A DNA stretch of 64,000 nucleotides, from the NCBI RefSeq assembly GCF_900095795.1, contig NZ_LT608328.1, forward strand, positions 1,171,001 through 1,235,000. Reading direction: 5' to 3'. Origin of the DNA: Petrimonas mucosa (GTDB taxonomy: Bacteria; Bacteroidota; Bacteroidia; Bacteroidales; Dysgonomonadaceae). Both the position numbers and the translations under genes were made by a program. Positions 1-64,000 of the stretch are shown in pieces. Position 1 is the stretch's first letter, and each line of letters begins with the position of its first letter. A model generated the notes under the pieces. It did no database searches. It worked only from the letters and a program-made list of their open reading frames with translations, and was not told where the DNA came from.

Positions 1-90
1 GTAAATCATTGAATTTTAATTAGTTAATTGAATATTTACCGAAGTATTGATAAGGTTAGATTTTCATCGGGTGACAATTGTTGACCATAC

Positions 91-507
91 TCATTTTTTT
101 CCCACATGGATTGGGATTAACTCGTCATTGCCAAAACTGTTGCAATCCGTACAGTGTACATGGTTCTCGATACCGCCTATCAATTTGTAGCAGCGTCTGC
201 AACGAAACCACTCTTTGTCAAACTGTACATTACCACCCTCAATATGAATCACCTTTCCTTCCACCAGTGCCAGTGCAATTGTTCTACGGGCTTGTTCATA
301 GATACGTGTCAATGTAGGGCGTGAAACATTCATCCGTGCAGCAGTCTGATCCTGGTTTAATCCTTCATAGTCCAATAACCGGATTGCTTCATACTCATCG
401 TATAGCAATGATACAGAACCCAACTTGTTCCGAGGAATGCCAAAGGGCTTGAATCCCTGCATCAGGGGAGGATTGGATATTTTCCGGTTTTGTTTGGGAC
501 GAGGCAT
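91..507 (-). CDS. DUF134 family predicted DNA-binding protein
   Basis: A 138-residue protein opening with MPRPKQNRKI, typical of the DUF134/UPF0251 family. A sigma-70 region-4-like helix-turn-helix lies around residues 35-75 (YDEYEAIRLLDYEGLNQDQ followed by AARMNVSRPTLTRIYEQAR). A C-terminal Cys-rich part (CRRC near 103, CTDC near 119) could bind a metal. The family is usually found beside NifX/NifB-like iron-molybdenum cofactor-type proteins and DUF5320 proteins, and relics of exactly those lie just to the right on the opposite strand. The regulatory role is inferred from family and fold; no target is visible. Confidence 0.9.
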   Translation of the reverse strand: MPRPKQNRKISNPPLMQGFKPFGIPRNKLGSVSLLYDEYEAIRLLDYEGLNQDQTAARMNVSRPTLTRIYEQARRTIALALVEGKVIHIEGGNVQFDKEWFRCRRCYKLIGGIENHVHCTDCNSFGNDELIPIHVGKK

Positions 508-552
508 AATATCAATTCACAGTTAAAAAGTTGATTTTGTCACTTTAAATTT

Positions 553-560
553 CAAAGATA
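553..560 (-). promoter_or_regulatory. candidate -7 box (TATCTTTG) of the DUF134 gene
   Basis: On the minus strand TATCTTTG matches the Bacteroidota -7 consensus TAnnTTTG, about 46 bases upstream of the DUF134 start. No clear -33 TTTG is visible at the expected distance, so this rests on one box. The rest of 508-765 is AT-rich and shows no gene. Confidence 0.4.
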
Positions 561-765
561 TGGAATAGTTATAAACTTATGCTCATTAATGGGATTTTTT
601 TGATAAATAATTTCACGATCCTGATTGTTGAATTACCATATTTTTTAGAGTGAGACCGTTTTTATTGCATTGTTTATGCTACAAAAAAAATCACTTAAAA
701 ATATATCGAATTATTTGCTAAATGAACATATGTTCATTATATTTGCTGTACGAAATGAGTAGTCC

Positions 766-978
766 ATGTTGGCGATCTCAAAATGGAACGGTGAAAAACA
801 TCTTTTGAAAGTAGCCATCACCGGACATCTGGGCGACAAGGCAGCATCGGTTGCGAGACAACTCGGTATTGAGATGACCCCGCTCGATGATCGGCAGAGA
901 AGTGTGGAAGAGGTGATTCTGATGATCAAAAAGAGAAATTTTACATTTAACAAAAGGAGGTTATTATGCCAGGAATGA
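766..978 (+). pseudogene. NifX / dinitrogenase iron-molybdenum cofactor-like remnant
   Basis: A 70-codon frame whose middle (VAITGHLGDKAASVARQLGI, then SVEEVILMIKK) resembles the C-terminal half of the dinitrogenase Fe-Mo cofactor / NifX-like fold, where a glycine turn precedes a helix, a GIE-type strand and an SVEEA helix. The N-terminal part of that domain is missing and the last residues overlap the DUF5320 start, so this reads as a truncated leftover. The position between a DUF134 gene and a DUF5320 gene fits, because the three families commonly cluster. The similarity is judged by eye and is moderate. Confidence 0.4.
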
Positions 979-1202
979 ACAGGAGAGGGCCCGAAGGCGA
1001 AGGTCCGATGAGTGGAAGAGGACGGGGACGTTGTAACCCGTCGAACAGAGAGTCCAACAATTTTGATGCTCCTGCAGGAGCCGAGATAAATGCTCCTTTC
1101 CGACAGGGTGCCGGCAGAGGCCGGGGTGCTATCAGGGGTATGGGCCAGGCTCAAGGCGAAAGAATGAGAAGAAGAGATGGTCACCGGTCTCGATGCCTGT
1201 GA
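966..1202 (+). CDS. DUF5320-like Gly/Arg-rich small protein
   Basis: A 78-residue protein beginning MPGMNRRGPEGEGPMSGRGR, matching the DUF5320 signature (MPxGDxxGPxGxGPMTGRG). It is rich in Gly and Arg, contains only two Cys and has no membrane segment. A strong Shine-Dalgarno-like AAAGGAGG sits at about 952-959, 6-7 bases before the ATG, which supports this start. DUF5320 proteins usually accompany NifX-like and DUF134 proteins; their function is not known to me. Here the partner NifX gene is truncated, so the gene may be expressed without its usual partner. Confidence 0.75.
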   Translation: MPGMNRRGPEGEGPMSGRGRGRCNPSNRESNNFDAPAGAEINAPFRQGAGRGRGAIRGMGQAQGERMRRRDGHRSRCL

Positions 1203-1430
1203 CTGTCAGTAGTATAGATTCTGTGAAAGCATACACTCACTTCTACTGAGAAAAAAGCGCTTGCCGCTGAGTTGTTCTCACGCTTTCACAATAGGACCCG
1301 TTTTTTCAGTCCCCACTCTCTCAAGAGAACTCTACCGTCTTTTCAGGGAGAAGAGTGGCGTGGCCGATCTTTACAAACAGATCAAGTATGAGAGCAACGA
1401 GCGCCTGCTCGCTGAAGCCAGGAGCTCTTC
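1203..1430 (+). pseudogene. decayed DUF89 (ARMT1-like) gene fragment
   Basis: Two overlapping frames together resemble part of a DUF89 protein. One frame gives EKKALAAELFSRF (about 1247-1285); the other gives TLSRELYRLFREKSGVADLY and then KQIKYESNERLLAE (about 1315-1425), close to the DUF89 pattern in which a Pro/Ser-rich turn is followed by a RELYR-like helix, NPDPYxxxK and SNExAL. The switch of frame and nearby stops show it is broken. The 1431-1630 stretch holds one more short possible tail (YPAVNQDFKQQLKK, 1583-1624) preceded by an in-frame stop, so decay probably extends to the DUF4405 gene. Confidence 0.4.
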
Positions 1431-1630
1431 TTGGAATTGTCCATTCTTCTTTTCCTGAATCCCAGGGAATCCCGATCCAGATCACGGCTTGAGGCAACCG
1501 GCCATCAAAACGTAAAAGTGTTTGAAAACAGCATGATGGCCTGGCCTTATATGCGGAGGTGATAAAATGAGACTCGTGGTATCCTGCCGTCAATCAGGAT
1601 TTTAAGCAACAACTGAAAAAATAAGTCAGG

Positions 1631-2377
1631 ATGAAACAAAAGTGGTGTAATCAATCAAAACTGAACCTGAGCATTGACATCATCATGTTATTACTGCTCA
1701 TGCCCTTGGCGGGAATCGGCTTCCTGATAAAATATGTTCTGATCCCCGGTATTCAGCGGAACGAACGCTACGGGGCTGGTGTTGAACTGGAATTTTGGGG
1801 ACTAACACGTCACCAATGGGGATCCATTCACCTGATCATCAGTATCGTTTTCCTCGTTCTTTTACTTCTTCACATTATTCTGCATTGGAAAATGATCGTT
1901 GGGATCTTCAAACGGATGTTTCCTGATAAAGCTTTATGTGCAATATCGGCCACACTGATTGCCGGTACCGGTCTTCTCATGATTGTATTTCCTCTTTTTG
2001 TGAAACCGGAGATCGTTACAAGGAAATCGTTACATCTGAACAGAAAAATCAAACAGGAAACTCTCCAAATCGCGTCACCAGGAGAAATCCGTAAAGAAGT
2101 GTCAAAAGAAGCTGACAAGGATGTAGTGGTTTCCCCCCGGGCGGGACTGAATAAACCGAAACAGACTCTATCCGGAACTGAATTTGTCGACCTTGAAATC
2201 AACGGAAGGCAAACCCTACAGTTTGTTGCCAACAAATTCGGCATACCGGTGGAAAAAGTTGCAGCCGATCTCAACATCCCTTCAGAGCGGTCCGGTGAGA
2301 GACTCGGCAGGTTACGGAGACAGTATGCCTTTACCATGAACGACGTGCGCAAAAGCATTCTGAAAAATAAAGAATAG
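1631..2377 (+). CDS. DUF4405 domain membrane protein
   Basis: A 248-residue inner-membrane protein. Two or three hydrophobic segments occupy about 15-40, 62-85 and 95-120, with histidines in the second (RHQWGSIHLIIS, LLLLHIILHWK) of the type seen in cytochrome-b-like DUF4405 proteins. Residues 120-180 form a charged linker. The C-terminal 60 residues (GRQTLQFVANKFGIPVEKV, then SERLGRLRRQYAFTMNDVRK-like) form a small helical domain often fused to DUF4405. The histidines may ligate haem, but that is inference. It stands alone: decayed sequence upstream, a 369-base gap downstream. Confidence 0.75.
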   Translation: MKQKWCNQSKLNLSIDIIMLLLLMPLAGIGFLIKYVLIPGIQRNERYGAGVELEFWGLTRHQWGSIHLIISIVFLVLLLLHIILHWKMIVGIFKRMFPDKALCAISATLIAGTGLLMIVFPLFVKPEIVTRKSLHLNRKIKQETLQIASPGEIRKEVSKEADKDVVVSPRAGLNKPKQTLSGTEFVDLEINGRQTLQFVANKFGIPVEKVAADLNIPSERSGERLGRLRRQYAFTMNDVRKSILKNKE

Positions 2378-2746
2378 GCCGGATTACGCGATTTGTTAAC
2401 CGGTGTGGTTAGATACCTTTAAGCAGCTACCACAATGGTTACGGTATGATAAGTTGATTTGAATTGAATTGGAATAGCTGTTTGATTCAGGCTGTTCGCT
2501 ATCATCTTATAATGAGCGTATACCATTTACTGCCGTGATTTCTGGATAGCTTCCTCTTTTCACTTATGCAAATATCGAGGAAATGCATAGATCCAATTCA
2601 TGACAGGGGCTTGATGTTGAGCCATTCTGTCACCTCGCCGGATAATATTCCCCAAAGTGATGTGGAGCACAATTCTCATTGAGAGTTCGCTGAGATGGAA
2701 CCGCACCATGAAGATTTGATTAGTCAACCCTATTAGTAGCAAGCTG
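2378..2746. other. intergenic gap, no supported gene
   Basis: This 369-base gap lies between the 3' ends of the DUF4405 gene and the broken MBL gene. Only a short minus-strand frame is open (2560-2754), with no recognisable motif. I see no clear terminator hairpin with a T-tract. Confidence 0.5.
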
Positions 2747-3187
2747 TTATCCAATATTCATATCTTTCCAATTACCTCTAACCAGGCCTCCGTGATAACA
2801 AATAATCTCTTCAATTTCATAAGTGAATAGATTCTTGACAGACTCTTTGGCTTTATCTGCATCATAGGCAAACTGAGGGTAGGGAATAACAAGCTGTTCA
2901 TTTACCAGTACTAAGGCATCTCCGGCAATAAGTGTTTTTTTCTCTTTGACATAAAGTGATATGTGTCCCTCAGTGTGTCCAGGAGTAGAAATAATCTCTA
3001 TGCCTGAGCCAATAGGCAGGATCTGGTGATTTTCCAGGATATCATTTACCTCTACTGCCTCAACACTTTCCAGCGTCTTATGAAATTTAAGAGCCTCTGC
3101 CTTATCACCATCAGATAAAGTCGGATATATTTTTTCAGCTTGTTCCAATCGTAAGGATTTTTTCTGCTTTTCAATATATCTTTTCAT
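2747..3187 (-). pseudogene. MBL-fold hydrolase, C-terminal piece
   Basis: This is the C-terminal 146 codons of a metallo-beta-lactamase-fold hydrolase. It keeps the second half of the metal site: STPGHTEGHISLYV (the TPGHTxGH motif), LIAGDALV (bridging Asp) and ICYHGG (last His). The first metal motif THHDFDHTGS lies 4.4 kb away at about 7600-7640. A middle piece (QIKVMASDIEKRY) sits at 4593-4636. The original frame ran N-piece, RRYP-QIKVMASDIEKRY, then IEKQKKSLRLEQ, now split by an IS30 and an IS4 element. The ATG at 3187 is an internal codon and is unlikely to give active enzyme without the HxHxDH half. Confidence 0.9.
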
Positions 3188-4592
3188 TGCCGTCCGATAA
3201 AAACTGATTTTAATTTTGCTTGACTTCCAACCGTCATATTATCAGACATGTTTTTTTAGTTTTCTATTATTCTCAAAAGTAAGCCCCCCTGAAAAGGGTG
3301 AGCATCCCTAAATTCTTGTCATCCCGTTGCCAGTCTCGTTCCGGATTTTCTAAAAATCTCATCAAATGCAAGTAATTGAACAGGTGTATCCTGCAAAATG
3401 ATACCAGGTTCGAGAATGCCCAGCGCCGTTTCAACCGCTTTTGAACAACCGTGAGCAAGAGGTTCACGATCAAGGCGCAATATATCTGTGTTTTTATCGC
3501 GTTCTCGTTGTCCCCGAGGAAGTACTTCAAGGGGAAGTTACCTTTTAACTGACTGAACAGCAATTCAATTTGCCATCTAATCTTGTAAAGGGCGGCTATC
3601 ATGTCGGGACGAAGGTCGAACAGGTTGGTGAGGAACTCGAACTTGCGTTTCAACACCCTGTCGTAGAACACCACCTTGCGCAACATCAGCTTGCCCTGCC
3701 CATTGTCCTCCTTGACGGTCACCTCTATGATGGTGTCCTCCAGCACGCCGCTATGAATGCATTCTTCAACGTGAAGCTCTTGTTCCACCTTGTAAACGGC
3801 GTCGTCCTTGATGCGGGTGACGAAGCCGGCCCCCTTCTTGCCGAACAGCTTGAAGGCCTTGTAGTCGTTGTATCCCTTGTCGAAGACGTAAATGGTGTTG
3901 TCGTCGGGGCTGAGTTTCTTCAACAGCGCGTGGTCGTGCGTGGCGGCGGACGTGAACCATACCATCTTGGGAACGGGCTCGTCCACATTGATGACGGTGT
4001 GCACCTTGATCCCCCCTTTGCGTTTACCGTTAGAGGGTGTTCTGCCGACGCACTTCAGGATGTCCTGAAACAAGCTGATGACCGTGCTGTCGAAGATCTC
4101 GACCTGCTTGTTCAACACGGCCTTGAACCGGGTGTCCGAGATCACGTGTTGATACTCGCGGAGCAAATCGTGATACACGCCCGAGAAGAAATCAACACTC
4201 CGGCGCTTGTTGGCGTCCGACAATGTGCTCCTGTAGGGTATGTGGCCGAGTTAGAAATGCCTGGTCTTGCCTGAAAGACCGAGCATTGCGCCCGCCACCT
4301 CTCGCAGGGAGGAGCATTTGGCGAAAACACAAAATAACATGCTTATGAGGTGATCCTTGGCCATGAAACGTTTCACGTAATGATCAGCCTTGTGGCGTTT
4401 GCTGTTTCGAGCGATGATTCCTGAATCTATCATAGATATGAGCTGTCCGAAAACCGATTGTCCGAAAAAATAAGTACTTTTGTTCATTGTAGTCTTGTTT
4501 TGTGCTAAATACAAAGCTACAATTATTAGTACGATGGGCAAACTCAGATTTGCCCTCGTACTTCTTCAGAAAAAAGTTTTATCGGACAACAG
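3187..4592 (-). mobile_element. IS4-family element inside the MBL gene
   Basis: The ends carry related inverted repeats: TTGCCGTCCGATAAAAACTG on the left and, read inward from the right, CTGTTGTCCGATAAAACT. Flanks hold an imperfect direct repeat, ATATCTTTTCA on the left and ATATCTTTTTTCA on the right, consistent with an 11-13 bp target duplication whose T-tract has since changed length. End positions are good to a few bases. The single transposase gene is interrupted by a stop codon. Confidence 0.8.
3273..4487 (-). pseudogene. IS4-family transposase with an internal TAA stop
   Basis: From the ATG at 4487 (MNKSTYFFGQSV) the frame reads through to 3273 as about 404 codons except for one TAA in the context GKTRHF-stop-LGHIPYRSTLSDANK (stop near 4248). 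Both sides are in the same frame, so a single CAA-to-TAA change (Gln to stop) explains it. The DUF4372-type N-terminal domain is upstream of the stop. The DDE residues lie downstream: IFDSTVIS, VFDKGYNDY and the Y-2-R-3-E-6-K signature YKIRWQIELLFSQLK. The gene is inactive unless the stop is suppressed. Confidence 0.88.
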
Positions 4593-4815
4593 TGATATCT
4601 TTTTTCAATATCGGATGCCATTACTTTGATCTGGGGCCTAAGTTCAACTTAGAAGTGCAACATCCACGTGTTGTTTTTTGAAATGATTCTTCACAACAAT
4701 CATGAAAAACACCGGGGGGGTTTGCCTAACGGCCGGGGGCGCGCAAGCCCCCGAAGAGAGTCGGACAGCAACATAAAAGAAAAAGGAGACCGAAGTCTCC
4801 CTAAAATTAACTATT

Positions 4816-5671
4816 ATGTTGCTTATGAAAAAATACAAACAGTTAACTTCAGAACAAAGGTACGCGATTTATTTAGGTTTAGAAAACGGTGACACCCAGC
4901 GGACGATCGCGAGCTTGATAGGTGTCAGTCCTTCAGCGGTGTCCAGGGAGTTGCAGCGCAACAAGGACAAGCGCGGGGGCTACTCGTGGCGACTGGCCCA
5001 CGAGATGGCGATGGAGAGAAGGGAACGCCTGCCCGGCAACCGGTCCACCCCGGAATGGATCAAACAAAAGGTGATCCGGCTCGTGCGCAAGGACTGGTCG
5101 CCCGGGCAAATCAGCGGACACCTGAGAAAGAAGGAGAATATCCGGGTCTCCCACGAGACCATCTACAAGTGGATCCGGGAGGACAAGAAGGCCGGGGGCG
5201 ACCTTTACAAGCATTGCCGTCACAGGCTCAAGCACCGCAAGAGACCGGTGGGCTCCGTTAGAGGCATCCCCAACCGCAGGAGCATCCGGGAAAGGCCCGT
5301 GGAGGCCGACGGGAAGCGCTTCGGCGACTTCGAGATGGACACGATGATAGGGGCCGACCAGTCGGAGGCGATACTGACGGTGACGGAAAGGAAGACGAAC
5401 CTCGTGATGATCGGGGAACTGCCCCGCGGAAGGGACTCGAAAGGGTTGGCCAAGGTGCTGTGCCGCATGTTGCTACCCTACAAGGACGTGATAAGGACGA
5501 TCACCACGGACAACGGCTTGGAGTTCGCGGCGCACGAACGGATCACGGAGATGCTGGAAGCCCCGGTGTACTTCACCGACCCCTATTCGGCATGGCAAAA
5601 AGGATCGATCGAAAACGCGAACAAGCTCATCCGGCAATACATCCTCAAGGGGGCGTCCTTCAAGAACTGAA
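4816..5671 (+). pseudogene. IS30 transposase, N-terminal 284 codons (disrupted)
   Basis: Helix-turn-helix near residues 20-50 (TQRTIASLIGVSPSAVSREL), then the DDE core: FEMDTMIGADQ (first Asp, codon 5338-5340), TTDNGLEFAAHE (second Asp) and GSIENANKLIRQYI (Glu). The frame is cut after GASFKN by the IS1634-family insertion; the last 35 codons (YPPDRLKRIQHRLNERPRKK onward) survive at 7450-7557. Compared with the other copy it has Val at residue 37, Asp at 175 and Leu in YILKG. The catalytic residues are intact, but the protein loses its C-terminus. Confidence 0.92.
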
Positions 5672-7442
5672 ATTCCCGCTTTTTTCTAACCAGATTATTG
5701 TCAATCACACGTAATTTACTGATAAATAGTGAAAATATTTTGGAAAACCCTTGTTTTTCTCAAACAATATGGTTACATTTGTAACCATATTGAAGATTCA
5801 TTGTCATGGGAAAAAGGGTCATCGAGATCAAGGCGAAGAATGGAACGGTATATCTCTACGAGGATGAGTCATACTGGGACAGGGAAAAGGGTTACTCAAC
5901 GCACAAGCGCACCTGTATTGGCAAGAAGGGGGCAGATGGTGAGGCTATTTACAACACTTACTATAGGAACCGGGAAAAGATGCATCAACTAGCCGCAGAG
6001 GTAAAGAAGCCCAACGAGGTATCCAACACCACATTCGTTGGAGAGACGATGATACTTGACAAGGTGACCCGGGATACTGGTGTTTCACGCGTTTTGACCG
6101 AGAGCTTCGGGGAAAATGATGCCCGCAAGATCATCGCGTTGTCTTACTACCAGATATGTCGGGGGAAGGCATTGAGCAACGCGGAAGACTGGTTGGAGCA
6201 GCGCGGTTTGGGGAATATGGGGTTGAGTTCACAAAGGGTATCCGAATTGCTCGAGAGATTGAAGCAAGACAAGGTGAGCACGTTCTTTCAACTCTGGGCG
6301 GGGGAACACGCGGAAAAAGGGAGCCAGCTATTCGATTTGACCAGCGTGAGTACCTACGGCAAACGAAACCCTTACGCGGAGTACGGGTACAACAGGGATA
6401 GGGAAAACCTCGAGCAAATCAACCTGGCACTGCTGACCTCGTGTGGGAGCGGGCTGCCTATGTGGTACCAGGTGCTCCCCGGGAGCATGTCCGACAAGGT
6501 GATCCTGGATCAGGTGTTGTCGATGATGAAGAAGATGGAAGTCCCAAGGTTTACCTTCGTGGGTGATCGCGGTTTTTATAGTGACTACAACCTTGAGCTG
6601 TTGTCACGCGAGGGCTACAAGTTCACCATCCCGGTGCCGTCCAATGTCGCATGGCAAAAGAAATTGATCGCGGAACATCGCGACACACTTGTGCGCCCGG
6701 GGAACCTGATCGAGCAAAATGGGAGTATCATGTACGGGAAGACCATCTACAAGACTACCTCTGCTCATGGCAGAACCTGGTATCACCTGTATTTTGACCC
6801 CGCGAGAAAAGACAAGATCATAGCCTCTTTCATGCAAAAGCTAAGGGCTTTGAAAGATGAGCTGGAAGCAGACAAGCTTGTAGAATCACACCGGACGATG
6901 TATGAGCGTTACTTCATCGTCAAGGAGACCCCCGTTCGGGGCCGGTCGGTGAATTATAACGATGAGGCGATACAGGAGTTCATCAACAGTGACAGTTGTT
7001 ACTGGGTACTGATCTCTACCTCAGCCAAAACGGCGGTTCAGGCACTGGAACAATACCGGGAGAGAAACGGTGTGGAATTGTACTTCGATGATGAGAAGAA
7101 TCTCCTGGACTTGAGACGCCTGAAGAACCATAGCGAGCAGACGATCAAGGGTAAAATTTTCGTGACCTTCATCTCTCTGATCATCCTTGCAAGGTTACGA
7201 AAAATGGTGGGCCAGATTGACAAGAAGAAACGCAAACACTGGTCTGAACAAGATATGTTGCGCAAGGTGGAAACTTATGCAAGGGTTCACTTCGAGGGAA
7301 AATACAAGGATGTGTACTCCACACCCACCGCGGCTCAGCGACTAGTCTTCGACCTCCTGGAGATACCATACACCTTCAAGGGTAAGGAAAGAACATCGGG
7401 AAGAGAGCTGTAAATATGGTTACAAAAGCACGGGATTTTCGG
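5667..7442 (+). mobile_element. IS1634-family element nested in the IS30
   Basis: Ends read CTGAAATTCCCG (left) and, inward from the right, CCGAAAATCCCG. They are flanked by the direct repeat TCAAGAA (5660-5666 and 7443-7449), a 7-bp target duplication. Comparison with the uninterrupted IS30 copy fixes the insertion point. A perfect palindrome AATATGGTTAC-ATTT-GTAACCATATT (5766-5791) lies just before the transposase start, and the half-site ATATGGTTAC recurs right after its stop (7415-7424). Confidence 0.85.
5806..7413 (+). CDS. IS1634-family transposase
   Basis: A 535-residue intact DDE transposase. The catalytic motifs are LFDLTSVSTYG (first Asp), FVGDRGFYSDYNL (second Asp) and YRERNGVELYFDDEKNLLDL (Glu), in the spacing of the IS1634/IS1549 group. 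The C-terminal region (KNHSEQTIKGKIFVTFISLI) is the usual helical domain. No frameshift or stop is seen. The ATG at 5806 follows a palindrome that may act as an operator or a transcript hairpin. It looks competent, so the element could still move. Confidence 0.92.
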   Translation: MGKRVIEIKAKNGTVYLYEDESYWDREKGYSTHKRTCIGKKGADGEAIYNTYYRNREKMHQLAAEVKKPNEVSNTTFVGETMILDKVTRDTGVSRVLTESFGENDARKIIALSYYQICRGKALSNAEDWLEQRGLGNMGLSSQRVSELLERLKQDKVSTFFQLWAGEHAEKGSQLFDLTSVSTYGKRNPYAEYGYNRDRENLEQINLALLTSCGSGLPMWYQVLPGSMSDKVILDQVLSMMKKMEVPRFTFVGDRGFYSDYNLELLSREGYKFTIPVPSNVAWQKKLIAEHRDTLVRPGNLIEQNGSIMYGKTIYKTTSAHGRTWYHLYFDPARKDKIIASFMQKLRALKDELEADKLVESHRTMYERYFIVKETPVRGRSVNYNDEAIQEFINSDSCYWVLISTSAKTAVQALEQYRERNGVELYFDDEKNLLDLRRLKNHSEQTIKGKIFVTFISLIILARLRKMVGQIDKKKRKHWSEQDMLRKVETYARVHFEGKYKDVYSTPTAAQRLVFDLLEIPYTFKGKERTSGREL

Positions 7443-7583
7443 TCAAGAACTATCCACCCGACAGATTGAAGCGGATACAGCACAGGCTGAATGAAAGACC
7501 GAGGAAAAAATTGGACTTTAACACACCCAAAGTTGAGTTTTACAAACAATTAATGTAAATTGCACTTGCTGCTTGACTCTGCC

Positions 7584-7828
7584 GGATATCTCCTTTTAAA
7601 CTCCGCTAACGATCCAGTATGATCAAAATCGTGATGCGTTATGATGATATGTGTTAGCTTATCCAGTTTGATCTCATTCTGTTTTGATGCCTCCTCAAAC
7701 AGTTCAATCTGATGAGGATACCCTGCATCAACCAGGAGCATATTTTCTTTATCCTGAATAATAACAGGATATATGGCCTGCGATGTACCATCATGCTCAA
7801 AGCTTATATCTAAAATATCTATTCTCAT
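7584..7828 (-). pseudogene. MBL-fold hydrolase, N-terminal piece
   Basis: Starting at MRIDILDISFEHDG (ATG at 7828; the frame is open further upstream but that part has no family resemblance), this piece carries the first MBL strands (MLLVDAGYP) and the metal motif THHDFDHTGSLAEF (HxHxDH variant HHDFDH). It ends at KRRYP where the IS30 begins. The remaining pieces lie at 4593-4636 and 2747-3187. Promoter and start are retained, so a truncated peptide of about 80 residues plus an IS-encoded tail could be made. Confidence 0.88.
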
Positions 7829-7849
7829 CCTGAACGCAAAGATAACTAC

Positions 7850-8035
7850 TCTTTTGTTATCCCGACAATATCCGTTCTTCCCCTGCTTACCTGTTCCAGC
7901 TCTTCCAGATCGGGACCGGCAAGCAGGTGGAAGAGACGACTGTTTTCCCACTCCTTCACTTCAGTTCTTCAAGATGTTGGATGATGCAGAGAACTCCGGC
8001 GATCTCGCCGCTTCATTTGAACTCTTCTTGTCTGG
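7850..8035 (-). pseudogene. short decayed coding remnant, family not recognised
   Basis: On the minus strand one frame gives VLCIIQHLEELK and, after a shift, VKEWENSRLFHLLAGPDLEE followed by LEQVSRGRTDIVGITKE and a stop just upstream of the MBL start. The smooth continuation across the shift suggests the 3' end of a frameshifted gene that once preceded the MBL gene on the same strand. I do not recognise the family. Confidence 0.3.
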
Positions 8036-8041
8036 AATCTT

Positions 8042-8680
8042 ATGACATATCACCGAGAAAATTGTAACTTCGCGATCCAAATAAAAGAATCTGTGAAAGA
8101 GATATTGGAGTTATCGGAAAGAAACCGGCAGCGTGCCTGGGAGATTATCCGGGATACCGATCTCATCGGCATCTGGGAGTCGGTAGGAGCTACCGTTAAC
8201 ATTGTAGGATCGCTGAAGTTGAATCTGATGGTGAAACATTGTGATATTGATATGCATATCTATACAGATTCCCTTCGTGTATCCGATAGCTTCGCAGCAA
8301 TAGCCAGACTGGCAGAGCATCCCTCCATCAGGAGGATTGAATATGCCAATCTGCTTAACGTTGAAGATGCCTGTCTAGAATGGCATGCTTGGTATGAAGA
8401 CCTTGATGGCAAAATGTGGCATATCGACATGATCCATATCGTAAAAGGTTCCCGCTACGATGGTTATTTTGAGGTGGTGAGCGACCGAATTTTGGCCGTG
8501 CTGACCGAAGAGCAGCGTAATACGATATTGCGACTGAAATTTGAGACTCCAGACAATGAGAAGATCATGGGTATTGAATATTACCGCGCAGTCATCACCG
8601 GGGGGGTAAGAAGTTACGACGAGCTGCTCCGTTACAGACATGAGAATCCCGTGCCTGGTATATTGGAGTGGATGCCGTAG
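8042..8680 (+). CDS. nucleotidyltransferase-like protein
   Basis: A 212-residue soluble protein. VNIVGSLKLNLMVKHCDIDM (about residues 53-72) resembles the GS-x8-11-DxD nucleotidyltransferase signature, with the two Asp in DIDMHIYTD and a later acidic strand KMWHIDMIHI (about 125-134) that could supply the third carboxylate. Small proteins of this kind are often annotated as minor nucleotidyltransferases acting on small molecules or tRNA; the substrate here is unknown. It is convergent with the peptidase operon, ending five bases before that operon's last stop, and has no obvious operon partner. Confidence 0.6.
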   Translation: MTYHRENCNFAIQIKESVKEILELSERNRQRAWEIIRDTDLIGIWESVGATVNIVGSLKLNLMVKHCDIDMHIYTDSLRVSDSFAAIARLAEHPSIRRIEYANLLNVEDACLEWHAWYEDLDGKMWHIDMIHIVKGSRYDGYFEVVSDRILAVLTEEQRNTILRLKFETPDNEKIMGIEYYRAVITGGVRSYDELLRYRHENPVPGILEWMP

Positions 8681-8685
8681 AGGGT

Positions 8686-10923
8686 CTATTTCAGCCTGAT
8701 CAGCGACTGTTCAATCTCATTACGCAGCTCCTGTGGAGTCGCCCTGTTTCTGCCAACCTCCTTTAAAGCCTGTACGATTGCATCCCGCTCGATGCTCCAA
8801 CGGAACCAGCCCAACGCCTCGGCCAGGACAATCCTTACTTCAGTATCATCGTTCTGATCCTTCAGTACCGTCAGGAGAGCGGAAACCTGCTGGTGGTTGT
8901 TGTAGTTGCGCAACATCCGGATGGCTGAGATCCGATCTTTCGGCGCAGCCTCCTTGTCCTGTATCACAGTCAGAGAGCGGTCGTACCGTTTCGCCTGCCC
9001 CTCAAAATAGCTGGTCATCTTCCCTGCAACCTCATCGGGTTGTGTCAGGTTTGAGGCAACCGTCTGGCGGGCAATCTCCTCCCGGATCTTCTCCAGGTTG
9101 AACATCGGGAGTGATCCCTGTGCAGCATACTGAACCCGTTGACTTTCATCTGCGAAGAGCACTGTCTCCACCAAAGGGGCGATCAGTCGATCATCGCCGT
9201 GATAACCGGCAAAACGGGCACCGTTACGGCGGATCAGTTCATAGGGGTCATCCAATGCCAGCAACAACGCCTCGGTGAGATAGTTGCCGGAAGAGTAAAG
9301 AATCCGTTGCAATGCCTGCATCCGGACACTGTAGTAGGGGTTTTCTTTCAGATGGCGAAGCAGCAGTTCTGGATATCCTTTGGGTGAGCTGTAGGAGAGC
9401 ATCTTCAGGGCAATTGCCTGCAGGTTGGGGTTGTCACTCTGCAGGTACTCCTGCCATACCTTGCTCTTGTGGCGGTTCAAGGCCAGGTCGCGGTTCAGTT
9501 TCCGGCTCAAGGCCAACGGATCACCACCATCGGTGGCCGGGAGGAGCCGGTAGGTGGGATCGCCTATCAGGTGTGACTCGATCCACTGGAGCTCCCGCTG
9601 CCAGAATCCGATACGTGCTCCTTCGGCCAGCATGCCTATCAGCTCCATCGACCATTTGTCCTGAAGCACATTGACGGTGTTGCCTTGTGTCACCACCGTC
9701 TTGCCGTCGGTGAAGATATGATAGCCGGCCACATAACCCGGTTGGTGGAAGGAGCCGTTATAACAGGCATCGAAGATGGTGATGCGGGGTTGGGGCTGCA
9801 GTTTCCGGATATCGGCAAGCACAATGTTGATGTCGGCAGCCAGTAGCGAGTCGCCCACACGGGTACTGTCGAGCCGTTCGGACGAGAAGAAGTCGGGCAA
9901 CAGGGCATATTCGCTCAATACCCGCTTCGCAAATGTCTCTCTCCGTTCACCGCTGTAACGACGATAACTGTTCCGGAGCGAAGCCGAGAGAATTTCCAGG
10001 GGACCCGTTGTTCCCTCACGTCCCATGCCCAGCAGATTGGGAGCAGGATACGGGCCGTTGATATACTGGGTGTCGAAGGCGCCATGTTCGTGGAATACAA
10101 AGATGTCGGTCCCGGGCGACTGTAGTCGCTCAAAGAGCTTGTATTTCATGAAGGGGGCCTGCCTGAAGTTGTAGAAGGCGTTGCCCTCGGCCGTACGGAA
10201 TGCGCCGGGGAACAGCTCCTTGATTGCAAACTGCTGGTTGTGCCAGGTAGTGAGGCAGTCTGAGTTGTATCCGTGGCCGTTGAAAAACCGGACCCTGTCG
10301 GCATAATTGACCTCTCGGTGGGCCTCCACCACCTTGCGAAGATATCGCCTCAGCAGCTCGTAGACATCCTCTCCCATATCGACGGGTGGGAGCATGCGGG
10401 CGGAGTAGAATTCACTCTGTACTACCTGTGGTGAGCTTTCAGTCAACTCGTAATAGAAATGGCGGGGATTTTTCTCGTCAATGCTGAGAAAACGGAACTC
10501 CAGATCCAGATCATCGTAGAAACGATCGCTGGTTACCGACGACTCCTCAATGGGAAACTCCTTCTCGTTCATCTTGAAGGCGGTGGTGCCATGCTGAAAG
10601 TTACGCAGACGCACTACGGGGATGTCGCCAACAAAGACGGCCCCCTCCATCACCGGTTTCCGGCGGTAGATCTGCCTGATCTCCTCCCGCAACTTCAAGG
10701 GATTGTCCCAGTTGCCGATCATGATGACAACTCCCAGTCCCTCCTCCTCCAGAACAGCCTTGTAGGCCATCACCTCCTCGGTGGCCTCCTCAAAGCTCCT
10801 GGAGTCGATAACAACCAGAAAGCGGCTCTCGAACTTCCCGCTTTCGGGTATGATCCGGTCTGCCGCCATGGTAAGGAGGGTGGCAAGCAGGTAGAATATG
10901 GCTATGGTTTTGATCTTCTTCAT
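8686..10923 (-). CDS. exported caspase-like (C25-like) cysteine peptidase with HEAT repeats, paralogue 3
   Basis: A 745-residue protein with a Sec signal peptide (residues 1-21). The catalytic dyad of clan CD peptidases is visible: a hydrophobic strand then His-Gly (IFVFHEHGAFD, H280) and a second strand then Asp-Ala-Cys (ITIFDACYNG, C387). Upstream, EGAVFVGDIPV and TSDRFYDDLDL resemble the strand and SDxxYxDxD parts of gingipain-type (C25) domains; downstream, ESHLIGDPTYRL matches the GDPT motif of that family. The last 250 residues form HEAT-like helical repeats (DPYELIRRNGARFAG, EVRIVLAEALGWF). No T9SS C-terminal domain or lipobox is seen. It is the last gene of the operon, 11 bases after its neighbour, and the most diverged of the three paralogues. 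Confidence 0.8.
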   Translation of the reverse strand: MKKIKTIAIFYLLATLLTMAADRIIPESGKFESRFLVVIDSRSFEEATEEVMAYKAVLEEEGLGVVIMIGNWDNPLKLREEIRQIYRRKPVMEGAVFVGDIPVVRLRNFQHGTTAFKMNEKEFPIEESSVTSDRFYDDLDLEFRFLSIDEKNPRHFYYELTESSPQVVQSEFYSARMLPPVDMGEDVYELLRRYLRKVVEAHREVNYADRVRFFNGHGYNSDCLTTWHNQQFAIKELFPGAFRTAEGNAFYNFRQAPFMKYKLFERLQSPGTDIFVFHEHGAFDTQYINGPYPAPNLLGMGREGTTGPLEILSASLRNSYRRYSGERRETFAKRVLSEYALLPDFFSSERLDSTRVGDSLLAADINIVLADIRKLQPQPRITIFDACYNGSFHQPGYVAGYHIFTDGKTVVTQGNTVNVLQDKWSMELIGMLAEGARIGFWQRELQWIESHLIGDPTYRLLPATDGGDPLALSRKLNRDLALNRHKSKVWQEYLQSDNPNLQAIALKMLSYSSPKGYPELLLRHLKENPYYSVRMQALQRILYSSGNYLTEALLLALDDPYELIRRNGARFAGYHGDDRLIAPLVETVLFADESQRVQYAAQGSLPMFNLEKIREEIARQTVASNLTQPDEVAGKMTSYFEGQAKRYDRSLTVIQDKEAAPKDRISAIRMLRNYNNHQQVSALLTVLKDQNDDTEVRIVLAEALGWFRWSIERDAIVQALKEVGRNRATPQELRNEIEQSLIRLK

Positions 10924-10934
10924 ATAGATGTTCG

Positions 10935-13097
10935 CTATTGCATAAAATGTTCTAATCGCGCAATACTCTTGTTGATCTCATTGCTCAATTGTTGAGAGGC
11001 TTGCGGTTGTGCGGCCACCTCCCTGAGTGCGGCCACGATCTCCTCCCTGCGGTAGGAGTTGTTGAACCAGCCGAGTGCTTCGGCAAGCGCCACGCGCAAC
11101 GAAGCATCTTCACTCGTATCGGTCAGCACCTGGAGATAATCACCCACCTGCTTGTGGTAGTTGTTATTGCGCAGCATTCTTGCTGCAGATATTCTGCTCT
11201 TCAACGGCTTCTCCCTGTTGGTGACGTCGTTGGCCATCGCCGCTATCCGCTTGCGGGAGGCGAAGATGTGTTGGAACTCTTCCCATACCTTTTCTTTGTC
11301 TGGATAGGAGATGTTCTGATCAAGCTGTCGTTTCATCTCTGCTTCCATCGCATCGAAATCCATCCGGTCGAAGGTGAAGGTGACATTGAAATGGACCCGT
11401 TCATCAAGATAATTGTCGAGGTAGATTTTCACCAGATAGGGAATAAAGTGGTCGGAACCGATGGCGCCCATGGCATATACCGATTTGCGACGGATAAACT
11501 CGTAGGGGTCATTAATCGACTTCTCCAGCAGTTGTGCAAAATGGTCACCGCCGTAGAGCTGGAGCAGTAGAAAAGCCTGCAGCCGTACCGAGTAGTAGGG
11601 CGACTCGTTATAGGCTTTGGTAAGAAATTCAGCCATCCCGGGATACCCCAGGTCGGAAAGTTTATGCAGCGCCAGTCCCTTCAGATCGGGATGATCTGCT
11701 TTGTTGTATAATGCCAGCCAGTAGGCAGTGTCTGTAGTGCGAAGGTCTACCTGATCGGCAACATCGCCTGCAAAACGGAAGGTGGGGTCTCCAATGATGT
11801 GTGACTCCAGGATGTTGATCTCGCGGGCCCATTCACCTATCCGAAAACCAAGTCCCAGCAGACCCAACAGGTCGGTTGAACTCTTGTCCTGCAATACGTT
11901 GACACTGTTGGCGAAGGTGGCCAGCGTCTTGCCGTCGGCGAAGATGTACTCGCCGGCTATATAGCGCTCTTCACGGAAATCACCATTGTAGCAGGCGTCG
12001 AAGATCACCATCCGGGCATTGGGCGAGATGAGCGGCACATCGTCCAGGACGATGCCGGTCTGCAGATCGAGAAGCGAATCGGCTACCCGCTGTTTCGGAT
12101 CATCTGCCCCTGCAAACCAGAGAGTATCTATCCGGTAAAGCTCCATCCAGGTCTGTTTCAGTTTTTCCTGCTGCTGGACATCCCCGGCACGACGGAGAGC
12201 CTGCCGGAAGAGGCGTCGTCCCGCCTCCATCTGCTCCTCGCTCTCCTTGGTATGCGGCAGTGCTGTAAGGTATTGCCTGTCGGGCGTTCCATGCTCGTGG
12301 AAAAGCATCAGGTCCAAATCCATCCGTCGAAGTTGCTCGGTTACCAGCTCCTTCATATAGGGGTACATGTTGAAAAAGAGAAACTTTGCGGAACTTTTGT
12401 TGCGGAAGGCGGCCGGAATCTGCTCCCGCATCATCATCCCCTGGTTGCGCCATGCAGTAAGGCTGTTTGAGAAGGAACCCTCGCCAGTATAGGCGACAAC
12501 CACATCGAGCGGATTCTGCTGCTCCCGTTCGAGAAGTAGTTTCCGGAAATAGCTTCGTATCTGTTGATACCCCTCTTCTCCCTGTCGCGTCGGTTTCAGT
12601 CGCCCGCTGTAGATATCACTCTGGATATACTGGGGAGAGTCTCCCCGCAGTGAATAGTAGTGGAGCAGCGGCTCCTCCTCATCACTTCCGAGGTCGTCGA
12701 ACCGTAGGTCGAAATCGTCGTAAAAGCGGTCGGAAGGTACCGACGAGTCACGTTTGGGGAACCGCTCCTGATCCATCTTGAAGGCGGAAGTGAGATGCTG
12801 CGCATCGCGGATCATCGGTACCGGAATCTGTCCGATCAAGATCGCTCCTTCCAGCTGATGATGTAGATAGAGATGGTGCAGCTGTTGCCTCAGCTCATCG
12901 GGCTGTTTCCACTCCCCGGAAAGGAGTGATGGCGAAAAGCCTTCCCGTTCCAGGAGTGTGCTGTAGGCATCGATCTCCGCCTTGCAGGCGGTATAGGTGG
13001 ATTGATCCACCACGATGGCAAAACCTTTGCCTGCAGCTTCTACCCCGTAAGTGAGCAGCAAGGAAAAAGCTGTCAGAAATATCAATTTTCGAACCAT
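10935..13097 (-). CDS. exported caspase-like (C25-like) cysteine peptidase with HEAT repeats, paralogue 2
   Basis: I choose the ATG at 13097 (MVRKLIFLTAFSLLLTYGVEA) because it gives a clean signal peptide; a TTG 18 bases upstream is also open. The product is 720 residues. Dyad: LDLMLFHEHGTPD (H269) and ARMVIFDACYNGDF (C369). Flanking C25-like landmarks are EGAILIGQIPVPMIRDAQHL, PSDRFYDDFDL and ESHIIGDPTFRF. The HEAT-like C-terminus includes DPYEFIRRKSVYAMGAIG and SLRVALAEALGWF. It begins 14 bases after the DUF6850 stop, so the two are probably translationally linked. The substrate is unknown; cleavage after a specific residue cannot be predicted from the sequence. Confidence 0.8.
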   Translation of the reverse strand: MVRKLIFLTAFSLLLTYGVEAAGKGFAIVVDQSTYTACKAEIDAYSTLLEREGFSPSLLSGEWKQPDELRQQLHHLYLHHQLEGAILIGQIPVPMIRDAQHLTSAFKMDQERFPKRDSSVPSDRFYDDFDLRFDDLGSDEEEPLLHYYSLRGDSPQYIQSDIYSGRLKPTRQGEEGYQQIRSYFRKLLLEREQQNPLDVVVAYTGEGSFSNSLTAWRNQGMMMREQIPAAFRNKSSAKFLFFNMYPYMKELVTEQLRRMDLDLMLFHEHGTPDRQYLTALPHTKESEEQMEAGRRLFRQALRRAGDVQQQEKLKQTWMELYRIDTLWFAGADDPKQRVADSLLDLQTGIVLDDVPLISPNARMVIFDACYNGDFREERYIAGEYIFADGKTLATFANSVNVLQDKSSTDLLGLLGLGFRIGEWAREINILESHIIGDPTFRFAGDVADQVDLRTTDTAYWLALYNKADHPDLKGLALHKLSDLGYPGMAEFLTKAYNESPYYSVRLQAFLLLQLYGGDHFAQLLEKSINDPYEFIRRKSVYAMGAIGSDHFIPYLVKIYLDNYLDERVHFNVTFTFDRMDFDAMEAEMKRQLDQNISYPDKEKVWEEFQHIFASRKRIAAMANDVTNREKPLKSRISAARMLRNNNYHKQVGDYLQVLTDTSEDASLRVALAEALGWFNNSYRREEIVAALREVAAQPQASQQLSNEINKSIARLEHFMQ

Positions 13098-13111
13098 ATT
13101 CAATTTAATTA

Positions 13112-14671
13112 TCAAAAGGTGAGCCCAATACCTAAGCGGGCAATCAGCCTTGTATCATCACTTTCGGTCGGTTTATAATAATCGGCAGTCACTTTCACGT
13201 AGGCACCGCCGCCCCTTTGGGCTAAAAGGCCGGTAAAATAGCTGATGGAGGCTCCCACCTTATAGTAGTCCTGTTTCAAATAGTCTGCCTCGGGATTCAT
13301 GAAATCGGTAATGACGATCGATCCGGGGTCGACACCACCATAGTGATACTCCCCTTTCCGGTTCATTTTCCGGACGAGGTCGGCACCCAGCACCCAACGG
13401 GAGTTTCCACCTGTGGAAAGATTGAATTTAGCATCTGCTCCCAGGTAGAGATCACTGATCTTCAGGTATGAGGCTGGCATGATATAGTTGTCGTCCGTTA
13501 CGGTGTAGAGTGCATATATACCTGCTTTCCAGCTGTACTCCCGAACCGCGTTGCGGAAGAGGTCGTACGACAGGCGGTAGCTGTCGCGCCGATAGGTAGA
13601 GCGGATGCTGCTGTAGAGATCCACCCACTGTTGTACTTCATAACTGTTGTCCAGCACCTGTACAAACTCGATGCCATCTGTCCGGCTACTGCGGTAGATG
13701 AAGTCTACCCTGTTCAGGTTGACCCCCTCGTGCAGCAGTGCTGCATGTCCATAGAGCACCTGCTGACGTATGGTACCCTCCTTGCGGGGTTTGGTGATAT
13801 CCCTCACCGCCTCTTCCACACGGTAGCCGTAGCCACCCTCGGCAAAAAGGCGAAAAGCTTGCTGTTGCCAACCGTACTGCAGGCCGAAACCCACCTTGTT
13901 GGCATCGTAGATAAAGCTACCCAGCGATTGCAGACCGCCGATCACGGCAGTATAGTGATTCCCCAATCCCCGCATCACGAACACATTCTGGTTTACTTGG
14001 GTGTCACTGTTGCTATGTGCCCGGGTCTCCTGGATCATGTTCTCGTACTCCAGATTTATACCCACACGATGGGATCCGAAGATGCCAGCGATACCCGGCT
14101 TCACGTTAATGGAATAGAGGTAGAGCTCCGAACGGGGATCCATCTGCTTGGCTCCCGTCTCCGCTTTATATGCAGCCTGTATACCCAGCAGATAGTGATT
14201 GGCCAGTGGGCGGGATGATACCTTCATCTGCAGGTTGTAATGCTGCTTTTTCCATTCACTCGGGTTGGGATCTACCGGATAGTAAGGTACTCCCCGGTAA
14301 GGATCGAGCATCGCCGTATTGAAACGGGTATCCTTCTCGGTTTCGTTAGCATAGGCAAACCGGCCCCAGGCATAGATGCCACCGATCTGTTGACCACCCT
14401 CGGTGACCACATCGAGTTGTCGCTCCTTTTCTCCCTGTTGCACCCTCTTGAAGGTTCCGTCGGTTGTCTGGTAACCAGCCTCCAGGAGGCCGTATTTACC
14501 GAGGCTGTCGAGGCCGATACCGGCACCGTTGTCGCTCTCCAACCATGTGGAGCGAGCCTTGCTCAGTTCTATGGTGAGTGGTGATACTTGGGCCTTGATG
14601 CAGGGGGCCAACTGAAGGGCTACAGCCGCCAGCAACAGCCCTTTGATGTATTGTATGTTATTTCTCTTCAT
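13112..14671 (-). CDS. DUF6850 family outer-membrane beta-barrel protein
   Basis: A 519-residue protein with a signal peptide (residues 1-27, ending IKAQ). It is rich in alternating hydrophobic/polar strands (for example HYTAVIGGLQSLGSF, RLFAEGGYGYRV) and ends with Phe (RLIARLGIGLTF), the usual terminal strand of an outer-membrane barrel. I recognise it as DUF6850-like from its overall character and its position beside a DUF4876 gene and a TonB-dependent receptor. Its role is not known; a channel or a partner of the receptor is a reasonable inference. It lies between the DUF4876 gene (17-base gap) and peptidase 2. Confidence 0.75.
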   Translation of the reverse strand: MKRNNIQYIKGLLLAAVALQLAPCIKAQVSPLTIELSKARSTWLESDNGAGIGLDSLGKYGLLEAGYQTTDGTFKRVQQGEKERQLDVVTEGGQQIGGIYAWGRFAYANETEKDTRFNTAMLDPYRGVPYYPVDPNPSEWKKQHYNLQMKVSSRPLANHYLLGIQAAYKAETGAKQMDPRSELYLYSINVKPGIAGIFGSHRVGINLEYENMIQETRAHSNSDTQVNQNVFVMRGLGNHYTAVIGGLQSLGSFIYDANKVGFGLQYGWQQQAFRLFAEGGYGYRVEEAVRDITKPRKEGTIRQQVLYGHAALLHEGVNLNRVDFIYRSSRTDGIEFVQVLDNSYEVQQWVDLYSSIRSTYRRDSYRLSYDLFRNAVREYSWKAGIYALYTVTDDNYIMPASYLKISDLYLGADAKFNLSTGGNSRWVLGADLVRKMNRKGEYHYGGVDPGSIVITDFMNPEADYLKQDYYKVGASISYFTGLLAQRGGGAYVKVTADYYKPTESDDTRLIARLGIGLTF

Positions 14672-14688
14672 AATCGTTCCTCTTTTTG

Positions 14689-15906
14689 CTATTTCCAGGT
14701 GTTCCAGGCGGGGGCTTTAGCGTCGTAGCGCCTGATCATTGGCGGATCCATCACCTCAAAGTCGTCGGTGCTGTTGTTGGTATCCTGCAGGATCACACGT
14801 CCGTCGGGATGTGTCTCCTTCACTTTTCTGGCCACGCTTACTCCAAGGTAGGTGCCGTTGACGGTAGCTGCACCGGCATCCAGGATGGCGGGCATCCGTT
14901 TCAGTTCCATCTGGTTGGGGTTGCCTACATTCTCCAGTGCGTCCACCACCGATTCGATCGGTACTCTGTAGGTCTTTGTCGTGGTTCCTACCGGGCTCAC
15001 CACTTCGGTTGGACTGTTGGGATCGATCGGTTCGGAGGGCACGAAGAGTATGAATGCTCCTCCGAAGACGGTGGTCAGCCACTGTGCGACGGGCGAGGGC
15101 CAGAAGGCCATCTTCATGTTGATGGCCGGGTTATCCTGGATCAGCGAGGTGGTCTGTACCAGTGTCTCAAATTCGGCACTCAGCAGGTTGACGGGTGCGG
15201 AGGGGTTGAGGTTCTCCTTCCTGTGGTCATCAGCCATCTGGGCGATAATGATCGATTCGCCCGGCTGAAGTGGAAAATCGGCCGTGTCTGGTACCTGCCA
15301 GATCTGCAGGGCATAGACGTACTTGTCGGCATCGGGACCATCATATACAGGCATATTTGCAGTGGCGGTTAGGGGATTGATGATGGCAATGGCCAGGCCG
15401 CGGACATTCTGCTCGAGATCGCTGTTGTTGTAGATCTCATAAAACTGGTCGCGGAAATAGGAGCCGCCGCTGGGGGTTCTCGATCCGCAGTAGTAGACCT
15501 CCTTGAAAAGGAGTGCGCCGGACTTGGCTGCCCCCACCTCCACAGTGATGGTTTCCATATCCTTTGTTATCCCCACGTTCACCACATTTCCGTTGTAATT
15601 GTACGAAAATCCATCTTCGCTTTTCGCGGCACTCACCGTTACGGTGTAGATGCCAGGGATGATATTCTCTACAGTGACCGGCTGATTGGGTGTCATGGTG
15701 GTGGAGAGCTCATATCGTTCGGCAAAATTGACCAGCTTTACCTGTAACTGGTCGGGTATCGGCGCATCGCCCACGTTGAGATTCACCTCAATGGTGGCGC
15801 GCAACGGAACCATCTTCTCCGCATCGGAGACACTCTGAAACTGCTCGCAAGAGAGTAGCAGTGTCAGCAGTAGGAAGAGACTGTATCTGTTGATTTTCTT
15901 CTTCAT
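14689..15906 (-). CDS. DUF4876 domain lipoprotein
   Basis: A 405-residue protein with a lipoprotein signal (LFLLLTLLLSCEQFQS, Cys near residue 20). An N-terminal beta-sandwich-like segment (ATIEVNLNVGDAPIPDQLQV to GIYTVTVSAAKSEDG, about 35-95) resembles the domain often preceding DUF4876. The rest (ALLFKEVYYCGSRTPSGGSY, YEIYNNSDLEQNVRGLAIAI) is the DUF4876 core, similar in style to lamin-tail-like surface domains. It is probably anchored at the outer membrane, either side. It sits between the TonB-dependent receptor and the DUF6850 barrel, an arrangement I associate with Bacteroidales uptake loci; the ligand is unknown. Confidence 0.8.
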   Translation of the reverse strand: MKKKINRYSLFLLLTLLLSCEQFQSVSDAEKMVPLRATIEVNLNVGDAPIPDQLQVKLVNFAERYELSTTMTPNQPVTVENIIPGIYTVTVSAAKSEDGFSYNYNGNVVNVGITKDMETITVEVGAAKSGALLFKEVYYCGSRTPSGGSYFRDQFYEIYNNSDLEQNVRGLAIAIINPLTATANMPVYDGPDADKYVYALQIWQVPDTADFPLQPGESIIIAQMADDHRKENLNPSAPVNLLSAEFETLVQTTSLIQDNPAINMKMAFWPSPVAQWLTTVFGGAFILFVPSEPIDPNSPTEVVSPVGTTTKTYRVPIESVVDALENVGNPNQMELKRMPAILDAGAATVNGTYLGVSVARKVKETHPDGRVILQDTNNSTDDFEVMDPPMIRRYDAKAPAWNTWK

Positions 15907-15972
15907 ATGATTTTCGGATTTTAATCTTTTCTATCTATGGTTGTAAATCGCGCTGGGAAATTCCACTCCTCC

Positions 15973-18861
15973 CTACAACTGGAGTGCCAGTTCAAAGCCG
16001 AAGTAGAGGGGAATATTTAACCGTGTGAATGAGCCAGGTGTACGTTTACTCTCATAGAGCGGTCTGTTGTTGAACATGTTGTTGGCGTAGAAACTGGCCT
16101 TCAGGTTGCGGCCAATCTCCTTGGTCAGATGGAAGTTGATCAGCAGCACGGGGAAATAGGACTCCGTGATAAAACGGGTGGGACTCCTTACTTGTTTGAG
16201 ATAGGCAAATTCGGGATCATTATACATCGATTCATTGAAAGGCTTTACTGAGCCATCTACACGCGAGATATAGGATACCAGAATGGAGTCGTTTCCGTAG
16301 GTGGTCCAGTACTTGTTCAGCCAGCTCACCTGTGCAGTGGTGGTCACCACAAACCCAATTGAGGGGATGTTGTGGGTGGCCCTGAGGGTGGTGGTGAAGC
16401 GCTCCCGCTCATATTTCTCTGCCCCCTTCTCGTAGATGCCGACGTTCCGTTCCAGGTTGTTCAGGTTCTTCTGGTTGCTGAAGGAGTGGCCGTCGTTCCA
16501 ATCGGTCGACCGCATATAGGCTCCGTTCAGTACGAAGGAGGTCCGGATGGCGTTGATCCTGCCGAAGTCGAAATCGAATTCCACGCCCCGGTTATGCGAC
16601 CGTCCGTCGTTGGTGGGTGTGGCAAAGGAGACAAAAATATTGTGACGCTCCTTCTCCTTCAGGGTGGGGATGGTGCCAGGGTTGGCCTCCGCCTGTTCGT
16701 AGATGATATATTCGAGCAGCCTGTAGGAGTCGATGGTGGTAGCCAAATTATATCCATTTTTCAACTGCTCGTCGTATGCGGTGACCGAGAATCGCATCTT
16801 TTTCACCATCAGGTCGAGTCCGATCTCCGCTTTCCGGTTTGCCGCGATTTTCAGATCGCGGTTCTCGGTGTTGAAAACCCGGGTAGTGGCCAGGAAAAGT
16901 TGTTCATCCTGGGGTACGGATGAGGAGTTGAGCGTATTGAAGTGTACCAGGTCGAAGTAGGCATTTTCAGGATAGAGGTAGAGGGCCGTCGGGGCCTTGG
17001 CGGTAATGCCGTATCCTCCTCTCAGCCACAGCTTCTGCGGCAAGATGTCGAATGAGAGGTTGGAGCGGGGTGTGACGATGCTCTTTCCGTTGACCAGGTC
17101 GTAGCGGGCACCCGCCTGAACCATCAGCTCATGTTTACCCATGATCCAGTTGAGATTCTCTTCGGCATAGAGCGACAACTGGTTGATAAAAGGTATCTCG
17201 GAATATTTTCTGGGACGGGGTGAAGAGTTCTCAGAACTGAGCACTCTATATGGCGGATTGTTGGGGTCATATACCTTGCCATCGCCCAGGTTGCCGTCGC
17301 TCTTGAAGTTGGCTCCGACCAGGATCCGGTTATTGATATTGCCCACGCTCTTGGTTAAAGTGGCATTCAGGTTGGCGAAGATATTTACCTCCTTGCCGTA
17401 GATGTCGTATTGGCTGTAGTATTCGTTGGGGAGGTAGGTGGCAATAAGATCTTTTTCCGAAGGAGGAATATTGGTCAGTTCATTTCCTTGGTCGTCAAAT
17501 ACTTGCTGTCCAGGTCGGTTGCTTAGGACCGCCTTGTCGGTTTTCGACATCGAATAGGCAGCGAATGCATTGCCCAGCAACTCTTTCTGGTAGGAGTGCT
17601 TGTCGCGGTAGCTGCCCGAGAGGGTATACTTCACGTTGTTCAGCCATCCCTTTCGGATGTTGAGGGTTCCGTTGGTGTTGAGGCGCAGGCCAAGGTCGCG
17701 AGCTCCGGTCTCCAGTTGGCTGCGGGCATCGTCGGGATTCTTCTCGCGGGTATCCTTGCCGAGTGAGAGATCGAGCGAGGTGGTGCTGAAAAGCTTGTTG
17801 AACTGGTTGGAATAGATGCTCCGGGCTGTTGCACGCTGATAATAGGCATATGACTCCTTGGCATCCTTTATGCTGTAGGCATAATCACCGCTTATATTCA
17901 GGTTTCCTCTCTCTTTGCCCAGATTCACTCCCTTGCTGACGGAGGCCTGGTAGATGTAGGGATCTGTCTTCAGGCGTACAGTAAGTGGCTCACGTCCGGC
18001 TTTCGATCTGATAATCACAGCGCCGGAGGTGAGATCGCCATGCTCCACCGAAGGGATACCTCTGATTACTTCTACCGACTCGATATTGTCGGTGGAGATA
18101 CTGCGGATATCCAGCCCGGAGTTGGGTGACGAGCCACCGCCAATAGCAGCACCACTGCCGCTGATGGCGGGCGAGAGGGTTTGCAGGTTGGCGTTGTTGG
18201 ATAGGGGAGCTCCATCGATCACGATAGCGGTACCCATACTGTTCATGTTGGCTGCATCGGTGGGTATCGGTACGCCCTGGTTAACCGGATTGGCTCCCAG
18301 ACTACGAATATTGAAGGTCTTGGCCGTAGCCAGTCCGCTCTGGTAGGAGGTGACTCCGCCCGGAAGCAGTTGCATGATATCGCTCAATGAACTGGTTTGC
18401 AGGTGGTCCATCGCCTGTCGTGAGATGGTGGAGGCTGTGGCTCTACCCGCTTTGCTCTCCTTGGCCACCACCGTGATTTCGGTGAGACGGAAGGTACTCT
18501 CCTGCATCTGGAGTGAAAGAGACAGGTTTTGCCCGGCAGCCAGCGTGAAGGTGGTATCGATCGGTTCCATTCCCAGGAAATCGATCCTTATGTTTATCCG
18601 CCCGGGCGATAACTTGTCGAAAAAGAATTCTCCCCTGCTATTGGTCGCGGTGGCAGCCCCTTGCGGCAGCACTTGCACCGTGGCAAACTCAACTGGTACG
18701 GAGGGATTGTTCAACTCCGTTACCCGGCCTCTCAAGGAAGCGGTTGTCTCCTGAGCCATCAACTGCGTTGTAGTAACCATCCACAACCCCAATATGGCTA
18801 TCCCGAAAAGAAGAGGTCTCCTCCTCGAAGTGATGAATTTGAGATGCTGATCACTGTTCAT
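15973..18861 (-). CDS. TonB-dependent receptor of the peptidase operon
   Basis: A 962-residue outer-membrane receptor. A signal peptide precedes residue 36. A carboxypeptidase-regulatory-like domain follows (TASLRGRVTELNNPSVPVEF to LSLSLQMQ, about 39-130), then the plug (LTEITVVAKES, LSDIMQLLPGG, GSSPNSGLDIRSISTDNIES, VEVIRGIPSVEHGDLTSGAV) and a 22-strand-type barrel ending FGFELALQL. The second gene of the operon, it lies 51 bases after peptidase 1 and 66 before the DUF4876 gene. It lacks a SusD partner, so it is closer to metal, haem, cofactor or peptide receptors than to SusC. Substrate unknown. Confidence 0.92.
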   Translation of the reverse strand: MNSDQHLKFITSRRRPLLFGIAILGLWMVTTTQLMAQETTASLRGRVTELNNPSVPVEFATVQVLPQGAATATNSRGEFFFDKLSPGRINIRIDFLGMEPIDTTFTLAAGQNLSLSLQMQESTFRLTEITVVAKESKAGRATASTISRQAMDHLQTSSLSDIMQLLPGGVTSYQSGLATAKTFNIRSLGANPVNQGVPIPTDAANMNSMGTAIVIDGAPLSNNANLQTLSPAISGSGAAIGGGSSPNSGLDIRSISTDNIESVEVIRGIPSVEHGDLTSGAVIIRSKAGREPLTVRLKTDPYIYQASVSKGVNLGKERGNLNISGDYAYSIKDAKESYAYYQRATARSIYSNQFNKLFSTTSLDLSLGKDTREKNPDDARSQLETGARDLGLRLNTNGTLNIRKGWLNNVKYTLSGSYRDKHSYQKELLGNAFAAYSMSKTDKAVLSNRPGQQVFDDQGNELTNIPPSEKDLIATYLPNEYYSQYDIYGKEVNIFANLNATLTKSVGNINNRILVGANFKSDGNLGDGKVYDPNNPPYRVLSSENSSPRPRKYSEIPFINQLSLYAEENLNWIMGKHELMVQAGARYDLVNGKSIVTPRSNLSFDILPQKLWLRGGYGITAKAPTALYLYPENAYFDLVHFNTLNSSSVPQDEQLFLATTRVFNTENRDLKIAANRKAEIGLDLMVKKMRFSVTAYDEQLKNGYNLATTIDSYRLLEYIIYEQAEANPGTIPTLKEKERHNIFVSFATPTNDGRSHNRGVEFDFDFGRINAIRTSFVLNGAYMRSTDWNDGHSFSNQKNLNNLERNVGIYEKGAEKYERERFTTTLRATHNIPSIGFVVTTTAQVSWLNKYWTTYGNDSILVSYISRVDGSVKPFNESMYNDPEFAYLKQVRSPTRFITESYFPVLLINFHLTKEIGRNLKASFYANNMFNNRPLYESKRTPGSFTRLNIPLYFGFELALQL

Positions 18862-18912
18862 ACGTTATCTTCTTAATTTCTTAATAATGTGATTACAAAA
18901 AATGGAGAAATA

Positions 18913-21066
18913 TCAATCGGTAAGTCGGCGGAGGGTGCGTTGCAGCTCCCGTTTCACCAGATCATCCTTTTCCACTTCGATCTGTGACTTGCAGAAGTCT
19001 ATGATCTCCTGTTTTCTCCAGGATTGGGTGTACCAGCCCAAAGCTTCGGCCAACAGCTGTCTCAGGGTCTGATCGTGAGACTCCCTCATGAAACGGAAAA
19101 GGGTGTCGAGGTAGGCAGCCTGTTGGGAGTTGCGAAGTGCGGTGATGGTGAAACGATTGTTGCGCGTTTCTGTTGCCGGATCGAGCAGCCCTTTCATGTC
19201 GCTCTCCTTGGAGATGAGGATCCGTTCAAAATTGCCTCTTTCGGCTCTCCGCTCATCGTACCAGATTCCCTGCTTTCCCTCCAGTGCTTTGTCGTAAGCG
19301 GCTAGAGCCGCCTCCTTCTCATAAAGTTCAACTGCACCCTTCACCTGGTAACTGACCCGCTGTGAGGTTCCCGGCGCTATCCACATGCCGATTAACTCAT
19401 CCAGAAGTTGGGGAGATTGGTTCTCGGAAGCGTCGATGGCAGCGAAGCGATTCAGCAGTTCGTAATCGTCGCGGAGCCCCGCAAGGATGGAGGATATGGC
19501 CAGATTATCTTCACTTTTTTTAATGAGGCGGTAGGCCATCAGCCTTGCTGTAGGCGAGGAGTCGCTTCTTTGGATCGAGAAGAGCTGCTCGGGAGATATG
19601 GCTCCTTTGGCAGCCAACCGCTTCATGGCCAAAGCTCTCACCTCCGGATGCTTATCCTTCAGCAGTTTTTTCCAGTAACCGGTATCATCCTTTTTGTGTG
19701 CCATCGCAAAGTTGAGTTTGTCGCCTCCCTCTCTGCTGGCAGCATACATATAGGTAGGGTCGCCAATCAGGTGCGATTCCAGGGTGAACTGCTCTTTTGC
19801 CCAGTTACCCACACTTACCCCCAACTCCAGCAATCCGATCAACTGGTTGCTCCAGATGTCCTGAAGCGTATTCACCGAGTTGGCCTTGACCACAACCGTA
19901 TGCCCGGGGTTGAAGATGTAGTGCCCACTGATGTAATCCTCCAGGTGGAAGGAGCCGTTGAAGCAGGCGTCGAGCATGATGAAGCGGGCTGCCGGGGTGA
20001 AATTTTTCAGGTCATCAATATGGATATCCATAGCGGCGTCCGCAAGACTGTCCTTCAGCATGACTGCCGGATCGAACGCATTGTTGACCCAGGATTCCGG
20101 CACGTTGTACTTCTCGATGTAATACTGTTTGGAAGCGGTGGTATCTTTTGCGTTACGGATCTTGCCCCGGAAGAACTTGCGGGCCATTTCCAGCCATTTG
20201 TCCGCCATGATGGAATAGGGACTGGCATTGAGATATTGCGTGTCTTCCGCACCGTGGTGATGCAGGATGGCCAGATCGAGATCCTCCCTCTCCAGTTCGG
20301 CCATGAGTCGACCCTTTATAAATTCATCGTAAGTATGGTCGATGTAGTTGAGCTTACCCTTCCCGTTCGTCAAGACGGAAAATTGATTCGTAAGCGAGAA
20401 TCGCTCATCGATACGTGCTGCCAGACTATTGGAGTGGTATCCATTTCCGGCAAAATAGGTGATCTGGGAGATTCGACGCGCTGAAGCTTTCTCCCTGACG
20501 GCTTTCTCAAGAAAAGTGCTGATCAGGTCGAACCGGCTTTTACCTTCATATTTGGGAGGTTTTATTCTTGCGGTATAAATTTCACTTTTTACCGTCTGGG
20601 CTCCCTTGGGCGAGAGACTATAGTAATGGAGGAGCGGTTGCAATGAGTCCTGTTTGAGATATTCGAACTGCAGGTCGAAATCGTCGTAGAACCGGTCTGA
20701 AGGTATGGAGGATTGATCCCAGGGACGTCGCTGATCCATCTTGAAGGCGGTGGTCAGATGTTGTGCGTCACGTATCATCGGTACAGGAATGTCGCCAATG
20801 AATACGGCCCCTTCCAGGTGATTGTTGAGATATAGTTGTTGCAGTTGAACCCGAATGGAGTCGGGAACATGCCATTTGTCCACAATGATCAGAGTCTCCA
20901 GTCCATCGGCTCGAATCGATCTGGCATATGCATCGATAGATGCTCCACAGTTTTCGCTGACAGCAGGGTCGACCACAATGGCGAATAGTCTCTGATGACT
21001 TTGTGGTGAAACATGAGACGAAGCCATCAATAGTGATAGGGCTAAAACAATCTTACAAATTTTCAT
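18913..21066 (-). CDS. exported caspase-like (C25-like) cysteine peptidase with HEAT repeats, paralogue 1
   Basis: A 717-residue protein, first gene of the operon. The signal peptide spans residues 1-22 (IVLALSLLMASSHVSPQ). The dyad is LDLAILHHHGAED (H271) and ARFIMLDACFNGSF (C368). C25-like landmarks: EGAVFIGDIPVPMIRDAQHL, PSDRFYDDFDL, IYTARIKP and ESHLIGDPTYMY. The C-terminal third is helical and HEAT-like (HPEVRALAMKRLAAKG, DYELLNRFAAIDAS, LRQLLAEALGWY). The His-Cys distance of about 97 residues is long for clan CD because of an alpha-helical insert. It shares nearly identical blocks with paralogue 2, indicating duplication within the locus. Confidence 0.8.
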   Translation of the reverse strand: MKICKIVLALSLLMASSHVSPQSHQRLFAIVVDPAVSENCGASIDAYARSIRADGLETLIIVDKWHVPDSIRVQLQQLYLNNHLEGAVFIGDIPVPMIRDAQHLTTAFKMDQRRPWDQSSIPSDRFYDDFDLQFEYLKQDSLQPLLHYYSLSPKGAQTVKSEIYTARIKPPKYEGKSRFDLISTFLEKAVREKASARRISQITYFAGNGYHSNSLAARIDERFSLTNQFSVLTNGKGKLNYIDHTYDEFIKGRLMAELEREDLDLAILHHHGAEDTQYLNASPYSIMADKWLEMARKFFRGKIRNAKDTTASKQYYIEKYNVPESWVNNAFDPAVMLKDSLADAAMDIHIDDLKNFTPAARFIMLDACFNGSFHLEDYISGHYIFNPGHTVVVKANSVNTLQDIWSNQLIGLLELGVSVGNWAKEQFTLESHLIGDPTYMYAASREGGDKLNFAMAHKKDDTGYWKKLLKDKHPEVRALAMKRLAAKGAISPEQLFSIQRSDSSPTARLMAYRLIKKSEDNLAISSILAGLRDDYELLNRFAAIDASENQSPQLLDELIGMWIAPGTSQRVSYQVKGAVELYEKEAALAAYDKALEGKQGIWYDERRAERGNFERILISKESDMKGLLDPATETRNNRFTITALRNSQQAAYLDTLFRFMRESHDQTLRQLLAEALGWYTQSWRKQEIIDFCKSQIEVEKDDLVKRELQRTLRRLTD

Positions 21067-21105
21067 TTTTTATCGCTTTTTGCTGATAGGTGTTAATACA
21101 TAGTG

Positions 21106-21113
21106 CAAATATA
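21106..21113 (-). promoter_or_regulatory. candidate -7 box (TATATTTG) for the peptidase-receptor operon
   Basis: TATATTTG on the minus strand, 40 bases before the ATG of peptidase 1, fits TAnnTTTG. The -33 region is AT-rich with no exact TTTG at 19-21 bases. It is the only good candidate upstream of the six-gene run. Confidence 0.45.
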
Positions 21114-21217
21114 GTTTATTTTTAAAAAGAATAATGCGGATTTTTGAATAAAATGTTGCTCTTCTTGAAAAATGGTTGATATTCAACGAGCATAAGTTCA
21201 GGTAGGAGAGAATGAAA

Positions 21218-21252
21218 AACGCTTCCCGACAATTCATGTTGCGGGAAGCGTT
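21218..21252 (-). terminator. terminator hairpin after tRNA-Glu
   Basis: An 11-bp perfect stem (AACGCTTCCCG paired with CGGGAAGCGTT) with a 13-base loop lies just downstream of the tRNA on the minus strand and is followed there by a run of five T. Confidence 0.75.
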
Positions 21253-21266
21253 CCAGAATAGTGTTG

Positions 21267-21338
21267 TAGCGCACAGCGGAATCGAACCGCTATTCATTGC
21301 CTGAGAAACAATTTTCCTAACCGTTAGAAGAGTGCGCC
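21267..21338 (-). tRNA. tRNA-Glu (anticodon CTC)
   Basis: The minus strand folds into a full cloverleaf of 72 bases. The acceptor stem GGCGCAC/GTGCGCT has one G-T pair, the D arm is TTCT-loop-GGAA with GG in the loop, and the anticodon stem is ATTGT/GCAAT with loop TTCTCAG (CTC at 34-36). The T arm AGCGG-TTCGATT-CCGCT is perfect and the discriminator is A. CCA is not encoded. A TAAATTTG box (21356-21363) lies upstream and a terminator follows. A CUC-reading tRNA-Glu is an additional isoacceptor next to the usual UUC one. Confidence 0.88.
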
Positions 21339-21355
21339 GTTATGGTTTGACACTG

Positions 21356-21363
21356 CAAATTTA
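21356..21363 (-). promoter_or_regulatory. candidate -7 box (TAAATTTG) for tRNA-Glu
   Basis: A TAnnTTTG match on the minus strand 18 bases before the tRNA 5' end. The remainder of 21364-21681 is AT-rich and shows no convincing gene. Confidence 0.45.
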
Positions 21364-21681
21364 GAAATTTTTTTTTTGTAGTTGCATCTTCAACCATAAT
21401 TTTTTTTATTTTTTTATTCGATGATTGTCGATGATTGCAGCAAAGGATCTCTGGCGCTTTTCATGGTCTGGAAAAACCGTGGCAGATCGAAAATCATGGT
21501 GTAGGCAGGGTATGAAACGATGAGGAAGATCTTGGGATTTAGAATTTGAGGTTGATGAAAAAATGTGTATTTTTGAGTCCGAGTTGATTCTTTTTCGGGG
21601 TGACCTACCAAACAAGCTTCTCTGTCAACAGCGGCTCGATGGGCGATGAAAAATTGTCCAAACCTGTAAAAATGTTATAAT

Positions 21682-22614
21682 ATGAAAAGCTTACAGTTGA
21701 TCTCGATACTTTTTTTGGGTTTCCTGATGTCAGGGTGTGCCCCAAAGAGCATTCCGGTGGTTGTCGCCTCCTATAACATCCGCTATGATAATCCGAACGA
21801 CGGGGAGAATGTCTGGTCTAACCGCAAGGAGCATGTCAAAGCCTTGATCCGGTTCCACGATTTCGATATTTTCGGGATTCAGGAGGGTATGATCAACCAG
21901 GTAAAGGATGTAGCGGAGCTCGACCAGTATGCATGGTACGGTAAAGGCCGCGATGACGGAGAATCGGCGGGCGAACATTGCGCCATCTTCTACAAGAGAG
22001 AGCGGTTCAAGCTGCTCGATTCAGGTGATTTCTGGTTAAGCGAGACTCCGGACAAACCTACCATCGGCTGGGATTCGAGAGTGAACAAACGGATCTGTTC
22101 ATGGGGCAGGTTTCGCGACTTGACAACTAAAAAGGAGTTCTACTTTTTCAGTGTCCATTTCGATAACTTGGGAGCTGTGGCCCGTCGTGAGTCGGCAAAA
22201 CTCATGGTGGCAAAAATTGGGGAGATTGCGGCAGATATGCCGGTAATTTTGGTGGGCGACATGAATTCGACTCCCGATACCGAACAGATAGCTACACTGG
22301 AGACCTTGCTGCGTGATACATATAAAGTATCGGAAACGCCGCCCTATGGTCCAGATAGGACGACCGGTGGATTTCAATATAATCCCGAACGGGAACGCCG
22401 GATCGACTCACTTGCCGTGGCACAGGCACAGCAGAGGGCTGGCGAGAACTCCGGCAACGCACTCCCTGCAGCTCCCCGTAGCAGAAGAATCGATTATATT
22501 TTTGTCAGCAACCCGATAAGGGTGCTCAATTTTGGTGTCATTACCGATTTTTATGGAAAATACCGTTTTCCCTCCGACCATTTCCCGATCGTTTCGAAAA
22601 TTATCATCAACTGA
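21682..22614 (+). CDS. endonuclease/exonuclease/phosphatase-fold lipoprotein
   Basis: A 310-residue protein with a lipobox (FLGFLMSGCAPKS, Cys at 19). EEP-fold landmarks in order: VASYNIRYDN (metal/Asn), FGIQEGM (catalytic Glu), FYFFSVHFDN (His), VILVGDMNSTPD (GDxN) and the C-terminal RIDYIFVS and SDHFPIV (SDH). The family includes DNases, sphingomyelinases and sugar- or lipid-phosphatases. In Bacteroidales such lipoproteins are common and their substrates mostly unassigned. It probably acts in the periplasm or at the outer membrane. A GH106-like gene follows 15 bases later, suggesting a two-gene operon. Confidence 0.9.
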   Translation: MKSLQLISILFLGFLMSGCAPKSIPVVVASYNIRYDNPNDGENVWSNRKEHVKALIRFHDFDIFGIQEGMINQVKDVAELDQYAWYGKGRDDGESAGEHCAIFYKRERFKLLDSGDFWLSETPDKPTIGWDSRVNKRICSWGRFRDLTTKKEFYFFSVHFDNLGAVARRESAKLMVAKIGEIAADMPVILVGDMNSTPDTEQIATLETLLRDTYKVSETPPYGPDRTTGGFQYNPERERRIDSLAVAQAQQRAGENSGNALPAAPRSRRIDYIFVSNPIRVLNFGVITDFYGKYRFPSDHFPIVSKIIIN

Positions 22615-22629
22615 AAATAAAACATTAAT

Positions 22630-25600
22630 ATGAAAATCTATTATGGCATATTGGCCGTTCTGCTAGTGATGGCTGGATGTGCAAAGCCTGAGACTCCCAA
22701 CGGATTTATTGATGCAGATATCTTTCTCAACCCACCGATTGAATACCGCTCTGCCCCGTTCTATTCTCTTAATGACAAGCTGGATACCGCCGAAGTGATC
22801 CGTCAGGTCCGGGGCTTCAAGGAGGCTGGTTTTGGAGGAAGTTTCCTGCACAGTCGCGGAGGATTGTTGACCGAATACATGGGTTCCGAATGGTGGGAGG
22901 TGATGGATGCTGCTGTCCGTACATCCAAGGAAATAGGGATCAATGCATGGTTTTATGATGAGGATAAATGGCCCAGTGGCTTTGCCGGCGGCAAGATACC
23001 GCTTGTTTCTGAAGATTTTCATGCCAGATGTTTGACCCGTGTAGAGAAGGATGAGGAGGTAGATGAGATCGACTCGGTTTTATACGAGGATGACCGCTAT
23101 AGGTACATTATTTACAAGGCCCGGATGGGGAACGGTTGGTTCAACGGAACCTGTTACACCGACCTGTTAAATTCCGATATGGTGAAGACATTTATCGACA
23201 GTGCCTATGCTCCATATCTTGAACGGTACAGGGCAAAGATCGGAAAGACAGTCCCAGGGATCTTTACCGATGAGCCCCAAGTTTCAGCAAGGGTATCGGG
23301 AGGCAAGGAGGGATCAGTAAGTTTTTCACCGGTGGTCATTGACAAGTTCAAGGAGATGCATGGGTACGATTTGCTGCCTGTAATCCCGATGCTGTTCGAT
23401 ACCATCGGAAATTACAGCAAGGTCCGTTACGACTATTACCAGACGATCTCTCGCTGCTTTGAAGAGAGTTTTGCCCGTCAGATCGGTGCCTATTGCGAGG
23501 AGATGAACACCATATTCACCGGCCATCTCAACGGGGAAAATACCTTCGAAACGACGATGGCCAATTCCGGCAATTCGATGATCAATTACCGGCATATGCA
23601 GATGCCCGGTATCGACCAGCTTGGGCTCTATTACCCCGAACTGAACATACCCAGGAGTGTGTCGAGTGTTGCCAACCAGTACGGTATTGCACGAAGGATG
23701 AGCGAGTCGTATGGAATTAGCGGCCATAATATGAATTTTGAAGACCGTAAGTGGTTGCTCGACTGGCTGACAATCAACGGCATCAACTTTATCGTGCCTC
23801 ACCTCACCTCCTACAGCATGAAGGGGGAACGCAAACGCGATTATCCGCCAAACTTCAGTCCTGCTCAACCCTACTGGGAGTATAACAGCCTGTTTGAGGA
23901 CTATTCAGCCAGAATCTGTTATGTGAATACCATCGGCAAGTACGCTGCCAACCTGTTGTTGATTCATCCGCTCGAATCGGAATATCTGGGAATCCGGAAC
24001 AACAGTTTCAATATTTACAGTCAATGTATGACCCAGTTGCTGAAGAGTCACCGAAACTTTGATCTCGGCGACGAGCAGATACTGTCTGAGATTGCAAAGG
24101 TTGAGAATGGCGAATTGGTAGTAGGAGAGATGGCTTATAGGTTGCTGATTCTTCCCGGCATGCTGGTTGTCCGGAGCAGTACGCTCGACTTGCTGGAACG
24201 TTTTCATGCTTCCGGCGGGAAAATTCTGGTATATGGGTATTATCCCGGTTATGTAGACGGAGAGTCTAATCCCGATGCCGTGGAGTCGCTGAAAAGGATC
24301 AGTCGGCTCGTAAGCGAGGATGAGTTTGTCGATCTGCTTGATGGTCTCCTCCCTGCAGAATATGCCCTGAAAGGTGTCGACAGCGAAAATGTATGGACCC
24401 ATTTCAGGAAGGTGGACAACGGGGGAATCCTGCAACTATCCAACACCTCCCGGCTCAAGGAGGTGGAGTGCAACTTGCAGTTTGCCGGGCCTGTAACCAA
24501 TCCTGTCCTCTGGAATCCCGAAGATGGAGCCTCCATGAAACTGACCCCGGGGGAAGATGGAGAGATAAAGCTCCGTTTTGCGGCGACCCAGTCGTGGATC
24601 GTAACCTTTGGTGAAGCCTCGAAAGATGCTGATCTTTCCGTTGAGTATCGGATTGGGGGTGAGAAGACCGAACTGATACGCATTCAGAATGCATGGGAGG
24701 GAAAACGTCTCGACCCCAATGCGCTGACCCTTGATTTTGCCCGGTATTCCACCGACAACGGGAATAGTTTCAGTGATCCCGAGCCGGTCATCGGTATTCA
24801 TCGGCGACTTACAAAAGAGCGGTACAACGGCTCGCTTATTTTGCAATTTGAGCCCCAGGTGGCCGATATTCCTGAAAACTGCTCCTTGGTGGTAGAGCAG
24901 TCACACCTGTACAACATTGCGGTTAACGGTAAAGAGATCCGTTTTGAGGGTGACAGCTACTACCGCGACCATGCATTACGTGTTCAGGATATTTCCGGAA
25001 CATTGAGAAGAGGGAAGAATGAGATCACCCTGACGGTGAACTATACCGCTCCCGAGACGGGTAGTCTGAATGCTGTAAAAAGGTATGGGACTGAGATCGA
25101 GAGTATCTATCTGGTCGGCGATTTTGGGGTAACCGCTGTCCCTTCGTCCCTGCCGGTTGGTCGGTCCCATAAGTATCGGGATAAGACACTGGTGGAGAAG
25201 CCGGTTTACCGCATGGAGCGTTTCGAGATATCCAGTGAACGGAGCCTGTTCGACAATGATCTGGTGCTGCAGGGATATCCTTTTTATGCGGGGAGGTTTA
25301 TCTTGAGCAATAGATTCAATGTTGAAAAGATTGATCCGTCGAAAAGATATCTCCTCTCATTCCCGGCGTTTGAATCGACTGCAGTAATTGTCAGGCTAAA
25401 TGGAGAGGAGTTTGAACCGATGATCTTCAGTCCCTGGGAAGTGGACATAACCGGTGCAATAAGGGAGGGAGAGAACAGGATCGAGGTGGAGCTGGTCAAT
25501 TCGTTGCGGAACCTGATGGGCCCCCATCACCACCGGGATGGTGAGCTGAAAAAGGTTGGCCCGGCCAGTTTTACGGGTAAGGCCGAGTGGCCCAACGAAG

Positions 25601-25728
25601 GGGGAGGTGAGGATAACTGGTACGATCTTCGCCTCAAGGGAAAAGCCACACTATGGCGTGATGATTATTGTCATATTCCCTTTGGCCTGCTTGGTCCTGT
25701 GGTGATCAGTTCGATTGCTGTCTTGTAA
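22630..25728 (+). CDS. GH106-like (alpha-L-rhamnosidase-type) glycoside hydrolase lipoprotein
   Basis: A 1032-residue exported lipoprotein (LVMAGCAKPE, Cys at 17). The N-terminal catalytic region begins with the typical RSAPFYSLNDKLDTAEVIRQ, FKEAGFGGSFLHSRGGL and INAWFYDEDKWPSG blocks seen in large GH106-type and related retaining glycosidases, with acidic residues in FYDEDKWPSG and IFTDEPQVS as candidate catalytic or metal sites. The C-terminal 400 residues look like beta-sandwich/carbohydrate-binding modules (CSLVVEQSHLYNIAVNGKE, REGENRIEVELVNSLRN). It follows the EEP lipoprotein by 15 bases. Family call from motif character; exact sugar specificity not determinable. Confidence 0.75.
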   Translation: MKIYYGILAVLLVMAGCAKPETPNGFIDADIFLNPPIEYRSAPFYSLNDKLDTAEVIRQVRGFKEAGFGGSFLHSRGGLLTEYMGSEWWEVMDAAVRTSKEIGINAWFYDEDKWPSGFAGGKIPLVSEDFHARCLTRVEKDEEVDEIDSVLYEDDRYRYIIYKARMGNGWFNGTCYTDLLNSDMVKTFIDSAYAPYLERYRAKIGKTVPGIFTDEPQVSARVSGGKEGSVSFSPVVIDKFKEMHGYDLLPVIPMLFDTIGNYSKVRYDYYQTISRCFEESFARQIGAYCEEMNTIFTGHLNGENTFETTMANSGNSMINYRHMQMPGIDQLGLYYPELNIPRSVSSVANQYGIARRMSESYGISGHNMNFEDRKWLLDWLTINGINFIVPHLTSYSMKGERKRDYPPNFSPAQPYWEYNSLFEDYSARICYVNTIGKYAANLLLIHPLESEYLGIRNNSFNIYSQCMTQLLKSHRNFDLGDEQILSEIAKVENGELVVGEMAYRLLILPGMLVVRSSTLDLLERFHASGGKILVYGYYPGYVDGESNPDAVESLKRISRLVSEDEFVDLLDGLLPAEYALKGVDSENVWTHFRKVDNGGILQLSNTSRLKEVECNLQFAGPVTNPVLWNPEDGASMKLTPGEDGEIKLRFAATQSWIVTFGEASKDADLSVEYRIGGEKTELIRIQNAWEGKRLDPNALTLDFARYSTDNGNSFSDPEPVIGIHRRLTKERYNGSLILQFEPQVADIPENCSLVVEQSHLYNIAVNGKEIRFEGDSYYRDHALRVQDISGTLRRGKNEITLTVNYTAPETGSLNAVKRYGTEIESIYLVGDFGVTAVPSSLPVGRSHKYRDKTLVEKPVYRMERFEISSERSLFDNDLVLQGYPFYAGRFILSNRFNVEKIDPSKRYLLSFPAFESTAVIVRLNGEEFEPMIFSPWEVDITGAIREGENRIEVELVNSLRNLMGPHHHRDGELKKVGPASFTGKAEWPNEGGGEDNWYDLRLKGKATLWRDDYCHIPFGLLGPVVISSIAVL

Positions 25729-25808
25729 AATATCTTTCAAAATGTAAGGATAATTAAAAATATATCTTTAATTTGCATCCGTTTATTCACTTTTAGCGAT
25801 ATTTTAAA

Positions 25809-26375
25809 ATGGAGAGTATGGATGCAATAACCCTGGAGAAGCTCCAGGCAGAACTGGATGCCCTTAAAGCTAAGGTCAACCGGCTCGAGAGTTCGCGTAA
25901 AGATCAGTTGTCAATTGCCATCGTATCAGGTGACATGGACAGGATATTGGCGGCCATGATCATCTCCCTGGCTGCGGCAGCAATGGACACCCAGGTGAAG
26001 CTCTTCTTCTCCTTCTGGGCATTGTCGGCGTTGCGCGATCCCCGGAAAAAGGCCGAGGGGAAGGATTTGATTTCAAAAATGTTTGGCATGATGCTTCCCA
26101 AGGGACGTAATAAGCTGAAACTGTCGATGCTGAACATGGGGGGGATGGGTCCCATGATGATCAAGAGCCTGATGAGGAAACAGAACGTGATGTCGCTTGA
26201 CGCGATGTTCGAGGAGGCTGCCGCCTTGGGTATCGAGATCACGGTATGCGAGATGTCGATGAACCTGATGGGCTTCAAACGGGAAGAGATGATAGACTAC
26301 CCCCATCTCCGTTTTGCTGGTGCCACCACCTTTGTGGCCGACGCAGGAGAGAGCAGCATGCAGTGGCTAATTTAA
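25809..26375 (+). CDS. DsrE/DsrF/DrsH-like family protein
   Basis: A 188-residue protein with an N-terminal coiled-coil-like helix (LEKLQAELDALKAKVNRLES), then the DsrE2-type core: LSIAIVSGDMDRILAAMIIS, VKLFFSFWALSALRDP, KLSMLNMGGMGPMMIKSLM, ITVCEMSMNLMG and the C-terminal AGATTFVADAGESSMQWLI. Cys in VCEMSM is the candidate sulfur-carrying residue. DsrE2-like proteins act with TusA-like carriers in cytoplasmic sulfur transfer; a TusA-family gene follows 12 bases downstream, supporting a shared function. Confidence 0.88.
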   Translation: MESMDAITLEKLQAELDALKAKVNRLESSRKDQLSIAIVSGDMDRILAAMIISLAAAAMDTQVKLFFSFWALSALRDPRKKAEGKDLISKMFGMMLPKGRNKLKLSMLNMGGMGPMMIKSLMRKQNVMSLDAMFEEAAALGIEITVCEMSMNLMGFKREEMIDYPHLRFAGATTFVADAGESSMQWLI

Positions 26376-26387
26376 AAAGTGAAAAGC

Positions 26388-26639
26388 ATGAGAGCAGAAG
26401 ATTTAAAAGGGTTATCTGTGACAGCTTCGGTGGATGCACGGTTCTCAGCATGTCCGGGTCCTCTTTTGGAGGCCAAGAAAGCCATGGCTACCATCTCTCC
26501 GGATGATGTGCTTGAGATCCTTGCCGTAGCCGAGGGAACCCGCACCGATATTCCGAAATGGTGTGAGAAGCAGGGACACGAATATCTGGGTGCGATTGAA
26601 GAAGAGGGTTACTTCAAACTCTATTTGAGAAAACGGTGA
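26388..26639 (+). CDS. TusA-family sulfurtransferase
   Basis: From the ATG at 26388 the protein is 83 residues; an in-frame GTG at 26379 is less likely. The TusA motif is present: DARFSACPGPLLEAKKAM, with Cys in CPGP as the persulfide-carrying residue, followed by the conserved helix and DIPKWCEKQGHEYLG. It lies directly after the DsrE-like gene, and the two probably relay sulfur between a sulfurtransferase and an unknown acceptor. Confidence 0.88.
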   Translation: MRAEDLKGLSVTASVDARFSACPGPLLEAKKAMATISPDDVLEILAVAEGTRTDIPKWCEKQGHEYLGAIEEEGYFKLYLRKR

Positions 26640-26646
26640 ACTTTTC

Positions 26647-26786
26647 TCATTCTATTCCCCAGCCGTAGTTTGGCTTATCTCCCATTTCAAGCTCCAGGAT
26701 TCCACCTTTCAGCAGATCGGCTGCCGGAAACCTGAAGCTGGTCAGCGGTCTGCCATTCAGTCTGGCCGACTGTACATACTTGTTAA
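26647..26786 (-). pseudogene. 3' end of the GH92 gene, cut off by an IS
   Basis: On the minus strand this reads NKYVQSARLNGRPLTSFRF, PAADLLKGGILELEMGDKPN, YGWGIE and a stop, the typical C-terminal end of GH92 enzymes (NKYVQSxxLNGKPL, GGxLxFxMGxxPN). It joins in frame to the main GH92 piece at 28882 once the IS and one TTAA copy are removed (ASRLN-KYVQS). Confidence 0.92.
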
Positions 26787-28877
26787 CCCACATTGCAGCT
26801 AACCGGAGCTAATTCCCTGTATCCCTGCGTATATATTTTTTTCAAGGTTCAATTGGGGGACTACAGATTTTTTCCTGATAAATGGTTTTTCATCGTATCC
26901 CAACACCTTATATATGATTCTTACTTTGGATTCAGGGAGTGAACATTTTCTAATCGACACACACTCTTCATCGGTATTTACCATGTGCGTTGTCACCATT
27001 TTCTGCGTGTTCATGATCCGGACAATCTCTCTCCACTCATGGGTAATCCCAAATTGTTTCAGTTTGAAACGGATCGTGCTTACCAGCTGGTAGGCCAACA
27101 GCCCGAGGTGAAGATGAGCCATTGTCGCCTCATCCGTTTTATGAAACACGGGACGCAGGTTCAGATCAGTCTTCAGGCAACGAAACGTCGACTCTACTTC
27201 TCTTATAGTGTTGTAAATCAGCCAGGTGATCTCCTCTCCATGTACCGACAGGGAAGTACGCAAGAAGTATTCCCCATGTCTTGATTCGCTCTTTGCCTCG
27301 ATTCTCTCCCAGGATATGGATGTGGCATGAATCCCCCTTTCGTCGGGCTCCACATGGATCTGATACAGGCGGTGTACCGAAGGGTATTTTTCCTTTAGCC
27401 GGCCGATGCGTTCCCACACCTTTTCAAGCTTTTTGGTGCCTCCTTTCTTTTTCAGGGCTTCGGCTGCCTGGCTCAGTCCACATTCAAAGGCCCGCGTGAA
27501 ACGGTTTTCCATGGACGCTTCCTTGAGACCCTTGCTATAGCTCTTCACCTTGTAGAAGCTGTCACTTTCGCCATCCACTTCTACCTGACTGATCTCGATG
27601 AGCTGGTTGGATTTATCCCGTATTTCCACAGGGGAAAGGCTTGTTGCACGGTATTCTTTGAGTTTACCCCGTGAGACACAGATGTAGTCGAAGGATTCCT
27701 CTTTCAATATCTTCAGGTTATCATTCGTGGCGATGCCGGCATCCATGACCACCACCTGCTTTTTATCGGATCTCCCCCTATGGGATTTCATCTTGTCAAG
27801 AATATATTGCAGGCTTTCAGGATCAGTCATGTTGCCTTCAAAGATTTGTGACTCCTTCAGGAAACCTTCCGGGTTGACCACCACAGCCAGCACCACCTGT
27901 CTGGCATCGTTACGCTTTTCCTTGCTGCGCCCGAACTTCGCTATCCGGCTCTCTCGCATAGCTCCCTCGAAGTAGGTATTTGTCAAATCATAGATAATGA
28001 TCTTGTCATCCAAGGAAAAAAGATCGTTCGTACGGTTGGAAAAATGACGTTCCAGGCCATCCTTCTCATCATAAAGCCGGTGAGCCATCTGGTAAAGCTT
28101 ATCCTTGGTGATGGCCGAAGGATCAACACCGGTTAGTTCACAAAGCGCCGAGTTCTCCTTCAACCAACGGCTGGTTTTAAACTCCGATGCGGGGTAAACA
28201 GCCCGGGCGATGATCTGTGTTAAAGCAAGGGCGATATCTTGTTTCTCCCAGCCGAAAGTCTCAAAATACTCTGGCAGGAGCAATTGGCGGCAAGCTTGAA
28301 GGCAGAGCCATTCGCCACCAACCTCCCGAATATCGCTGTTCGTTGTCCTGTCAATGTACACCTGCTCGATACCGGCTGCCTTCTTTTTTGCCTTTTCTAT
28401 CTTTTGCGCTTCATGGAGTAGTCCCACGTATTTCGTGCACAGGGCTTCCACCTTGTCATCACGAAGCGATGAGATGATGAATGTTTTGCCCTCGAAGTAA
28501 ACCTGGTTGATGCGTTGACAGAGAAAGGGAATCTTTTCAGGTGGAAGAACTGATTCCAGGTCACCCAAAGAGAGCAGCGTGCGATTACGGATGAAGCGGC
28601 CTTCCCGGTAGCTCTCACACAACCGGTAATGGGTATACTCATGGCCCCCATCCTTTTGCTTTATGCTTGTCTTGAAAAACATACAACGCAAAAGTAATCA
28701 AGGGATACGTTTTTTTCAACATCAAATGGGGGACTACATTCGTGTTTTAAAATAAACCGACATTGAATATCAGCCTGATACAAAAATTCATGGTCATCAA
28801 ACAGACGTAAAACAAGCGGATTTAACGTAAATAGAGGGTAAGTTTAACTTCTATTTATAATCGTGCTGCAATGTGGG
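26787..28877 (-). mobile_element. IS1634-family element inserted in the GH92 gene
   Basis: Inverted ends CCCACATTGCAGC (26787-26799) and GCTGCAATGTGGG (28865-28877), flanked by TTAA on both sides (26783-26786 and 28878-28881) as a 4-bp target duplication. Length 2091 bp with a single transposase gene. Removing it restores the GH92 frame. Confidence 0.9.
26799..28682 (-). CDS. IS1634-family transposase
   Basis: From the ATG at 28682 (MFFKTSIKQKDGGHEYTHYR; a TTG nine bases upstream is also open) the product is 627 residues. DDE residues: IIYDLTNTYFEGAM (first Asp), VVMDAGIATNDN (second Asp) and IYNTIREVESTFRCLKTDLN (Glu). The ADGHI-type C-terminal part is LHLGLLAYQLV. No stop or shift seen; it appears intact. 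It is only distantly similar to the other IS1634-family transposase at 5806-7413. Confidence 0.92.
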   Translation of the reverse strand: MFFKTSIKQKDGGHEYTHYRLCESYREGRFIRNRTLLSLGDLESVLPPEKIPFLCQRINQVYFEGKTFIISSLRDDKVEALCTKYVGLLHEAQKIEKAKKKAAGIEQVYIDRTTNSDIREVGGEWLCLQACRQLLLPEYFETFGWEKQDIALALTQIIARAVYPASEFKTSRWLKENSALCELTGVDPSAITKDKLYQMAHRLYDEKDGLERHFSNRTNDLFSLDDKIIIYDLTNTYFEGAMRESRIAKFGRSKEKRNDARQVVLAVVVNPEGFLKESQIFEGNMTDPESLQYILDKMKSHRGRSDKKQVVVMDAGIATNDNLKILKEESFDYICVSRGKLKEYRATSLSPVEIRDKSNQLIEISQVEVDGESDSFYKVKSYSKGLKEASMENRFTRAFECGLSQAAEALKKKGGTKKLEKVWERIGRLKEKYPSVHRLYQIHVEPDERGIHATSISWERIEAKSESRHGEYFLRTSLSVHGEEITWLIYNTIREVESTFRCLKTDLNLRPVFHKTDEATMAHLHLGLLAYQLVSTIRFKLKQFGITHEWREIVRIMNTQKMVTTHMVNTDEECVSIRKCSLPESKVRIIYKVLGYDEKPFIRKKSVVPQLNLEKNIYAGIQGISSG

Positions 28878-31861
28878 TTAAGACGTGAGGCACCATTTGC
28901 CTTGATGGTAAATTGCCGCCCACGGCCGTAACGGTTATCGAGATTGATCACAACCTTTTCATACAAAGGGCTGGCAATCTCATACACCGGTTCCGTGCTG
29001 CATCCTCCGTCCGTCTGAAACAGTCCCAGTGCAGCCATGACGAACCAGGCGCTCATCTGCCCCTGGTCCTCATCGCCAAGGTAAGCATCGCCCGCGCCAT
29101 AACCATAGTACCGTTCCAGGATGGATCGGCTCCATTTCTGAGTCTGCCACGGTTCACCCACCCAGTTGAAAAGAAAGGCAAAATGCATGCTTTGCTGGTT
29201 CCCCTGTACCACCGGAAAGTCGCCATAACGTTCACCGGGAGCGTTATACCGCCAGATTTCACTTTCACGGAATCCTTCGGATAATCTGCTCAGGAAACGA
29301 TCTCTACCGATTGTTCTTGCCAACTCCGGGACATCCTGCGGAACAAAAAATGTAAGCTGCCAGGCATTCCCCTCTACGTAATGATGATTGGCCCCTGTCA
29401 CGAACGGGTCGAACTCCTTTTCGAATGAGCCGTCGCTTTTGCGTAAGCGGGCAAATCCGGTCTCGGGATCAATGGTGTTTTTCCACCATGTGCCGCGGTC
29501 GGCAAAATAGGTGTAATCCTCTTCCTTGCCCAGCGCCTTGGCCAGCTGTGAAACTGTCCAGTCGTCGAACGAATACTCCAGCGAGTTAGAGAACCGGCCA
29601 AGATCGGACGGTACATACCGGTAGGTCAGATAGGCTTCGATATCGCGGTTTCCGGCAAGTCCGTCTCCAATTTTTTGGGGCATTACAGTCTGCATCTTTT
29701 TTATTGCCGAGTACATCTTCTCCACATCGTAATCGCGAATTCCCATCTGATAACTGCTCACCATCAACGGGATCTCATGTTCGGCAACCATCACGGGGAT
29801 ATATTCCATTCCGGCGGGACCTTTGGCCAGCATGCCGTTGGCATCGTACATCGCCAGTTGAGATTTCACCCACCTGCTGCTCCATTCCGGAGCGATCAGG
29901 TTCCACACCTGGTTCAGGTTCCAGAACGTATTCCAGAAGGCATCGCACCCCAGTGCAACTTCATTGGCCGGATCCTTGAACTGTTGTATCTGCTCGGTGG
30001 CATCCCGCCACCTGCCGTCCACGTCACTGAAGGTGTTGCGGCAGAATGCCCGGTACATGTTGGTATAGAAGCGGCTCTTCTCGCGACCATCGTTTGTTTC
30101 AATCACTACTCGCGACAAGATATCGTTCCAGCTCTGCCTGTTATAGTCTCTCACTGCATCGAAGCTCCATCCGAACGGTTTCGTGATCTCTTCTCTCAGG
30201 TTGTGTCGCGCCCCCTCCATATCGACGAATGAAATTCCGGTTCTTAACTGGACCACCGGATCGGTTGTTGTATCAAACTCCACAAAACAACCCATCCTCC
30301 CCGGGTTCAGCGCTTTCACCTCCTTGATGTCGTTGAGAATGGAGTCGTTTATCCATCCGCCAAAACGGCTGATCGGCCTGTCGAATTCAACGGTGAAATG
30401 GAGGGTATAGTCCTGGTTGTCATCTTCAGACCATACCTGTCTGGTTTGCTGAACGCTGTACCCCTCGATGGTGTGGTCGTCAACCTGTCTGACGGATGCA
30501 TCCAGGATGGCGTACCGGTACTCGGCGGGTATCATCAGGTCGATCATCACCCGGCCATCTTTCTCCTGTGGATAGGTATATCGCTGGAAGCTGCAACGGG
30601 TGGTAGCCGTAAGTTCGGCTTTGATACCGTAGTCGGTCAGTTTTACGGCGTAATAACCGAGCGAAGTCTCCTCGGTGGCTTTATCGATCGCGGAACGGTA
30701 ACCTTCCGGATCGGGTTCCCGCTGTCTCTGATCGCCAACTCTTGTTTTTAATGCTCCGTTAACGGGCAACATTCCCAAACCGGCCATTGTCCATTCATGG
30801 ATGTGGCTGAATAGACCCACACTCTCGATTGAAGGATCGTAACCGGCTTGCCAGCCCGCATTCTCGTTGTCGGGACTGAGTTTTACCATACTGAACGGCA
30901 TCCAGGGCCCGGGAGCGATCATCCATCGGGAGTGAGCCGTTCCCATGTGAGTCTCCACATAATCGGCCGGGGTGACGATCTGTCTAGGGGAGCGGATAAT
31001 TTTCCCCCTTTCAACTGGCTGGCCGTTTACCAGTACCTCATATTCGCTCGTTTTCTCCTTACTTACTGCAGGCATCGGCGCCTCAAGGTTGTACCGCCCT
31101 TTTTCAAGCCGTTGTTTCAGTATTGTCTTGCCATCCAGCTTGACGGTCAATTCAGGCAGACCCTCCAGGTGTTCCACATCGATCAACAGGGGCTGGATCT
31201 TGTCGTTGAGCTGATAATCGGCGGCAGTTACCTCCCGGAGATAGGCAAAACGGTTCAACGTTTCCAGTCCGGCCGATGTTGGACCCTCCAGCCGGATATC
31301 GTCGAAAATCAGCCATGATCCTTCAATGATCTTCAACTGGATACGGTTTGCACCGGACTTGATGATATCTTCCAGGGGCACCTCGATGGTACTGGGTGCA
31401 ACAGCGCTGTAATCACCCCTTAATGAAGCGTCGCTCTTCCCTTTTGGCAGATTGTATTTAAATTGATGGCCGTTGGCCGTGATTTTGAGCAGCGGTGGAT
31501 TTTCACTGTGAGTATCCAGAAGATCCACGATCAGTTTAAAGCCGTTGTAATTTGCGCTCTCTTTTATCCGGAAAAGGATGTTGAGCTCCTGGGTCCGGAT
31601 ACCGGACATGTTGACGGAGCCTGCCCACGCATCGGCTGTTCCGGGAAGAACATAGGGAAAGTCGTTTTTCGGATCCGACAATCCAATGATATAAAATTTA
31701 TCCTCCCAACCGAAATCCTCTTTTAGAAAATCAGCATAGTTGTCGGGAGCCAGTGCAAACTCGGCAGCGCTGTTGTCCTTTTCGCCTATCTTCCATATGG
31801 TTTGAGCCTGGACAAGGGTGACTGCCGAGATCAGACAAGATAAAACGACTCTTTTTTTCAT
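28844..31861 (-). pseudogene. GH92 alpha-mannosidase-like gene, main piece (C-terminus lost)
   Basis: From the ATG at 31861 (MKKRVVLSCLISAVTLVQAQ, a signal peptide) this is a GH92-type exo-alpha-mannosidase. The N-terminal part has a beta-sandwich, then the GH92 core begins at VETHMGTAHSRWMIAPGPWM. Hallmarks follow: FSHIHEWTMAGLGMLPVNG, FYTNMYRAF, LGCDAFWNTFWNLNQVW, VEGNAWQLTFFVPQD and GDEDQGQMSAWFVM (catalytic acidic residues in the last). A galactose-binding-like insert lies near residues 100-200. The reading frame now runs into the IS, replacing about 45 native residues with PHCSTIINRS. Whether the shortened enzyme folds is uncertain, since the lost part completes the last sandwich strands. 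Confidence 0.88.
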
Positions 31862-31893
31862 TTGGAGAATGATTGAGGAACATTGTTTACTTC

Positions 31894-32532
31894 TCAAGGA
31901 GCCAGTCTGTGTAGTGTCCATCCCTCCTCGGTCTTGTGATGAACCAGTCTGTCGTGCAGTCGTCCCGGACGACCCTGCCAGAATTCAATCGTGGTAGGGT
32001 GAAGGATGAAGCCTCCCCAGTGGGATGGGCGAGGAATCGTCTGGTCAGCAAATCTCTTTTCAATGGAAGCTTGAAACTCTTCCAACTCTTCGCGGCTATC
32101 CAGTATCCTGCTTTGGGGGGACGCCCAGGCACCGATCTGCGCTTCACGAGGGCGTTCGCTGAAATAGTTGTCTGAATCCTGATCGGCAAGCTTTTCCACC
32201 CCTCCTTCCACCCGAATCTGGCGCTCAATGCCGTGCCAGTCGAAAACAAGTGCGGCGAATGGATTTTCTAACAGTTCTCTCCCTTTGCGACTAAGGTAAT
32301 TGGTGAAAAAGACAAAGCCGTCATGGTTGACCTCCTTCAACAGTACAACCCTGGCTGAGGGCTTCCCGTCTGGAGTGCATGTGGCAAGAGTCATTGCATT
32401 CGGCTCCGGGACTCCTGCGTCGATAGCTGCCTGCAGCCACAGCTGAAACTGTTCAATTGGGTCGGCTCCCATCTCCGTTTCATGCAATTTTCCGCTTCTA
32501 TATTCTTCCCTGAATGCATGCAGGTTCTTCAT
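31894..32532 (-). CDS. pdxH: pyridoxamine 5'-phosphate oxidase
   Basis: A 212-residue FMN enzyme that oxidises pyridoxamine or pyridoxine 5'-phosphate to PLP in the cytoplasm. Length and motifs fit: NAMTLATCTPDGKPSARVVL, FVFFTNYLSRKGRELLENP (FMN binding), IERQIRVEGGVEKL, YFSERPREAQIGAWASPQS and the C-terminal PRPSHWGGFILHPTTIEFWQ followed by GRPGRLHDRLV. Promoter: a TATATTTG box at 32565-32572 on the minus strand. It lies 32 bases upstream of the GH92 start on the same strand, but functional linkage is unlikely. Confidence 0.97.
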   Translation of the reverse strand: MKNLHAFREEYRSGKLHETEMGADPIEQFQLWLQAAIDAGVPEPNAMTLATCTPDGKPSARVVLLKEVNHDGFVFFTNYLSRKGRELLENPFAALVFDWHGIERQIRVEGGVEKLADQDSDNYFSERPREAQIGAWASPQSRILDSREELEEFQASIEKRFADQTIPRPSHWGGFILHPTTIEFWQGRPGRLHDRLVHHKTEEGWTLHRLAP

Positions 32533-32564
32533 CGGCGATAATTTATCCAGTATAAGTGATTTGA

Positions 32565-32572
32565 CAAATATA
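32565..32572 (-). promoter_or_regulatory. candidate -7 box (TATATTTG) for pdxH
   Basis: TAnnTTTG match on the minus strand, 33 bases before the pdxH ATG. No exact TTTG at -33. Confidence 0.4.
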
Positions 32573-32701
32573 CGTCATGCATGCCCAATCTGCAGGAACA
32601 GTTTAGTTAATAAATGCTAATGGGTTTTTCTTGTAACCCTGCCAAACCCGATAAGAGAGAGTATTTTACTATCTTCGCACAGGATTTAGAAAGAGTATTG
32701 A

Positions 32702-33400
32702 ATGATAAAGGTTGAACAGGTGTATAAAAGCTTCGGCGATCTTCAGGTGCTGAAGGGGATTGATCTGGAAGTGAACAGGGGGGAGATCGTATCGGTTGTG
32801 GGACCCAGCGGCGCAGGAAAAACGACGCTGCTGATGATAATGGGTACGCTCGAGAAAGCCGATGCGGGAAGGATACTGATCGACAATAACGATCTGAGCA
32901 GATTTGGAGAAAAGAGACTGGCCGACTTCCGCAACCGGAACATCGGGTTTGTTTTTCAGTTTCACCAGCTATTGCCGGAGTTCACTGCATTGGAGAACGT
33001 GATGATTCCGGCCCTGATAGGCAATGTCAGACAGGGTGTGGCCGAGAAAAAGGCGAAGGAGCTCCTGACAATCATGGGACTCAGTGAACGGATGGAACAT
33101 AAGCCGTCGGAACTCTCCGGCGGAGAAAAACAGCGCGTGGCGGTGGCCCGTGCTCTGATCAACGATCCTGTGGTGGTGTTTGCCGATGAACCTTCAGGGA
33201 GTCTTGATACCGACAACAAGGCAGAGTTGCATTCGTTGTTTTTCGAGCTTCGTGAACGGCTGAACCAAACCTTTGTTGTGGTCACTCACGATGAGCAACT
33301 GGCTTCGATTACCGACCGGACCATACATATGATGGACGGAAGAATTGTGGAAAAGATCACGGATCAGAAATCAAACAGCAATAAATTAAATAATCTATGA
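32702..33400 (+). CDS. lolD: ABC transporter ATP-binding protein, LolD-type
   Basis: A 232-residue ATPase of the LolD/MacB group, which powers lipoprotein release from the inner membrane. Walker A is [12 protein letters not shown] (about 35-46), Q-loop [20 protein letters not shown], signature [15 protein letters not shown], Walker [14 protein letters not shown] and H-loop VVTHDEQL. Its permease is not adjacent, which is common in Bacteroidota. The stop overlaps the start of the S9 peptidase gene by four bases, indicating co-transcription with an outer-membrane-bound lipoprotein. Confidence 0.92.
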
Positions 33401-35505
33401 AACTTAAATCATTTTTTATGGTAATGGCAACGACCGGATTGATACTCTCCTGTACTCCCACCGAGCAGAAATCGGATGTCGATTCAAAAAACCTGGGGGA
33501 GGCTATCGGGAAGTCGAAGATAAAGGTTGAGAACGGGATAATGACTCCCGAAGTTCTCTATAGTTTCGGCCGTATCGGTAGTGTCGAGGTATCGCCCGAC
33601 AAGTCAAGGGTACTCTATCAGGTTACCTATGTAGATATCAAAGAGAACAAGACCAATACCGAGCTCTTCGTGATAAATACCGACGGGAGCGACAAAAAGC
33701 AGTTGACGGTGACCAATGCAAGGGAGAGCAACCCGCAATGGATCTCGAACGGGAAGAAGATCGCGTTCCTGAGCAACGAAAGCGGATCGTCCCAGATCTG
33801 GGTGATGAACCCCGACGGGAGTGGCATGAAGAGAATCACCGATGTGGAGGAGGGGATAGACGGTTTTATCTTCTCTCCCGACAATAAAAAGGTGTTGTTT
33901 ATCAAGAGTGTAAAGAGCTTGGAGACTGTAAAGGAGCGCTATCCCGACTTGCCTAAGGCATCTGGCCGGATCGTGGATGACCTGATGTACAAGCATTGGG
34001 ACAGCTGGGTGGAACAGATACCACATGTCTTCCTGGCTGATGTCAGTGATGACAAGCTTACAAACATTGTCGACCTGCTTCAGGATGAGCCCTACGAAGC
34101 TCCCATGCTGCCGTTCGGGGGGATTGAGCAGCTGGCCTGGAGTCCCGACGGAAAGACCATCGCATACACCTCACGAAAGAAAACCGGCAAGGAGTATGCC
34201 CTTTCCACCAACTCCGACATCTATTTCTATGATGTGGAGAGCGGAAAGACAACCAACATGACCGAAGGGATGATGGGATACGATGTGAATCCCCAGTTCT
34301 CGCCCGACGGGACGAAACTCGCGTGGCAAAGCATGGAGAGGGACGGGTATGAGTCCGATAAGAACCGGCTGTTTGTAATGGATCTGGCAACGGGTGAAAA
34401 GAATTACGTGACGGAGCATTTCGATTACAACACCGATGCCTTCGTCTGGAATACCGATAACAAGACCATCTATCTGGTGGCCTGTGTCGAGGCCAAGACA
34501 CAACTCTTCTCTGCCGATATCCAATCGAAGGAGATTACCCCCATCACCAAGGGTAAGCATGACTACGCTACGGTTGCCCTCGGGAACGGGAAACTGATCG
34601 CAAAACGCCATTCCATGTCGCAACCCGACGAGATATATGCCGTTGAACTCTCCAACGGACAAGCCACAGAAATATCGTTTGAGAACAAGCACATCCTGGA
34701 TCAGTTGACTTTTGGTGAAACGGAAGAGCGCTGGATAAAAACTACCGACGGAAAAGAGATGCTTACCTGGGTAGTCTATCCGCCCAACTTCGATTCAACC
34801 AAGAGCTATCCGGCGCTGCTCTATTGCCAAGGTGGTCCCCAGAATACGGTAAGCCAGTTCTGGTCGTACCGTTGGAACCTGCAACTGATGGCAGCCAACG
34901 GCTATATTGTGGTGGCACCCAACCGGCGTGGAGTTCCCGGATTTGGTCAGGAGTGGAACGAACAGATCAGCGGGGATTACGGCGGCCAGAACATGAAAGA
35001 TTACCTGTCGGCCATCGATGCTCTGGCCGAGGAGCCATTTGTCGACGAAACCCGTCTGGGTTGTACCGGAGCAAGTTACGGTGGTTTTTCCGTCTACTGG
35101 CTTGCGGGCAATCATGAGAAACGGTTCAAGGCGTTCCTGTCGCATGCTGGTATCTTCAACCTGGAGGCGCAGTATCTCGAAACTGAGGAGATGTGGTTTG
35201 CCAATTGGGATATGGGTGGTCCATATTGGGATAAGACCAATGCGACAGCACAAAAGACATATGCAACTTCGCCGCACCGTTTTGTGGACAGGTGGGATAC
35301 TCCTATCATGATCACGCACGGTGAGTACGATTACCGGATCCTGGCTTCGCAGGGGATGATGGCATTCAATGCCGCGCAGCTCAGAGGTATTCCTTCACGG
35401 ATGCTGATCTTTCCCGATGAGAACCACTGGATCTCCAAGCCGCAGAACGGCATCCTCTTCCAACGTGAATTTTTCCGTTGGTTTGATCAATGGTTGAAGC
35501 CATGA
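33397..35505 (+). CDS. S9 family (prolyl oligopeptidase-type) peptidase lipoprotein
   Basis: A 702-residue exported peptidase with a lipobox ([13 protein letters not shown], Cys near 19). Residues 50-430 form a TolB/DPP-like beta-propeller ([64 protein letters not shown]). The alpha/beta-hydrolase domain follows with the triad: Ser in [14 protein letters not shown], Asp in THGEYDYRI and His in PDENHWI. Such enzymes release dipeptides from peptides in the periplasm. It overlaps lolD by four bases. Confidence 0.95.
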
Positions 35506-35567
35506 GAGATAAACAGTGACCGAATTCGCGACTGATACGAGAAAAATAGAAAAAAACGGACAAAATA

Positions 35568-35598
35568 TTTGCAGGTTCTAAAAATATAACTACCTTTG
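35568..35598 (+). promoter_or_regulatory. Bacteroidota-type promoter of tRNA-Asp
   Basis: TTTG (35568-35571), 19 bases, then TACCTTTG (35591-35598): an exact match to the TTTG/TAnnTTTG consensus of the primary sigma factor in Bacteroidota. The tRNA begins 29 bases after the -7 box. Confidence 0.85.
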
Positions 35599-35626
35599 CA
35601 CTCGCTATCGGAAACGATGCGCAAAC

Positions 35627-35703
35627 GGTGTGGTAGTTCAGCTGGTTAGAATACCTGCCTGTCACGCAGGGGGTCGCGGGTTCGAGTCCCGTCCATACCG
35701 CCA
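35627..35703 (+). tRNA. tRNA-Asp (anticodon GTC)
   Basis: Complete cloverleaf: acceptor GGTGTGG/CCATACC, D arm with GTTCAGCTGGTTAGAAT, anticodon loop CTGTCAC (GTC), T arm GCGGGTTCGAGTCCCGT. Discriminator G, CCA encoded (35701-35703). Confidence 0.97.
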
Positions 35704-35704
35704 G

Positions 35705-35737
35705 AAGCTCGCTATAACGGCGAGCTTTTCTTTTTTT
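35705..35737 (+). terminator. terminator after tRNA-Asp
   Basis: Stem AAGCTCGC/GCGAGCTT with a seven-base loop followed by a T-rich run. Of 35738-35887, a short minus-strand frame (NREPVHIIGRHPLCGGVTFF) may be a gene remnant cut by the IS3, but I cannot name it. Confidence 0.85.
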
Positions 35738-35927
35738 ATTGATACAGAGGAGATATCCTCATCAGCCACCTGCTTCCCCAAAAAAGGTGACACCACCGCA
35801 TAACGGATGCCTGCCAATGATATGGACCGGTTCCCGGTTGAGCATTTCTCGTAATGGAAATTTTCATTTTTTTCAATTGAAATTACTAACTTAGCCGGGA
35901 CACAGAGTTAAGCATAAAAGCTTATTT

Positions 35928-36236
35928 TTGTGTAATATGAGAAAACAAAGGACACATTTTGACAAGGCATTCAAAGAGAATGCGGTCAAACTCAGTTTAG
36001 AACGCAAGAATATTTCCGAGCTTGCACAGGAATTGGGTATTGCCCCTTTTCTTTTATATCGTTGGCGGAAAGAGTTCCAGCAGAAAGGGGAAGCCAGTTT
36101 CCCCGGACACGGAGTCCAGTCATTAAGTGAAGACACCAAAAGGATTGCTGAACTGGAAAAACGTCTTGGTGAGGCTGAAACGGAGCGGGACATATTAAAA
36201 AAAGCTTTGAGCATCATCTCCAAGAGAGATCGTTGA
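35928..36236 (+). CDS. IS3-family transposase OrfA
   Basis: A 102-residue protein (MRKQRTHFDKAFKENAVKLS) with a helix-turn-helix (ISELAQELGIAPFLLYRWRK) and a leucine-zipper-like tail (RIAELEKRLGEAETERDILKK), the standard OrfA layout. An A7 run at 36197-36203 in the zero-frame context TTA-AAA-AAA-GCT is a classic slippery site. The -1 frame is open from there into orfB, so an OrfAB fusion by programmed frameshifting is likely. Confidence 0.93.
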   Translation: MCNMRKQRTHFDKAFKENAVKLSLERKNISELAQELGIAPFLLYRWRKEFQQKGEASFPGHGVQSLSEDTKRIAELEKRLGEAETERDILKKALSIISKRDR

Positions 36237-37126
36237 TCTATCTCTTTATAAAGGAATACAACTCGAAACAATGGACGATCGAGGTGATGTGTAAAGTATT
36301 GAAAGTCCCCAGGAGCAGTTATTACCGCTGGCTTAAAGATCCGGAGGGCAAACGTAAGCGCAAATATATGGAGTTGGACGAAAAGATCAGAGATGCCTAT
36401 TTTGCTGCCAAAGGACGCAATGGAAGCCCCCGGCTGGCGAAGGATTTGCAGGTATCCGGAATTCCTGTTTCGAGAACCACAGTAGCATGCCATATGAAAG
36501 AAATGGGCTTGCGCAGCAAACTCTCGAGACGATTCAAAGTGACGACGGATGCCTCTCACAACTATAAGGTTGCTCCAAATCTGCTGAATCGCAGGTTTAA
36601 TCAGAATGAGCCTGTAAAAGCGTGTGTCTCTGACCTGACCTATATTCCGTGTAAGGATGGATTTCTTTATCTGACCTGTGTGCTGGATCTTTTTGACCGC
36701 AAACTGATCGGATGGTCCATAAGCGATCATATGAATGCATCCCATACCGTAGTCCCTGCCATAAGGATGGCCAACAGGAACAGACCTTTTGGAGAAGGAA
36801 TGATATTTCATTCTGACCGGGGCATCCAATATGCCTGCAAACAAACTGTAAACCTGTTGAAATCCTTGAAGCTGGAGCAAAGTATGAGTGGAAAGGGAAA
36901 TTGTTGGGATAATGCAGTGGCTGAAAGCTTTTTCAAAACTTTCAAATCTGAATTGGTCTATGGTACCAAACTCAAAACAAGAGAGCAAATGCGCTTGCAT
37001 GTATTTGAATATATTGAATCCTGGTATAATCATAAAAGGAGATTCTCAGCATTGGGTAACTTAACCATTGATGAATTTTGGGATCAGTATAATCTTAAAA
37101 AAGAATCAATTAAAAATGTCGCTTAA
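36233..37126 (+). CDS. IS3-family transposase OrfB
   Basis: A 297-residue integrase-core protein, overlapping orfA by four bases with a TTG as its first possible start. HTH_21-type region near 35-75. DDE residues: CVSDLTYIPCKDGFLYLTCV (first Asp), MIFHSDRGIQYACKQT (second Asp) and KGNCWDNAVAESFFKTFKSE (Glu). C-terminus YNHKRRFSALGNLTIDEFW is standard. Probably translated mainly as the -1 frameshift fusion with OrfA. It appears intact. Confidence 0.93.
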   Translation: MIYLFIKEYNSKQWTIEVMCKVLKVPRSSYYRWLKDPEGKRKRKYMELDEKIRDAYFAAKGRNGSPRLAKDLQVSGIPVSRTTVACHMKEMGLRSKLSRRFKVTTDASHNYKVAPNLLNRRFNQNEPVKACVSDLTYIPCKDGFLYLTCVLDLFDRKLIGWSISDHMNASHTVVPAIRMANRNRPFGEGMIFHSDRGIQYACKQTVNLLKSLKLEQSMSGKGNCWDNAVAESFFKTFKSELVYGTKLKTREQMRLHVFEYIESWYNHKRRFSALGNLTIDEFWDQYNLKKESIKNVA

Positions 37127-37318
37127 CTTTTTGTCTCAATTAAGTTTGCAAGTCCAAAGATTAACTTTCGGCAATAGTAATTAATCATTACTTTTGACCT
37201 GATTGAATACCGTCGGTGCTGCCAATCAAGGTCAGGATCTTGTCGGGGGATCTCTTTGTAGAAATACCCAATGCAGATTCTGACTTTTGCGGACGGCAGC
37301 CAATATTCATATTTATTT

Positions 37319-38011
37319 ATGCAGTTATTCAGAAAAACTTGTTACATCCTGGTTTTGACGACTGTTGTTTTAGGTTGTCAAACCTCCAGAGGCATCGTCA
37401 ACAGGGTTGAGGGAGATAGCCCTGTCAGATTTGGTCTTGTTGCAGACATTCAATACTGTGACTGTGATACACGAGGAAGCAGATACTACAGACATTCATT
37501 GCAAAAGCTGGACGAGTGTGTAGATCATCTGAATAGGGAAAAAGTAGAGTTTACGGTTAATCTGGGTGACCTGGTAGATAGGGATACCCCTCACAACTTG
37601 GATTCAGTACTCGTGAAATTTAAAAGACACCATACTCCGGTATATCATACAACCGGTAATCACGATTATGGGGGGATACAAGATAATGGTCAACTGTTCA
37701 GGTTATTGAACATGCCCGATGAATATTACTCTTTTAAGAGAGGTGGGTGGCGATTTATCATGCTGAATACAAATGAGATAGCGTCATACTCGAATGTGGT
37801 TGGCACATGGAGGGAGAGTGAATTGGAAGAGATCAATAAAAAACTCAAAGAGTTGGGTCACAATCCTGTAGAATACAACGGAGGTGTCAGTAGCCGCCAG
37901 TTACAATGGTTGCAAAAATTGTTGGTTAACGCTAAGAAATCGGGTGAGAAGGTAATCATATTTTCGCATCATCCTCTAGATTGTGTGATCGGTTTGACCT
38001 CATGTAACTAG
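37319..38011 (+). pseudogene. ADPRM-like metallophosphoesterase lipoprotein, C-terminally truncated
   Basis: From the ATG at 37319 (MQLFRKTCYILVLTTVVLGC, lipobox Cys) the protein follows the calcineurin-like fold of manganese-dependent ADP-ribose/CDP-alcohol diphosphatases: FGLVADIQYCDCDTRGSRYY with RHSLQKLDECVDHLN, TVNLGDLVDRD (GDxxD), HTTGNHDY (GNHD) and IFSHHPLDCV (second His pair). It stops shortly after the last of these, so the final GHxH motif and C-terminal strands are missing. The loss falls where IS21-like terminal repeats begin (38023). Without the GHxH metal ligands it is probably inactive. Confidence 0.8.
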
Positions 38012-38022
38012 CAAATTTACAA

Positions 38023-38078
38023 TGTACAAAAAATGGCAATGTTGAGTGTACAACTTTTGGCAACATGCAATGTACAGG
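38023..38078 (+). repeat. short direct repeats resembling an IS21-type end
   Basis: TGTACAAAAAATGGCAATGTT (38023-38043) and TGTACAACTTTTGGCAACAT (38047-38066) are 24-bp-spaced imperfect direct repeats, followed by a third TGTACA at 38071. Arrays like this occur at the ends of IS21-family elements. No istA/istB gene is nearby, so this would be a solo end left by a deletion. Confidence 0.4.
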
Positions 38079-38094
38079 TTTAACATTATATTAA

Positions 38095-39533
38095 CTATCA
38101 CTACTGACCGACAAAAATATTTAGAAAAAAGTAGGGGTTCCACCTAAGTTTCACCCCTAAGTTGTAAATTTGTATTGCAACGCAAATTTTCAACTATGAG
38201 CAAAGGTAAGACAAAAAATTTAGTCGGTCAGCCGATTTTTAAACAAATTGTAAAAATGCTGCCACGCGAGCAGTTTGACTTATTGGTACAACAATGCGGT
38301 AGCGACCGTTATTATAAAACCTTTTTTTCATGGGATCAGCTAATTGTCATGCTATTCGGGATATTTTCACGCTGCGATTCGATGGGCGAAGTGTGCGACA
38401 GCATGCGAGTTTTGGAAGGCAAATTGAATTACCTGAATATGGACTGTTCGCCGGCTAAAAGCACTGCAGGCGATGCTTTGCGCGACAGAAGCGAAGAGCT
38501 TTTCAAGCTTTATTATTTTGCATTGATAGCTTATTTTCGTCCGCTTTTGTCGGTCAGCCGAAAAAAAGATGTGAGTTTTGAAGAATTCTACGCCTTTGAT
38601 TCAAGCACATTCACTCTGTTTTCGGAAGTCATGAAGGGTGTTGGGCGCAACCGTAAAGATGACGGCAAGAAAAAAGGCGGGCTAAAAGTGCATATGCTGA
38701 CCGACATACACGCCGACACGGCGGTTTTTGCCACTATCAGCGAAGCCAAAATGCATGACAAAAAGTTTCTGGCACATCTAAATCCGGCAAAAGGCAGTAT
38801 GTTGGTTTTCGATAAAGCCTACAACTTTTATCAGCAGTTTGCCGATTGGACAAGGGAGGGCGTAAATTTCGTCTGCCGCCTGAAAGATAATGCCAAAGCC
38901 CAATTACAGGAGGTTCTTTTTGAAAAAAATCTCACAAAAGAAGAATTTGGCGTTTATAAGATAGGACACATTCATTTGGAGTATAAGCGAGAGAAGAAAC
39001 CCGAAACGCTATGTCTTCGCTTGGTTTACTACAAAGACGAAAAAGGCAGAAAGTACAAGTTTATCACCAACAATTGGGAAATAACGCCCGAAGAGGTGGC
39101 TTTGATTTATAAATACCGCTGGACGATAGAGTTGACGTTCAAGAAACTGAAACAAAACTTTCAGTTGCATTTCTTTTACTCAGAAACAGAGAACGGAATA
39201 AAAACGCAAATCTGGTGTACGCTGATTGCACACTTGCTGTTGAACGTTGTAAGGGTTTTGTCCGAAAGCAAAAAAGCGTTTTCAACCATTGCTGCTTTGA
39301 TCAGGATACACCTAATAAGCCATTTGAACTTAACATGGGTAGTAACCGAAGGACGCAGAGCCTACACTAAACGCACAAAAAGTAGAAATAAAAGTCCAGC
39401 AAACGTGCAGATGTCGTTGTTCTAAGTGGGGGGGTAGCTTTTTGAAAAAAGGCAAGCAAGAAATACAACTAATTAATAAACAGTAAACTAAAAATAAATA
39501 TCGACTGATTTTAAGTTTAGTCGGTTAATAGTA
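38095..39533 (+). mobile_element. IS4-family element
   Basis: Imperfect terminal similarity (left CTATCACTACTGACCGAC; right, read inward, CTATTAACCGAC) encloses one transposase gene. No target duplication could be assigned; limits are approximate. The remainder up to 39645 is AT-rich without a gene. Confidence 0.6.
38196..39425 (+). CDS. IS4-family transposase
   Basis: From the ATG at 38196 the protein has 409 residues: a DUF4372 N-terminal domain (GQPIFKQIVKMLPREQFDLL), then the DDE core with FYAFDSSTFTLFSE, MLVFDKAYNFYQQF and the signature YKYRWTIELTFKKLKQNF (Y-2-R-3-E-6-K). Intact. It belongs to the same broad family as the stop-interrupted transposase at 3273-4487 but is clearly a different element. 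Confidence 0.93.
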   Translation: MSKGKTKNLVGQPIFKQIVKMLPREQFDLLVQQCGSDRYYKTFFSWDQLIVMLFGIFSRCDSMGEVCDSMRVLEGKLNYLNMDCSPAKSTAGDALRDRSEELFKLYYFALIAYFRPLLSVSRKKDVSFEEFYAFDSSTFTLFSEVMKGVGRNRKDDGKKKGGLKVHMLTDIHADTAVFATISEAKMHDKKFLAHLNPAKGSMLVFDKAYNFYQQFADWTREGVNFVCRLKDNAKAQLQEVLFEKNLTKEEFGVYKIGHIHLEYKREKKPETLCLRLVYYKDEKGRKYKFITNNWEITPEEVALIYKYRWTIELTFKKLKQNFQLHFFYSETENGIKTQIWCTLIAHLLLNVVRVLSESKKAFSTIAALIRIHLISHLNLTWVVTEGRRAYTKRTKSRNKSPANVQMSLF

Positions 39534-39645
39534 TTATAAAATAATAAATAAGACGGTATATTTTAAAAACCTACTAAGATGATTCAACACTTAAAAAAAA
39601 ATAGAGAAGACAATACACTATATTTGAATTAGTTTCGATTTAATC

Positions 39646-40953
39646 TGACAGTTAAAGGGCAAACAAATTAAATTTGTAATGCTAAAGACAAAATCAAGTT
39701 TCACCCTTTAAAACTGTCAGAAATGAATGTAGAAACAAAAGTAATCAAAAGCAGGTTAGGTTTATTGAACTTGGCCGAAGAATTAAGAAACGTATCATTG
39801 GCCTGTAAGTATTTAGGATATAGCAGGGATACATTTTATCGTTACAAGGACTTATTTTCAGAAGGAGGAGAAGAAGCCCTCCGGGAAATGAGCAGGAAGA
39901 AGCCCAATATCAAGAATCGTATTGAAGCGCATATCGAAGAGCGAGTCGTCGCTTTTGCGATAGAGAACCCAGCTTTCGGGCAAACCCGGGCCTCTAATGA
40001 ATTGAAGAAAGAGGGCTTGTTTATCTCTCCCTGTGGAGTCCGTTGTGTTTGGCTCCGGCATGACCTGGAGACTTTTCAAAAGCGATTGAAAGCCCTTGAA
40101 AGTAAGGTTGCACAGGAGGGATTAATTCTTACCGAATCGCAGGTGGCAGCCCTGGAGAAGGCCAAGGAGGAAAAAGTCGCGCACGGGGAGATAGAGACCT
40201 GTCATCCCGGTTATCTTGGCGCGCAGGACACCTACTATGTCGGTCATATCAAAGGTGTGGGCAAGATTTACCAACAAACCTTCATCGACACCTATTCCAA
40301 AGTGGCGACAGTCAAGCTGTATGACCGCAAAATAGCACTGGTTGCCGCTGATATGCTCAATGACAGGGTTGTCCCCTTATATGACCAGTATGGTATTCCT
40401 TTACTGCGTGTTTTAACTGACAGGGGTACTGAATACTGCGGTGCTAGGGAACATCACGAATATCAGTTGTATTTGGCCATTGAAGACATAGAGCACAGCA
40501 AAACAAAGGCCAAGAGTCCCCAGACCAATGGTATTTGCGAACGGTTTCACAGGACTATGCAGGATGAGTTTTATGCCACGGCATTCCGCAAAAAGATTTA
40601 TAACAATCTGGAAGAACTTCAAAATGATGTGGATGTCTGGCTAGAGTACTATAACAATGAAAGACCTCATACCGGTAAACATTGCTATGGCAAAACTCCA
40701 ATGCAAACGTGGCTGGACAGCATTCATCTTACAAAGGAGAAAATGTTATCCGATCATTACCAAAATGTTGTATCTTTGCCTCCGTCAGGTGAAAAGGAAA
40801 CAGGCTCTGCTGGGGAGCAACCTGCCAGCGATAACCTGACTGACTGGAATGGTCAAGGGGGACTAAAATCCCCCTCTCATTATCTTCCTATTCCAAGAAA
40901 TTATGGCTTAGAAAACCCATCGTATAGAATATAACAAAATAGCCCTACTGTCA
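39646..40953 (+). mobile_element. IS481-family element
   Basis: Ends TGACAGTTAAAGGGC (left) and, inward from the right, TGACAGTAGGGC form a short inverted repeat around one transposase gene. Adjacent TC and GA make the exact cut uncertain by a few bases. Confidence 0.75.
39723..40934 (+). CDS. IS481-family transposase
   Basis: A 403-residue integrase-core protein. N-terminal helix-turn-helix (NVSLACKYLGYSRDTFYRYK), a Leu/Glu-rich linker, then the DDE core: LGAQDTYYVGHIKGVGKIYQ (first Asp), LLRVLTDRGTEYCG (second Asp) and QTNGICERFHRTMQDEF (Glu), with WLEYYNNERPHTGKHCYGKT after it. The C-terminal 50 residues are polar and low in conservation. Intact. Confidence 0.92.
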   Translation: MNVETKVIKSRLGLLNLAEELRNVSLACKYLGYSRDTFYRYKDLFSEGGEEALREMSRKKPNIKNRIEAHIEERVVAFAIENPAFGQTRASNELKKEGLFISPCGVRCVWLRHDLETFQKRLKALESKVAQEGLILTESQVAALEKAKEEKVAHGEIETCHPGYLGAQDTYYVGHIKGVGKIYQQTFIDTYSKVATVKLYDRKIALVAADMLNDRVVPLYDQYGIPLLRVLTDRGTEYCGAREHHEYQLYLAIEDIEHSKTKAKSPQTNGICERFHRTMQDEFYATAFRKKIYNNLEELQNDVDVWLEYYNNERPHTGKHCYGKTPMQTWLDSIHLTKEKMLSDHYQNVVSLPPSGEKETGSAGEQPASDNLTDWNGQGGLKSPSHYLPIPRNYGLENPSYRI

Positions 40954-41204
40954 GATCAAGTCCAAACTTTTACAACTTATTACTCTACTTTTGTTCCTGA
41001 ACAGGCAATTTTACCCAATCAGGAACGGTATAATTTTACAAGTATCCCATTCACATTTATAAAAGCCTGCTTTAATAAGCTTCTCTACATTTTTGGGCAT
41101 CTCAAACTTGTTGATTACCGACTGTATAAAGACCGATAATCGGAACCGAACGCAAATCACTCAAAGTTATCGAACGGTTTGGGGATAAGGAAGAATAGAC
41201 TCTC
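40954..41204. other. intergenic gap with a possible small relic
   Basis: A minus-strand frame (SVINKFEMPKNVEKLIKAGF then YKCEWDTCKIIPFLIG) is open for about 45 codons without start or context; it may be a gene relic. No repeat or RNA is evident. Confidence 0.3.
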
Positions 41205-41915
41205 TTAGTGCTTTAACTCCTTGATCCGGATATTTTTGAATTTGACAACAGAATTATGTCCCAAAAAGGCGATATGCCCTTTCTTATAGAATAATGTTGC
41301 CGGCACCTTGTCGGCGGGAGTGTCTTTGGTTGCCTCTCTTAAATTGCCGTCAACAATTACGGTACCGTTCAAAATGACTTTAATATTGTCGCCATCCGCA
41401 ATCACCTCCTGTGAATTCCACTCCCCAGCAGGTTTCAAAAAGCCCCGTTTCGCAGGTATCCACCCATATACCGATCCGTGGTACTGGTATGGCTTCAACT
41501 CCTTATAGATTGGAGCCTCATTATCCAGGATCTGCAGTTCCATGCCATCGTAACCGCTCGGTGCACTGATCATTTTATGACGGATTCCCAATCCGCTATT
41601 CGCTTCGGGGGTCAATAAAAACTCAAAGCGTAAAATAAAATTGTCGAACTCCTGTTTTGTATATAAATTACCGTGCCCGGTTTTAGGATACATCACGATA
41701 CATCCGTTTTCCAAAACATACTCATCCGTATTGCTTGTCCATTGCGACATGGATGTGCCGTCGAATAGCACCTTAAATCCCTCTCTCTTTTCTTCCTTCG
41801 GGAGTCGAAAGAGATTATTATCTTTTTTTGCTGCCTGTCTCGAACTGCTGCTCTCAGTCACTTGACAAGAGACGGTTATCAGCAATAATGCAAGAATTAT
41901 TCTTAACTGTCTCAT
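41205..41915 (-). CDS. DUF1080 (3-keto-disaccharide hydrolase-type) lipoprotein
   Basis: From the ATG at 41915 (MRQLRIILALLLITVSCQVT, lipobox Cys at 17) the product is 236 residues. The DUF1080 concanavalin-like fold is evident: FKVLFDGTSMSQWTSNTDEY, FILRFEFLLTPEANSGLGIR, YDGMELQILDNEAPIYKELK and EWNSQEVIADGDNIKVILNG. Members bind or hydrolyse glucosides, several acting on 3-keto-glycosides. The start overlaps the stop of the upstream oxidoreductase (ATGA), so the pair is translationally coupled and probably works on the same sugar. Confidence 0.9.
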   Translation of the reverse strand: MRQLRIILALLLITVSCQVTESSSSRQAAKKDNNLFRLPKEEKREGFKVLFDGTSMSQWTSNTDEYVLENGCIVMYPKTGHGNLYTKQEFDNFILRFEFLLTPEANSGLGIRHKMISAPSGYDGMELQILDNEAPIYKELKPYQYHGSVYGWIPAKRGFLKPAGEWNSQEVIADGDNIKVILNGTVIVDGNLREATKDTPADKVPATLFYKKGHIAFLGHNSVVKFKNIRIKELKH

Positions 41916-43252
41916 TTCTTTATTTTGAGTTTTTGGGCATCCCATTGAATTGCGTCTTTTCGTAGATAACTTTCGAAACTTAATAGTGCAGGAGCTGCTG
42001 TCCTGACGGCAAACAGCACATCTGCAGTCAATGGAGTATTGTTTCTGATACCATTGATGAAGTTAAAGTGATGATCATAATGACCTCCCTTATATCCCTT
42101 TTCGGCATGAAAGACATACTCCCGGGGGGAGATTTTCTCGGGGGCATTCATTCCCTGTCCCAATTGCTCCAATACTTCAAGATCTTTTGGGTTCACATCT
42201 TCCATTGTCTTCAGCACAACTTTATCCCATCCTACGTCCAATGTCCCTTTCGAACCGACAATCTTGAAATCCATACTTCCCCATTTCTTCGAAACGCCAT
42301 CCACATAATTGGCTCCCAACTGAACCGTGAATGCCCCCAAGTTATTTCTGTCGGGATAATCAAAGTAACCTAGCATTACATCGGGAGTATCGCGCAGGCC
42401 ATCGGTGTAATGACGTAATCCGCCGGTTGTATATACCTTTTCGGGACCTTCCGCATCCATGATGTAATGAATACTCGACAGAACATGTACAAACAGGTCG
42501 CCTGCTATGCCCGTGCCGTAATCTTTCCAGTTACGCCATGCAAAAAAATGTTGGGGATTGAACGGCTTTTTAGGCGCGTTTCCCAAAAAGCGGCTCCACC
42601 AGATTGTTTCTTCGGAAGCATCTTCGGGAGCTGTAAAAGCATTCAACCGGCCGGGTGCACTGGTGAACTGGCCGTCTACAAAATTAACGGGACCGATTAC
42701 TCCCTGCTGCACCAATAACCGGGCTGCCCGGTTCCCCAACGAGGCCATTCCCTGGCTGCCGACCTGAAACTTAACGCCGGTTTTTCTTTGGGCTTCAATC
42801 AGCGCCTTGCCCTCGTTCAACTTATGGATAACCGGCTTTTCGCAATAGACATGTTTTCCGGCATTCATCGCCTCAATGGCTATTGGTTGATGCCAATGGT
42901 CGGGGGTGGCAATAATAACGGCATCCACATCTTTCCGGGATAGGATTTCCTTATATTCTTTTGTGGTGAAGAGATCATTTCCCCATTGAGCCTTGGCATC
43001 CTTCAACCGTTTATCGTACAAGTCACATACACCCACAAGCTTCACACCCTGCACCGATAAGGCCGTATGTGTATTGGAGGTACCCATGCCTCCTTTACCA
43101 ATCAAGGCAATATTGATATTGGAGTTGGCTGATACCGTTCTTCTCACATCTTTCGCTAATCTTTCGCCTGTCGACGGAAATAACGACGTTGTAGAGCTAA
43201 GGGCTACTGAGCCAATGGCCATCTTTTTTATAAATTCACGTCTGTTTTGCAT
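41912..43252 (-). CDS. Gfo/Idh/MocA-family oxidoreductase with a Tat signal
   Basis: A 446-residue NAD(P)-type oxidoreductase. The N-terminus NRREFIKKMAIGSVALSSTT is a twin-arginine signal. Rossmann motif INIALIGKGGMGTSN; the family landmark HVYCEKPVIHKLNEGKALIE (CEKP Lys) follows, then GSQGMASLGNRAARLL and the C-terminal beta-sheet domain. Exported members often act with DUF1080 proteins in 3-keto-sugar chemistry, and a DUF1080 gene is coupled directly downstream. The 5' side is now occupied by an IS1182-like element ending 12 bases upstream, so the native promoter may be separated. Confidence 0.92.
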   Translation of the reverse strand: MQNRREFIKKMAIGSVALSSTTSLFPSTGERLAKDVRRTVSANSNINIALIGKGGMGTSNTHTALSVQGVKLVGVCDLYDKRLKDAKAQWGNDLFTTKEYKEILSRKDVDAVIIATPDHWHQPIAIEAMNAGKHVYCEKPVIHKLNEGKALIEAQRKTGVKFQVGSQGMASLGNRAARLLVQQGVIGPVNFVDGQFTSAPGRLNAFTAPEDASEETIWWSRFLGNAPKKPFNPQHFFAWRNWKDYGTGIAGDLFVHVLSSIHYIMDAEGPEKVYTTGGLRHYTDGLRDTPDVMLGYFDYPDRNNLGAFTVQLGANYVDGVSKKWGSMDFKIVGSKGTLDVGWDKVVLKTMEDVNPKDLEVLEQLGQGMNAPEKISPREYVFHAEKGYKGGHYDHHFNFINGIRNNTPLTADVLFAVRTAAPALLSFESYLRKDAIQWDAQKLKIKK

Positions 43253-43264
43253 TTTTGTTTAGTT

Positions 43265-44913
43265 AGGGTCTGCTTATTAATTCCCAATCAGGCACACAAT
43301 TTCATTTGTGGCCCGAGTGGATAAATGTTTATATTTCTCACTATCATTAACTTCTGTAGTAACGAGACAAAATAAGGTAAGGGAATATCCCTCATATGCC
43401 GGATCAGATTCATCACAAAAATGATAGCCCCTATCCAACTCCTTGACGTCGAGGAGAGTCTGGCCCGGATATCATTTAAACCATATCCACGCTTGCCTTG
43501 ACCAAACTTCCCTTCAACCTGGTTGCGTTCTGCAGCCTCTCGTCGCTCTTTACGTTTTTGGTATTTGCTCTTGATCTCTTTTGCCGGCTTTCGTCCCAGT
43601 GGTTCCCCGGTGTAGCGGATTCTTTTCTCTTTCAAGAACCGTCTGTTCTCCCGGGTAAGATATATCTTGTCCACCTGAACCAGCTCCGGATACTTCCCTG
43701 TCAGCTTCCTGAAGCGTTCAACCTGTGACTGAAGATCCTGCCCCTCGTTGAAGGCATCCCAGTCAAAATGATCCACCCTGGCATATCCATCCAGCAGGCT
43801 GATGTTGATCTTGGCGCCAAACTCCGTCTTGGCCTTGGCTTTACCACGGACGATGGGGCGAACATGTGGCTGATGAATGCTCACGATGCGATCTTCTACC
43901 TGATGGCTCTTCTTCTTGTACATTGTCTCCTGTTGTTCCAGCAGATGCTGGATGACAAAAAAATATTTCAGTTGCCGCCTCTCGAAAGGAATCGGTTCAT
44001 CCTTTATGGTGTCCAGCATCTTGTTAATAATCCGTACATCCCGTTTCAGGTAGTTGATCTGCTTGCGTATCGCTTTTCGTAACACGTAGGCAGGTTTTCT
44101 CTTCATTTTCGACACATTCAGGAACTCCTTGCGCGCTACTCTCCTGTATGTGCGGGGTTTATCCTGAACTCCCAGTTTCAAACACAGTTCATCAATCAGT
44201 TCTTCTGCCTTTTGACGGCTTTCGTTCAACAAATCCAGGTCTGTGGGATACTTAATGTCCGCATCACAGACCGTTGCGTCCATTTGAAGCTTACCCTTGT
44301 TACCCGGATGCGGATCGTCATCATGATCATCTCCATCTTCATCTTCATCATCCTTCGTAACCGTGTCAGCCTCTTCTTGATTTGCCCCGGCTTTTAGCTT
44401 CAACCCTTTTCTTATCAAGTCGTCCGTCAATGATTCAAAGACATCAAGGTCGATTCGCTTTCTGATGGAGACCAGCAGTGACGGTGTCATCACCTGTTCA
44501 TAGGTGAAAGCTTCGAGACCAAGAAAATACTGCATGTAAGGATTCTCCTGGATCATCTCTATCACCCCGCGATCGTCCGTCTTCATGATGTGTTTGATGA
44601 TGATCACTCCCAGCACAAGCCTGGCATCTTTGGTGGGGGCACCCCGGTTGCTTTTGAAGTTCTTGTAATAAAGCCGGGCGAACTCTTCCCATGGAACTAT
44701 TTTTGAAAGAATAACCCACCGGTTATTCTCATCCAGTTTTGCCTCAAAGGGCATCTTGAACTCTGAAATTGAAAGCTGCCTGGAGCTCTTGTATCGTATC
44801 ATAAAATGCAAGGTTTATGAAGTAAAAATACTCAATTTCTTGCAGTTATGCAAATTTTTTACCAACTAATTTACTGATATACAACACAAATGCCAATTAT
44901 TCAGCAGACCCTA
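43265..44913 (-). mobile_element. IS1182/IS5-like element, copy A
   Basis: Inverted ends AGGGTCTGCTTATTAATT and AGGGTCTGCTGAATAATT with AGTT on both flanks (4-bp target duplication). 1649 bp. Same orientation as copy B at 58949-60590. Confidence 0.9.
43288..44802 (-). CDS. IS1182/IS5-like transposase, copy A
   Basis: From the ATG at 44802 the protein is 504 residues. A DUF772-type N-terminal domain (FEAKLDENNRWVILSKIVPW, RLVLGVIIIKHIMKTDDRG) precedes an Asp/Glu/His-rich linker near residue 155-165 (DEDEDGDDHDDDPHPGNKGK) and the DDE core: LQMDATVCDADIKYPTDLDL, VQVDKIYLTRENRRFLKEK and RNQVEGKFGQGKRGYGL. Ends and DDE residues match copy B, while the middle differs more. Intact. Confidence 0.88.
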   Translation of the reverse strand: MIRYKSSRQLSISEFKMPFEAKLDENNRWVILSKIVPWEEFARLYYKNFKSNRGAPTKDARLVLGVIIIKHIMKTDDRGVIEMIQENPYMQYFLGLEAFTYEQVMTPSLLVSIRKRIDLDVFESLTDDLIRKGLKLKAGANQEEADTVTKDDEDEDGDDHDDDPHPGNKGKLQMDATVCDADIKYPTDLDLLNESRQKAEELIDELCLKLGVQDKPRTYRRVARKEFLNVSKMKRKPAYVLRKAIRKQINYLKRDVRIINKMLDTIKDEPIPFERRQLKYFFVIQHLLEQQETMYKKKSHQVEDRIVSIHQPHVRPIVRGKAKAKTEFGAKINISLLDGYARVDHFDWDAFNEGQDLQSQVERFRKLTGKYPELVQVDKIYLTRENRRFLKEKRIRYTGEPLGRKPAKEIKSKYQKRKERREAAERNQVEGKFGQGKRGYGLNDIRARLSSTSRSWIGAIIFVMNLIRHMRDIPLPYFVSLLQKLMIVRNINIYPLGPQMKLCA

Positions 44914-45084
44914 GTTAACTAATGAAATTATCTGAATTCAACTATCTATCTTAAAAGAGGTGATTGAAAGCCAAATTTACGGATTTACCTCCATAATACC
45001 TATTAAACAGGGGTAAAAACTAAATTTCAAGATCACCTCCTCGTGGACAGGTGGTTTTAAATTGCACTATAAATTAATATGAAA
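44914..45084. other. AT-rich spacer, no gene
   Basis: The spacer between the IS and the PUL terminator holds no frame or RNA that I can support. Confidence 0.4.
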
Positions 45085-45123
45085 GAAGATGTTCGGAAAG
45101 AGATCTCTTTTCCAAACATCTTC
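45085..45123 (-). terminator. hairpin terminator of the SusC/SusD operon
   Basis: A near-perfect inverted repeat (GAAGATGTT-GGAAA core on each arm around AGATCTCT) lies 14 bases after the last stop of the minus-strand operon. Confidence 0.7.
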
Positions 45124-45136
45124 TTTATAATTTCAA

Positions 45137-46477
45137 TTATTCTTCACCCAACACACTAAATTCGGCTATATCACAGCGTGCTCCGCTTGCTGGACCAGTT
45201 GCCGGTTTATCATACTCAAATGCGTCGCTGATAACAAATCTGATATATCGAGCTGAAGATCCATCCTGGATGAAAGAGTGTGAACGTGGCGCATTGCTGG
45301 GCACACTCCAATCGGATAATTTTGTCCAGTTAACATTGTCATTACTGATCTCTATATATCCGTTTTTAATGTTCCCTCTCCAGGCATCGTTTGGTTTAGT
45401 AATACTAATACTGTAGATCTTATACTCTTTTTTCATGTCGAAGATGAAGTAATAGGGAAGTGGCTTGGGAGCATCCCACTTCGATCCCCAGAAAGTACCT
45501 AAGTTTCCATCAAGCATTTTCTCCGGAGTGCGGTTAAGTGATGCGTATTGCGGCTCTTCAGAGATACATGAGTTCCAATCGATAATTTCCCAACTTGTAC
45601 GGTCGAGAGTAACCGGATTCAGTGCAACGACTACAGTTAAATCCGAAAATATGGTAGGATCACTTTTAACTGAAACAGTAACAACAGCTGTTCCTGTGCC
45701 AACCGCTTCTAATTCGCCATCCATCACTTTCACAACCGATTCGTCAGAGGATTTCCAAACAAGAGAAGAATCTCTAACAGCGTAATTTACAGGTAACGGT
45801 GAGGCTTCCGCAGTGTGTTTTTGATTTAATCTCAAAATCAATTCCTTTTCTAACTGAATGGATGTGATAGGATTCTCCATAACTTCAACAGGTATAACCT
45901 TCTTTACGGAGGGTTTATCTGCTACGCTGACCGTAATTTCGGCTTTACCAAAATAAACAGTTGTAACTTTACCCCTATCATCGATTGTTACAATGTCTTC
46001 GTCCGACGATTCCCAAATAAGGTTGAATGGGACTTTTTCATTGTAATTAGAGGGTATTGCATTTCCGGCCAACTCCATAGTTTGACCTAATATAATTGAA
46101 ATAGAGTCATTCGACATCAAATTGGATTTGTTGTACACATCAATCCCTTCAAGGAGTCGAAGCTTTTCCACATCTACGGGTATTGACCTACTCAACCCTT
46201 CACTGCTTGTAATATTGATAAAGCATGTACCGTCACTGATTCCACGTACTAACCCTGTTGAACTGACTGTTGCCACAGATTTGTCGGTCGATTCATAGGT
46301 GAATGTTTGAGTCGTTGGACTTGCATTAATTTGAAATTCTTCACCTTCTAACAATTCAATTGAAGACTGGGTGGTATAAATCGTGTATTCCACATCTCTT
46401 TCCGGTCCGTCGGCACAAGCTGAGAAGATCAACAAACCGACGAAAATGAAAAATGCCCTATATAAAAATCTATTCAT
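45137..46477 (-). CDS. BIG2 (Ig-like) and F5/8 type C domain lipoprotein
   Basis: A 446-residue surface-type lipoprotein (LLIFSACADGPE, Cys near 21). Three Ig-like BIG2 repeats run from about 35 to 290, each ending in a SxxxSVATV/G-type strand (STDKSVATVSSTGLVRGISD, WESSDEDIVTIDDRGKVTTV, WKSSDESVVKVMDGELEAVG). The C-terminal 150 residues form an F5/8 type C (discoidin) carbohydrate-binding domain (MLDGNLGTFWGSKWDAPKPL, SHSFIQDGSSARYIRFVISD). It is the last gene of the SusC/SusD operon and probably binds the glycan at the cell surface. It is intact although upstream genes are broken. Confidence 0.88.
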   Translation of the reverse strand: MNRFLYRAFFIFVGLLIFSACADGPERDVEYTIYTTQSSIELLEGEEFQINASPTTQTFTYESTDKSVATVSSTGLVRGISDGTCFINITSSEGLSRSIPVDVEKLRLLEGIDVYNKSNLMSNDSISIILGQTMELAGNAIPSNYNEKVPFNLIWESSDEDIVTIDDRGKVTTVYFGKAEITVSVADKPSVKKVIPVEVMENPITSIQLEKELILRLNQKHTAEASPLPVNYAVRDSSLVWKSSDESVVKVMDGELEAVGTGTAVVTVSVKSDPTIFSDLTVVVALNPVTLDRTSWEIIDWNSCISEEPQYASLNRTPEKMLDGNLGTFWGSKWDAPKPLPYYFIFDMKKEYKIYSISITKPNDAWRGNIKNGYIEISNDNVNWTKLSDWSVPSNAPRSHSFIQDGSSARYIRFVISDAFEYDKPATGPASGARCDIAEFSVLGEE

Positions 46478-46507
46478 ATTTTTTTTCTTTAATCAGTTCT
46501 TATATTA

Positions 46508-47157
46508 TCAATTATCTTCTACACGAATCAACCTTTCCTCTACTTCTCTCCATCCGGAGTAGGTTCCGTTGCTCTGTTTAAGTCTAAAACGATAGTTGAG
46601 GTAGAATACGCGTTGTTTACTTGTACCTTGTACAAGATCAGGAACGTATCTGTTATAACCATTTACGTTGTCAAGCATCTCTACTTCCATTGAACCATAG
46701 GGAGTAATCGTGAGTGAATTATCTTCATTGATCTGTACCACAATTGACAGTCTCTCAATGTCCTCAACGGTTGTAGTACTCCCGTAGATTTCGTTACCGA
46801 CAAACATTCTCACCTTATCTTTTTCCAACGGTTGTACTAATTTTGTACCACTTAATACGGTAATCGGATCGGTCATTGATCCACTTTTTACATAATAGGT
46901 AGGTACTAATTGCTCTGCATAATCATTTTCTATGGCCACACGGAACAATACATCTCTTTTCTCTTCATTCACATCATACCGTGAAACACTTTTAATCCTC
47001 AACGGTATGAAATACAACGAATCGGGAGACAATCCCAACGGCCTAACTTTTATGGGCAGTCTTGCATAGTGATAATTTGATTTGGCAGGCAATGTTACAG
47101 AGTATGACTCAATTTCGTACCTGTCGGCAGGTAACAATTTGGCATACTCGCTCTGAT
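46508..47157 (-). pseudogene. DUF1735/DUF4361-type PUL lipoprotein, C-terminal piece
   Basis: Open frame from the IS end (QSEYAKLLPADRYEIESYSV) to the stop. LPAKSNYHYARLPIKVRPLG followed by LSPDSLYFIPLRIKSVS is the tail of a BT_3987-type (DUF1735) domain; the rest (YYVKSGSMTDPI onward, ending GWREVEERLIRVEDN) is DUF4361-like. The N-terminal piece lies at 48638-48916. Removing the IS and one AATT copy joins them in frame as NSLNYNYQSEYAKLL. An internal ATG (47137) cannot supply a signal peptide, so this piece is not exported. Confidence 0.85.
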
Positions 47158-47161
47158 AATT

Positions 47162-48633
47162 AGTCGAGCCTTAAAAAGCCCATTTTTCTCTGGTTTGTAA
47201 AATTTCACCTCCCCTGATGGGGTGAAGTTGCCTGTTCAGGAACACAATTATCTTTTCAAGGAAGAGCCAAAAAGATGACTTCCACTTGTTCATCATCCTT
47301 TTGAAGTTGAATCCGGCAGCTGCGAGCATAACATTGATCTCATCCCCGGTGATTCCCTTGTAGTAATTGCAGGAGAGACGGTGATCTTCTTTCAGGTGTC
47401 CGATTACAGGCTCAATACCTGCCCGCTTGCGGAAGTACTTTCTCTCTTTATTCTTCCTATAGGTGCTTAGAGCCTTTGAAAAGGATTTGGGGATGTGGAT
47501 GAGTGTATCCCTGACTTTACTTCTTCCCCGGTACCCCCTGTCGCAGATACCGTTTCGGGGTTTTCTTTCCGTCAACTTCTCCACTTGCTCGATAGCCTTG
47601 TCTAGCGTGTGCCCGTCAAATTCATTTCTAAAACTCAGTGCTCCAACAATTACACCGCTACCGGTTCGTGTGATGGATACCTTGTTTCCAAACTCGTACA
47701 GTTTATGCTCTTTCCCCTTGCTGATGCATTGCACATCCACCTCGTGCAGTGAATAAACCTTGTTCTTGTCTTTCTTCTTCTGGGCCAGTACCCGCTTGTA
47801 CAGGTCCAGTTCATTCCGGTAACCATCAACCATGGTACCCAGCTTCCTTTCCACATCGCGTACCAGCCGTCCGGCTATGGTTCTCACTTTCTTATCCGCT
47901 TTCCTGGCTTTACCCTTGTTTCGTGGGTGATTTCGGAAGCGCTGATCGTAGGAAAGATCTTTCAGGATTCGCCTGTAACTCTGGCGCAAATCCAAACTGT
48001 TCCTGTCTGCTATCTTCCAGCACCTCTTGATAATCTTCTTTGCCAGTTTGTCATCCGTGGGGAAGGTGATATTTTTCTCCTGGACAGTGGTGTCGATGTA
48101 AACGTCCTTGTCGTTCGAGTCTTTACCATTGATACGGATGCTCTCCCTTAAGATCAGCTCAATACCCTCTTTGCCGATGCGGTGACGGAAATGAACCAAC
48201 TCTGACGCTTCACAAGGAACACGAGGTTGGAATTCCTGTTCACCACAAAAATACTGGTAGTAATTGTTTTCACTCCATTGTTCCACCACGCTTTCATCCG
48301 AGAGATCTCGGATGTGTTTCAGGATCAATAATCCCACCATCAGGCGAATGGGCTTCGCCGGACGTCCGTTATCGGGACAATACAGGGGTGAGAACTCTCT
48401 TTCAAACATCTCCCAATCAATTTTATTGGCCAGAATGAATAGCGGGTGCTTATGATTCAATGTGCTTTCCAGTGAAAAGAACAATGAGTGTTGTGAACGG
48501 TCTTGTTGTTTTGCCAGCATGATTTTCTGCAAGATTTATATCTCAAATTTACGAAAACTTGCAGATATAACCAAGGAAAATATCTATTATTTTACTGTAT
48601 CATAGACGATTGAATACTTTTTAAGGGCTGACT
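47162..48633 (-). mobile_element. IS5-like element in the DUF1735-type gene
   Basis: Ends AGTCGAGCCTTAAAAAG and, inward from the right, AGTCAGCCCTTAAAAAG, flanked by AATT on both sides (47158-47161, 48634-48637). 1472 bp, one transposase gene. Confidence 0.88.
47171..48520 (-). CDS. IS5-like (DUF772) transposase
   Basis: From the ATG at 48520 (MLAKQQDRSQHSLFFSLEST) the protein has 449 residues. DUF772 N-terminal domain (GRPAKPIRLMVGLLILKHIR), then DVYIDTTVQEKNITFPTDDK (first Asp), RNGICDRGYRGRSKV (second Asp) and RAGIEPVIGHLKEDHRLSCN (Glu). The C-terminus FNFKRMMNKWKSSFW is typical. Intact. Different from the two IS1182-like copies in this window, sharing only the domain layout. Confidence 0.9.
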   Translation of the reverse strand: MLAKQQDRSQHSLFFSLESTLNHKHPLFILANKIDWEMFEREFSPLYCPDNGRPAKPIRLMVGLLILKHIRDLSDESVVEQWSENNYYQYFCGEQEFQPRVPCEASELVHFRHRIGKEGIELILRESIRINGKDSNDKDVYIDTTVQEKNITFPTDDKLAKKIIKRCWKIADRNSLDLRQSYRRILKDLSYDQRFRNHPRNKGKARKADKKVRTIAGRLVRDVERKLGTMVDGYRNELDLYKRVLAQKKKDKNKVYSLHEVDVQCISKGKEHKLYEFGNKVSITRTGSGVIVGALSFRNEFDGHTLDKAIEQVEKLTERKPRNGICDRGYRGRSKVRDTLIHIPKSFSKALSTYRKNKERKYFRKRAGIEPVIGHLKEDHRLSCNYYKGITGDEINVMLAAAGFNFKRMMNKWKSSFWLFLEKIIVFLNRQLHPIRGGEILQTREKWAF

Positions 48634-48637
48634 AATT

Positions 48638-48916
48638 ATAATTCAAACTATTATACTTATCTAACATTTCAGTATACGGCTCAAGCGTTACCGTGATATC
48701 CTGTTCATTACTGTTTGAACCGCCGCATCCAATAGATACATACCTTACTGGTTCATCCTCATTGAGTGTGTAGGATGTGGCAAAAACATTATCCGAACCA
48801 CTTAACAAATAAACCAAAGTCTTGTATTGTTCTTCCTGATAAATGGAGTCGGTGTTGCAACCGCTAAAACCAAACACAACGATGCAAGCTATGAATATTT
48901 TCAATGATAGTTTCAT
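48638..48916 (-). pseudogene. DUF1735/DUF4361-type PUL lipoprotein, N-terminal piece
   Basis: ATG at 48916 (MKLSLKIFIACIVVFGFSGC, lipobox Cys at 20), then KTLVYLLSGSDNVFATSYTL and QDITVTLEPYTEMLDKYNSL, the start of a BT_3987-type N-terminal domain. It ends in the IS5-like element after SLNYN. It follows susD by 23 bases. Confidence 0.85.
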
Positions 48917-48939
48917 ATATTTTTCAATTTTTCTTTCGA

Positions 48940-50740
48940 TTAATATTGATATCCCGGGTTCTGATCCATCGAAGGTGATTTCCTTATCTCATTCAATTCA
49001 ATGGGGACAAGAATCAACTTCTTATCCACTACCCTGTTTCTAGCCACGGTTTGATTAACTGGTACTACGTTGTAAAAGGCTAATCCGTCTGCATCCATAT
49101 CCATACCCTGTATAGGCTCTCTCTCTGTAATTTCATACTTACCCCAACGCCGTACATCCCAGAATCGTGCATTTTCGTGCAACAATTCCACCATACGTTC
49201 GCGTTCAATAATACTTTGCATCTCTTCTTTTGAGGCCAGTTCAGCATCGGTCAGACCCGGTAATCCGGCTCTATAGCGAATCATATTGAAATAAAAACGC
49301 ATCTCTTCGATATCCCTTGAGAGTTGGTATTCTCCAACAGTATGGGTAGAGGTAAGATTATTTAAAGCTTCCACATAGGCAAGCAGGATTTCTGCATAGC
49401 GGATAATGGGATATGCTTTCTCTAATCTTCTCGAGTTTTCATAGCCGGTACCTTGTCCCGGTGCCCCCCATGAATCTTCGGGGTGTACGAATTTTTTCAG
49501 TGAATAGCCTGTTGTATTTACGTTGTATGGCAAATTACGGACTGAATTTTTACCGGCGTTACCATTCAGATTATACCAGAATTGAATATTCCTCTTGCTT
49601 AAGTTTGAGGTTGAGAGCATCGGCCAATGTGCGCCGCTGAACCCGATACTTGCATAGAAGCGCATTTCGCGGTTTACATACATTTTGTGCACATTTCCCT
49701 TTAAAGTATATCCCGAAAATACCATATCGGTACCGTTATTCCACATACCATCAGTCTCGTAGGGATATTGATCGCTTGAGTTCTCAATAGTACGTCCATC
49801 CGCCATGCGATAGGCATCAATCACTTTTTGAGGAACCGATACCGTACCATACCCGTTATAAATTTCATACGGAAAGGCATGTCTCGAATAATTCTCCAAT
49901 CCGGATGATTTCTGTGCCCACAGATATTCCGGGTTACGTGCAAACGGCGACTCACCGGTAAACATATCGGCATAGGAACGGAACGGGTCGATATCCCCTG
50001 CACCATACGGGAAATTATCCTGTGGCACATTGCTGGGTAGGGGTGCGGTATCCGGCATTCTCCTTACGGTATGCAAAGAAAAGATGTTCATGTCTATGAT
50101 CTGCTTGCAAACAGCTGCAGCCACAGCCCATTTGCGCTCGTTGTATTGTTGTGATACATAGTTTACTCCATCGGTCGACCTTTTCCAGGTTCCATAGGTT
50201 CTACGGGCGGCCGTTCCTCCATTCCAGAGGGGACTTGCCTGAATCAACCGCAGTCGTGCACTCAAGCCCAATGCCGATCCGGCAGATGGACGACCAAAAT
50301 AACTGGGTGAGACTTGGTCGGGCATCAACTTGGCCGACTTTTCCAGTTCATCGCAAACATAGTCTACCGATTCATCGAAGGTGGCCCGTGGACGGTCGTA
50401 GTATTCCTCCGACTCGTTGGTTTCCATCAGGTCATCACCTACAATCACAATGGGACCGTAATAGGTGATCAATCTGTAATAGGCATAGGCGCGCATGAAA
50501 TAGAGATAACCCATCAGTTCATCCTTATCCCTGCCGGTCAGGTCTTTGGCCTTGTCGATATTCGCTAAAACCGTATTGACTTTACGGACAATGATATACA
50601 TGCTGTTCCAGATGTTGAACGACCTGAGGTTGGTAGGTGTTATGTTCCCCTGTACGAAATCCAATGAAGAGTAATCGGAGATCATGATCGAAAATGCCTC
50701 ATCACAGGCAAAGGAGCCCAGTTTGTCGAATTTGTAACCC
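48940..50740 (-). pseudogene. RagB/SusD-like outer-membrane protein, N-terminus deleted
   Basis: A SusD-type glycan-binding protein: FNIWNSMYIIVRKVNTVLAN, DELMGYLYFMRAYAYYRLIT (TPR-like helices), then YEN-, RYAEILLAYVEALNNL and RERMVELLHENARFWDVRRW (the SusD C-terminal landmarks). The expected signal peptide and roughly the first 50-70 residues are missing: native sequence starts near GEGYKFDKLGSFACDEAF, directly fused to the out-of-frame end of susC. The open frame continues to 50811 but those codons belong to susC. Without a signal peptide the product would stay in the cytoplasm. Confidence 0.85.
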
Positions 50741-53700
50741 TCGCCGGTATCGGATAAGCGCGTCCGTTTCTGAATCCCTGTTCCGGATCCCACTCTTTCA
50801 CCTTGTCCCAAACATAAAGATTATTTCCAACCAACTGTATATCTGCCGATGACAAGCCGAAACGTTTAAGGTAATTCGACTTGAGATGGTAATTGAGTGT
50901 TACCTCCTGCAGGCGTAAGTAGCGTGAATCACCCTTCCAGAAAGTAGATAACTGTGAGTTATTGGCATTATATCCGTATGAGAGGCGCGGGAAGCGGGCG
51001 TTGGGATTTTCAGCCAAAGCCGGGTCAATACCGTTTGCCAAAGCATATTCCTTCGGTACCCAACGGTTGGATGGGTCATTGACCATTGTCAGCACATTCC
51101 CGATCCTTCCATTATTGAATGGCACATAACCTGGGCCATTGGTGCCGTAACTTGAATGGTAATACCCCACATGAAAAAAATCGGTTTTTCCTGTTCCCTT
51201 GAACAATATGCCTAACGTGAAATCTTTGTATTTCATCTCACCGCCAAAACCATACATTAATCGCGGGTAGGTAGGATCAGAAAGGAAGACCTGGTCGTCG
51301 GTATTGATCACACCGTCGCCGTTGATATCTTTATATTTGATATCACCGGGCATAACCTTAAATCCGCCAAATGACTGTTTTGCGCTGAATTCTATATCAT
51401 CTTCGTCTGTAAACAGACCGGTGGCGATGTAACCGCGTATCGAAGACAAAGGATATCCGTTATAGGGTTGGTAGGGATACCTTGTAGGTGGTTGTTCCCA
51501 ATTGATGATTTCGTTGGCTGAATAGGTATAATTGCCGCGTACTGTAAAATTCCACTCCTTATTGAATATGTGCGTATAGGAGATGTTACCGTCTGTACCG
51601 TAGCTGCGCATACTTCCCACATTACCATAGGGGCGTGCAGAATAGACCAACCCTACATAACCGGGGATCGTTTCCCTGCGTTGGAAAATATTTTCGCGTT
51701 TATCGTTAAAGAAATCCACTACTAATGTAAACCGGTCATCCAATAAATTGGTTTCAACCCCCAGGTTGGCTTTCAATGCCTTTTCCCACATCAGGTTATT
51801 GGCCCCGAACTGCAATTCGCTCACACCATTGAGTGTACTACCCCAACCCACAGGCTGGTTTTCTCCGATAATGGTCATGAACGGGAACCGGAAATCGGCA
51901 ATACGGTCACTACCTACCGATCCATACGAACCGCGTAGTTTGAAATGGCTGAGCCAACTCATATTTTCGGCCACCCACTCATAACTGGTAGGTACCCAAC
52001 CCAATGCAATTGATGGGAAGAAACCGAACTGTTTCCCGGGTTCAAAGTTTTCGGAACCGGTATAACCGAAATTGAAGTCGATCATATAGGTGTTCTTATA
52101 CCCGTATGTTAATCTGCTGGATATACCCTGATACCTTTTGGGAAGAGCTTCCAGGGCACGACGTCCTGCAGCGGCATTATCAGCGTCATATGTGTCCTGC
52201 GAGTCACTCATATAATAGTAAAGTAACGCGCTTACACGGTGGTTGTCCGCAAGGACTTTATCCCAGGTGACCGTACTTTCGAAGTGATATTTACGTGACT
52301 GCCTCTGATAATTTGAATATTGGGGACTCACTGCATCTAAGCTCTTCGCCCTTTGTAATTCTCCCCAGGTGGTACGGCCGCTCGCCAGATACAATTCGGG
52401 CATTACATAGCGGGTTTCGTCTTTCCATGAGAGGTTGTCATAGGCTCCCTGCATCCTTAGTTTCAAGTCTTTTACCCAATAGGAGAAGTCATGCGCCAAA
52501 GCCAGTGTCGCCTTACCGATGTAATGCTGATTAGTCTGTTTTCCGGTGTAATTCAGCAGCACATAGGGTGATACCCCCCCTCCTCCGTCGGCTGAACTGT
52601 ATGCAGGTAACTCTCCGGTCGAATATCTGATAGGAACGGTAATGGGAGTAAGCATCGATTGGGCGTTCCACATGGCATCTGTATTTGCAAAACCGGGTTG
52701 GGTCCTGAGCGACATGAAACCGTCAGTTCCGAAATACAATGTAGTGCTCTTAGTCAGGTCAATATCCAGATTGATACGGTAATTATATGTATTATAACCA
52801 ACACCGGAGCGGATGGTGTTTTCAGGAGCTACTTTATAGGCGGCATCTTCCGCCGAGGTGCCCAAACTGATAAAATAACGAGCTGCTTGACTTCCGCCCT
52901 GTGCACTCACGTAATATGTCTGCTGGAAGCCGTTTCGTTTCATGATCTCATCCTGCCAATTGATGTCGGGATAAAGATCGTCATCCAGATGGTACTTGAT
53001 CAGTTTCAACTCCATATCGTCATAAAGGATCTCTTCGTTACGTACGGCCCTTGCTTCGTTGGCCAAAACGGCATAATCGTAAGCCCTCAGATATTCGGGC
53101 ATGCGTTTCAGATAGGAAAGTGTAAAGTTGGCTCTTGCCTTGATTTGCATCTTACCGCTTTGTCCGCGTTTGGTCGTAACCAATACTACTCCATTGGCTC
53201 CACGAACTCCGTAAACGGCTGTAGCAGAAGCATCCTTTAATATGGAAAATGACTCGATGTCGGCAGGGTCGATCGAATTTATATCACCCTCTAAACCGTC
53301 TATCAACACCAACGCCGAACTGCTTGCACCGAATGTACCGATACCGCGTACCCAGAACTCCGAAATGTTTTTACCCGGTTCACCACTGCCCAGTTGGGTA
53401 ATCATACCGGCCACGCGTCCTCCCAACATGTTGGCAATACTGGTGGCAGGTGTTTGTAGTTCTTGTACATCGACTGATGTAACAGCACCCACAACGCTGA
53501 TCTTTCGCTGAGTTCCCAAGGCGGTAACAACCACCTCTTCTATTTGAGTGGCAGTCGGCACCAACGTCACGGTAATATTGCTATTCTCAGCATCAACAAG
53601 ATATTCCTTAACTTCGTAACCAATATAAGAAAACACAAGTACATCCCCTTTGGAAGCCTTGATCTTAAACTTTCCGTCGGCATCAGTAGCCGTACCGACC

Positions 53701-53855
53701 ATTGCTTGCGCCTTCAGGTAAATACTAACTCCCGGAAGCGTCTCTCCATTTTCGTCAAATACGGTGCCACCCATGTTAAATACCTGTGCCGCAGCTAATA
53801 ACGGGAGTAGGCACAGTAAACAAACAACCACTATTTTTTTATAATCAATTTGCAT
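50741..53855 (-). pseudogene. SusC/RagA-like TonB-dependent receptor, last strand lost
   Basis: A SusC-type receptor from ATG 53855: signal peptide (IVVVCLLCLLPLLAAAQ), carboxypeptidase-regulatory domain (GGTVFDENGETLPGVSIYLK), TonB-box-like EEVVVTALGTQRK, plug (SIANMLGGRVAGMITQLGSG, GVRGANGVVLVTTKRGQSGK) and barrel. Near the end, NGRAYPIPA is followed not by the expected last strand (consensus TYTLGLNxxF) but by a frame-shifted run into susD (RVTNSTNWAPLPVMRHFRS, stop at 50682). A deletion with its junction near 50740 removed the native ends of both genes. Loss of the terminal aromatic strand should block barrel assembly. Confidence 0.85.
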
Positions 53856-53881
53856 AATAAATTTTCAATTATTAATGGTAA

Positions 53882-55159
53882 TTATTCTATAGTTAACTTT
53901 CGGACCACATTGTTTCCAAGGTCTGTAATATATATGTTTCCATCCGGTGTTACAGCCACACCTCTTGGTTGATTGAACAAGGCATCCTCGGGATTGCCAT
54001 CCTGATAACCGGCAATACCTCCTTTTCCGATAACGGTAGATACCATGCCGCCGCCATTTCCGTCAAGGGTAATCATACGTATACAATGGTTGTTCCTGTC
54101 TGCCAGATAGAGATTTCCATTGGGTGCAACAATCAACTGGTTGGGAGTATTAAACCGGGCTTCCGACAAAGGTCCGTCTTGCCAGCCTGCTTCACCGTTC
54201 CTTCCCGCAAAAATTGTATGTTCATTCTTTTCGAAATCATATTTACCAATACAATGCAACGATGAATAGGCAATATACAGGATATTGGGGTTCACAGGGT
54301 CAAAAACAAGGTATGAGTCGGATGAGGTTAACGTTTCCGATACTAATGTCCCTTCCCTTGTATTAGGATCGATCTTGACAAGATGTCCCGAAGCAAAATA
54401 ACGCGTATAGAGATCACCTGTTACCGGATGCGCTGCAAGGCTGTGTGCAGTACTAAATGTAAAGGGAATGCCATTAGCCCCTGCCGGCAGAATTGAACGT
54501 TGTCTTGGTGTCCAGGCTTCAAGCGGATCAAAAGTAAAGAATAATCTACCTCCATCGGAAATGGCAGAGACTGTCCCGTTTGCATCTACTGTCGGTGCAC
54601 CCAATGCATAAGTGGCATCCGTTGAACTTCCCGGTAATACCGCTTCCACGATGTCTTCTTTCTCGTTGATTCTAACAAAACAAAACGGAACGCGCCAATG
54701 GGAAATAAAGATGTTACCCGTTGTATCCACAGCTATTGTGGAAGGCTGATGAAATTCGGCCTCAGATAATCTCCCCCCCTTGAATTGGGTCGTTCCTTTT
54801 CTTCCGGTAATGGTTTGAATGACATACATTGTCCTATACAAGTATTTCTTCTTCGTAAAAGCTGTGGAATCACCGTTCACCACAACAGAGATGATATTCT
54901 CCCTACCCGGCTGACGTGGAGTAATCGTGTAAATATGCTTTCCGTCAGAACCAATTACAGGTGCCGGCACATTATTGAAATAGACTTTGATCTTGGATGG
55001 ATCCGATCCAAAGTTGTCCCCTGTAATGAAAACTTTAGTGGACATCCCACCTGAATCAGGTTCAAAGCCGGTGATTACGACCGGTTTTTTGGGATCATAA
55101 TCTTGCCGCCCGAAATTATCGGACTTGTTACTTTCGCATGACCAAAAAACAGTAGCCAC
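53882..55159 (-). pseudogene. IPT/TIG and NHL-repeat lipoprotein, leader cut by ISAs1
   Basis: An IPT/TIG domain (VVITGFEPDSGGMSTKVFIT, about 30-105) is followed by NHL-type propeller repeats (QPSTIAVDTTGNIFISHWRV, RFNTPNQLIVAPNGNLYLAD, LFNQPRGVAVTPDGNIYITD). The lipobox-like SCESNKS is near the start. The original gene began at ATG 56446 with MKKQLYLN, interrupted by ISAs1 at codon 8; removing the IS and one 10-bp duplicate restores MKKQLYLN-LIFFVVATVFWSCES. The remaining open frame can start only at a GTG (55159), leaving a signal peptide too short to be efficient. It precedes susC by 26 bases; such proteins lead many SusC/SusD operons. Confidence 0.85.
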
Positions 55160-55182
55160 AACGAAAAAGATAAGATTTAAAT

Positions 55183-56420
55183 CAGGGTCAACGCATTTAA
55201 ATTTTCAACAACTGTAGCAAAAAGTTGTCATCCCACCCGGCCTTGAGACGTTTTGAAACCAAAGAACCCTTCGATGTGTCTTGTTTTAGAAGGTTGAGTG
55301 CTATTTTTCTGATGAAGGAAAAGTTTTGGGCGGAGTTCTTCGCCCTTTTCCTTTGCCGGTCTTCGTCAAAAACCATGTCCAATGTCCAGTGGAGTTTGTT
55401 TTCAATGCCCCAGTGCTGACGTATAAAAGTGTTGAAGTTTGCTGCTTGGTCAATGACACTGCTAATGTAGAAACGGGTTTCGGTCTCCTGTTTTTTACCC
55501 GTGTCCCTGTGGGCAGTAATCCTGACAATCGTCTTGAGTCCTTTCCAGTGTTCCCTGTTGTCGATGAAACCCAGGTTCGAGATAATTTCACAGGTACGTG
55601 TTTCAATCCGTCCGTGCCCTTTTTCCGTCACCTGATCGACCGAGTCCGGATTATGCCGGTTGAAACTGTCCTCCACCTGGGACAAAAGCTCTTTCTGGTT
55701 ACCCTTGACCGAAAGGATATAATCCGCTTTATTTTCTATGATTTTTTCAGCAATCTTCGTTTGGGTACCAATGGCATCTATGGTAATAATGCTTCCTTCT
55801 ATGTCAAGCAGGTCCAGCAATAACGGGATGGCCGTGATCTCATTGCTTTTCTCATCCACCTTGAGTTGGCCCAGGACCAATTGGTTTTCTGATGCCCAGG
55901 CGCTGACCATGTAGATGGGGTTCTTTTCATGAAAGCTGTCTTTGGACCCTTTTATACACTTGCCGTCCAAGCTGATAACCTCTTTTGTGATATGCTCATC
56001 CTTTAAAGAATCAACCCATTTGATGAAAGCTTCTTCAAAAAGACGTGGACGTAAACTGGAAAACACCCTGTTAATCGTATCGTGTGAGGGGATACCGTTG
56101 GGCAGTTTGAGGAACGTTTTCAGGAATGAAAGTTTTGTCTTGCCGAAAAGTTCAATTGAATCCCACGATTCCGCCCCACAAATAACGGCGAGTATCGACA
56201 GGATTATGATGTCGGATAGCAGGTGTTTCTTGTTCCTGTTGATTCGGTGGTCGGGAATGCACTCAAAATACCGGTGCAAAGAAGTGGCTGGACTTGTCAT
56301 GTCTTTTTTGAGGCAAAGATACGCATTTACATTGCCTCAAAACAACACAAGTTATTAACAACCAGACGGATAAATTGTTGATAACACTGTCTTTTCTGAT
56401 TTTTTTATGCGTTGACCCTG
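55183..56420 (-). mobile_element. ISAs1-family element, copy A
   Basis: 1238 bp with ends CAGGGTCAACGCAT and ATGCGTTGACCCTG. Flanked by the perfect 10-bp duplication AGATTTAAAT (55173-55182 and 56421-56430). Identical length and encoded protein to copy B, opposite orientation. Confidence 0.95.
55197..56300 (-). CDS. ISAs1-family transposase, copy A
   Basis: A 367-residue protein with the DDE_Tnp_1-associated N-terminal domain (HRYFECIPDHRINRNKKHLL, LAVICGAESWDSIELFG) and the core ISLDGKCIKGSKDSF (first Asp), SIITIDAIGTQTKIAEKI (second Asp) and RQHWGIENKLHWTLDMVFDE (Glu). A TATCTTTG box lies about 15 bases upstream of the ATG, within the IS. Intact and identical in sequence to copy B. Confidence 0.95.
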   Translation of the reverse strand: MTSPATSLHRYFECIPDHRINRNKKHLLSDIIILSILAVICGAESWDSIELFGKTKLSFLKTFLKLPNGIPSHDTINRVFSSLRPRLFEEAFIKWVDSLKDEHITKEVISLDGKCIKGSKDSFHEKNPIYMVSAWASENQLVLGQLKVDEKSNEITAIPLLLDLLDIEGSIITIDAIGTQTKIAEKIIENKADYILSVKGNQKELLSQVEDSFNRHNPDSVDQVTEKGHGRIETRTCEIISNLGFIDNREHWKGLKTIVRITAHRDTGKKQETETRFYISSVIDQAANFNTFIRQHWGIENKLHWTLDMVFDEDRQRKRAKNSAQNFSFIRKIALNLLKQDTSKGSLVSKRLKAGWDDNFLLQLLKI

Positions 56421-56430
56421 AGATTTAAAT

Positions 56431-56446
56431 ACAATTGTTTTTTCAT
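56431..56446 (-). pseudogene. original 5' end of the IPT/NHL lipoprotein gene
   Basis: On the minus strand ATGAAAAAACAATTGT followed by the duplicated target encodes MKKQLYLN, the displaced start of the leader lipoprotein. The native promoter of the SusC/SusD operon should lie to its right. Confidence 0.8.
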
Positions 56447-56471
56447 GTTAAATAATATTATATAATTCACT

Positions 56472-56740
56472 AGTGTCCCATTAAAATTGGGACGTTATTA
56501 AAAATCAAATAAACCTGGTCCAAATCGTTCTTTGTTATTTTGAAATTTAGTTTTGTCGAAGAGGTCTCGAAGATGCGTTTTATCGGTCAGTGAGATGCTT
56601 AACATATTTGTCGCCATCATACTTTCGAACGATGTAATTGAATTTATTCCTATCTAAGAAGGCGACCAGCCGAGCGAACACAAATTTGTCTTTATGCATT
56701 TGCAATCCTGATTAGGGTCGCAAAGATGAGAATTCAAATC
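56472..56740 (-). mobile_element. internally deleted IS4-family relic
   Basis: The minus strand encodes MHKDKFVFARLVAFLDRNKF then NYIVRKYDGDKYVKHLTDR (start 56699), the DUF4372 N-terminus of an IS4 transposase. After a shift it directly continues LRDLFDKTKFQNNKERFGPG, LFDF and stop (56498), the transposase C-terminus. About 330 central codons including all DDE residues are gone. The left end is AGTGTCCCATTAAAATTGGGAC. It resembles a MITE-like derivative and now lies in the upstream region of the broken PUL. Confidence 0.7.
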
Positions 56741-57679
56741 CGTTTAATCGAAAATCGTCTTCAACCAACTAAATTTCAAATATTTCAAAGAGCTATTTTA
56801 GATTTTAATGGTATAGCAATGTATATGAATAGTTTGACATGATTTAATTTAATTTCAACAACTCCCAGGATAATCTCTTCATATCATAGGTTGTAAAACA
56901 TATTCGTTTCTCTTGTAAGAAGTGGGAAAATCGGTCTCGATAAACTCAAATGTCTGTCGATCATGGCAATACATAATTGCTTCATTGGGCCTTCGTTCAT
57001 TATTGTTTTTTTGATACTTCGATGATTTCTAAACTTGTTACTTTAAAAACTCTACAACATTGTGGCCTTCCGGCTGACAATCAGTCAAATACTTTCTCGT
57101 TTTTTCCTAAACGGAACTGTTGAACATAAGTATTATTACGAAGAGATAATTAATTTCCACATTTACAGAAGCTTCCATAGTACAGTAAATCATATAATGC
57201 CGGTATTCCAGTATTAGTATCTCCTCTGAGGGAGTTATTGAATGTTAAGTTCATTTCGTTTAGATAGAAATTTATTTTACTCTGACACAAAAGTTGTAAA
57301 AAAGCCGTGTAACCCGTTCAAATTGCCGATAGAGGTTCTTCTCCCTCCCTATCTGAAAATTGAATTGATGAAAAGATAAGAATTTCGGTATTTCCATATT
57401 TCAATTTTAGCAAGAAAAAATAGAGAAACGGAAACTGCCATAAATGAGATTGGTAATAATTATACAAGTATACCCCTATGTTAAACTCAATTAACAAAAG
57501 ATGGGAATGCCATTATATATACTACCCCAAATTTCATGCATTTATATCTTTACCTCATCTTATCAACGATTATTCGTTAAATATTCAATTAATTATTTAA
57601 AATTCAATGATATATGCAACATGGTACAACATAAAAATATGGCCAATCGGCTGATTATCAGTGTTTTTATGATTGATTA
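56741..57679. other. 940-base AT-rich gap with one coding relic
   Basis: A minus-strand fragment at about 56884-57000 (NERRPNEAIMYCHDRQTFEF then IETDFPTSYKRNEYVLQPMI and stop) looks like the C-terminus of a lost protein; I cannot name it. The rest has stops in all frames and no RNA or repeat that I recognise. Confidence 0.4.
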
Positions 57680-58886
57680 ATGTCAATTAAAAACCAATAT
57701 AGAGATATCTGCGGTGATGTTCTAATTGAACTAACTACGAAGTTAAACAAAAGTTTCAAATCATTCCTTATGGAGACGCTAATTTCCTATCTGGTCATTC
57801 CCGGCAGGATTAATTTCCTGCAATTGTGGAGATATGGCAAGTCGTGTGAACAGCGATTTCGCCAGAACTTCTCGAAGGATTTTGATTGGCTGGAGTTTAA
57901 CTTGTCCTTGTCTGATAGGGTATTAACCGGAGATCGCAAGGCAATTGCCATTGATCCCAGTTATATATCCAAATCAGGAAAGAATACCCCTTGGATTGGT
58001 TACTTCTGGTCGGGTGCAGCCGGTCAGGCGAAAAGAGGATTGGAAATCCTGGGAGTGGGCCTTATAGACATCGACAACAAGGATTGCATCAATCTACAGG
58101 CCGTTCAGACTCCGGACCGTCAAACCCTGGAGAGTCGCGATGCCAACCTGATCGACTGGTACCTGCTGGTCATTAAATCGATGCGGGATAAACTCCATCG
58201 GACAAGCCGTTACGTGGTTGCCGATGCCTACTTCGCAAAGAACAACTTTGTTACGGGTCTGCAAGAGATGAAATTTAATCTGGTCAGCCGTTTCAGGGAT
58301 GATGCCGTCCTTTATTACCCGACACGAGAAAAACCTACAGGTAAAAGGGGCAGGCCCAAATTCTACGACGGAAAGATTGACATGGCCAACCTGGATACAA
58401 CCAGAGTGCAAAAGATCAATATTGATAACGGTGATCTCTACACCTTGGTAGCCTATTCCAAATCACTTAAACAGATGGTCAGGCTTGTCATCTGGTATTT
58501 CAAAGATGGGAAAAAACCAAAACTGTTCTTCTCTACCAATCCTGAGATGAGTGGAAAAGATGTCATAGAATTTTACCGCACCCGTTTTCAGATCGAGTTT
58601 TGCTTCAGGGATGCCAAAGGCTTCACCGGACTGATGCAATCGCAGGCAAGGGACGTAGCAAAGCTATCGTTCAACTTTAATGCATCTCTTACATCAGTAA
58701 ACCTGGTAAGGATGTTGGCAAAGAAAAGAGGTATCCCTATTCGATGGCATCATCTAAGGTTATGATACACAATGTTTTTTGCTTGAACGATTTATTTGCA
58801 TGTCTGGCATAAAACCGAACAGAAGATTAAATGATAAACTTGTTAAAGAACTCATTGAGTTTGCAGCCATTGCTGCTAAAATCTAA
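57680..58886 (+). pseudogene. IS4-like DDE transposase with two late frameshifts
   Basis: The frame from ATG 57680 runs 361 codons: AIAIDPSYISKSGKNTPWIG (first Asp), RYVVADAYFAKNNFVTGL (second Asp) and EFYRTRFQIEFCFRDAKGFT (Glu). It ends early in an altered tail (IPIRWHHLRL). The native tail continues in other frames: YSMASSKVMIHNVFCLNDLF (from about 58735) and then SGIKPNRRLNDKLVKELIEF, AAIAAKI and stop at 58886. Two small indels are therefore needed to restore it. The core is complete, so activity cannot be wholly excluded. IS ends were not identified. Confidence 0.8.
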
Positions 58887-58948
58887 ACTATAATTTTAAT
58901 GAACTCTTCTATTAACAGAATAAGTTAAATATTTTCGCAAATATAAAT

Positions 58949-60590
58949 AGGGTCTGCTTATTAATTCCCAATCAGGCACACAATTTCATTTGTGGCCCGA
59001 GTGGATAAATGTTTATATTTCTCACTATCATTAACTTCTGTAGTAACGAGACAAAATAAGGTAAGGGAATATCCCTCATATGCCGGATCAGATTCATCAC
59101 AAAAATGATAGCCCCTATCCAACTCCTTGACGTCGAGGAGAGTCTGGCCCGGATATCATTTAAACCATATCCACGCTTGCCCTGTCCAAACTTCCCTTCA
59201 ACCTGGTTGCGTTCCGCCGTCTCTCGTCGCTCTTTACGTTTTTGGTATCTGCTCTTGATCTCTTTTGCCGGCTTTCGTCCCAGTGGTTCCCCGGTGTAGC
59301 GGATTCTTTTCTCTTTCAAGAACCGTCTGTTCTCCCGGGTAAGATATATCTTGTCCACCTGAACCAGCTCCGGATACTTCCCTGTCAGCTTCCTGAAGCG
59401 TTCAACCTGTGACTGAAGATCCTGCCCCTCATTGAACGCATCCCAGTGGAAATGATCTACCCTGGCATAGCCATCCAGCAGGCTGATGTTGATCTTGGCG
59501 CCAAACTCCGTCTTGGCCTTGGCTTTACCACGGACGATGGGGCGAACATGTGGCTGATGAATGTTCACTATGCGATCTTCTACTTGATGGCTCTTCTTCT
59601 TATACATCGTCTCCTGTTGTTCCAGCAGATGCTGGATGACAAAAAAATACTTTAGTTGCCGCCGGTCGAAGGGAATCGGTTTATCCTTTATGGTGTCCAG
59701 TATCCCGTTGATAGTCCGCACATCCCGTTTCAGGTAGTTGATCTGCTTGCGTATCGCTTTTCGTAACACGTTGGCTGGTTTTCTCTTCATTTTCGACACA
59801 TTCAAAAAATCCTTGCGTGCAACCCTTCTGTATGTACGGGGTTTATCTTTAATACCCAGTTTCAAACACAACTCATCGATCAGCTCTTCTGCCTTCTGGC
59901 GGCTCTCGTTCAGCAGATCCAGATCGGTGGGATACTTGATATCCGCATCACAGACCGTTGCATCCATTTGGAGCTTCCCCTTGTTCCCGGGATGCGGATC
60001 GGGATCGTCATCATTATCATCTTCTTCATCCTTCGCATCCTTGTCAACCACTTCTTGATTTGCCCCGGCTTTTAGCTTCAACCCTTTTCTTATCAAGTCG
60101 TCCGTCAATGATTCAAAGACATCAAGGTCGATTCGCTTTCTGATGGAGACCAGCAGTGACGGTGTCATCACCTGTTCATAGGTGAAAGCTTCGAGACCAA
60201 GAAAATACTGCATGTAGGGGTTCTCCTGTATCATCTCTATTACTCCACGGTCGTCACTCTTCATGATGTGCTTGATGATGATTACTCCCAGCACAAGCCT
60301 GGCATCTTTGGTGGGGGCACCCCGGTTGCTTTTGAAGTTCTTGTAATAAAGCCGGGCGAACTCTTCCCAGGGAACTATTTTTGAAAGAATAACCCACCGG
60401 TTATTCTCATCCAGTTTTGCCTCAAAGGGCATCTTGAACTCTGAAATTGAAAGCTGCCTGGAGCTCTTGTATCGTATCATAAAATGCAAGGTTTATGAAG
60501 TAAAAATACTCAATTTCTTGCAGTTATGCAAATTTTTTACCAACTAATTTACTGATATACAACACAAATGCCAATTATTCAGCAAACCCT
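58949..60590 (-). mobile_element. IS1182/IS5-like element, copy B
   Basis: Ends AGGGTCTGCTTATTAATT and, inward from the right, AGGGTTTGCTGAATAATT (one base differs from copy A). Flanked by AAAT on both sides (4-bp duplication). 1642 bp. Confidence 0.9.
58972..60480 (-). CDS. IS1182/IS5-like transposase, copy B
   Basis: From the ATG at 60480, 502 residues. The first 140 and last 150 residues are almost identical to copy A; the middle differs, notably the acidic linker (here KDEEDDNDDDPDPHPGNKGK, two residues shorter overall) and positions around RTINGILDTIKDKPIPFDRR. DDE motifs are the same as in copy A. Intact. Confidence 0.88.
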   Translation of the reverse strand: MIRYKSSRQLSISEFKMPFEAKLDENNRWVILSKIVPWEEFARLYYKNFKSNRGAPTKDARLVLGVIIIKHIMKSDDRGVIEMIQENPYMQYFLGLEAFTYEQVMTPSLLVSIRKRIDLDVFESLTDDLIRKGLKLKAGANQEVVDKDAKDEEDDNDDDPDPHPGNKGKLQMDATVCDADIKYPTDLDLLNESRQKAEELIDELCLKLGIKDKPRTYRRVARKDFLNVSKMKRKPANVLRKAIRKQINYLKRDVRTINGILDTIKDKPIPFDRRQLKYFFVIQHLLEQQETMYKKKSHQVEDRIVNIHQPHVRPIVRGKAKAKTEFGAKINISLLDGYARVDHFHWDAFNEGQDLQSQVERFRKLTGKYPELVQVDKIYLTRENRRFLKEKRIRYTGEPLGRKPAKEIKSRYQKRKERRETAERNQVEGKFGQGKRGYGLNDIRARLSSTSRSWIGAIIFVMNLIRHMRDIPLPYFVSLLQKLMIVRNINIYPLGPQMKLCA

Positions 60591-60632
60591 AAATATATTT
60601 TTTATTAATGGCAATAAAATTGAATTTTACAC

Positions 60633-61870
60633 CAGGGTCAACGCATAAAAAAATCAGAAAAGACAGTGTTATCAACAATTTATCCGTCTGGTTGTTAATA
60701 ACTTGTGTTGTTTTGAGGCAATGTAAATGCGTATCTTTGCCTCAAAAAAGACATGACAAGTCCAGCCACTTCTTTGCACCGGTATTTTGAGTGCATTCCC
60801 GACCACCGAATCAACAGGAACAAGAAACACCTGCTATCCGACATCATAATCCTGTCGATACTCGCCGTTATTTGTGGGGCGGAATCGTGGGATTCAATTG
60901 AACTTTTCGGCAAGACAAAACTTTCATTCCTGAAAACGTTCCTCAAACTGCCCAACGGTATCCCCTCACACGATACGATTAACAGGGTGTTTTCCAGTTT
61001 ACGTCCACGTCTTTTTGAAGAAGCTTTCATCAAATGGGTTGATTCTTTAAAGGATGAGCATATCACAAAAGAGGTTATCAGCTTGGACGGCAAGTGTATA
61101 AAAGGGTCCAAAGACAGCTTTCATGAAAAGAACCCCATCTACATGGTCAGCGCCTGGGCATCAGAAAACCAATTGGTCCTGGGCCAACTCAAGGTGGATG
61201 AGAAAAGCAATGAGATCACGGCCATCCCGTTATTGCTGGACCTGCTTGACATAGAAGGAAGCATTATTACCATAGATGCCATTGGTACCCAAACGAAGAT
61301 TGCTGAAAAAATCATAGAAAATAAAGCGGATTATATCCTTTCGGTCAAGGGTAACCAGAAAGAGCTTTTGTCCCAGGTGGAGGACAGTTTCAACCGGCAT
61401 AATCCGGACTCGGTCGATCAGGTGACGGAAAAAGGGCACGGACGGATTGAAACACGTACCTGTGAAATTATCTCGAACCTGGGTTTCATCGACAACAGGG
61501 AACACTGGAAAGGACTCAAGACGATTGTCAGGATTACTGCCCACAGGGACACGGGTAAAAAACAGGAGACCGAAACCCGTTTCTACATTAGCAGTGTCAT
61601 TGACCAAGCAGCAAACTTCAACACTTTTATACGTCAGCACTGGGGCATTGAAAACAAACTCCACTGGACATTGGACATGGTTTTTGACGAAGACCGGCAA
61701 AGGAAAAGGGCGAAGAACTCCGCCCAAAACTTTTCCTTCATCAGAAAAATAGCACTCAACCTTCTAAAACAAGACACATCGAAGGGTTCTTTGGTTTCAA
61801 AACGTCTCAAGGCCGGGTGGGATGACAACTTTTTGCTACAGTTGTTGAAAATTTAAATGCGTTGACCCTG
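60633..61870 (+). mobile_element. ISAs1-family element, copy B
   Basis: 1238 bp, flanked by the 10-bp duplication AATTTTACAC (60623-60632 and 61871-61880). Inverted relative to copy A; a 4.2-kb segment lies between them. Confidence 0.95.
60753..61856 (+). CDS. ISAs1-family transposase, copy B
   Basis: Same 367 residues as copy A with the DDE residues in SLDGKCIKGS, TIDAIGTQTK and HWGIENKLHW. A TATCTTTG -7 box at 60732-60739 precedes the start by 13 bases. Identity to copy A together with perfect duplications at both copies points to recent movement. Confidence 0.95.
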   Translation: MTSPATSLHRYFECIPDHRINRNKKHLLSDIIILSILAVICGAESWDSIELFGKTKLSFLKTFLKLPNGIPSHDTINRVFSSLRPRLFEEAFIKWVDSLKDEHITKEVISLDGKCIKGSKDSFHEKNPIYMVSAWASENQLVLGQLKVDEKSNEITAIPLLLDLLDIEGSIITIDAIGTQTKIAEKIIENKADYILSVKGNQKELLSQVEDSFNRHNPDSVDQVTEKGHGRIETRTCEIISNLGFIDNREHWKGLKTIVRITAHRDTGKKQETETRFYISSVIDQAANFNTFIRQHWGIENKLHWTLDMVFDEDRQRKRAKNSAQNFSFIRKIALNLLKQDTSKGSLVSKRLKAGWDDNFLLQLLKI

Positions 61871-61900
61871 AATTTTACACCCCTCTCTTTTTAGACAAAT

Positions 61901-62334
61901 TCAAGCGGCCGCCCGATAGATATCGACCTGCCTTTTATATTCCAGTCGCTGATGGGGCCTTCCTGTATTATATTACGTCATATACTCCTTTATTTTGCAA
62001 TATAAATCCAAACCGTTATCAGACGGCTCAAGATAGATTTTCTCATACTTGATATTGCGCCAGAATCTTTCAATGAAGATGTTGTCGATTGCACGTCCCT
62101 TACCGTCCATACTGAACTTTAAACCCTCATGTGAAGAAAAGTAGGCCGAAAACTCGGGACTGGAGAATTGACTGCCCTGATCTGCATGGGATAGAAATTG
62201 GCGCTACCTGGTGGGGATATGACCAGGATGAAGTTCATTCTTCCTGGTATGCTCCTGGACTGTTTCACGTTCTTGAAGGGTTTCTAAAACTATCTTTGTT
62301 TAAAGCCGGCGCTGTAAGTTTTCCTTTTCTTCAT
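61901..62334 (-). pseudogene. IS3-family relic, orfA start fused to orfB end
   Basis: On the minus strand MKKRKTYSAGFKQR (start 62334) and, after a shift, VLETLQERETVQEHTRKNEL are an IS3 orfA N-terminus. It then jumps at about 62189 to HADQGSQFSSPEFSAYFSSH, DGKGRAIDNIFIERFWRNIK and YEKIYLEPSDNGLDLY, the orfB catalytic end (second Asp, Glu). An in-frame TAA follows (KEYMT-stop-YNTGRPHQRLEYKRQ) and the true stop is at 61901. It has an internal deletion, a frameshift and a nonsense codon, so it is long dead. Confidence 0.8.
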
Positions 62335-62450
62335 GACAGCAAAAATAGTACATTTTTTTAACGATACGTGTTGTCCAAGATTCGGGGGGAATTTAGTATA
62401 AAAAATCACGAAAAAGGAGTTCAGATTTACAGGCTCTACAAAAAAATAAA

Positions 62451-62487
62451 AAACACTTGAATATTTGATATTCAAGTGTTTTTTTAA
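62451..62487 (-). terminator. terminator hairpin after tRNA-Phe
   Basis: Perfect 14-bp stem (AAACACTTGAATAT/ATATTCAAGTGTTT) with a three-base loop and T-runs on both strands, so it can work in both directions. It lies directly downstream of the minus-strand tRNA. Confidence 0.85.
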
Positions 62488-62488
62488 G

Positions 62489-62561
<73 letters not shown>

Positions 62562-62583
62562 AACATTGCTTTATTTGCGAGTG

Positions 62584-62591
62584 CAAAGATA
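62584..62591 (-). promoter_or_regulatory. candidate -7 box (TATCTTTG) for tRNA-Phe
   Basis: Exact TAnnTTTG match on the minus strand, 22 bases before the tRNA 5' end. Confidence 0.55.
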
Positions 62592-62638
62592 AAATATTTT
62601 TTCTCCAAATGCAAATTTTTCAGGTGGAATTTTTGGGG

Positions 62639-63802
62639 GGCAGAGTCAAGCAGCAAGTGCAATTTACATTAATTGTTTGTAAAACTCAACTTTGGGTGTG
62701 TTAAAGTCCAATTTTTTCCTCGGTCTTTCATTCAGCCTGTGCTGTATCCGCTTCAATCTGTCGGGTGGATAGTTCTTGAAGGACGCCCCCTTGGGGATGT
62801 ATTGCCGGATGAGCTTGTTCGCGTTTTCGATCGATCCTTTTTGCCATGCCGAATAGGGGTCGGTGAAGTACACCGGGGCTTCCAGCATCTCCGTGATCCG
62901 TTCGTGCGCCGCGAACTCCAAGCCGTTGTCCGTGGTGATCGTCCTTATCACGTCCTTGTAGGGTAGCAACATGCGGCACAGCACCTTGGCCAACCCTTTC
63001 GAGTCCCTTCCGCGGGGCAGTTCCCCGATCATCACGAGGTTCGTCTTCCTTTCCGTCACCGTCAGTATCGCCTCCGACTGGTCGGCCCCTATCATCGTGT
63101 TCATCTCGAAGTCGCCGAAGCGCTTCCCGTCGGCCTCCACGGGCCTTTCCCGGATGCTCCTGCGGTTGGGGATGCCTCTAACGGAGCCCACCGGTCTCTT
63201 GCGGTGCTTGAGCCTGTGACGGCAATGCTTGTAAAGGTCGCCCCCGGCCTTCTTGTCCTCCCGGATCCACTTGTAGATGGTCTCGTGGGAGACCCGGATA
63301 TTCTCCTTCTTTCTCAGGTGTCCGCTGATTTGCCCGGGCGACCAGTCCTTGCGCACGAGCCGGATCACCTTTTGTTTGATCCATTCCGGGGTGGACCGGT
63401 TGCCGGGCAGGCGTTCCCTTCTCTCCATCGCCATCTCGTGGGCCAGTCGCCACGAGTAGCCCCCGCGCTTGTCCTTGTTGCGCTGCAACTCCCTGGACAC
63501 CGCTGAAGGACTGGCACCTATCAAGCTCGCGATCGTCCGCTGGGTGTCACCGTTTTCTAAACCTAAATAAATCGCGTACCTTTGTTCTGAAGTTAACTGT
63601 TTGTATTTTTTCATAAGCAACATAATAGTTAATTTTAGGGAGACTTCGGTCTCCTTTTTCTTTTATGTTGCTGTCCGACTCTCTTCGGGGGCTTGCGCGC
63701 CCCCGGCCGTTAGGCAAACCCCCGCGGTGTTTTTCATGATTGTTGTGAAGAATCATTTCAAAAAACAACACGTGGATGTTGCACTTCTAAGTTGAACTTA
63801 GG
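62639..63802 (-). mobile_element. IS30-family element, copy 2
   Basis: 1164 bp from GGCAGAGTCAAG to CAACTTAGG style ends identical to copy 1, flanked by GG on both sides. Inverted relative to copy 1. The same leader hairpins are present (63640-63725). Inserted between tRNA-Phe and thiL. Confidence 0.92.
62664..63623 (-). CDS. IS30 transposase, full length, first catalytic Asp changed to Asn
   Basis: A 319-residue transposase with HTH (TQRTIASLIGASPSAVSREL), TTDNGLEFAAHE (second Asp) and GSIENANKLIRQYIPKG (Glu). The first DDE position reads FEMNTMIGADQ: residue 175 is Asn (AAC, 63099-63101), whereas copy 1 has Asp (GAC). In IS30 enzymes this Asp binds the catalytic metal, so the protein is predicted to be inactive although its reading frame is complete. 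Other differences from copy 1 are Ala37 (Val) and Pro for Leu in YIPKG. Confidence 0.93.
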   Translation of the reverse strand: MLLMKKYKQLTSEQRYAIYLGLENGDTQRTIASLIGASPSAVSRELQRNKDKRGGYSWRLAHEMAMERRERLPGNRSTPEWIKQKVIRLVRKDWSPGQISGHLRKKENIRVSHETIYKWIREDKKAGGDLYKHCRHRLKHRKRPVGSVRGIPNRRSIRERPVEADGKRFGDFEMNTMIGADQSEAILTVTERKTNLVMIGELPRGRDSKGLAKVLCRMLLPYKDVIRTITTDNGLEFAAHERITEMLEAPVYFTDPYSAWQKGSIENANKLIRQYIPKGASFKNYPPDRLKRIQHRLNERPRKKLDFNTPKVEFYKQLM

Positions 63803-63813
63803 GGAAAATGGTG

Positions 63814-64000
63814 TTATTTTTCCAACGGATTCCATCCTTGCGCCTTCAATTTCATCTCCTGCCCGTCGCGGGTAACCAGATAGCACCCTTCATCAGGTTT
63901 GGTGATGTGGCCTACCAAGTGTATGCCGGGCAGGGTAGACATCTTGTCGTGGAGAGAGAGGGGAACGGTAAAGAGCAGTTCGTAATCCTCTCCGCCATTC
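63814..64000 (-). CDS. thiL: thiamine-monophosphate kinase, C-terminal part
   Basis: The last 61 codons of a gene running off the right edge. NGGEDYELLFTVPLSLHDKM is the ThiL GGEDYEL motif, followed by LPGIHLVGHITKPDEGCYLV and the end KAQGWNPLEK. ThiL phosphorylates thiamine monophosphate to thiamine pyrophosphate. The IS30 copy 2 sits 12 bases after its stop and does not damage it. Confidence 0.93.
   Translation of the reverse strand, partial: NGGEDYELLFTVPLSLHDKMSTLPGIHLVGHITKPDEGCYLVTRDGQEMKLKAQGWNPLEK

Follow-up and report, generated by a model that had tools for sequence, protein, structure and literature searches.

A conserved gene cluster of Bacteroidota, which usually has one to three exported peptidases beside an iron-type importer of the outer membrane, suggests that its hosts take up an iron-bearing protein or peptide and digest it to obtain its iron. 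The central trait of this cluster, an exported protease encoded together with a TonB-dependent receptor, is conserved across species. We describe it in Petrimonas mucosa, in a stretch of 64,000 nucleotides, called here the window. Besides the receptor, it codes for three paralogous peptidases (P1, P2 and P3), a DUF4876 lipoprotein and a DUF6850 protein. We propose that they form a protease-associated import system, whose soluble peptidases would cut a protein or peptide carrying iron or haem in the periplasm, a proposal that we find about equally easy to believe and to doubt. For this system we infer the ligand, the peptidase activity and the location alike.

The cluster and its partner proteins

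The six open reading frames at 8686-21066, all on the minus strand, follow one another head to tail and code for 717, 962, 405, 519, 726 and 745 amino acids (Table 1). The 726-codon frame of P2 opens at a TTG, and an ATG inside it, at 13097, gives 720 residues and a 14-base gap. With this start, the intergenic gaps are 51, 66, 17, 14 and 11 bases. The initial annotation had reported a six-gene cluster with gaps of 11-66 bases and paralogues of 717, 720 and 745 residues; coordinates, gaps and lengths are confirmed, with P2 read from its internal ATG. The genome is a single contig of 3.72 Mb, and a genome search located three peptidase genes, one DUF4876 gene and one DUF6850 gene in it, all within the cluster. 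Judged by P1, the nearest named relatives belong to Proteiniphilum (82% identity in locus L001).

Table 1. Features of the cluster and its surroundings, in positions of the window
Feature	Position	Strand
P1, exported peptidase, predicted clan-CD fold, C-terminal HEAT repeats, 717 aa; His271, Cys368	18913..21066	-
TonB-dependent receptor, 962 aa, CarboxypepD_reg and Plug domains	15973..18861	-
DUF4876 lipoprotein, 405 aa, lipobox LLSC	14689..15906	-
DUF6850, predicted outer-membrane beta barrel, about 18 strands, 519 aa	13112..14671	-
P2, second peptidase, 720 aa from ATG at 13097 (726 from TTG at 13115)	10935..13097	-
P3, third peptidase, 745 aa	8686..10923	-
Candidate promoter TATATTTG, about 40 bases before the P1 start, fits TAnnTTTG	21106..21113	-
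tRNA-Glu (CTC), directly upstream of the operon	21266-21338	
Transposase gene, IS1634 family	5806-7413	
Transposase gene, DDE_Tnp_1	26802-28691	
Transposase gene, DDE_Tnp_1	38175-39422	

The candidate promoter fits TAnnTTTG, the Bacteroidetes -7 consensus; promoter and terminator scans stayed at chance level (14 against 11.0 and 11 against 12.6, respectively). Besides the tRNA gene, a divergent gene of the endonuclease/exonuclease/phosphatase family lies upstream of the operon. Three transposase genes are present around the cluster. A role of the cluster in defence was set aside because PHROGs gave no match for it and PADLOC a single one, to the HEAT part of P3 only.

The three partner proteins were recognized by Pfam (DUF6850, E = 9e-101; DUF4876, 7.6e-41; TonB plug, 9.5e-11). 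The receptor matches the TonB-siderophor model TIGR01783 weakly and below its cut-off (5e-11), and no solved relative of it was found at E<=0.001. A homologue of the DUF4876 protein has been solved (PDB ID: 4q1z, "Putative lipoprotein"), and the lipoprotein is probably located at the outer membrane. The model of DUF6850 (pLDDT 90.2) predicts an outer-membrane barrel with about 18 strands. The protein has no close solved barrel among the 50 Foldseek matches listed, which reach TM scores of about 0.2-0.4 (TonB receptors, AlgE, FadL and others). Past its short N-terminal helices, DUF6850 has a conserved N-x-A-G stretch reminiscent of the hatch motif of FadL.

Predicted fold and family of the peptidases

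P1, P2 and P3 share 31-37% pairwise identity. The HEAT-like C-terminus ascribed to them by the initial annotation is recognized by Pfam as HEAT_2 in all three. These HEAT repeats are the only Pfam matches above cut-off, so that no peptidase family is assigned, and NCBIfam gave nothing above cut-off for the peptidases. Searched by sequence with the peptidase profile, the solved structures gave 29 matches; the significant ones all fall on the HEAT arm and none is notable on the catalytic domain. Foldseek comparison of the whole P1 model with the PDB is likewise dominated by helical-repeat and HEAT proteins, with a SAVED-CHAT filament in tenth place (E 4.5e-3).

The fold of the catalytic part was read from an AlphaFold2 model of P1 (mean pLDDT 93.3, pTM 0.90), for which 68 of 80 aligned sequences were used, the 80 having been kept from 135. 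The order of elements in clan CD is given in PMC4626109 as b1-a1-b2-a2-b3-a3-b4-b5-a4-a5-b6, with the catalytic His just past b3 and the Cys just past b4. Residues 201-435 of the P1 model match this order: strand 201-206, helix 215-228, strand 238-243, helix 251-258, strand 265-269 (followed by H271), helix 288-304, strand 362-365 (followed by C368), strand 392-396, helices 410-415 and 419-424, and strand 431-435. Additional short helices and strands lie chiefly within the b3-b4 insert. The catalytic part is preceded by an alpha/beta part (26-168) and followed by the HEAT arm (about 448-716). A caspase-like sheet had been named beforehand as a check on the initial annotation, and the six-strand order of the model is caspase-like. 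On the strength of this strand order and of the His/Cys dyad, P1-P3 are predicted to have a clan-CD-type fold.

In P1, the His-Gly motif is H271/G272 and the cysteine is C368. All 139 full-length homologues, with all three paralogue lineages among them, keep this His, Gly and Cys without exception; this set comprises 139 of 146 matches, the seven outside 600-850 amino acids having been left out. The positional conservation of His and Cys, on which the catalytic reading of the initial annotation depended, is thus complete in this set. Folds of clan CD have lost their activity elsewhere, and P1-P3 might by the same token be non-catalytic scaffolds with a caspase-like fold; set against the invariance of the dyad in every lineage, we consider this very improbable.

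The initial annotation had also ascribed C25-like landmarks to the peptidases, a reading that fares less well. Membership in family C25 is not supported, as PF01364 matches neither P1-P3 (E<=1) nor any other protein of the genome. Profile comparison with 18 C25 proteins gave an hhalign probability of 3.9% and left the catalytic residues unpaired; these proteins come from 18 of 30 loci, and the remaining 12 were dropped because the reading frame and strand chosen contained stops. The local hhalign score of 28.0 exceeds all 50 column shuffles (best 25.1), yet the catalytic residues are out of register, and the alignment matches the SDRFYD stretch of the peptidases to an SDDYF stretch of C25. In the global comparison, 3 of 30 shuffles scored equally high. 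What speaks for a link is a remote 720-residue protein with a T9SS tail (L177:3990-6149, genome G064), which matches both profiles weakly: that of the peptidases at residues 28-98, in the N-terminal part (20.7 bits), and PF01364 just under its cut-off of 23 (7.4e-5, 22.6 bits). A clear His-Gly/Cys dyad was not seen in this protein, and a DUF4876 search of its genome gave no match.

C25 enzymes (gingipains, PorU) carry Ig and T9SS tail domains. The peptidases described here resemble them in the predicted clan CD fold, in an SDxxY-type motif within the N-terminal part and in a GDPT-type motif past the last strand, and differ from them in carrying a HEAT arm in place of Ig and tail domains. Judged by sequence, they would form a new family, perhaps in distant kinship to C25.

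Distribution of the peptidases and of DUF4876 loci

A scan of GTDB species genomes for relatives of P1 yielded 249 stretches, of which the best 80 gave 79 loci. The receptor is present in 74 of these 79 seeded loci. In four others (L006, L057, L060 and L071), the fetched stretch breaks off close to the peptidase at one end or both, and L071 still has DUF4876. Locus L058 is a true exception, with five genes for peptidases but neither receptor nor DUF4876 nor DUF6850 within 20 kb; its close relative L040 carries the full gene set. The commonest orders are P-receptor-DUF4876-DUF6850-P-P (20 loci) and P-receptor-DUF4876-DUF6850 (18 loci), some of them cut by record ends. The hosts of the 79 loci are mainly Bacteroidales, together with Chitinophaga and one genome of Ignavibacteria.

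Two further samples of 198 genomes each were searched, one of the order, sampled evenly, and one of the phylum. In the order sample, the peptidase was found in 8 genomes and DUF4876 in 35 (E<=1e-20); in all 8 peptidase genomes the two genes share a contig, at a distance of about 1.6-5 kb. One of the genomes, G324, has a second peptidase at the edge of a contig that gave no DUF4876 match. In the phylum sample, full-length peptidases occur in three genomes, each time with DUF4876. DUF6850 is close to DUF4876 in 36 of 42 order loci and in 62 of 64 seeded loci. The expectation of the initial annotation that homologues adjoin the receptor, DUF4876 and DUF6850 is therefore borne out. Neither sample contains a genome with a full-length peptidase that lacks the DUF4876 system, and the system is often present where no peptidase is found; as these searches scored just the top candidates of each genome (5 for the peptidase, 9 for DUF4876), absences in them are not proof.

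In a tree of the 139 peptidases, made by a quick method and with long branches flagged, three clades correspond to the paralogues. The P1 clade has 57 rows (49 upstream of the receptor, 8 unplaced), the P2 clade 26 (24 first downstream, 2 unplaced) and the P3 clade 29 (24 second downstream, 4 upstream, 1 unplaced). The other 27 rows, nearly all downstream copies, fall outside these clades. P1, P2 and P3 are thus old lineages that have largely kept their positions. That three peptidase genes have long been kept apart argues for different tasks, probably different substrates or sequential cuts.

DUF4876 loci without the peptidase often contain another set of genes. In the order sample, one or more genes for DUF4857, for the permease-like protein of about 222 residues that partners it, for PepSY or for a 4Fe-4S protein are found in 26 of 34 loci without the peptidase and in none of the 8 loci with it (Fisher p = 1.1e-4; the count takes the first DUF4876 gene of each locus and 8 kb around it, and, the rows being related, p-values are indicative). 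These counts cover 42 of 43 order loci (L134 was lost in gene calling) and 16 of 17 phylum loci (L101 fell below the score cut). When the three sets are pooled and at least 6 kb is required on both sides, the module genes occur in 2 of 20 peptidase loci against 26 of 38 others (p = 2.2e-5). With 9 kb searched, and fewer order loci, they occur in 25 of 32 without and 0 of 3 with the peptidase. Of the 63 seeded loci with the peptidase, many of which are short stretches, one has a module gene within 8 kb. The phylum sample by itself gives no significant exclusion (1/3 against 2/13, p = 0.49). There are exceptions to the exclusion: in L054 and L099 the peptidase and ABC/DUF4857 genes stand together within 8 kb, and at 9 kb a 4Fe-4S gene also appears in the peptidase loci L022 and L100. 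Both kinds of locus are found, at separate places, in the genomes G293, G342 and G343. The DUF4876 gene of the window has no PepSY relative within 9 kb.

Nine loci (L135, L136, L147, L148, L150, L154, L156, L158 and L161) are of the type of BT3625-33 of Bacteroides thetaiotaomicron and combine the DUF4876 receptor with an ABC ATPase, the permease-like protein of about 222 residues, DUF4857, a PepSY-like protein and a lipoprotein of about 195 residues. The 16 phylum loci show further neighbours. An M16 peptidase lies near three of them (Pfam-checked for L096 only). In two, a di-haem cytochrome c peroxidase gene (CCP_MauG; L091:13486-14613 and L094:11800-12945) occupies the slot of the peptidase, downstream of receptor, DUF4876 and DUF6850. 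YCF48-like propeller proteins stand beside eight (L092, L093, L095-L100), and both of those examined (L092, L096) have a T9SS tail. In five (L085-L089), a lipoprotein-like protein of about 300 residues accompanies the receptor-DUF4876-DUF6850 set; in L086-L089 it has no Pfam match at E<=0.1.

These loci bear on another role for the peptidases, namely maturation or regulation of the system through cuts in the plug of the receptor, in the lipoprotein or in a regulator, with the ligand left undigested. The close linkage of peptidase and receptor genes, HEAT arms suited to a fixed binding partner and the long separation of three paralogues would all agree with such a role. The receptor-DUF4876-DUF6850 set, however, lacks a nearby peptidase in 34 of 42 order loci, so that the core needs no such cutting to exist, and we regard this role as distinctly unlikely.

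Iron and the proposed import and cleavage

The initial annotation knew of no described system with this composition. This has to be narrowed, as a DUF4876-receptor pair is in print and responds to iron; the part that stands is that no peptidase is named in the available text. In the open-access literature, with subscription papers outside its scope and as far as the available texts extend, we found no description of this peptidase or of this gene combination. The iron data come from species other than Petrimonas mucosa. On iron depletion, PG1019-22 (DUF4876, receptor and hypotheticals) rises 20.8-214.5 fold, and BT3625-33 (DUF4857, ABC, PepSY and DUF4876 proteins with a receptor) 38.1-128.1 fold by the table and 36.7-128 fold by the text (PMC10434189). 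The rise is modest, 3.5-7.4 fold, for BT1933-39 of B. thetaiotaomicron, which consists of an IS256 transposase, hypotheticals, a HEAT-repeat protein, DUF4876 and a receptor (PMC10434189). Hemin availability alters a DUF4876 gene (PMC10470040), and PG_1019 and PG_1020 are among the altered genes of strain FLL361 (PMC10101095). All three iron-responsive loci share DUF4876 and a TonB receptor with our cluster. Judged by annotation, the HEAT-repeat protein of BT1933-39 is probably of the same type as P1-P3, and the locus likely includes an orthologue of them. Unlike our cluster, none of the three has a peptidase named in the available text of PMC10434189, and BT3625-33 has DUF4857, ABC and PepSY proteins instead.

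In Fus and YddB-PqqL, a TonB-dependent receptor is paired with a periplasmic M16 protease (PMC6793856, PMC6071955); the neighbouring receptor and protease genes are common to our cluster, and expression of PqqL is reported to depend on iron. The enzyme here is, by contrast, a predicted clan-CD cysteine peptidase with HEAT repeats and not an M16 metalloprotease, present in up to three or more paralogues and accompanied by DUF4876 and DUF6850. Related clusters in Proteobacteria are treated in PMC6793856, where, in the available text, Bacteroides appears only in the legend of a SusC figure and Bacteroidetes is absent. Xus, an iron-regulated xenosiderophore system of Bacteroides, combines a receptor and a surface lipoprotein with an enzyme of its own for processing, a PepSY reductase by which iron is freed (PMC13142918). 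Our cluster has the same three kinds of component, with DUF4876 and peptidases where Xus has a DUF4374 lipoprotein and the reductase (in P. distasonis also an esterase).

By analogy, the DUF4876 lipoprotein and the receptor would bind a protein or peptide that carries iron or haem, and this cargo, whole or as a fragment, would pass through the receptor into the periplasm. Soluble peptidases would cut the cargo there and free the iron or cofactor, the step done by the PepSY reductase in Xus and by the M16 protease in Fus. The cargo, we infer, is iron- or haem-bearing and has a peptide part. The peptidases may dock via their HEAT arms, and DUF6850 may be an additional outer-membrane channel of the complex. 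A bolder version, which we hold to be doubtful, is that three non-interchangeable caspase-fold peptidases bind the iron- or haem-protein while it enters through the receptor, draw it inwards by cutting it step by step and set the cofactor free; this would be a second, independently evolved solution to import and digestion beside that of the M16 enzymes.

The place of cleavage separates our proposal from its main rival, in which the peptidases act at the cell surface or in the medium and the receptor imports the freed cofactor or peptide. The initial annotation had allowed for cutting outside or in the periplasm, and the evidence leans to the latter. Signal peptides, which it had also claimed, are plausible, with a hydrophobic N-terminus in 143 of 145 peptidases by simple in-house rules. 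By the same rules, a lipobox-like motif is seldom found in the peptidases (11 of 145, against 49 of 65 DUF4876 proteins), and Pfam found no T9SS tail in P1-P3. No PorU-type C25 protein was found in the genome, whereas 45 of 60 phylum genomes gave a match. We place the cutting, at about even odds, in the periplasm because of these traits of soluble, exported enzymes and the missing C25/PorU protein. The genome has possibly lost type IX secretion, and three Por_Secre_tail matches remain in it; since two of them are over the cut-off, such secretion may still operate. These matches favour the surface, as do the T9SS tails of YCF48-like proteins beside some phylum loci and of the remote relative L177, the probable outer-membrane location of the DUF4876 lipoprotein, and the usually adjacent DUF6850 barrel, which could be an export route. 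On balance, surface cleavage seems to us rather unlikely.

Periplasmic cleavage of an imported cargo, if true, would extend protease-associated import from the M16 enzymes of Proteobacteria to enzymes of clan-CD fold in Bacteroidota, and would give a function to DUF4876 and DUF6850. The peptidases would define a family whose catalytic domain has no Pfam or NCBIfam model reaching cut-off. With the peptidase set and the DUF4857/ABC/PepSY/4Fe-4S set alternating beside one receptor core, we predict that the same kind of receptor is served by two ways of stripping its cargo.
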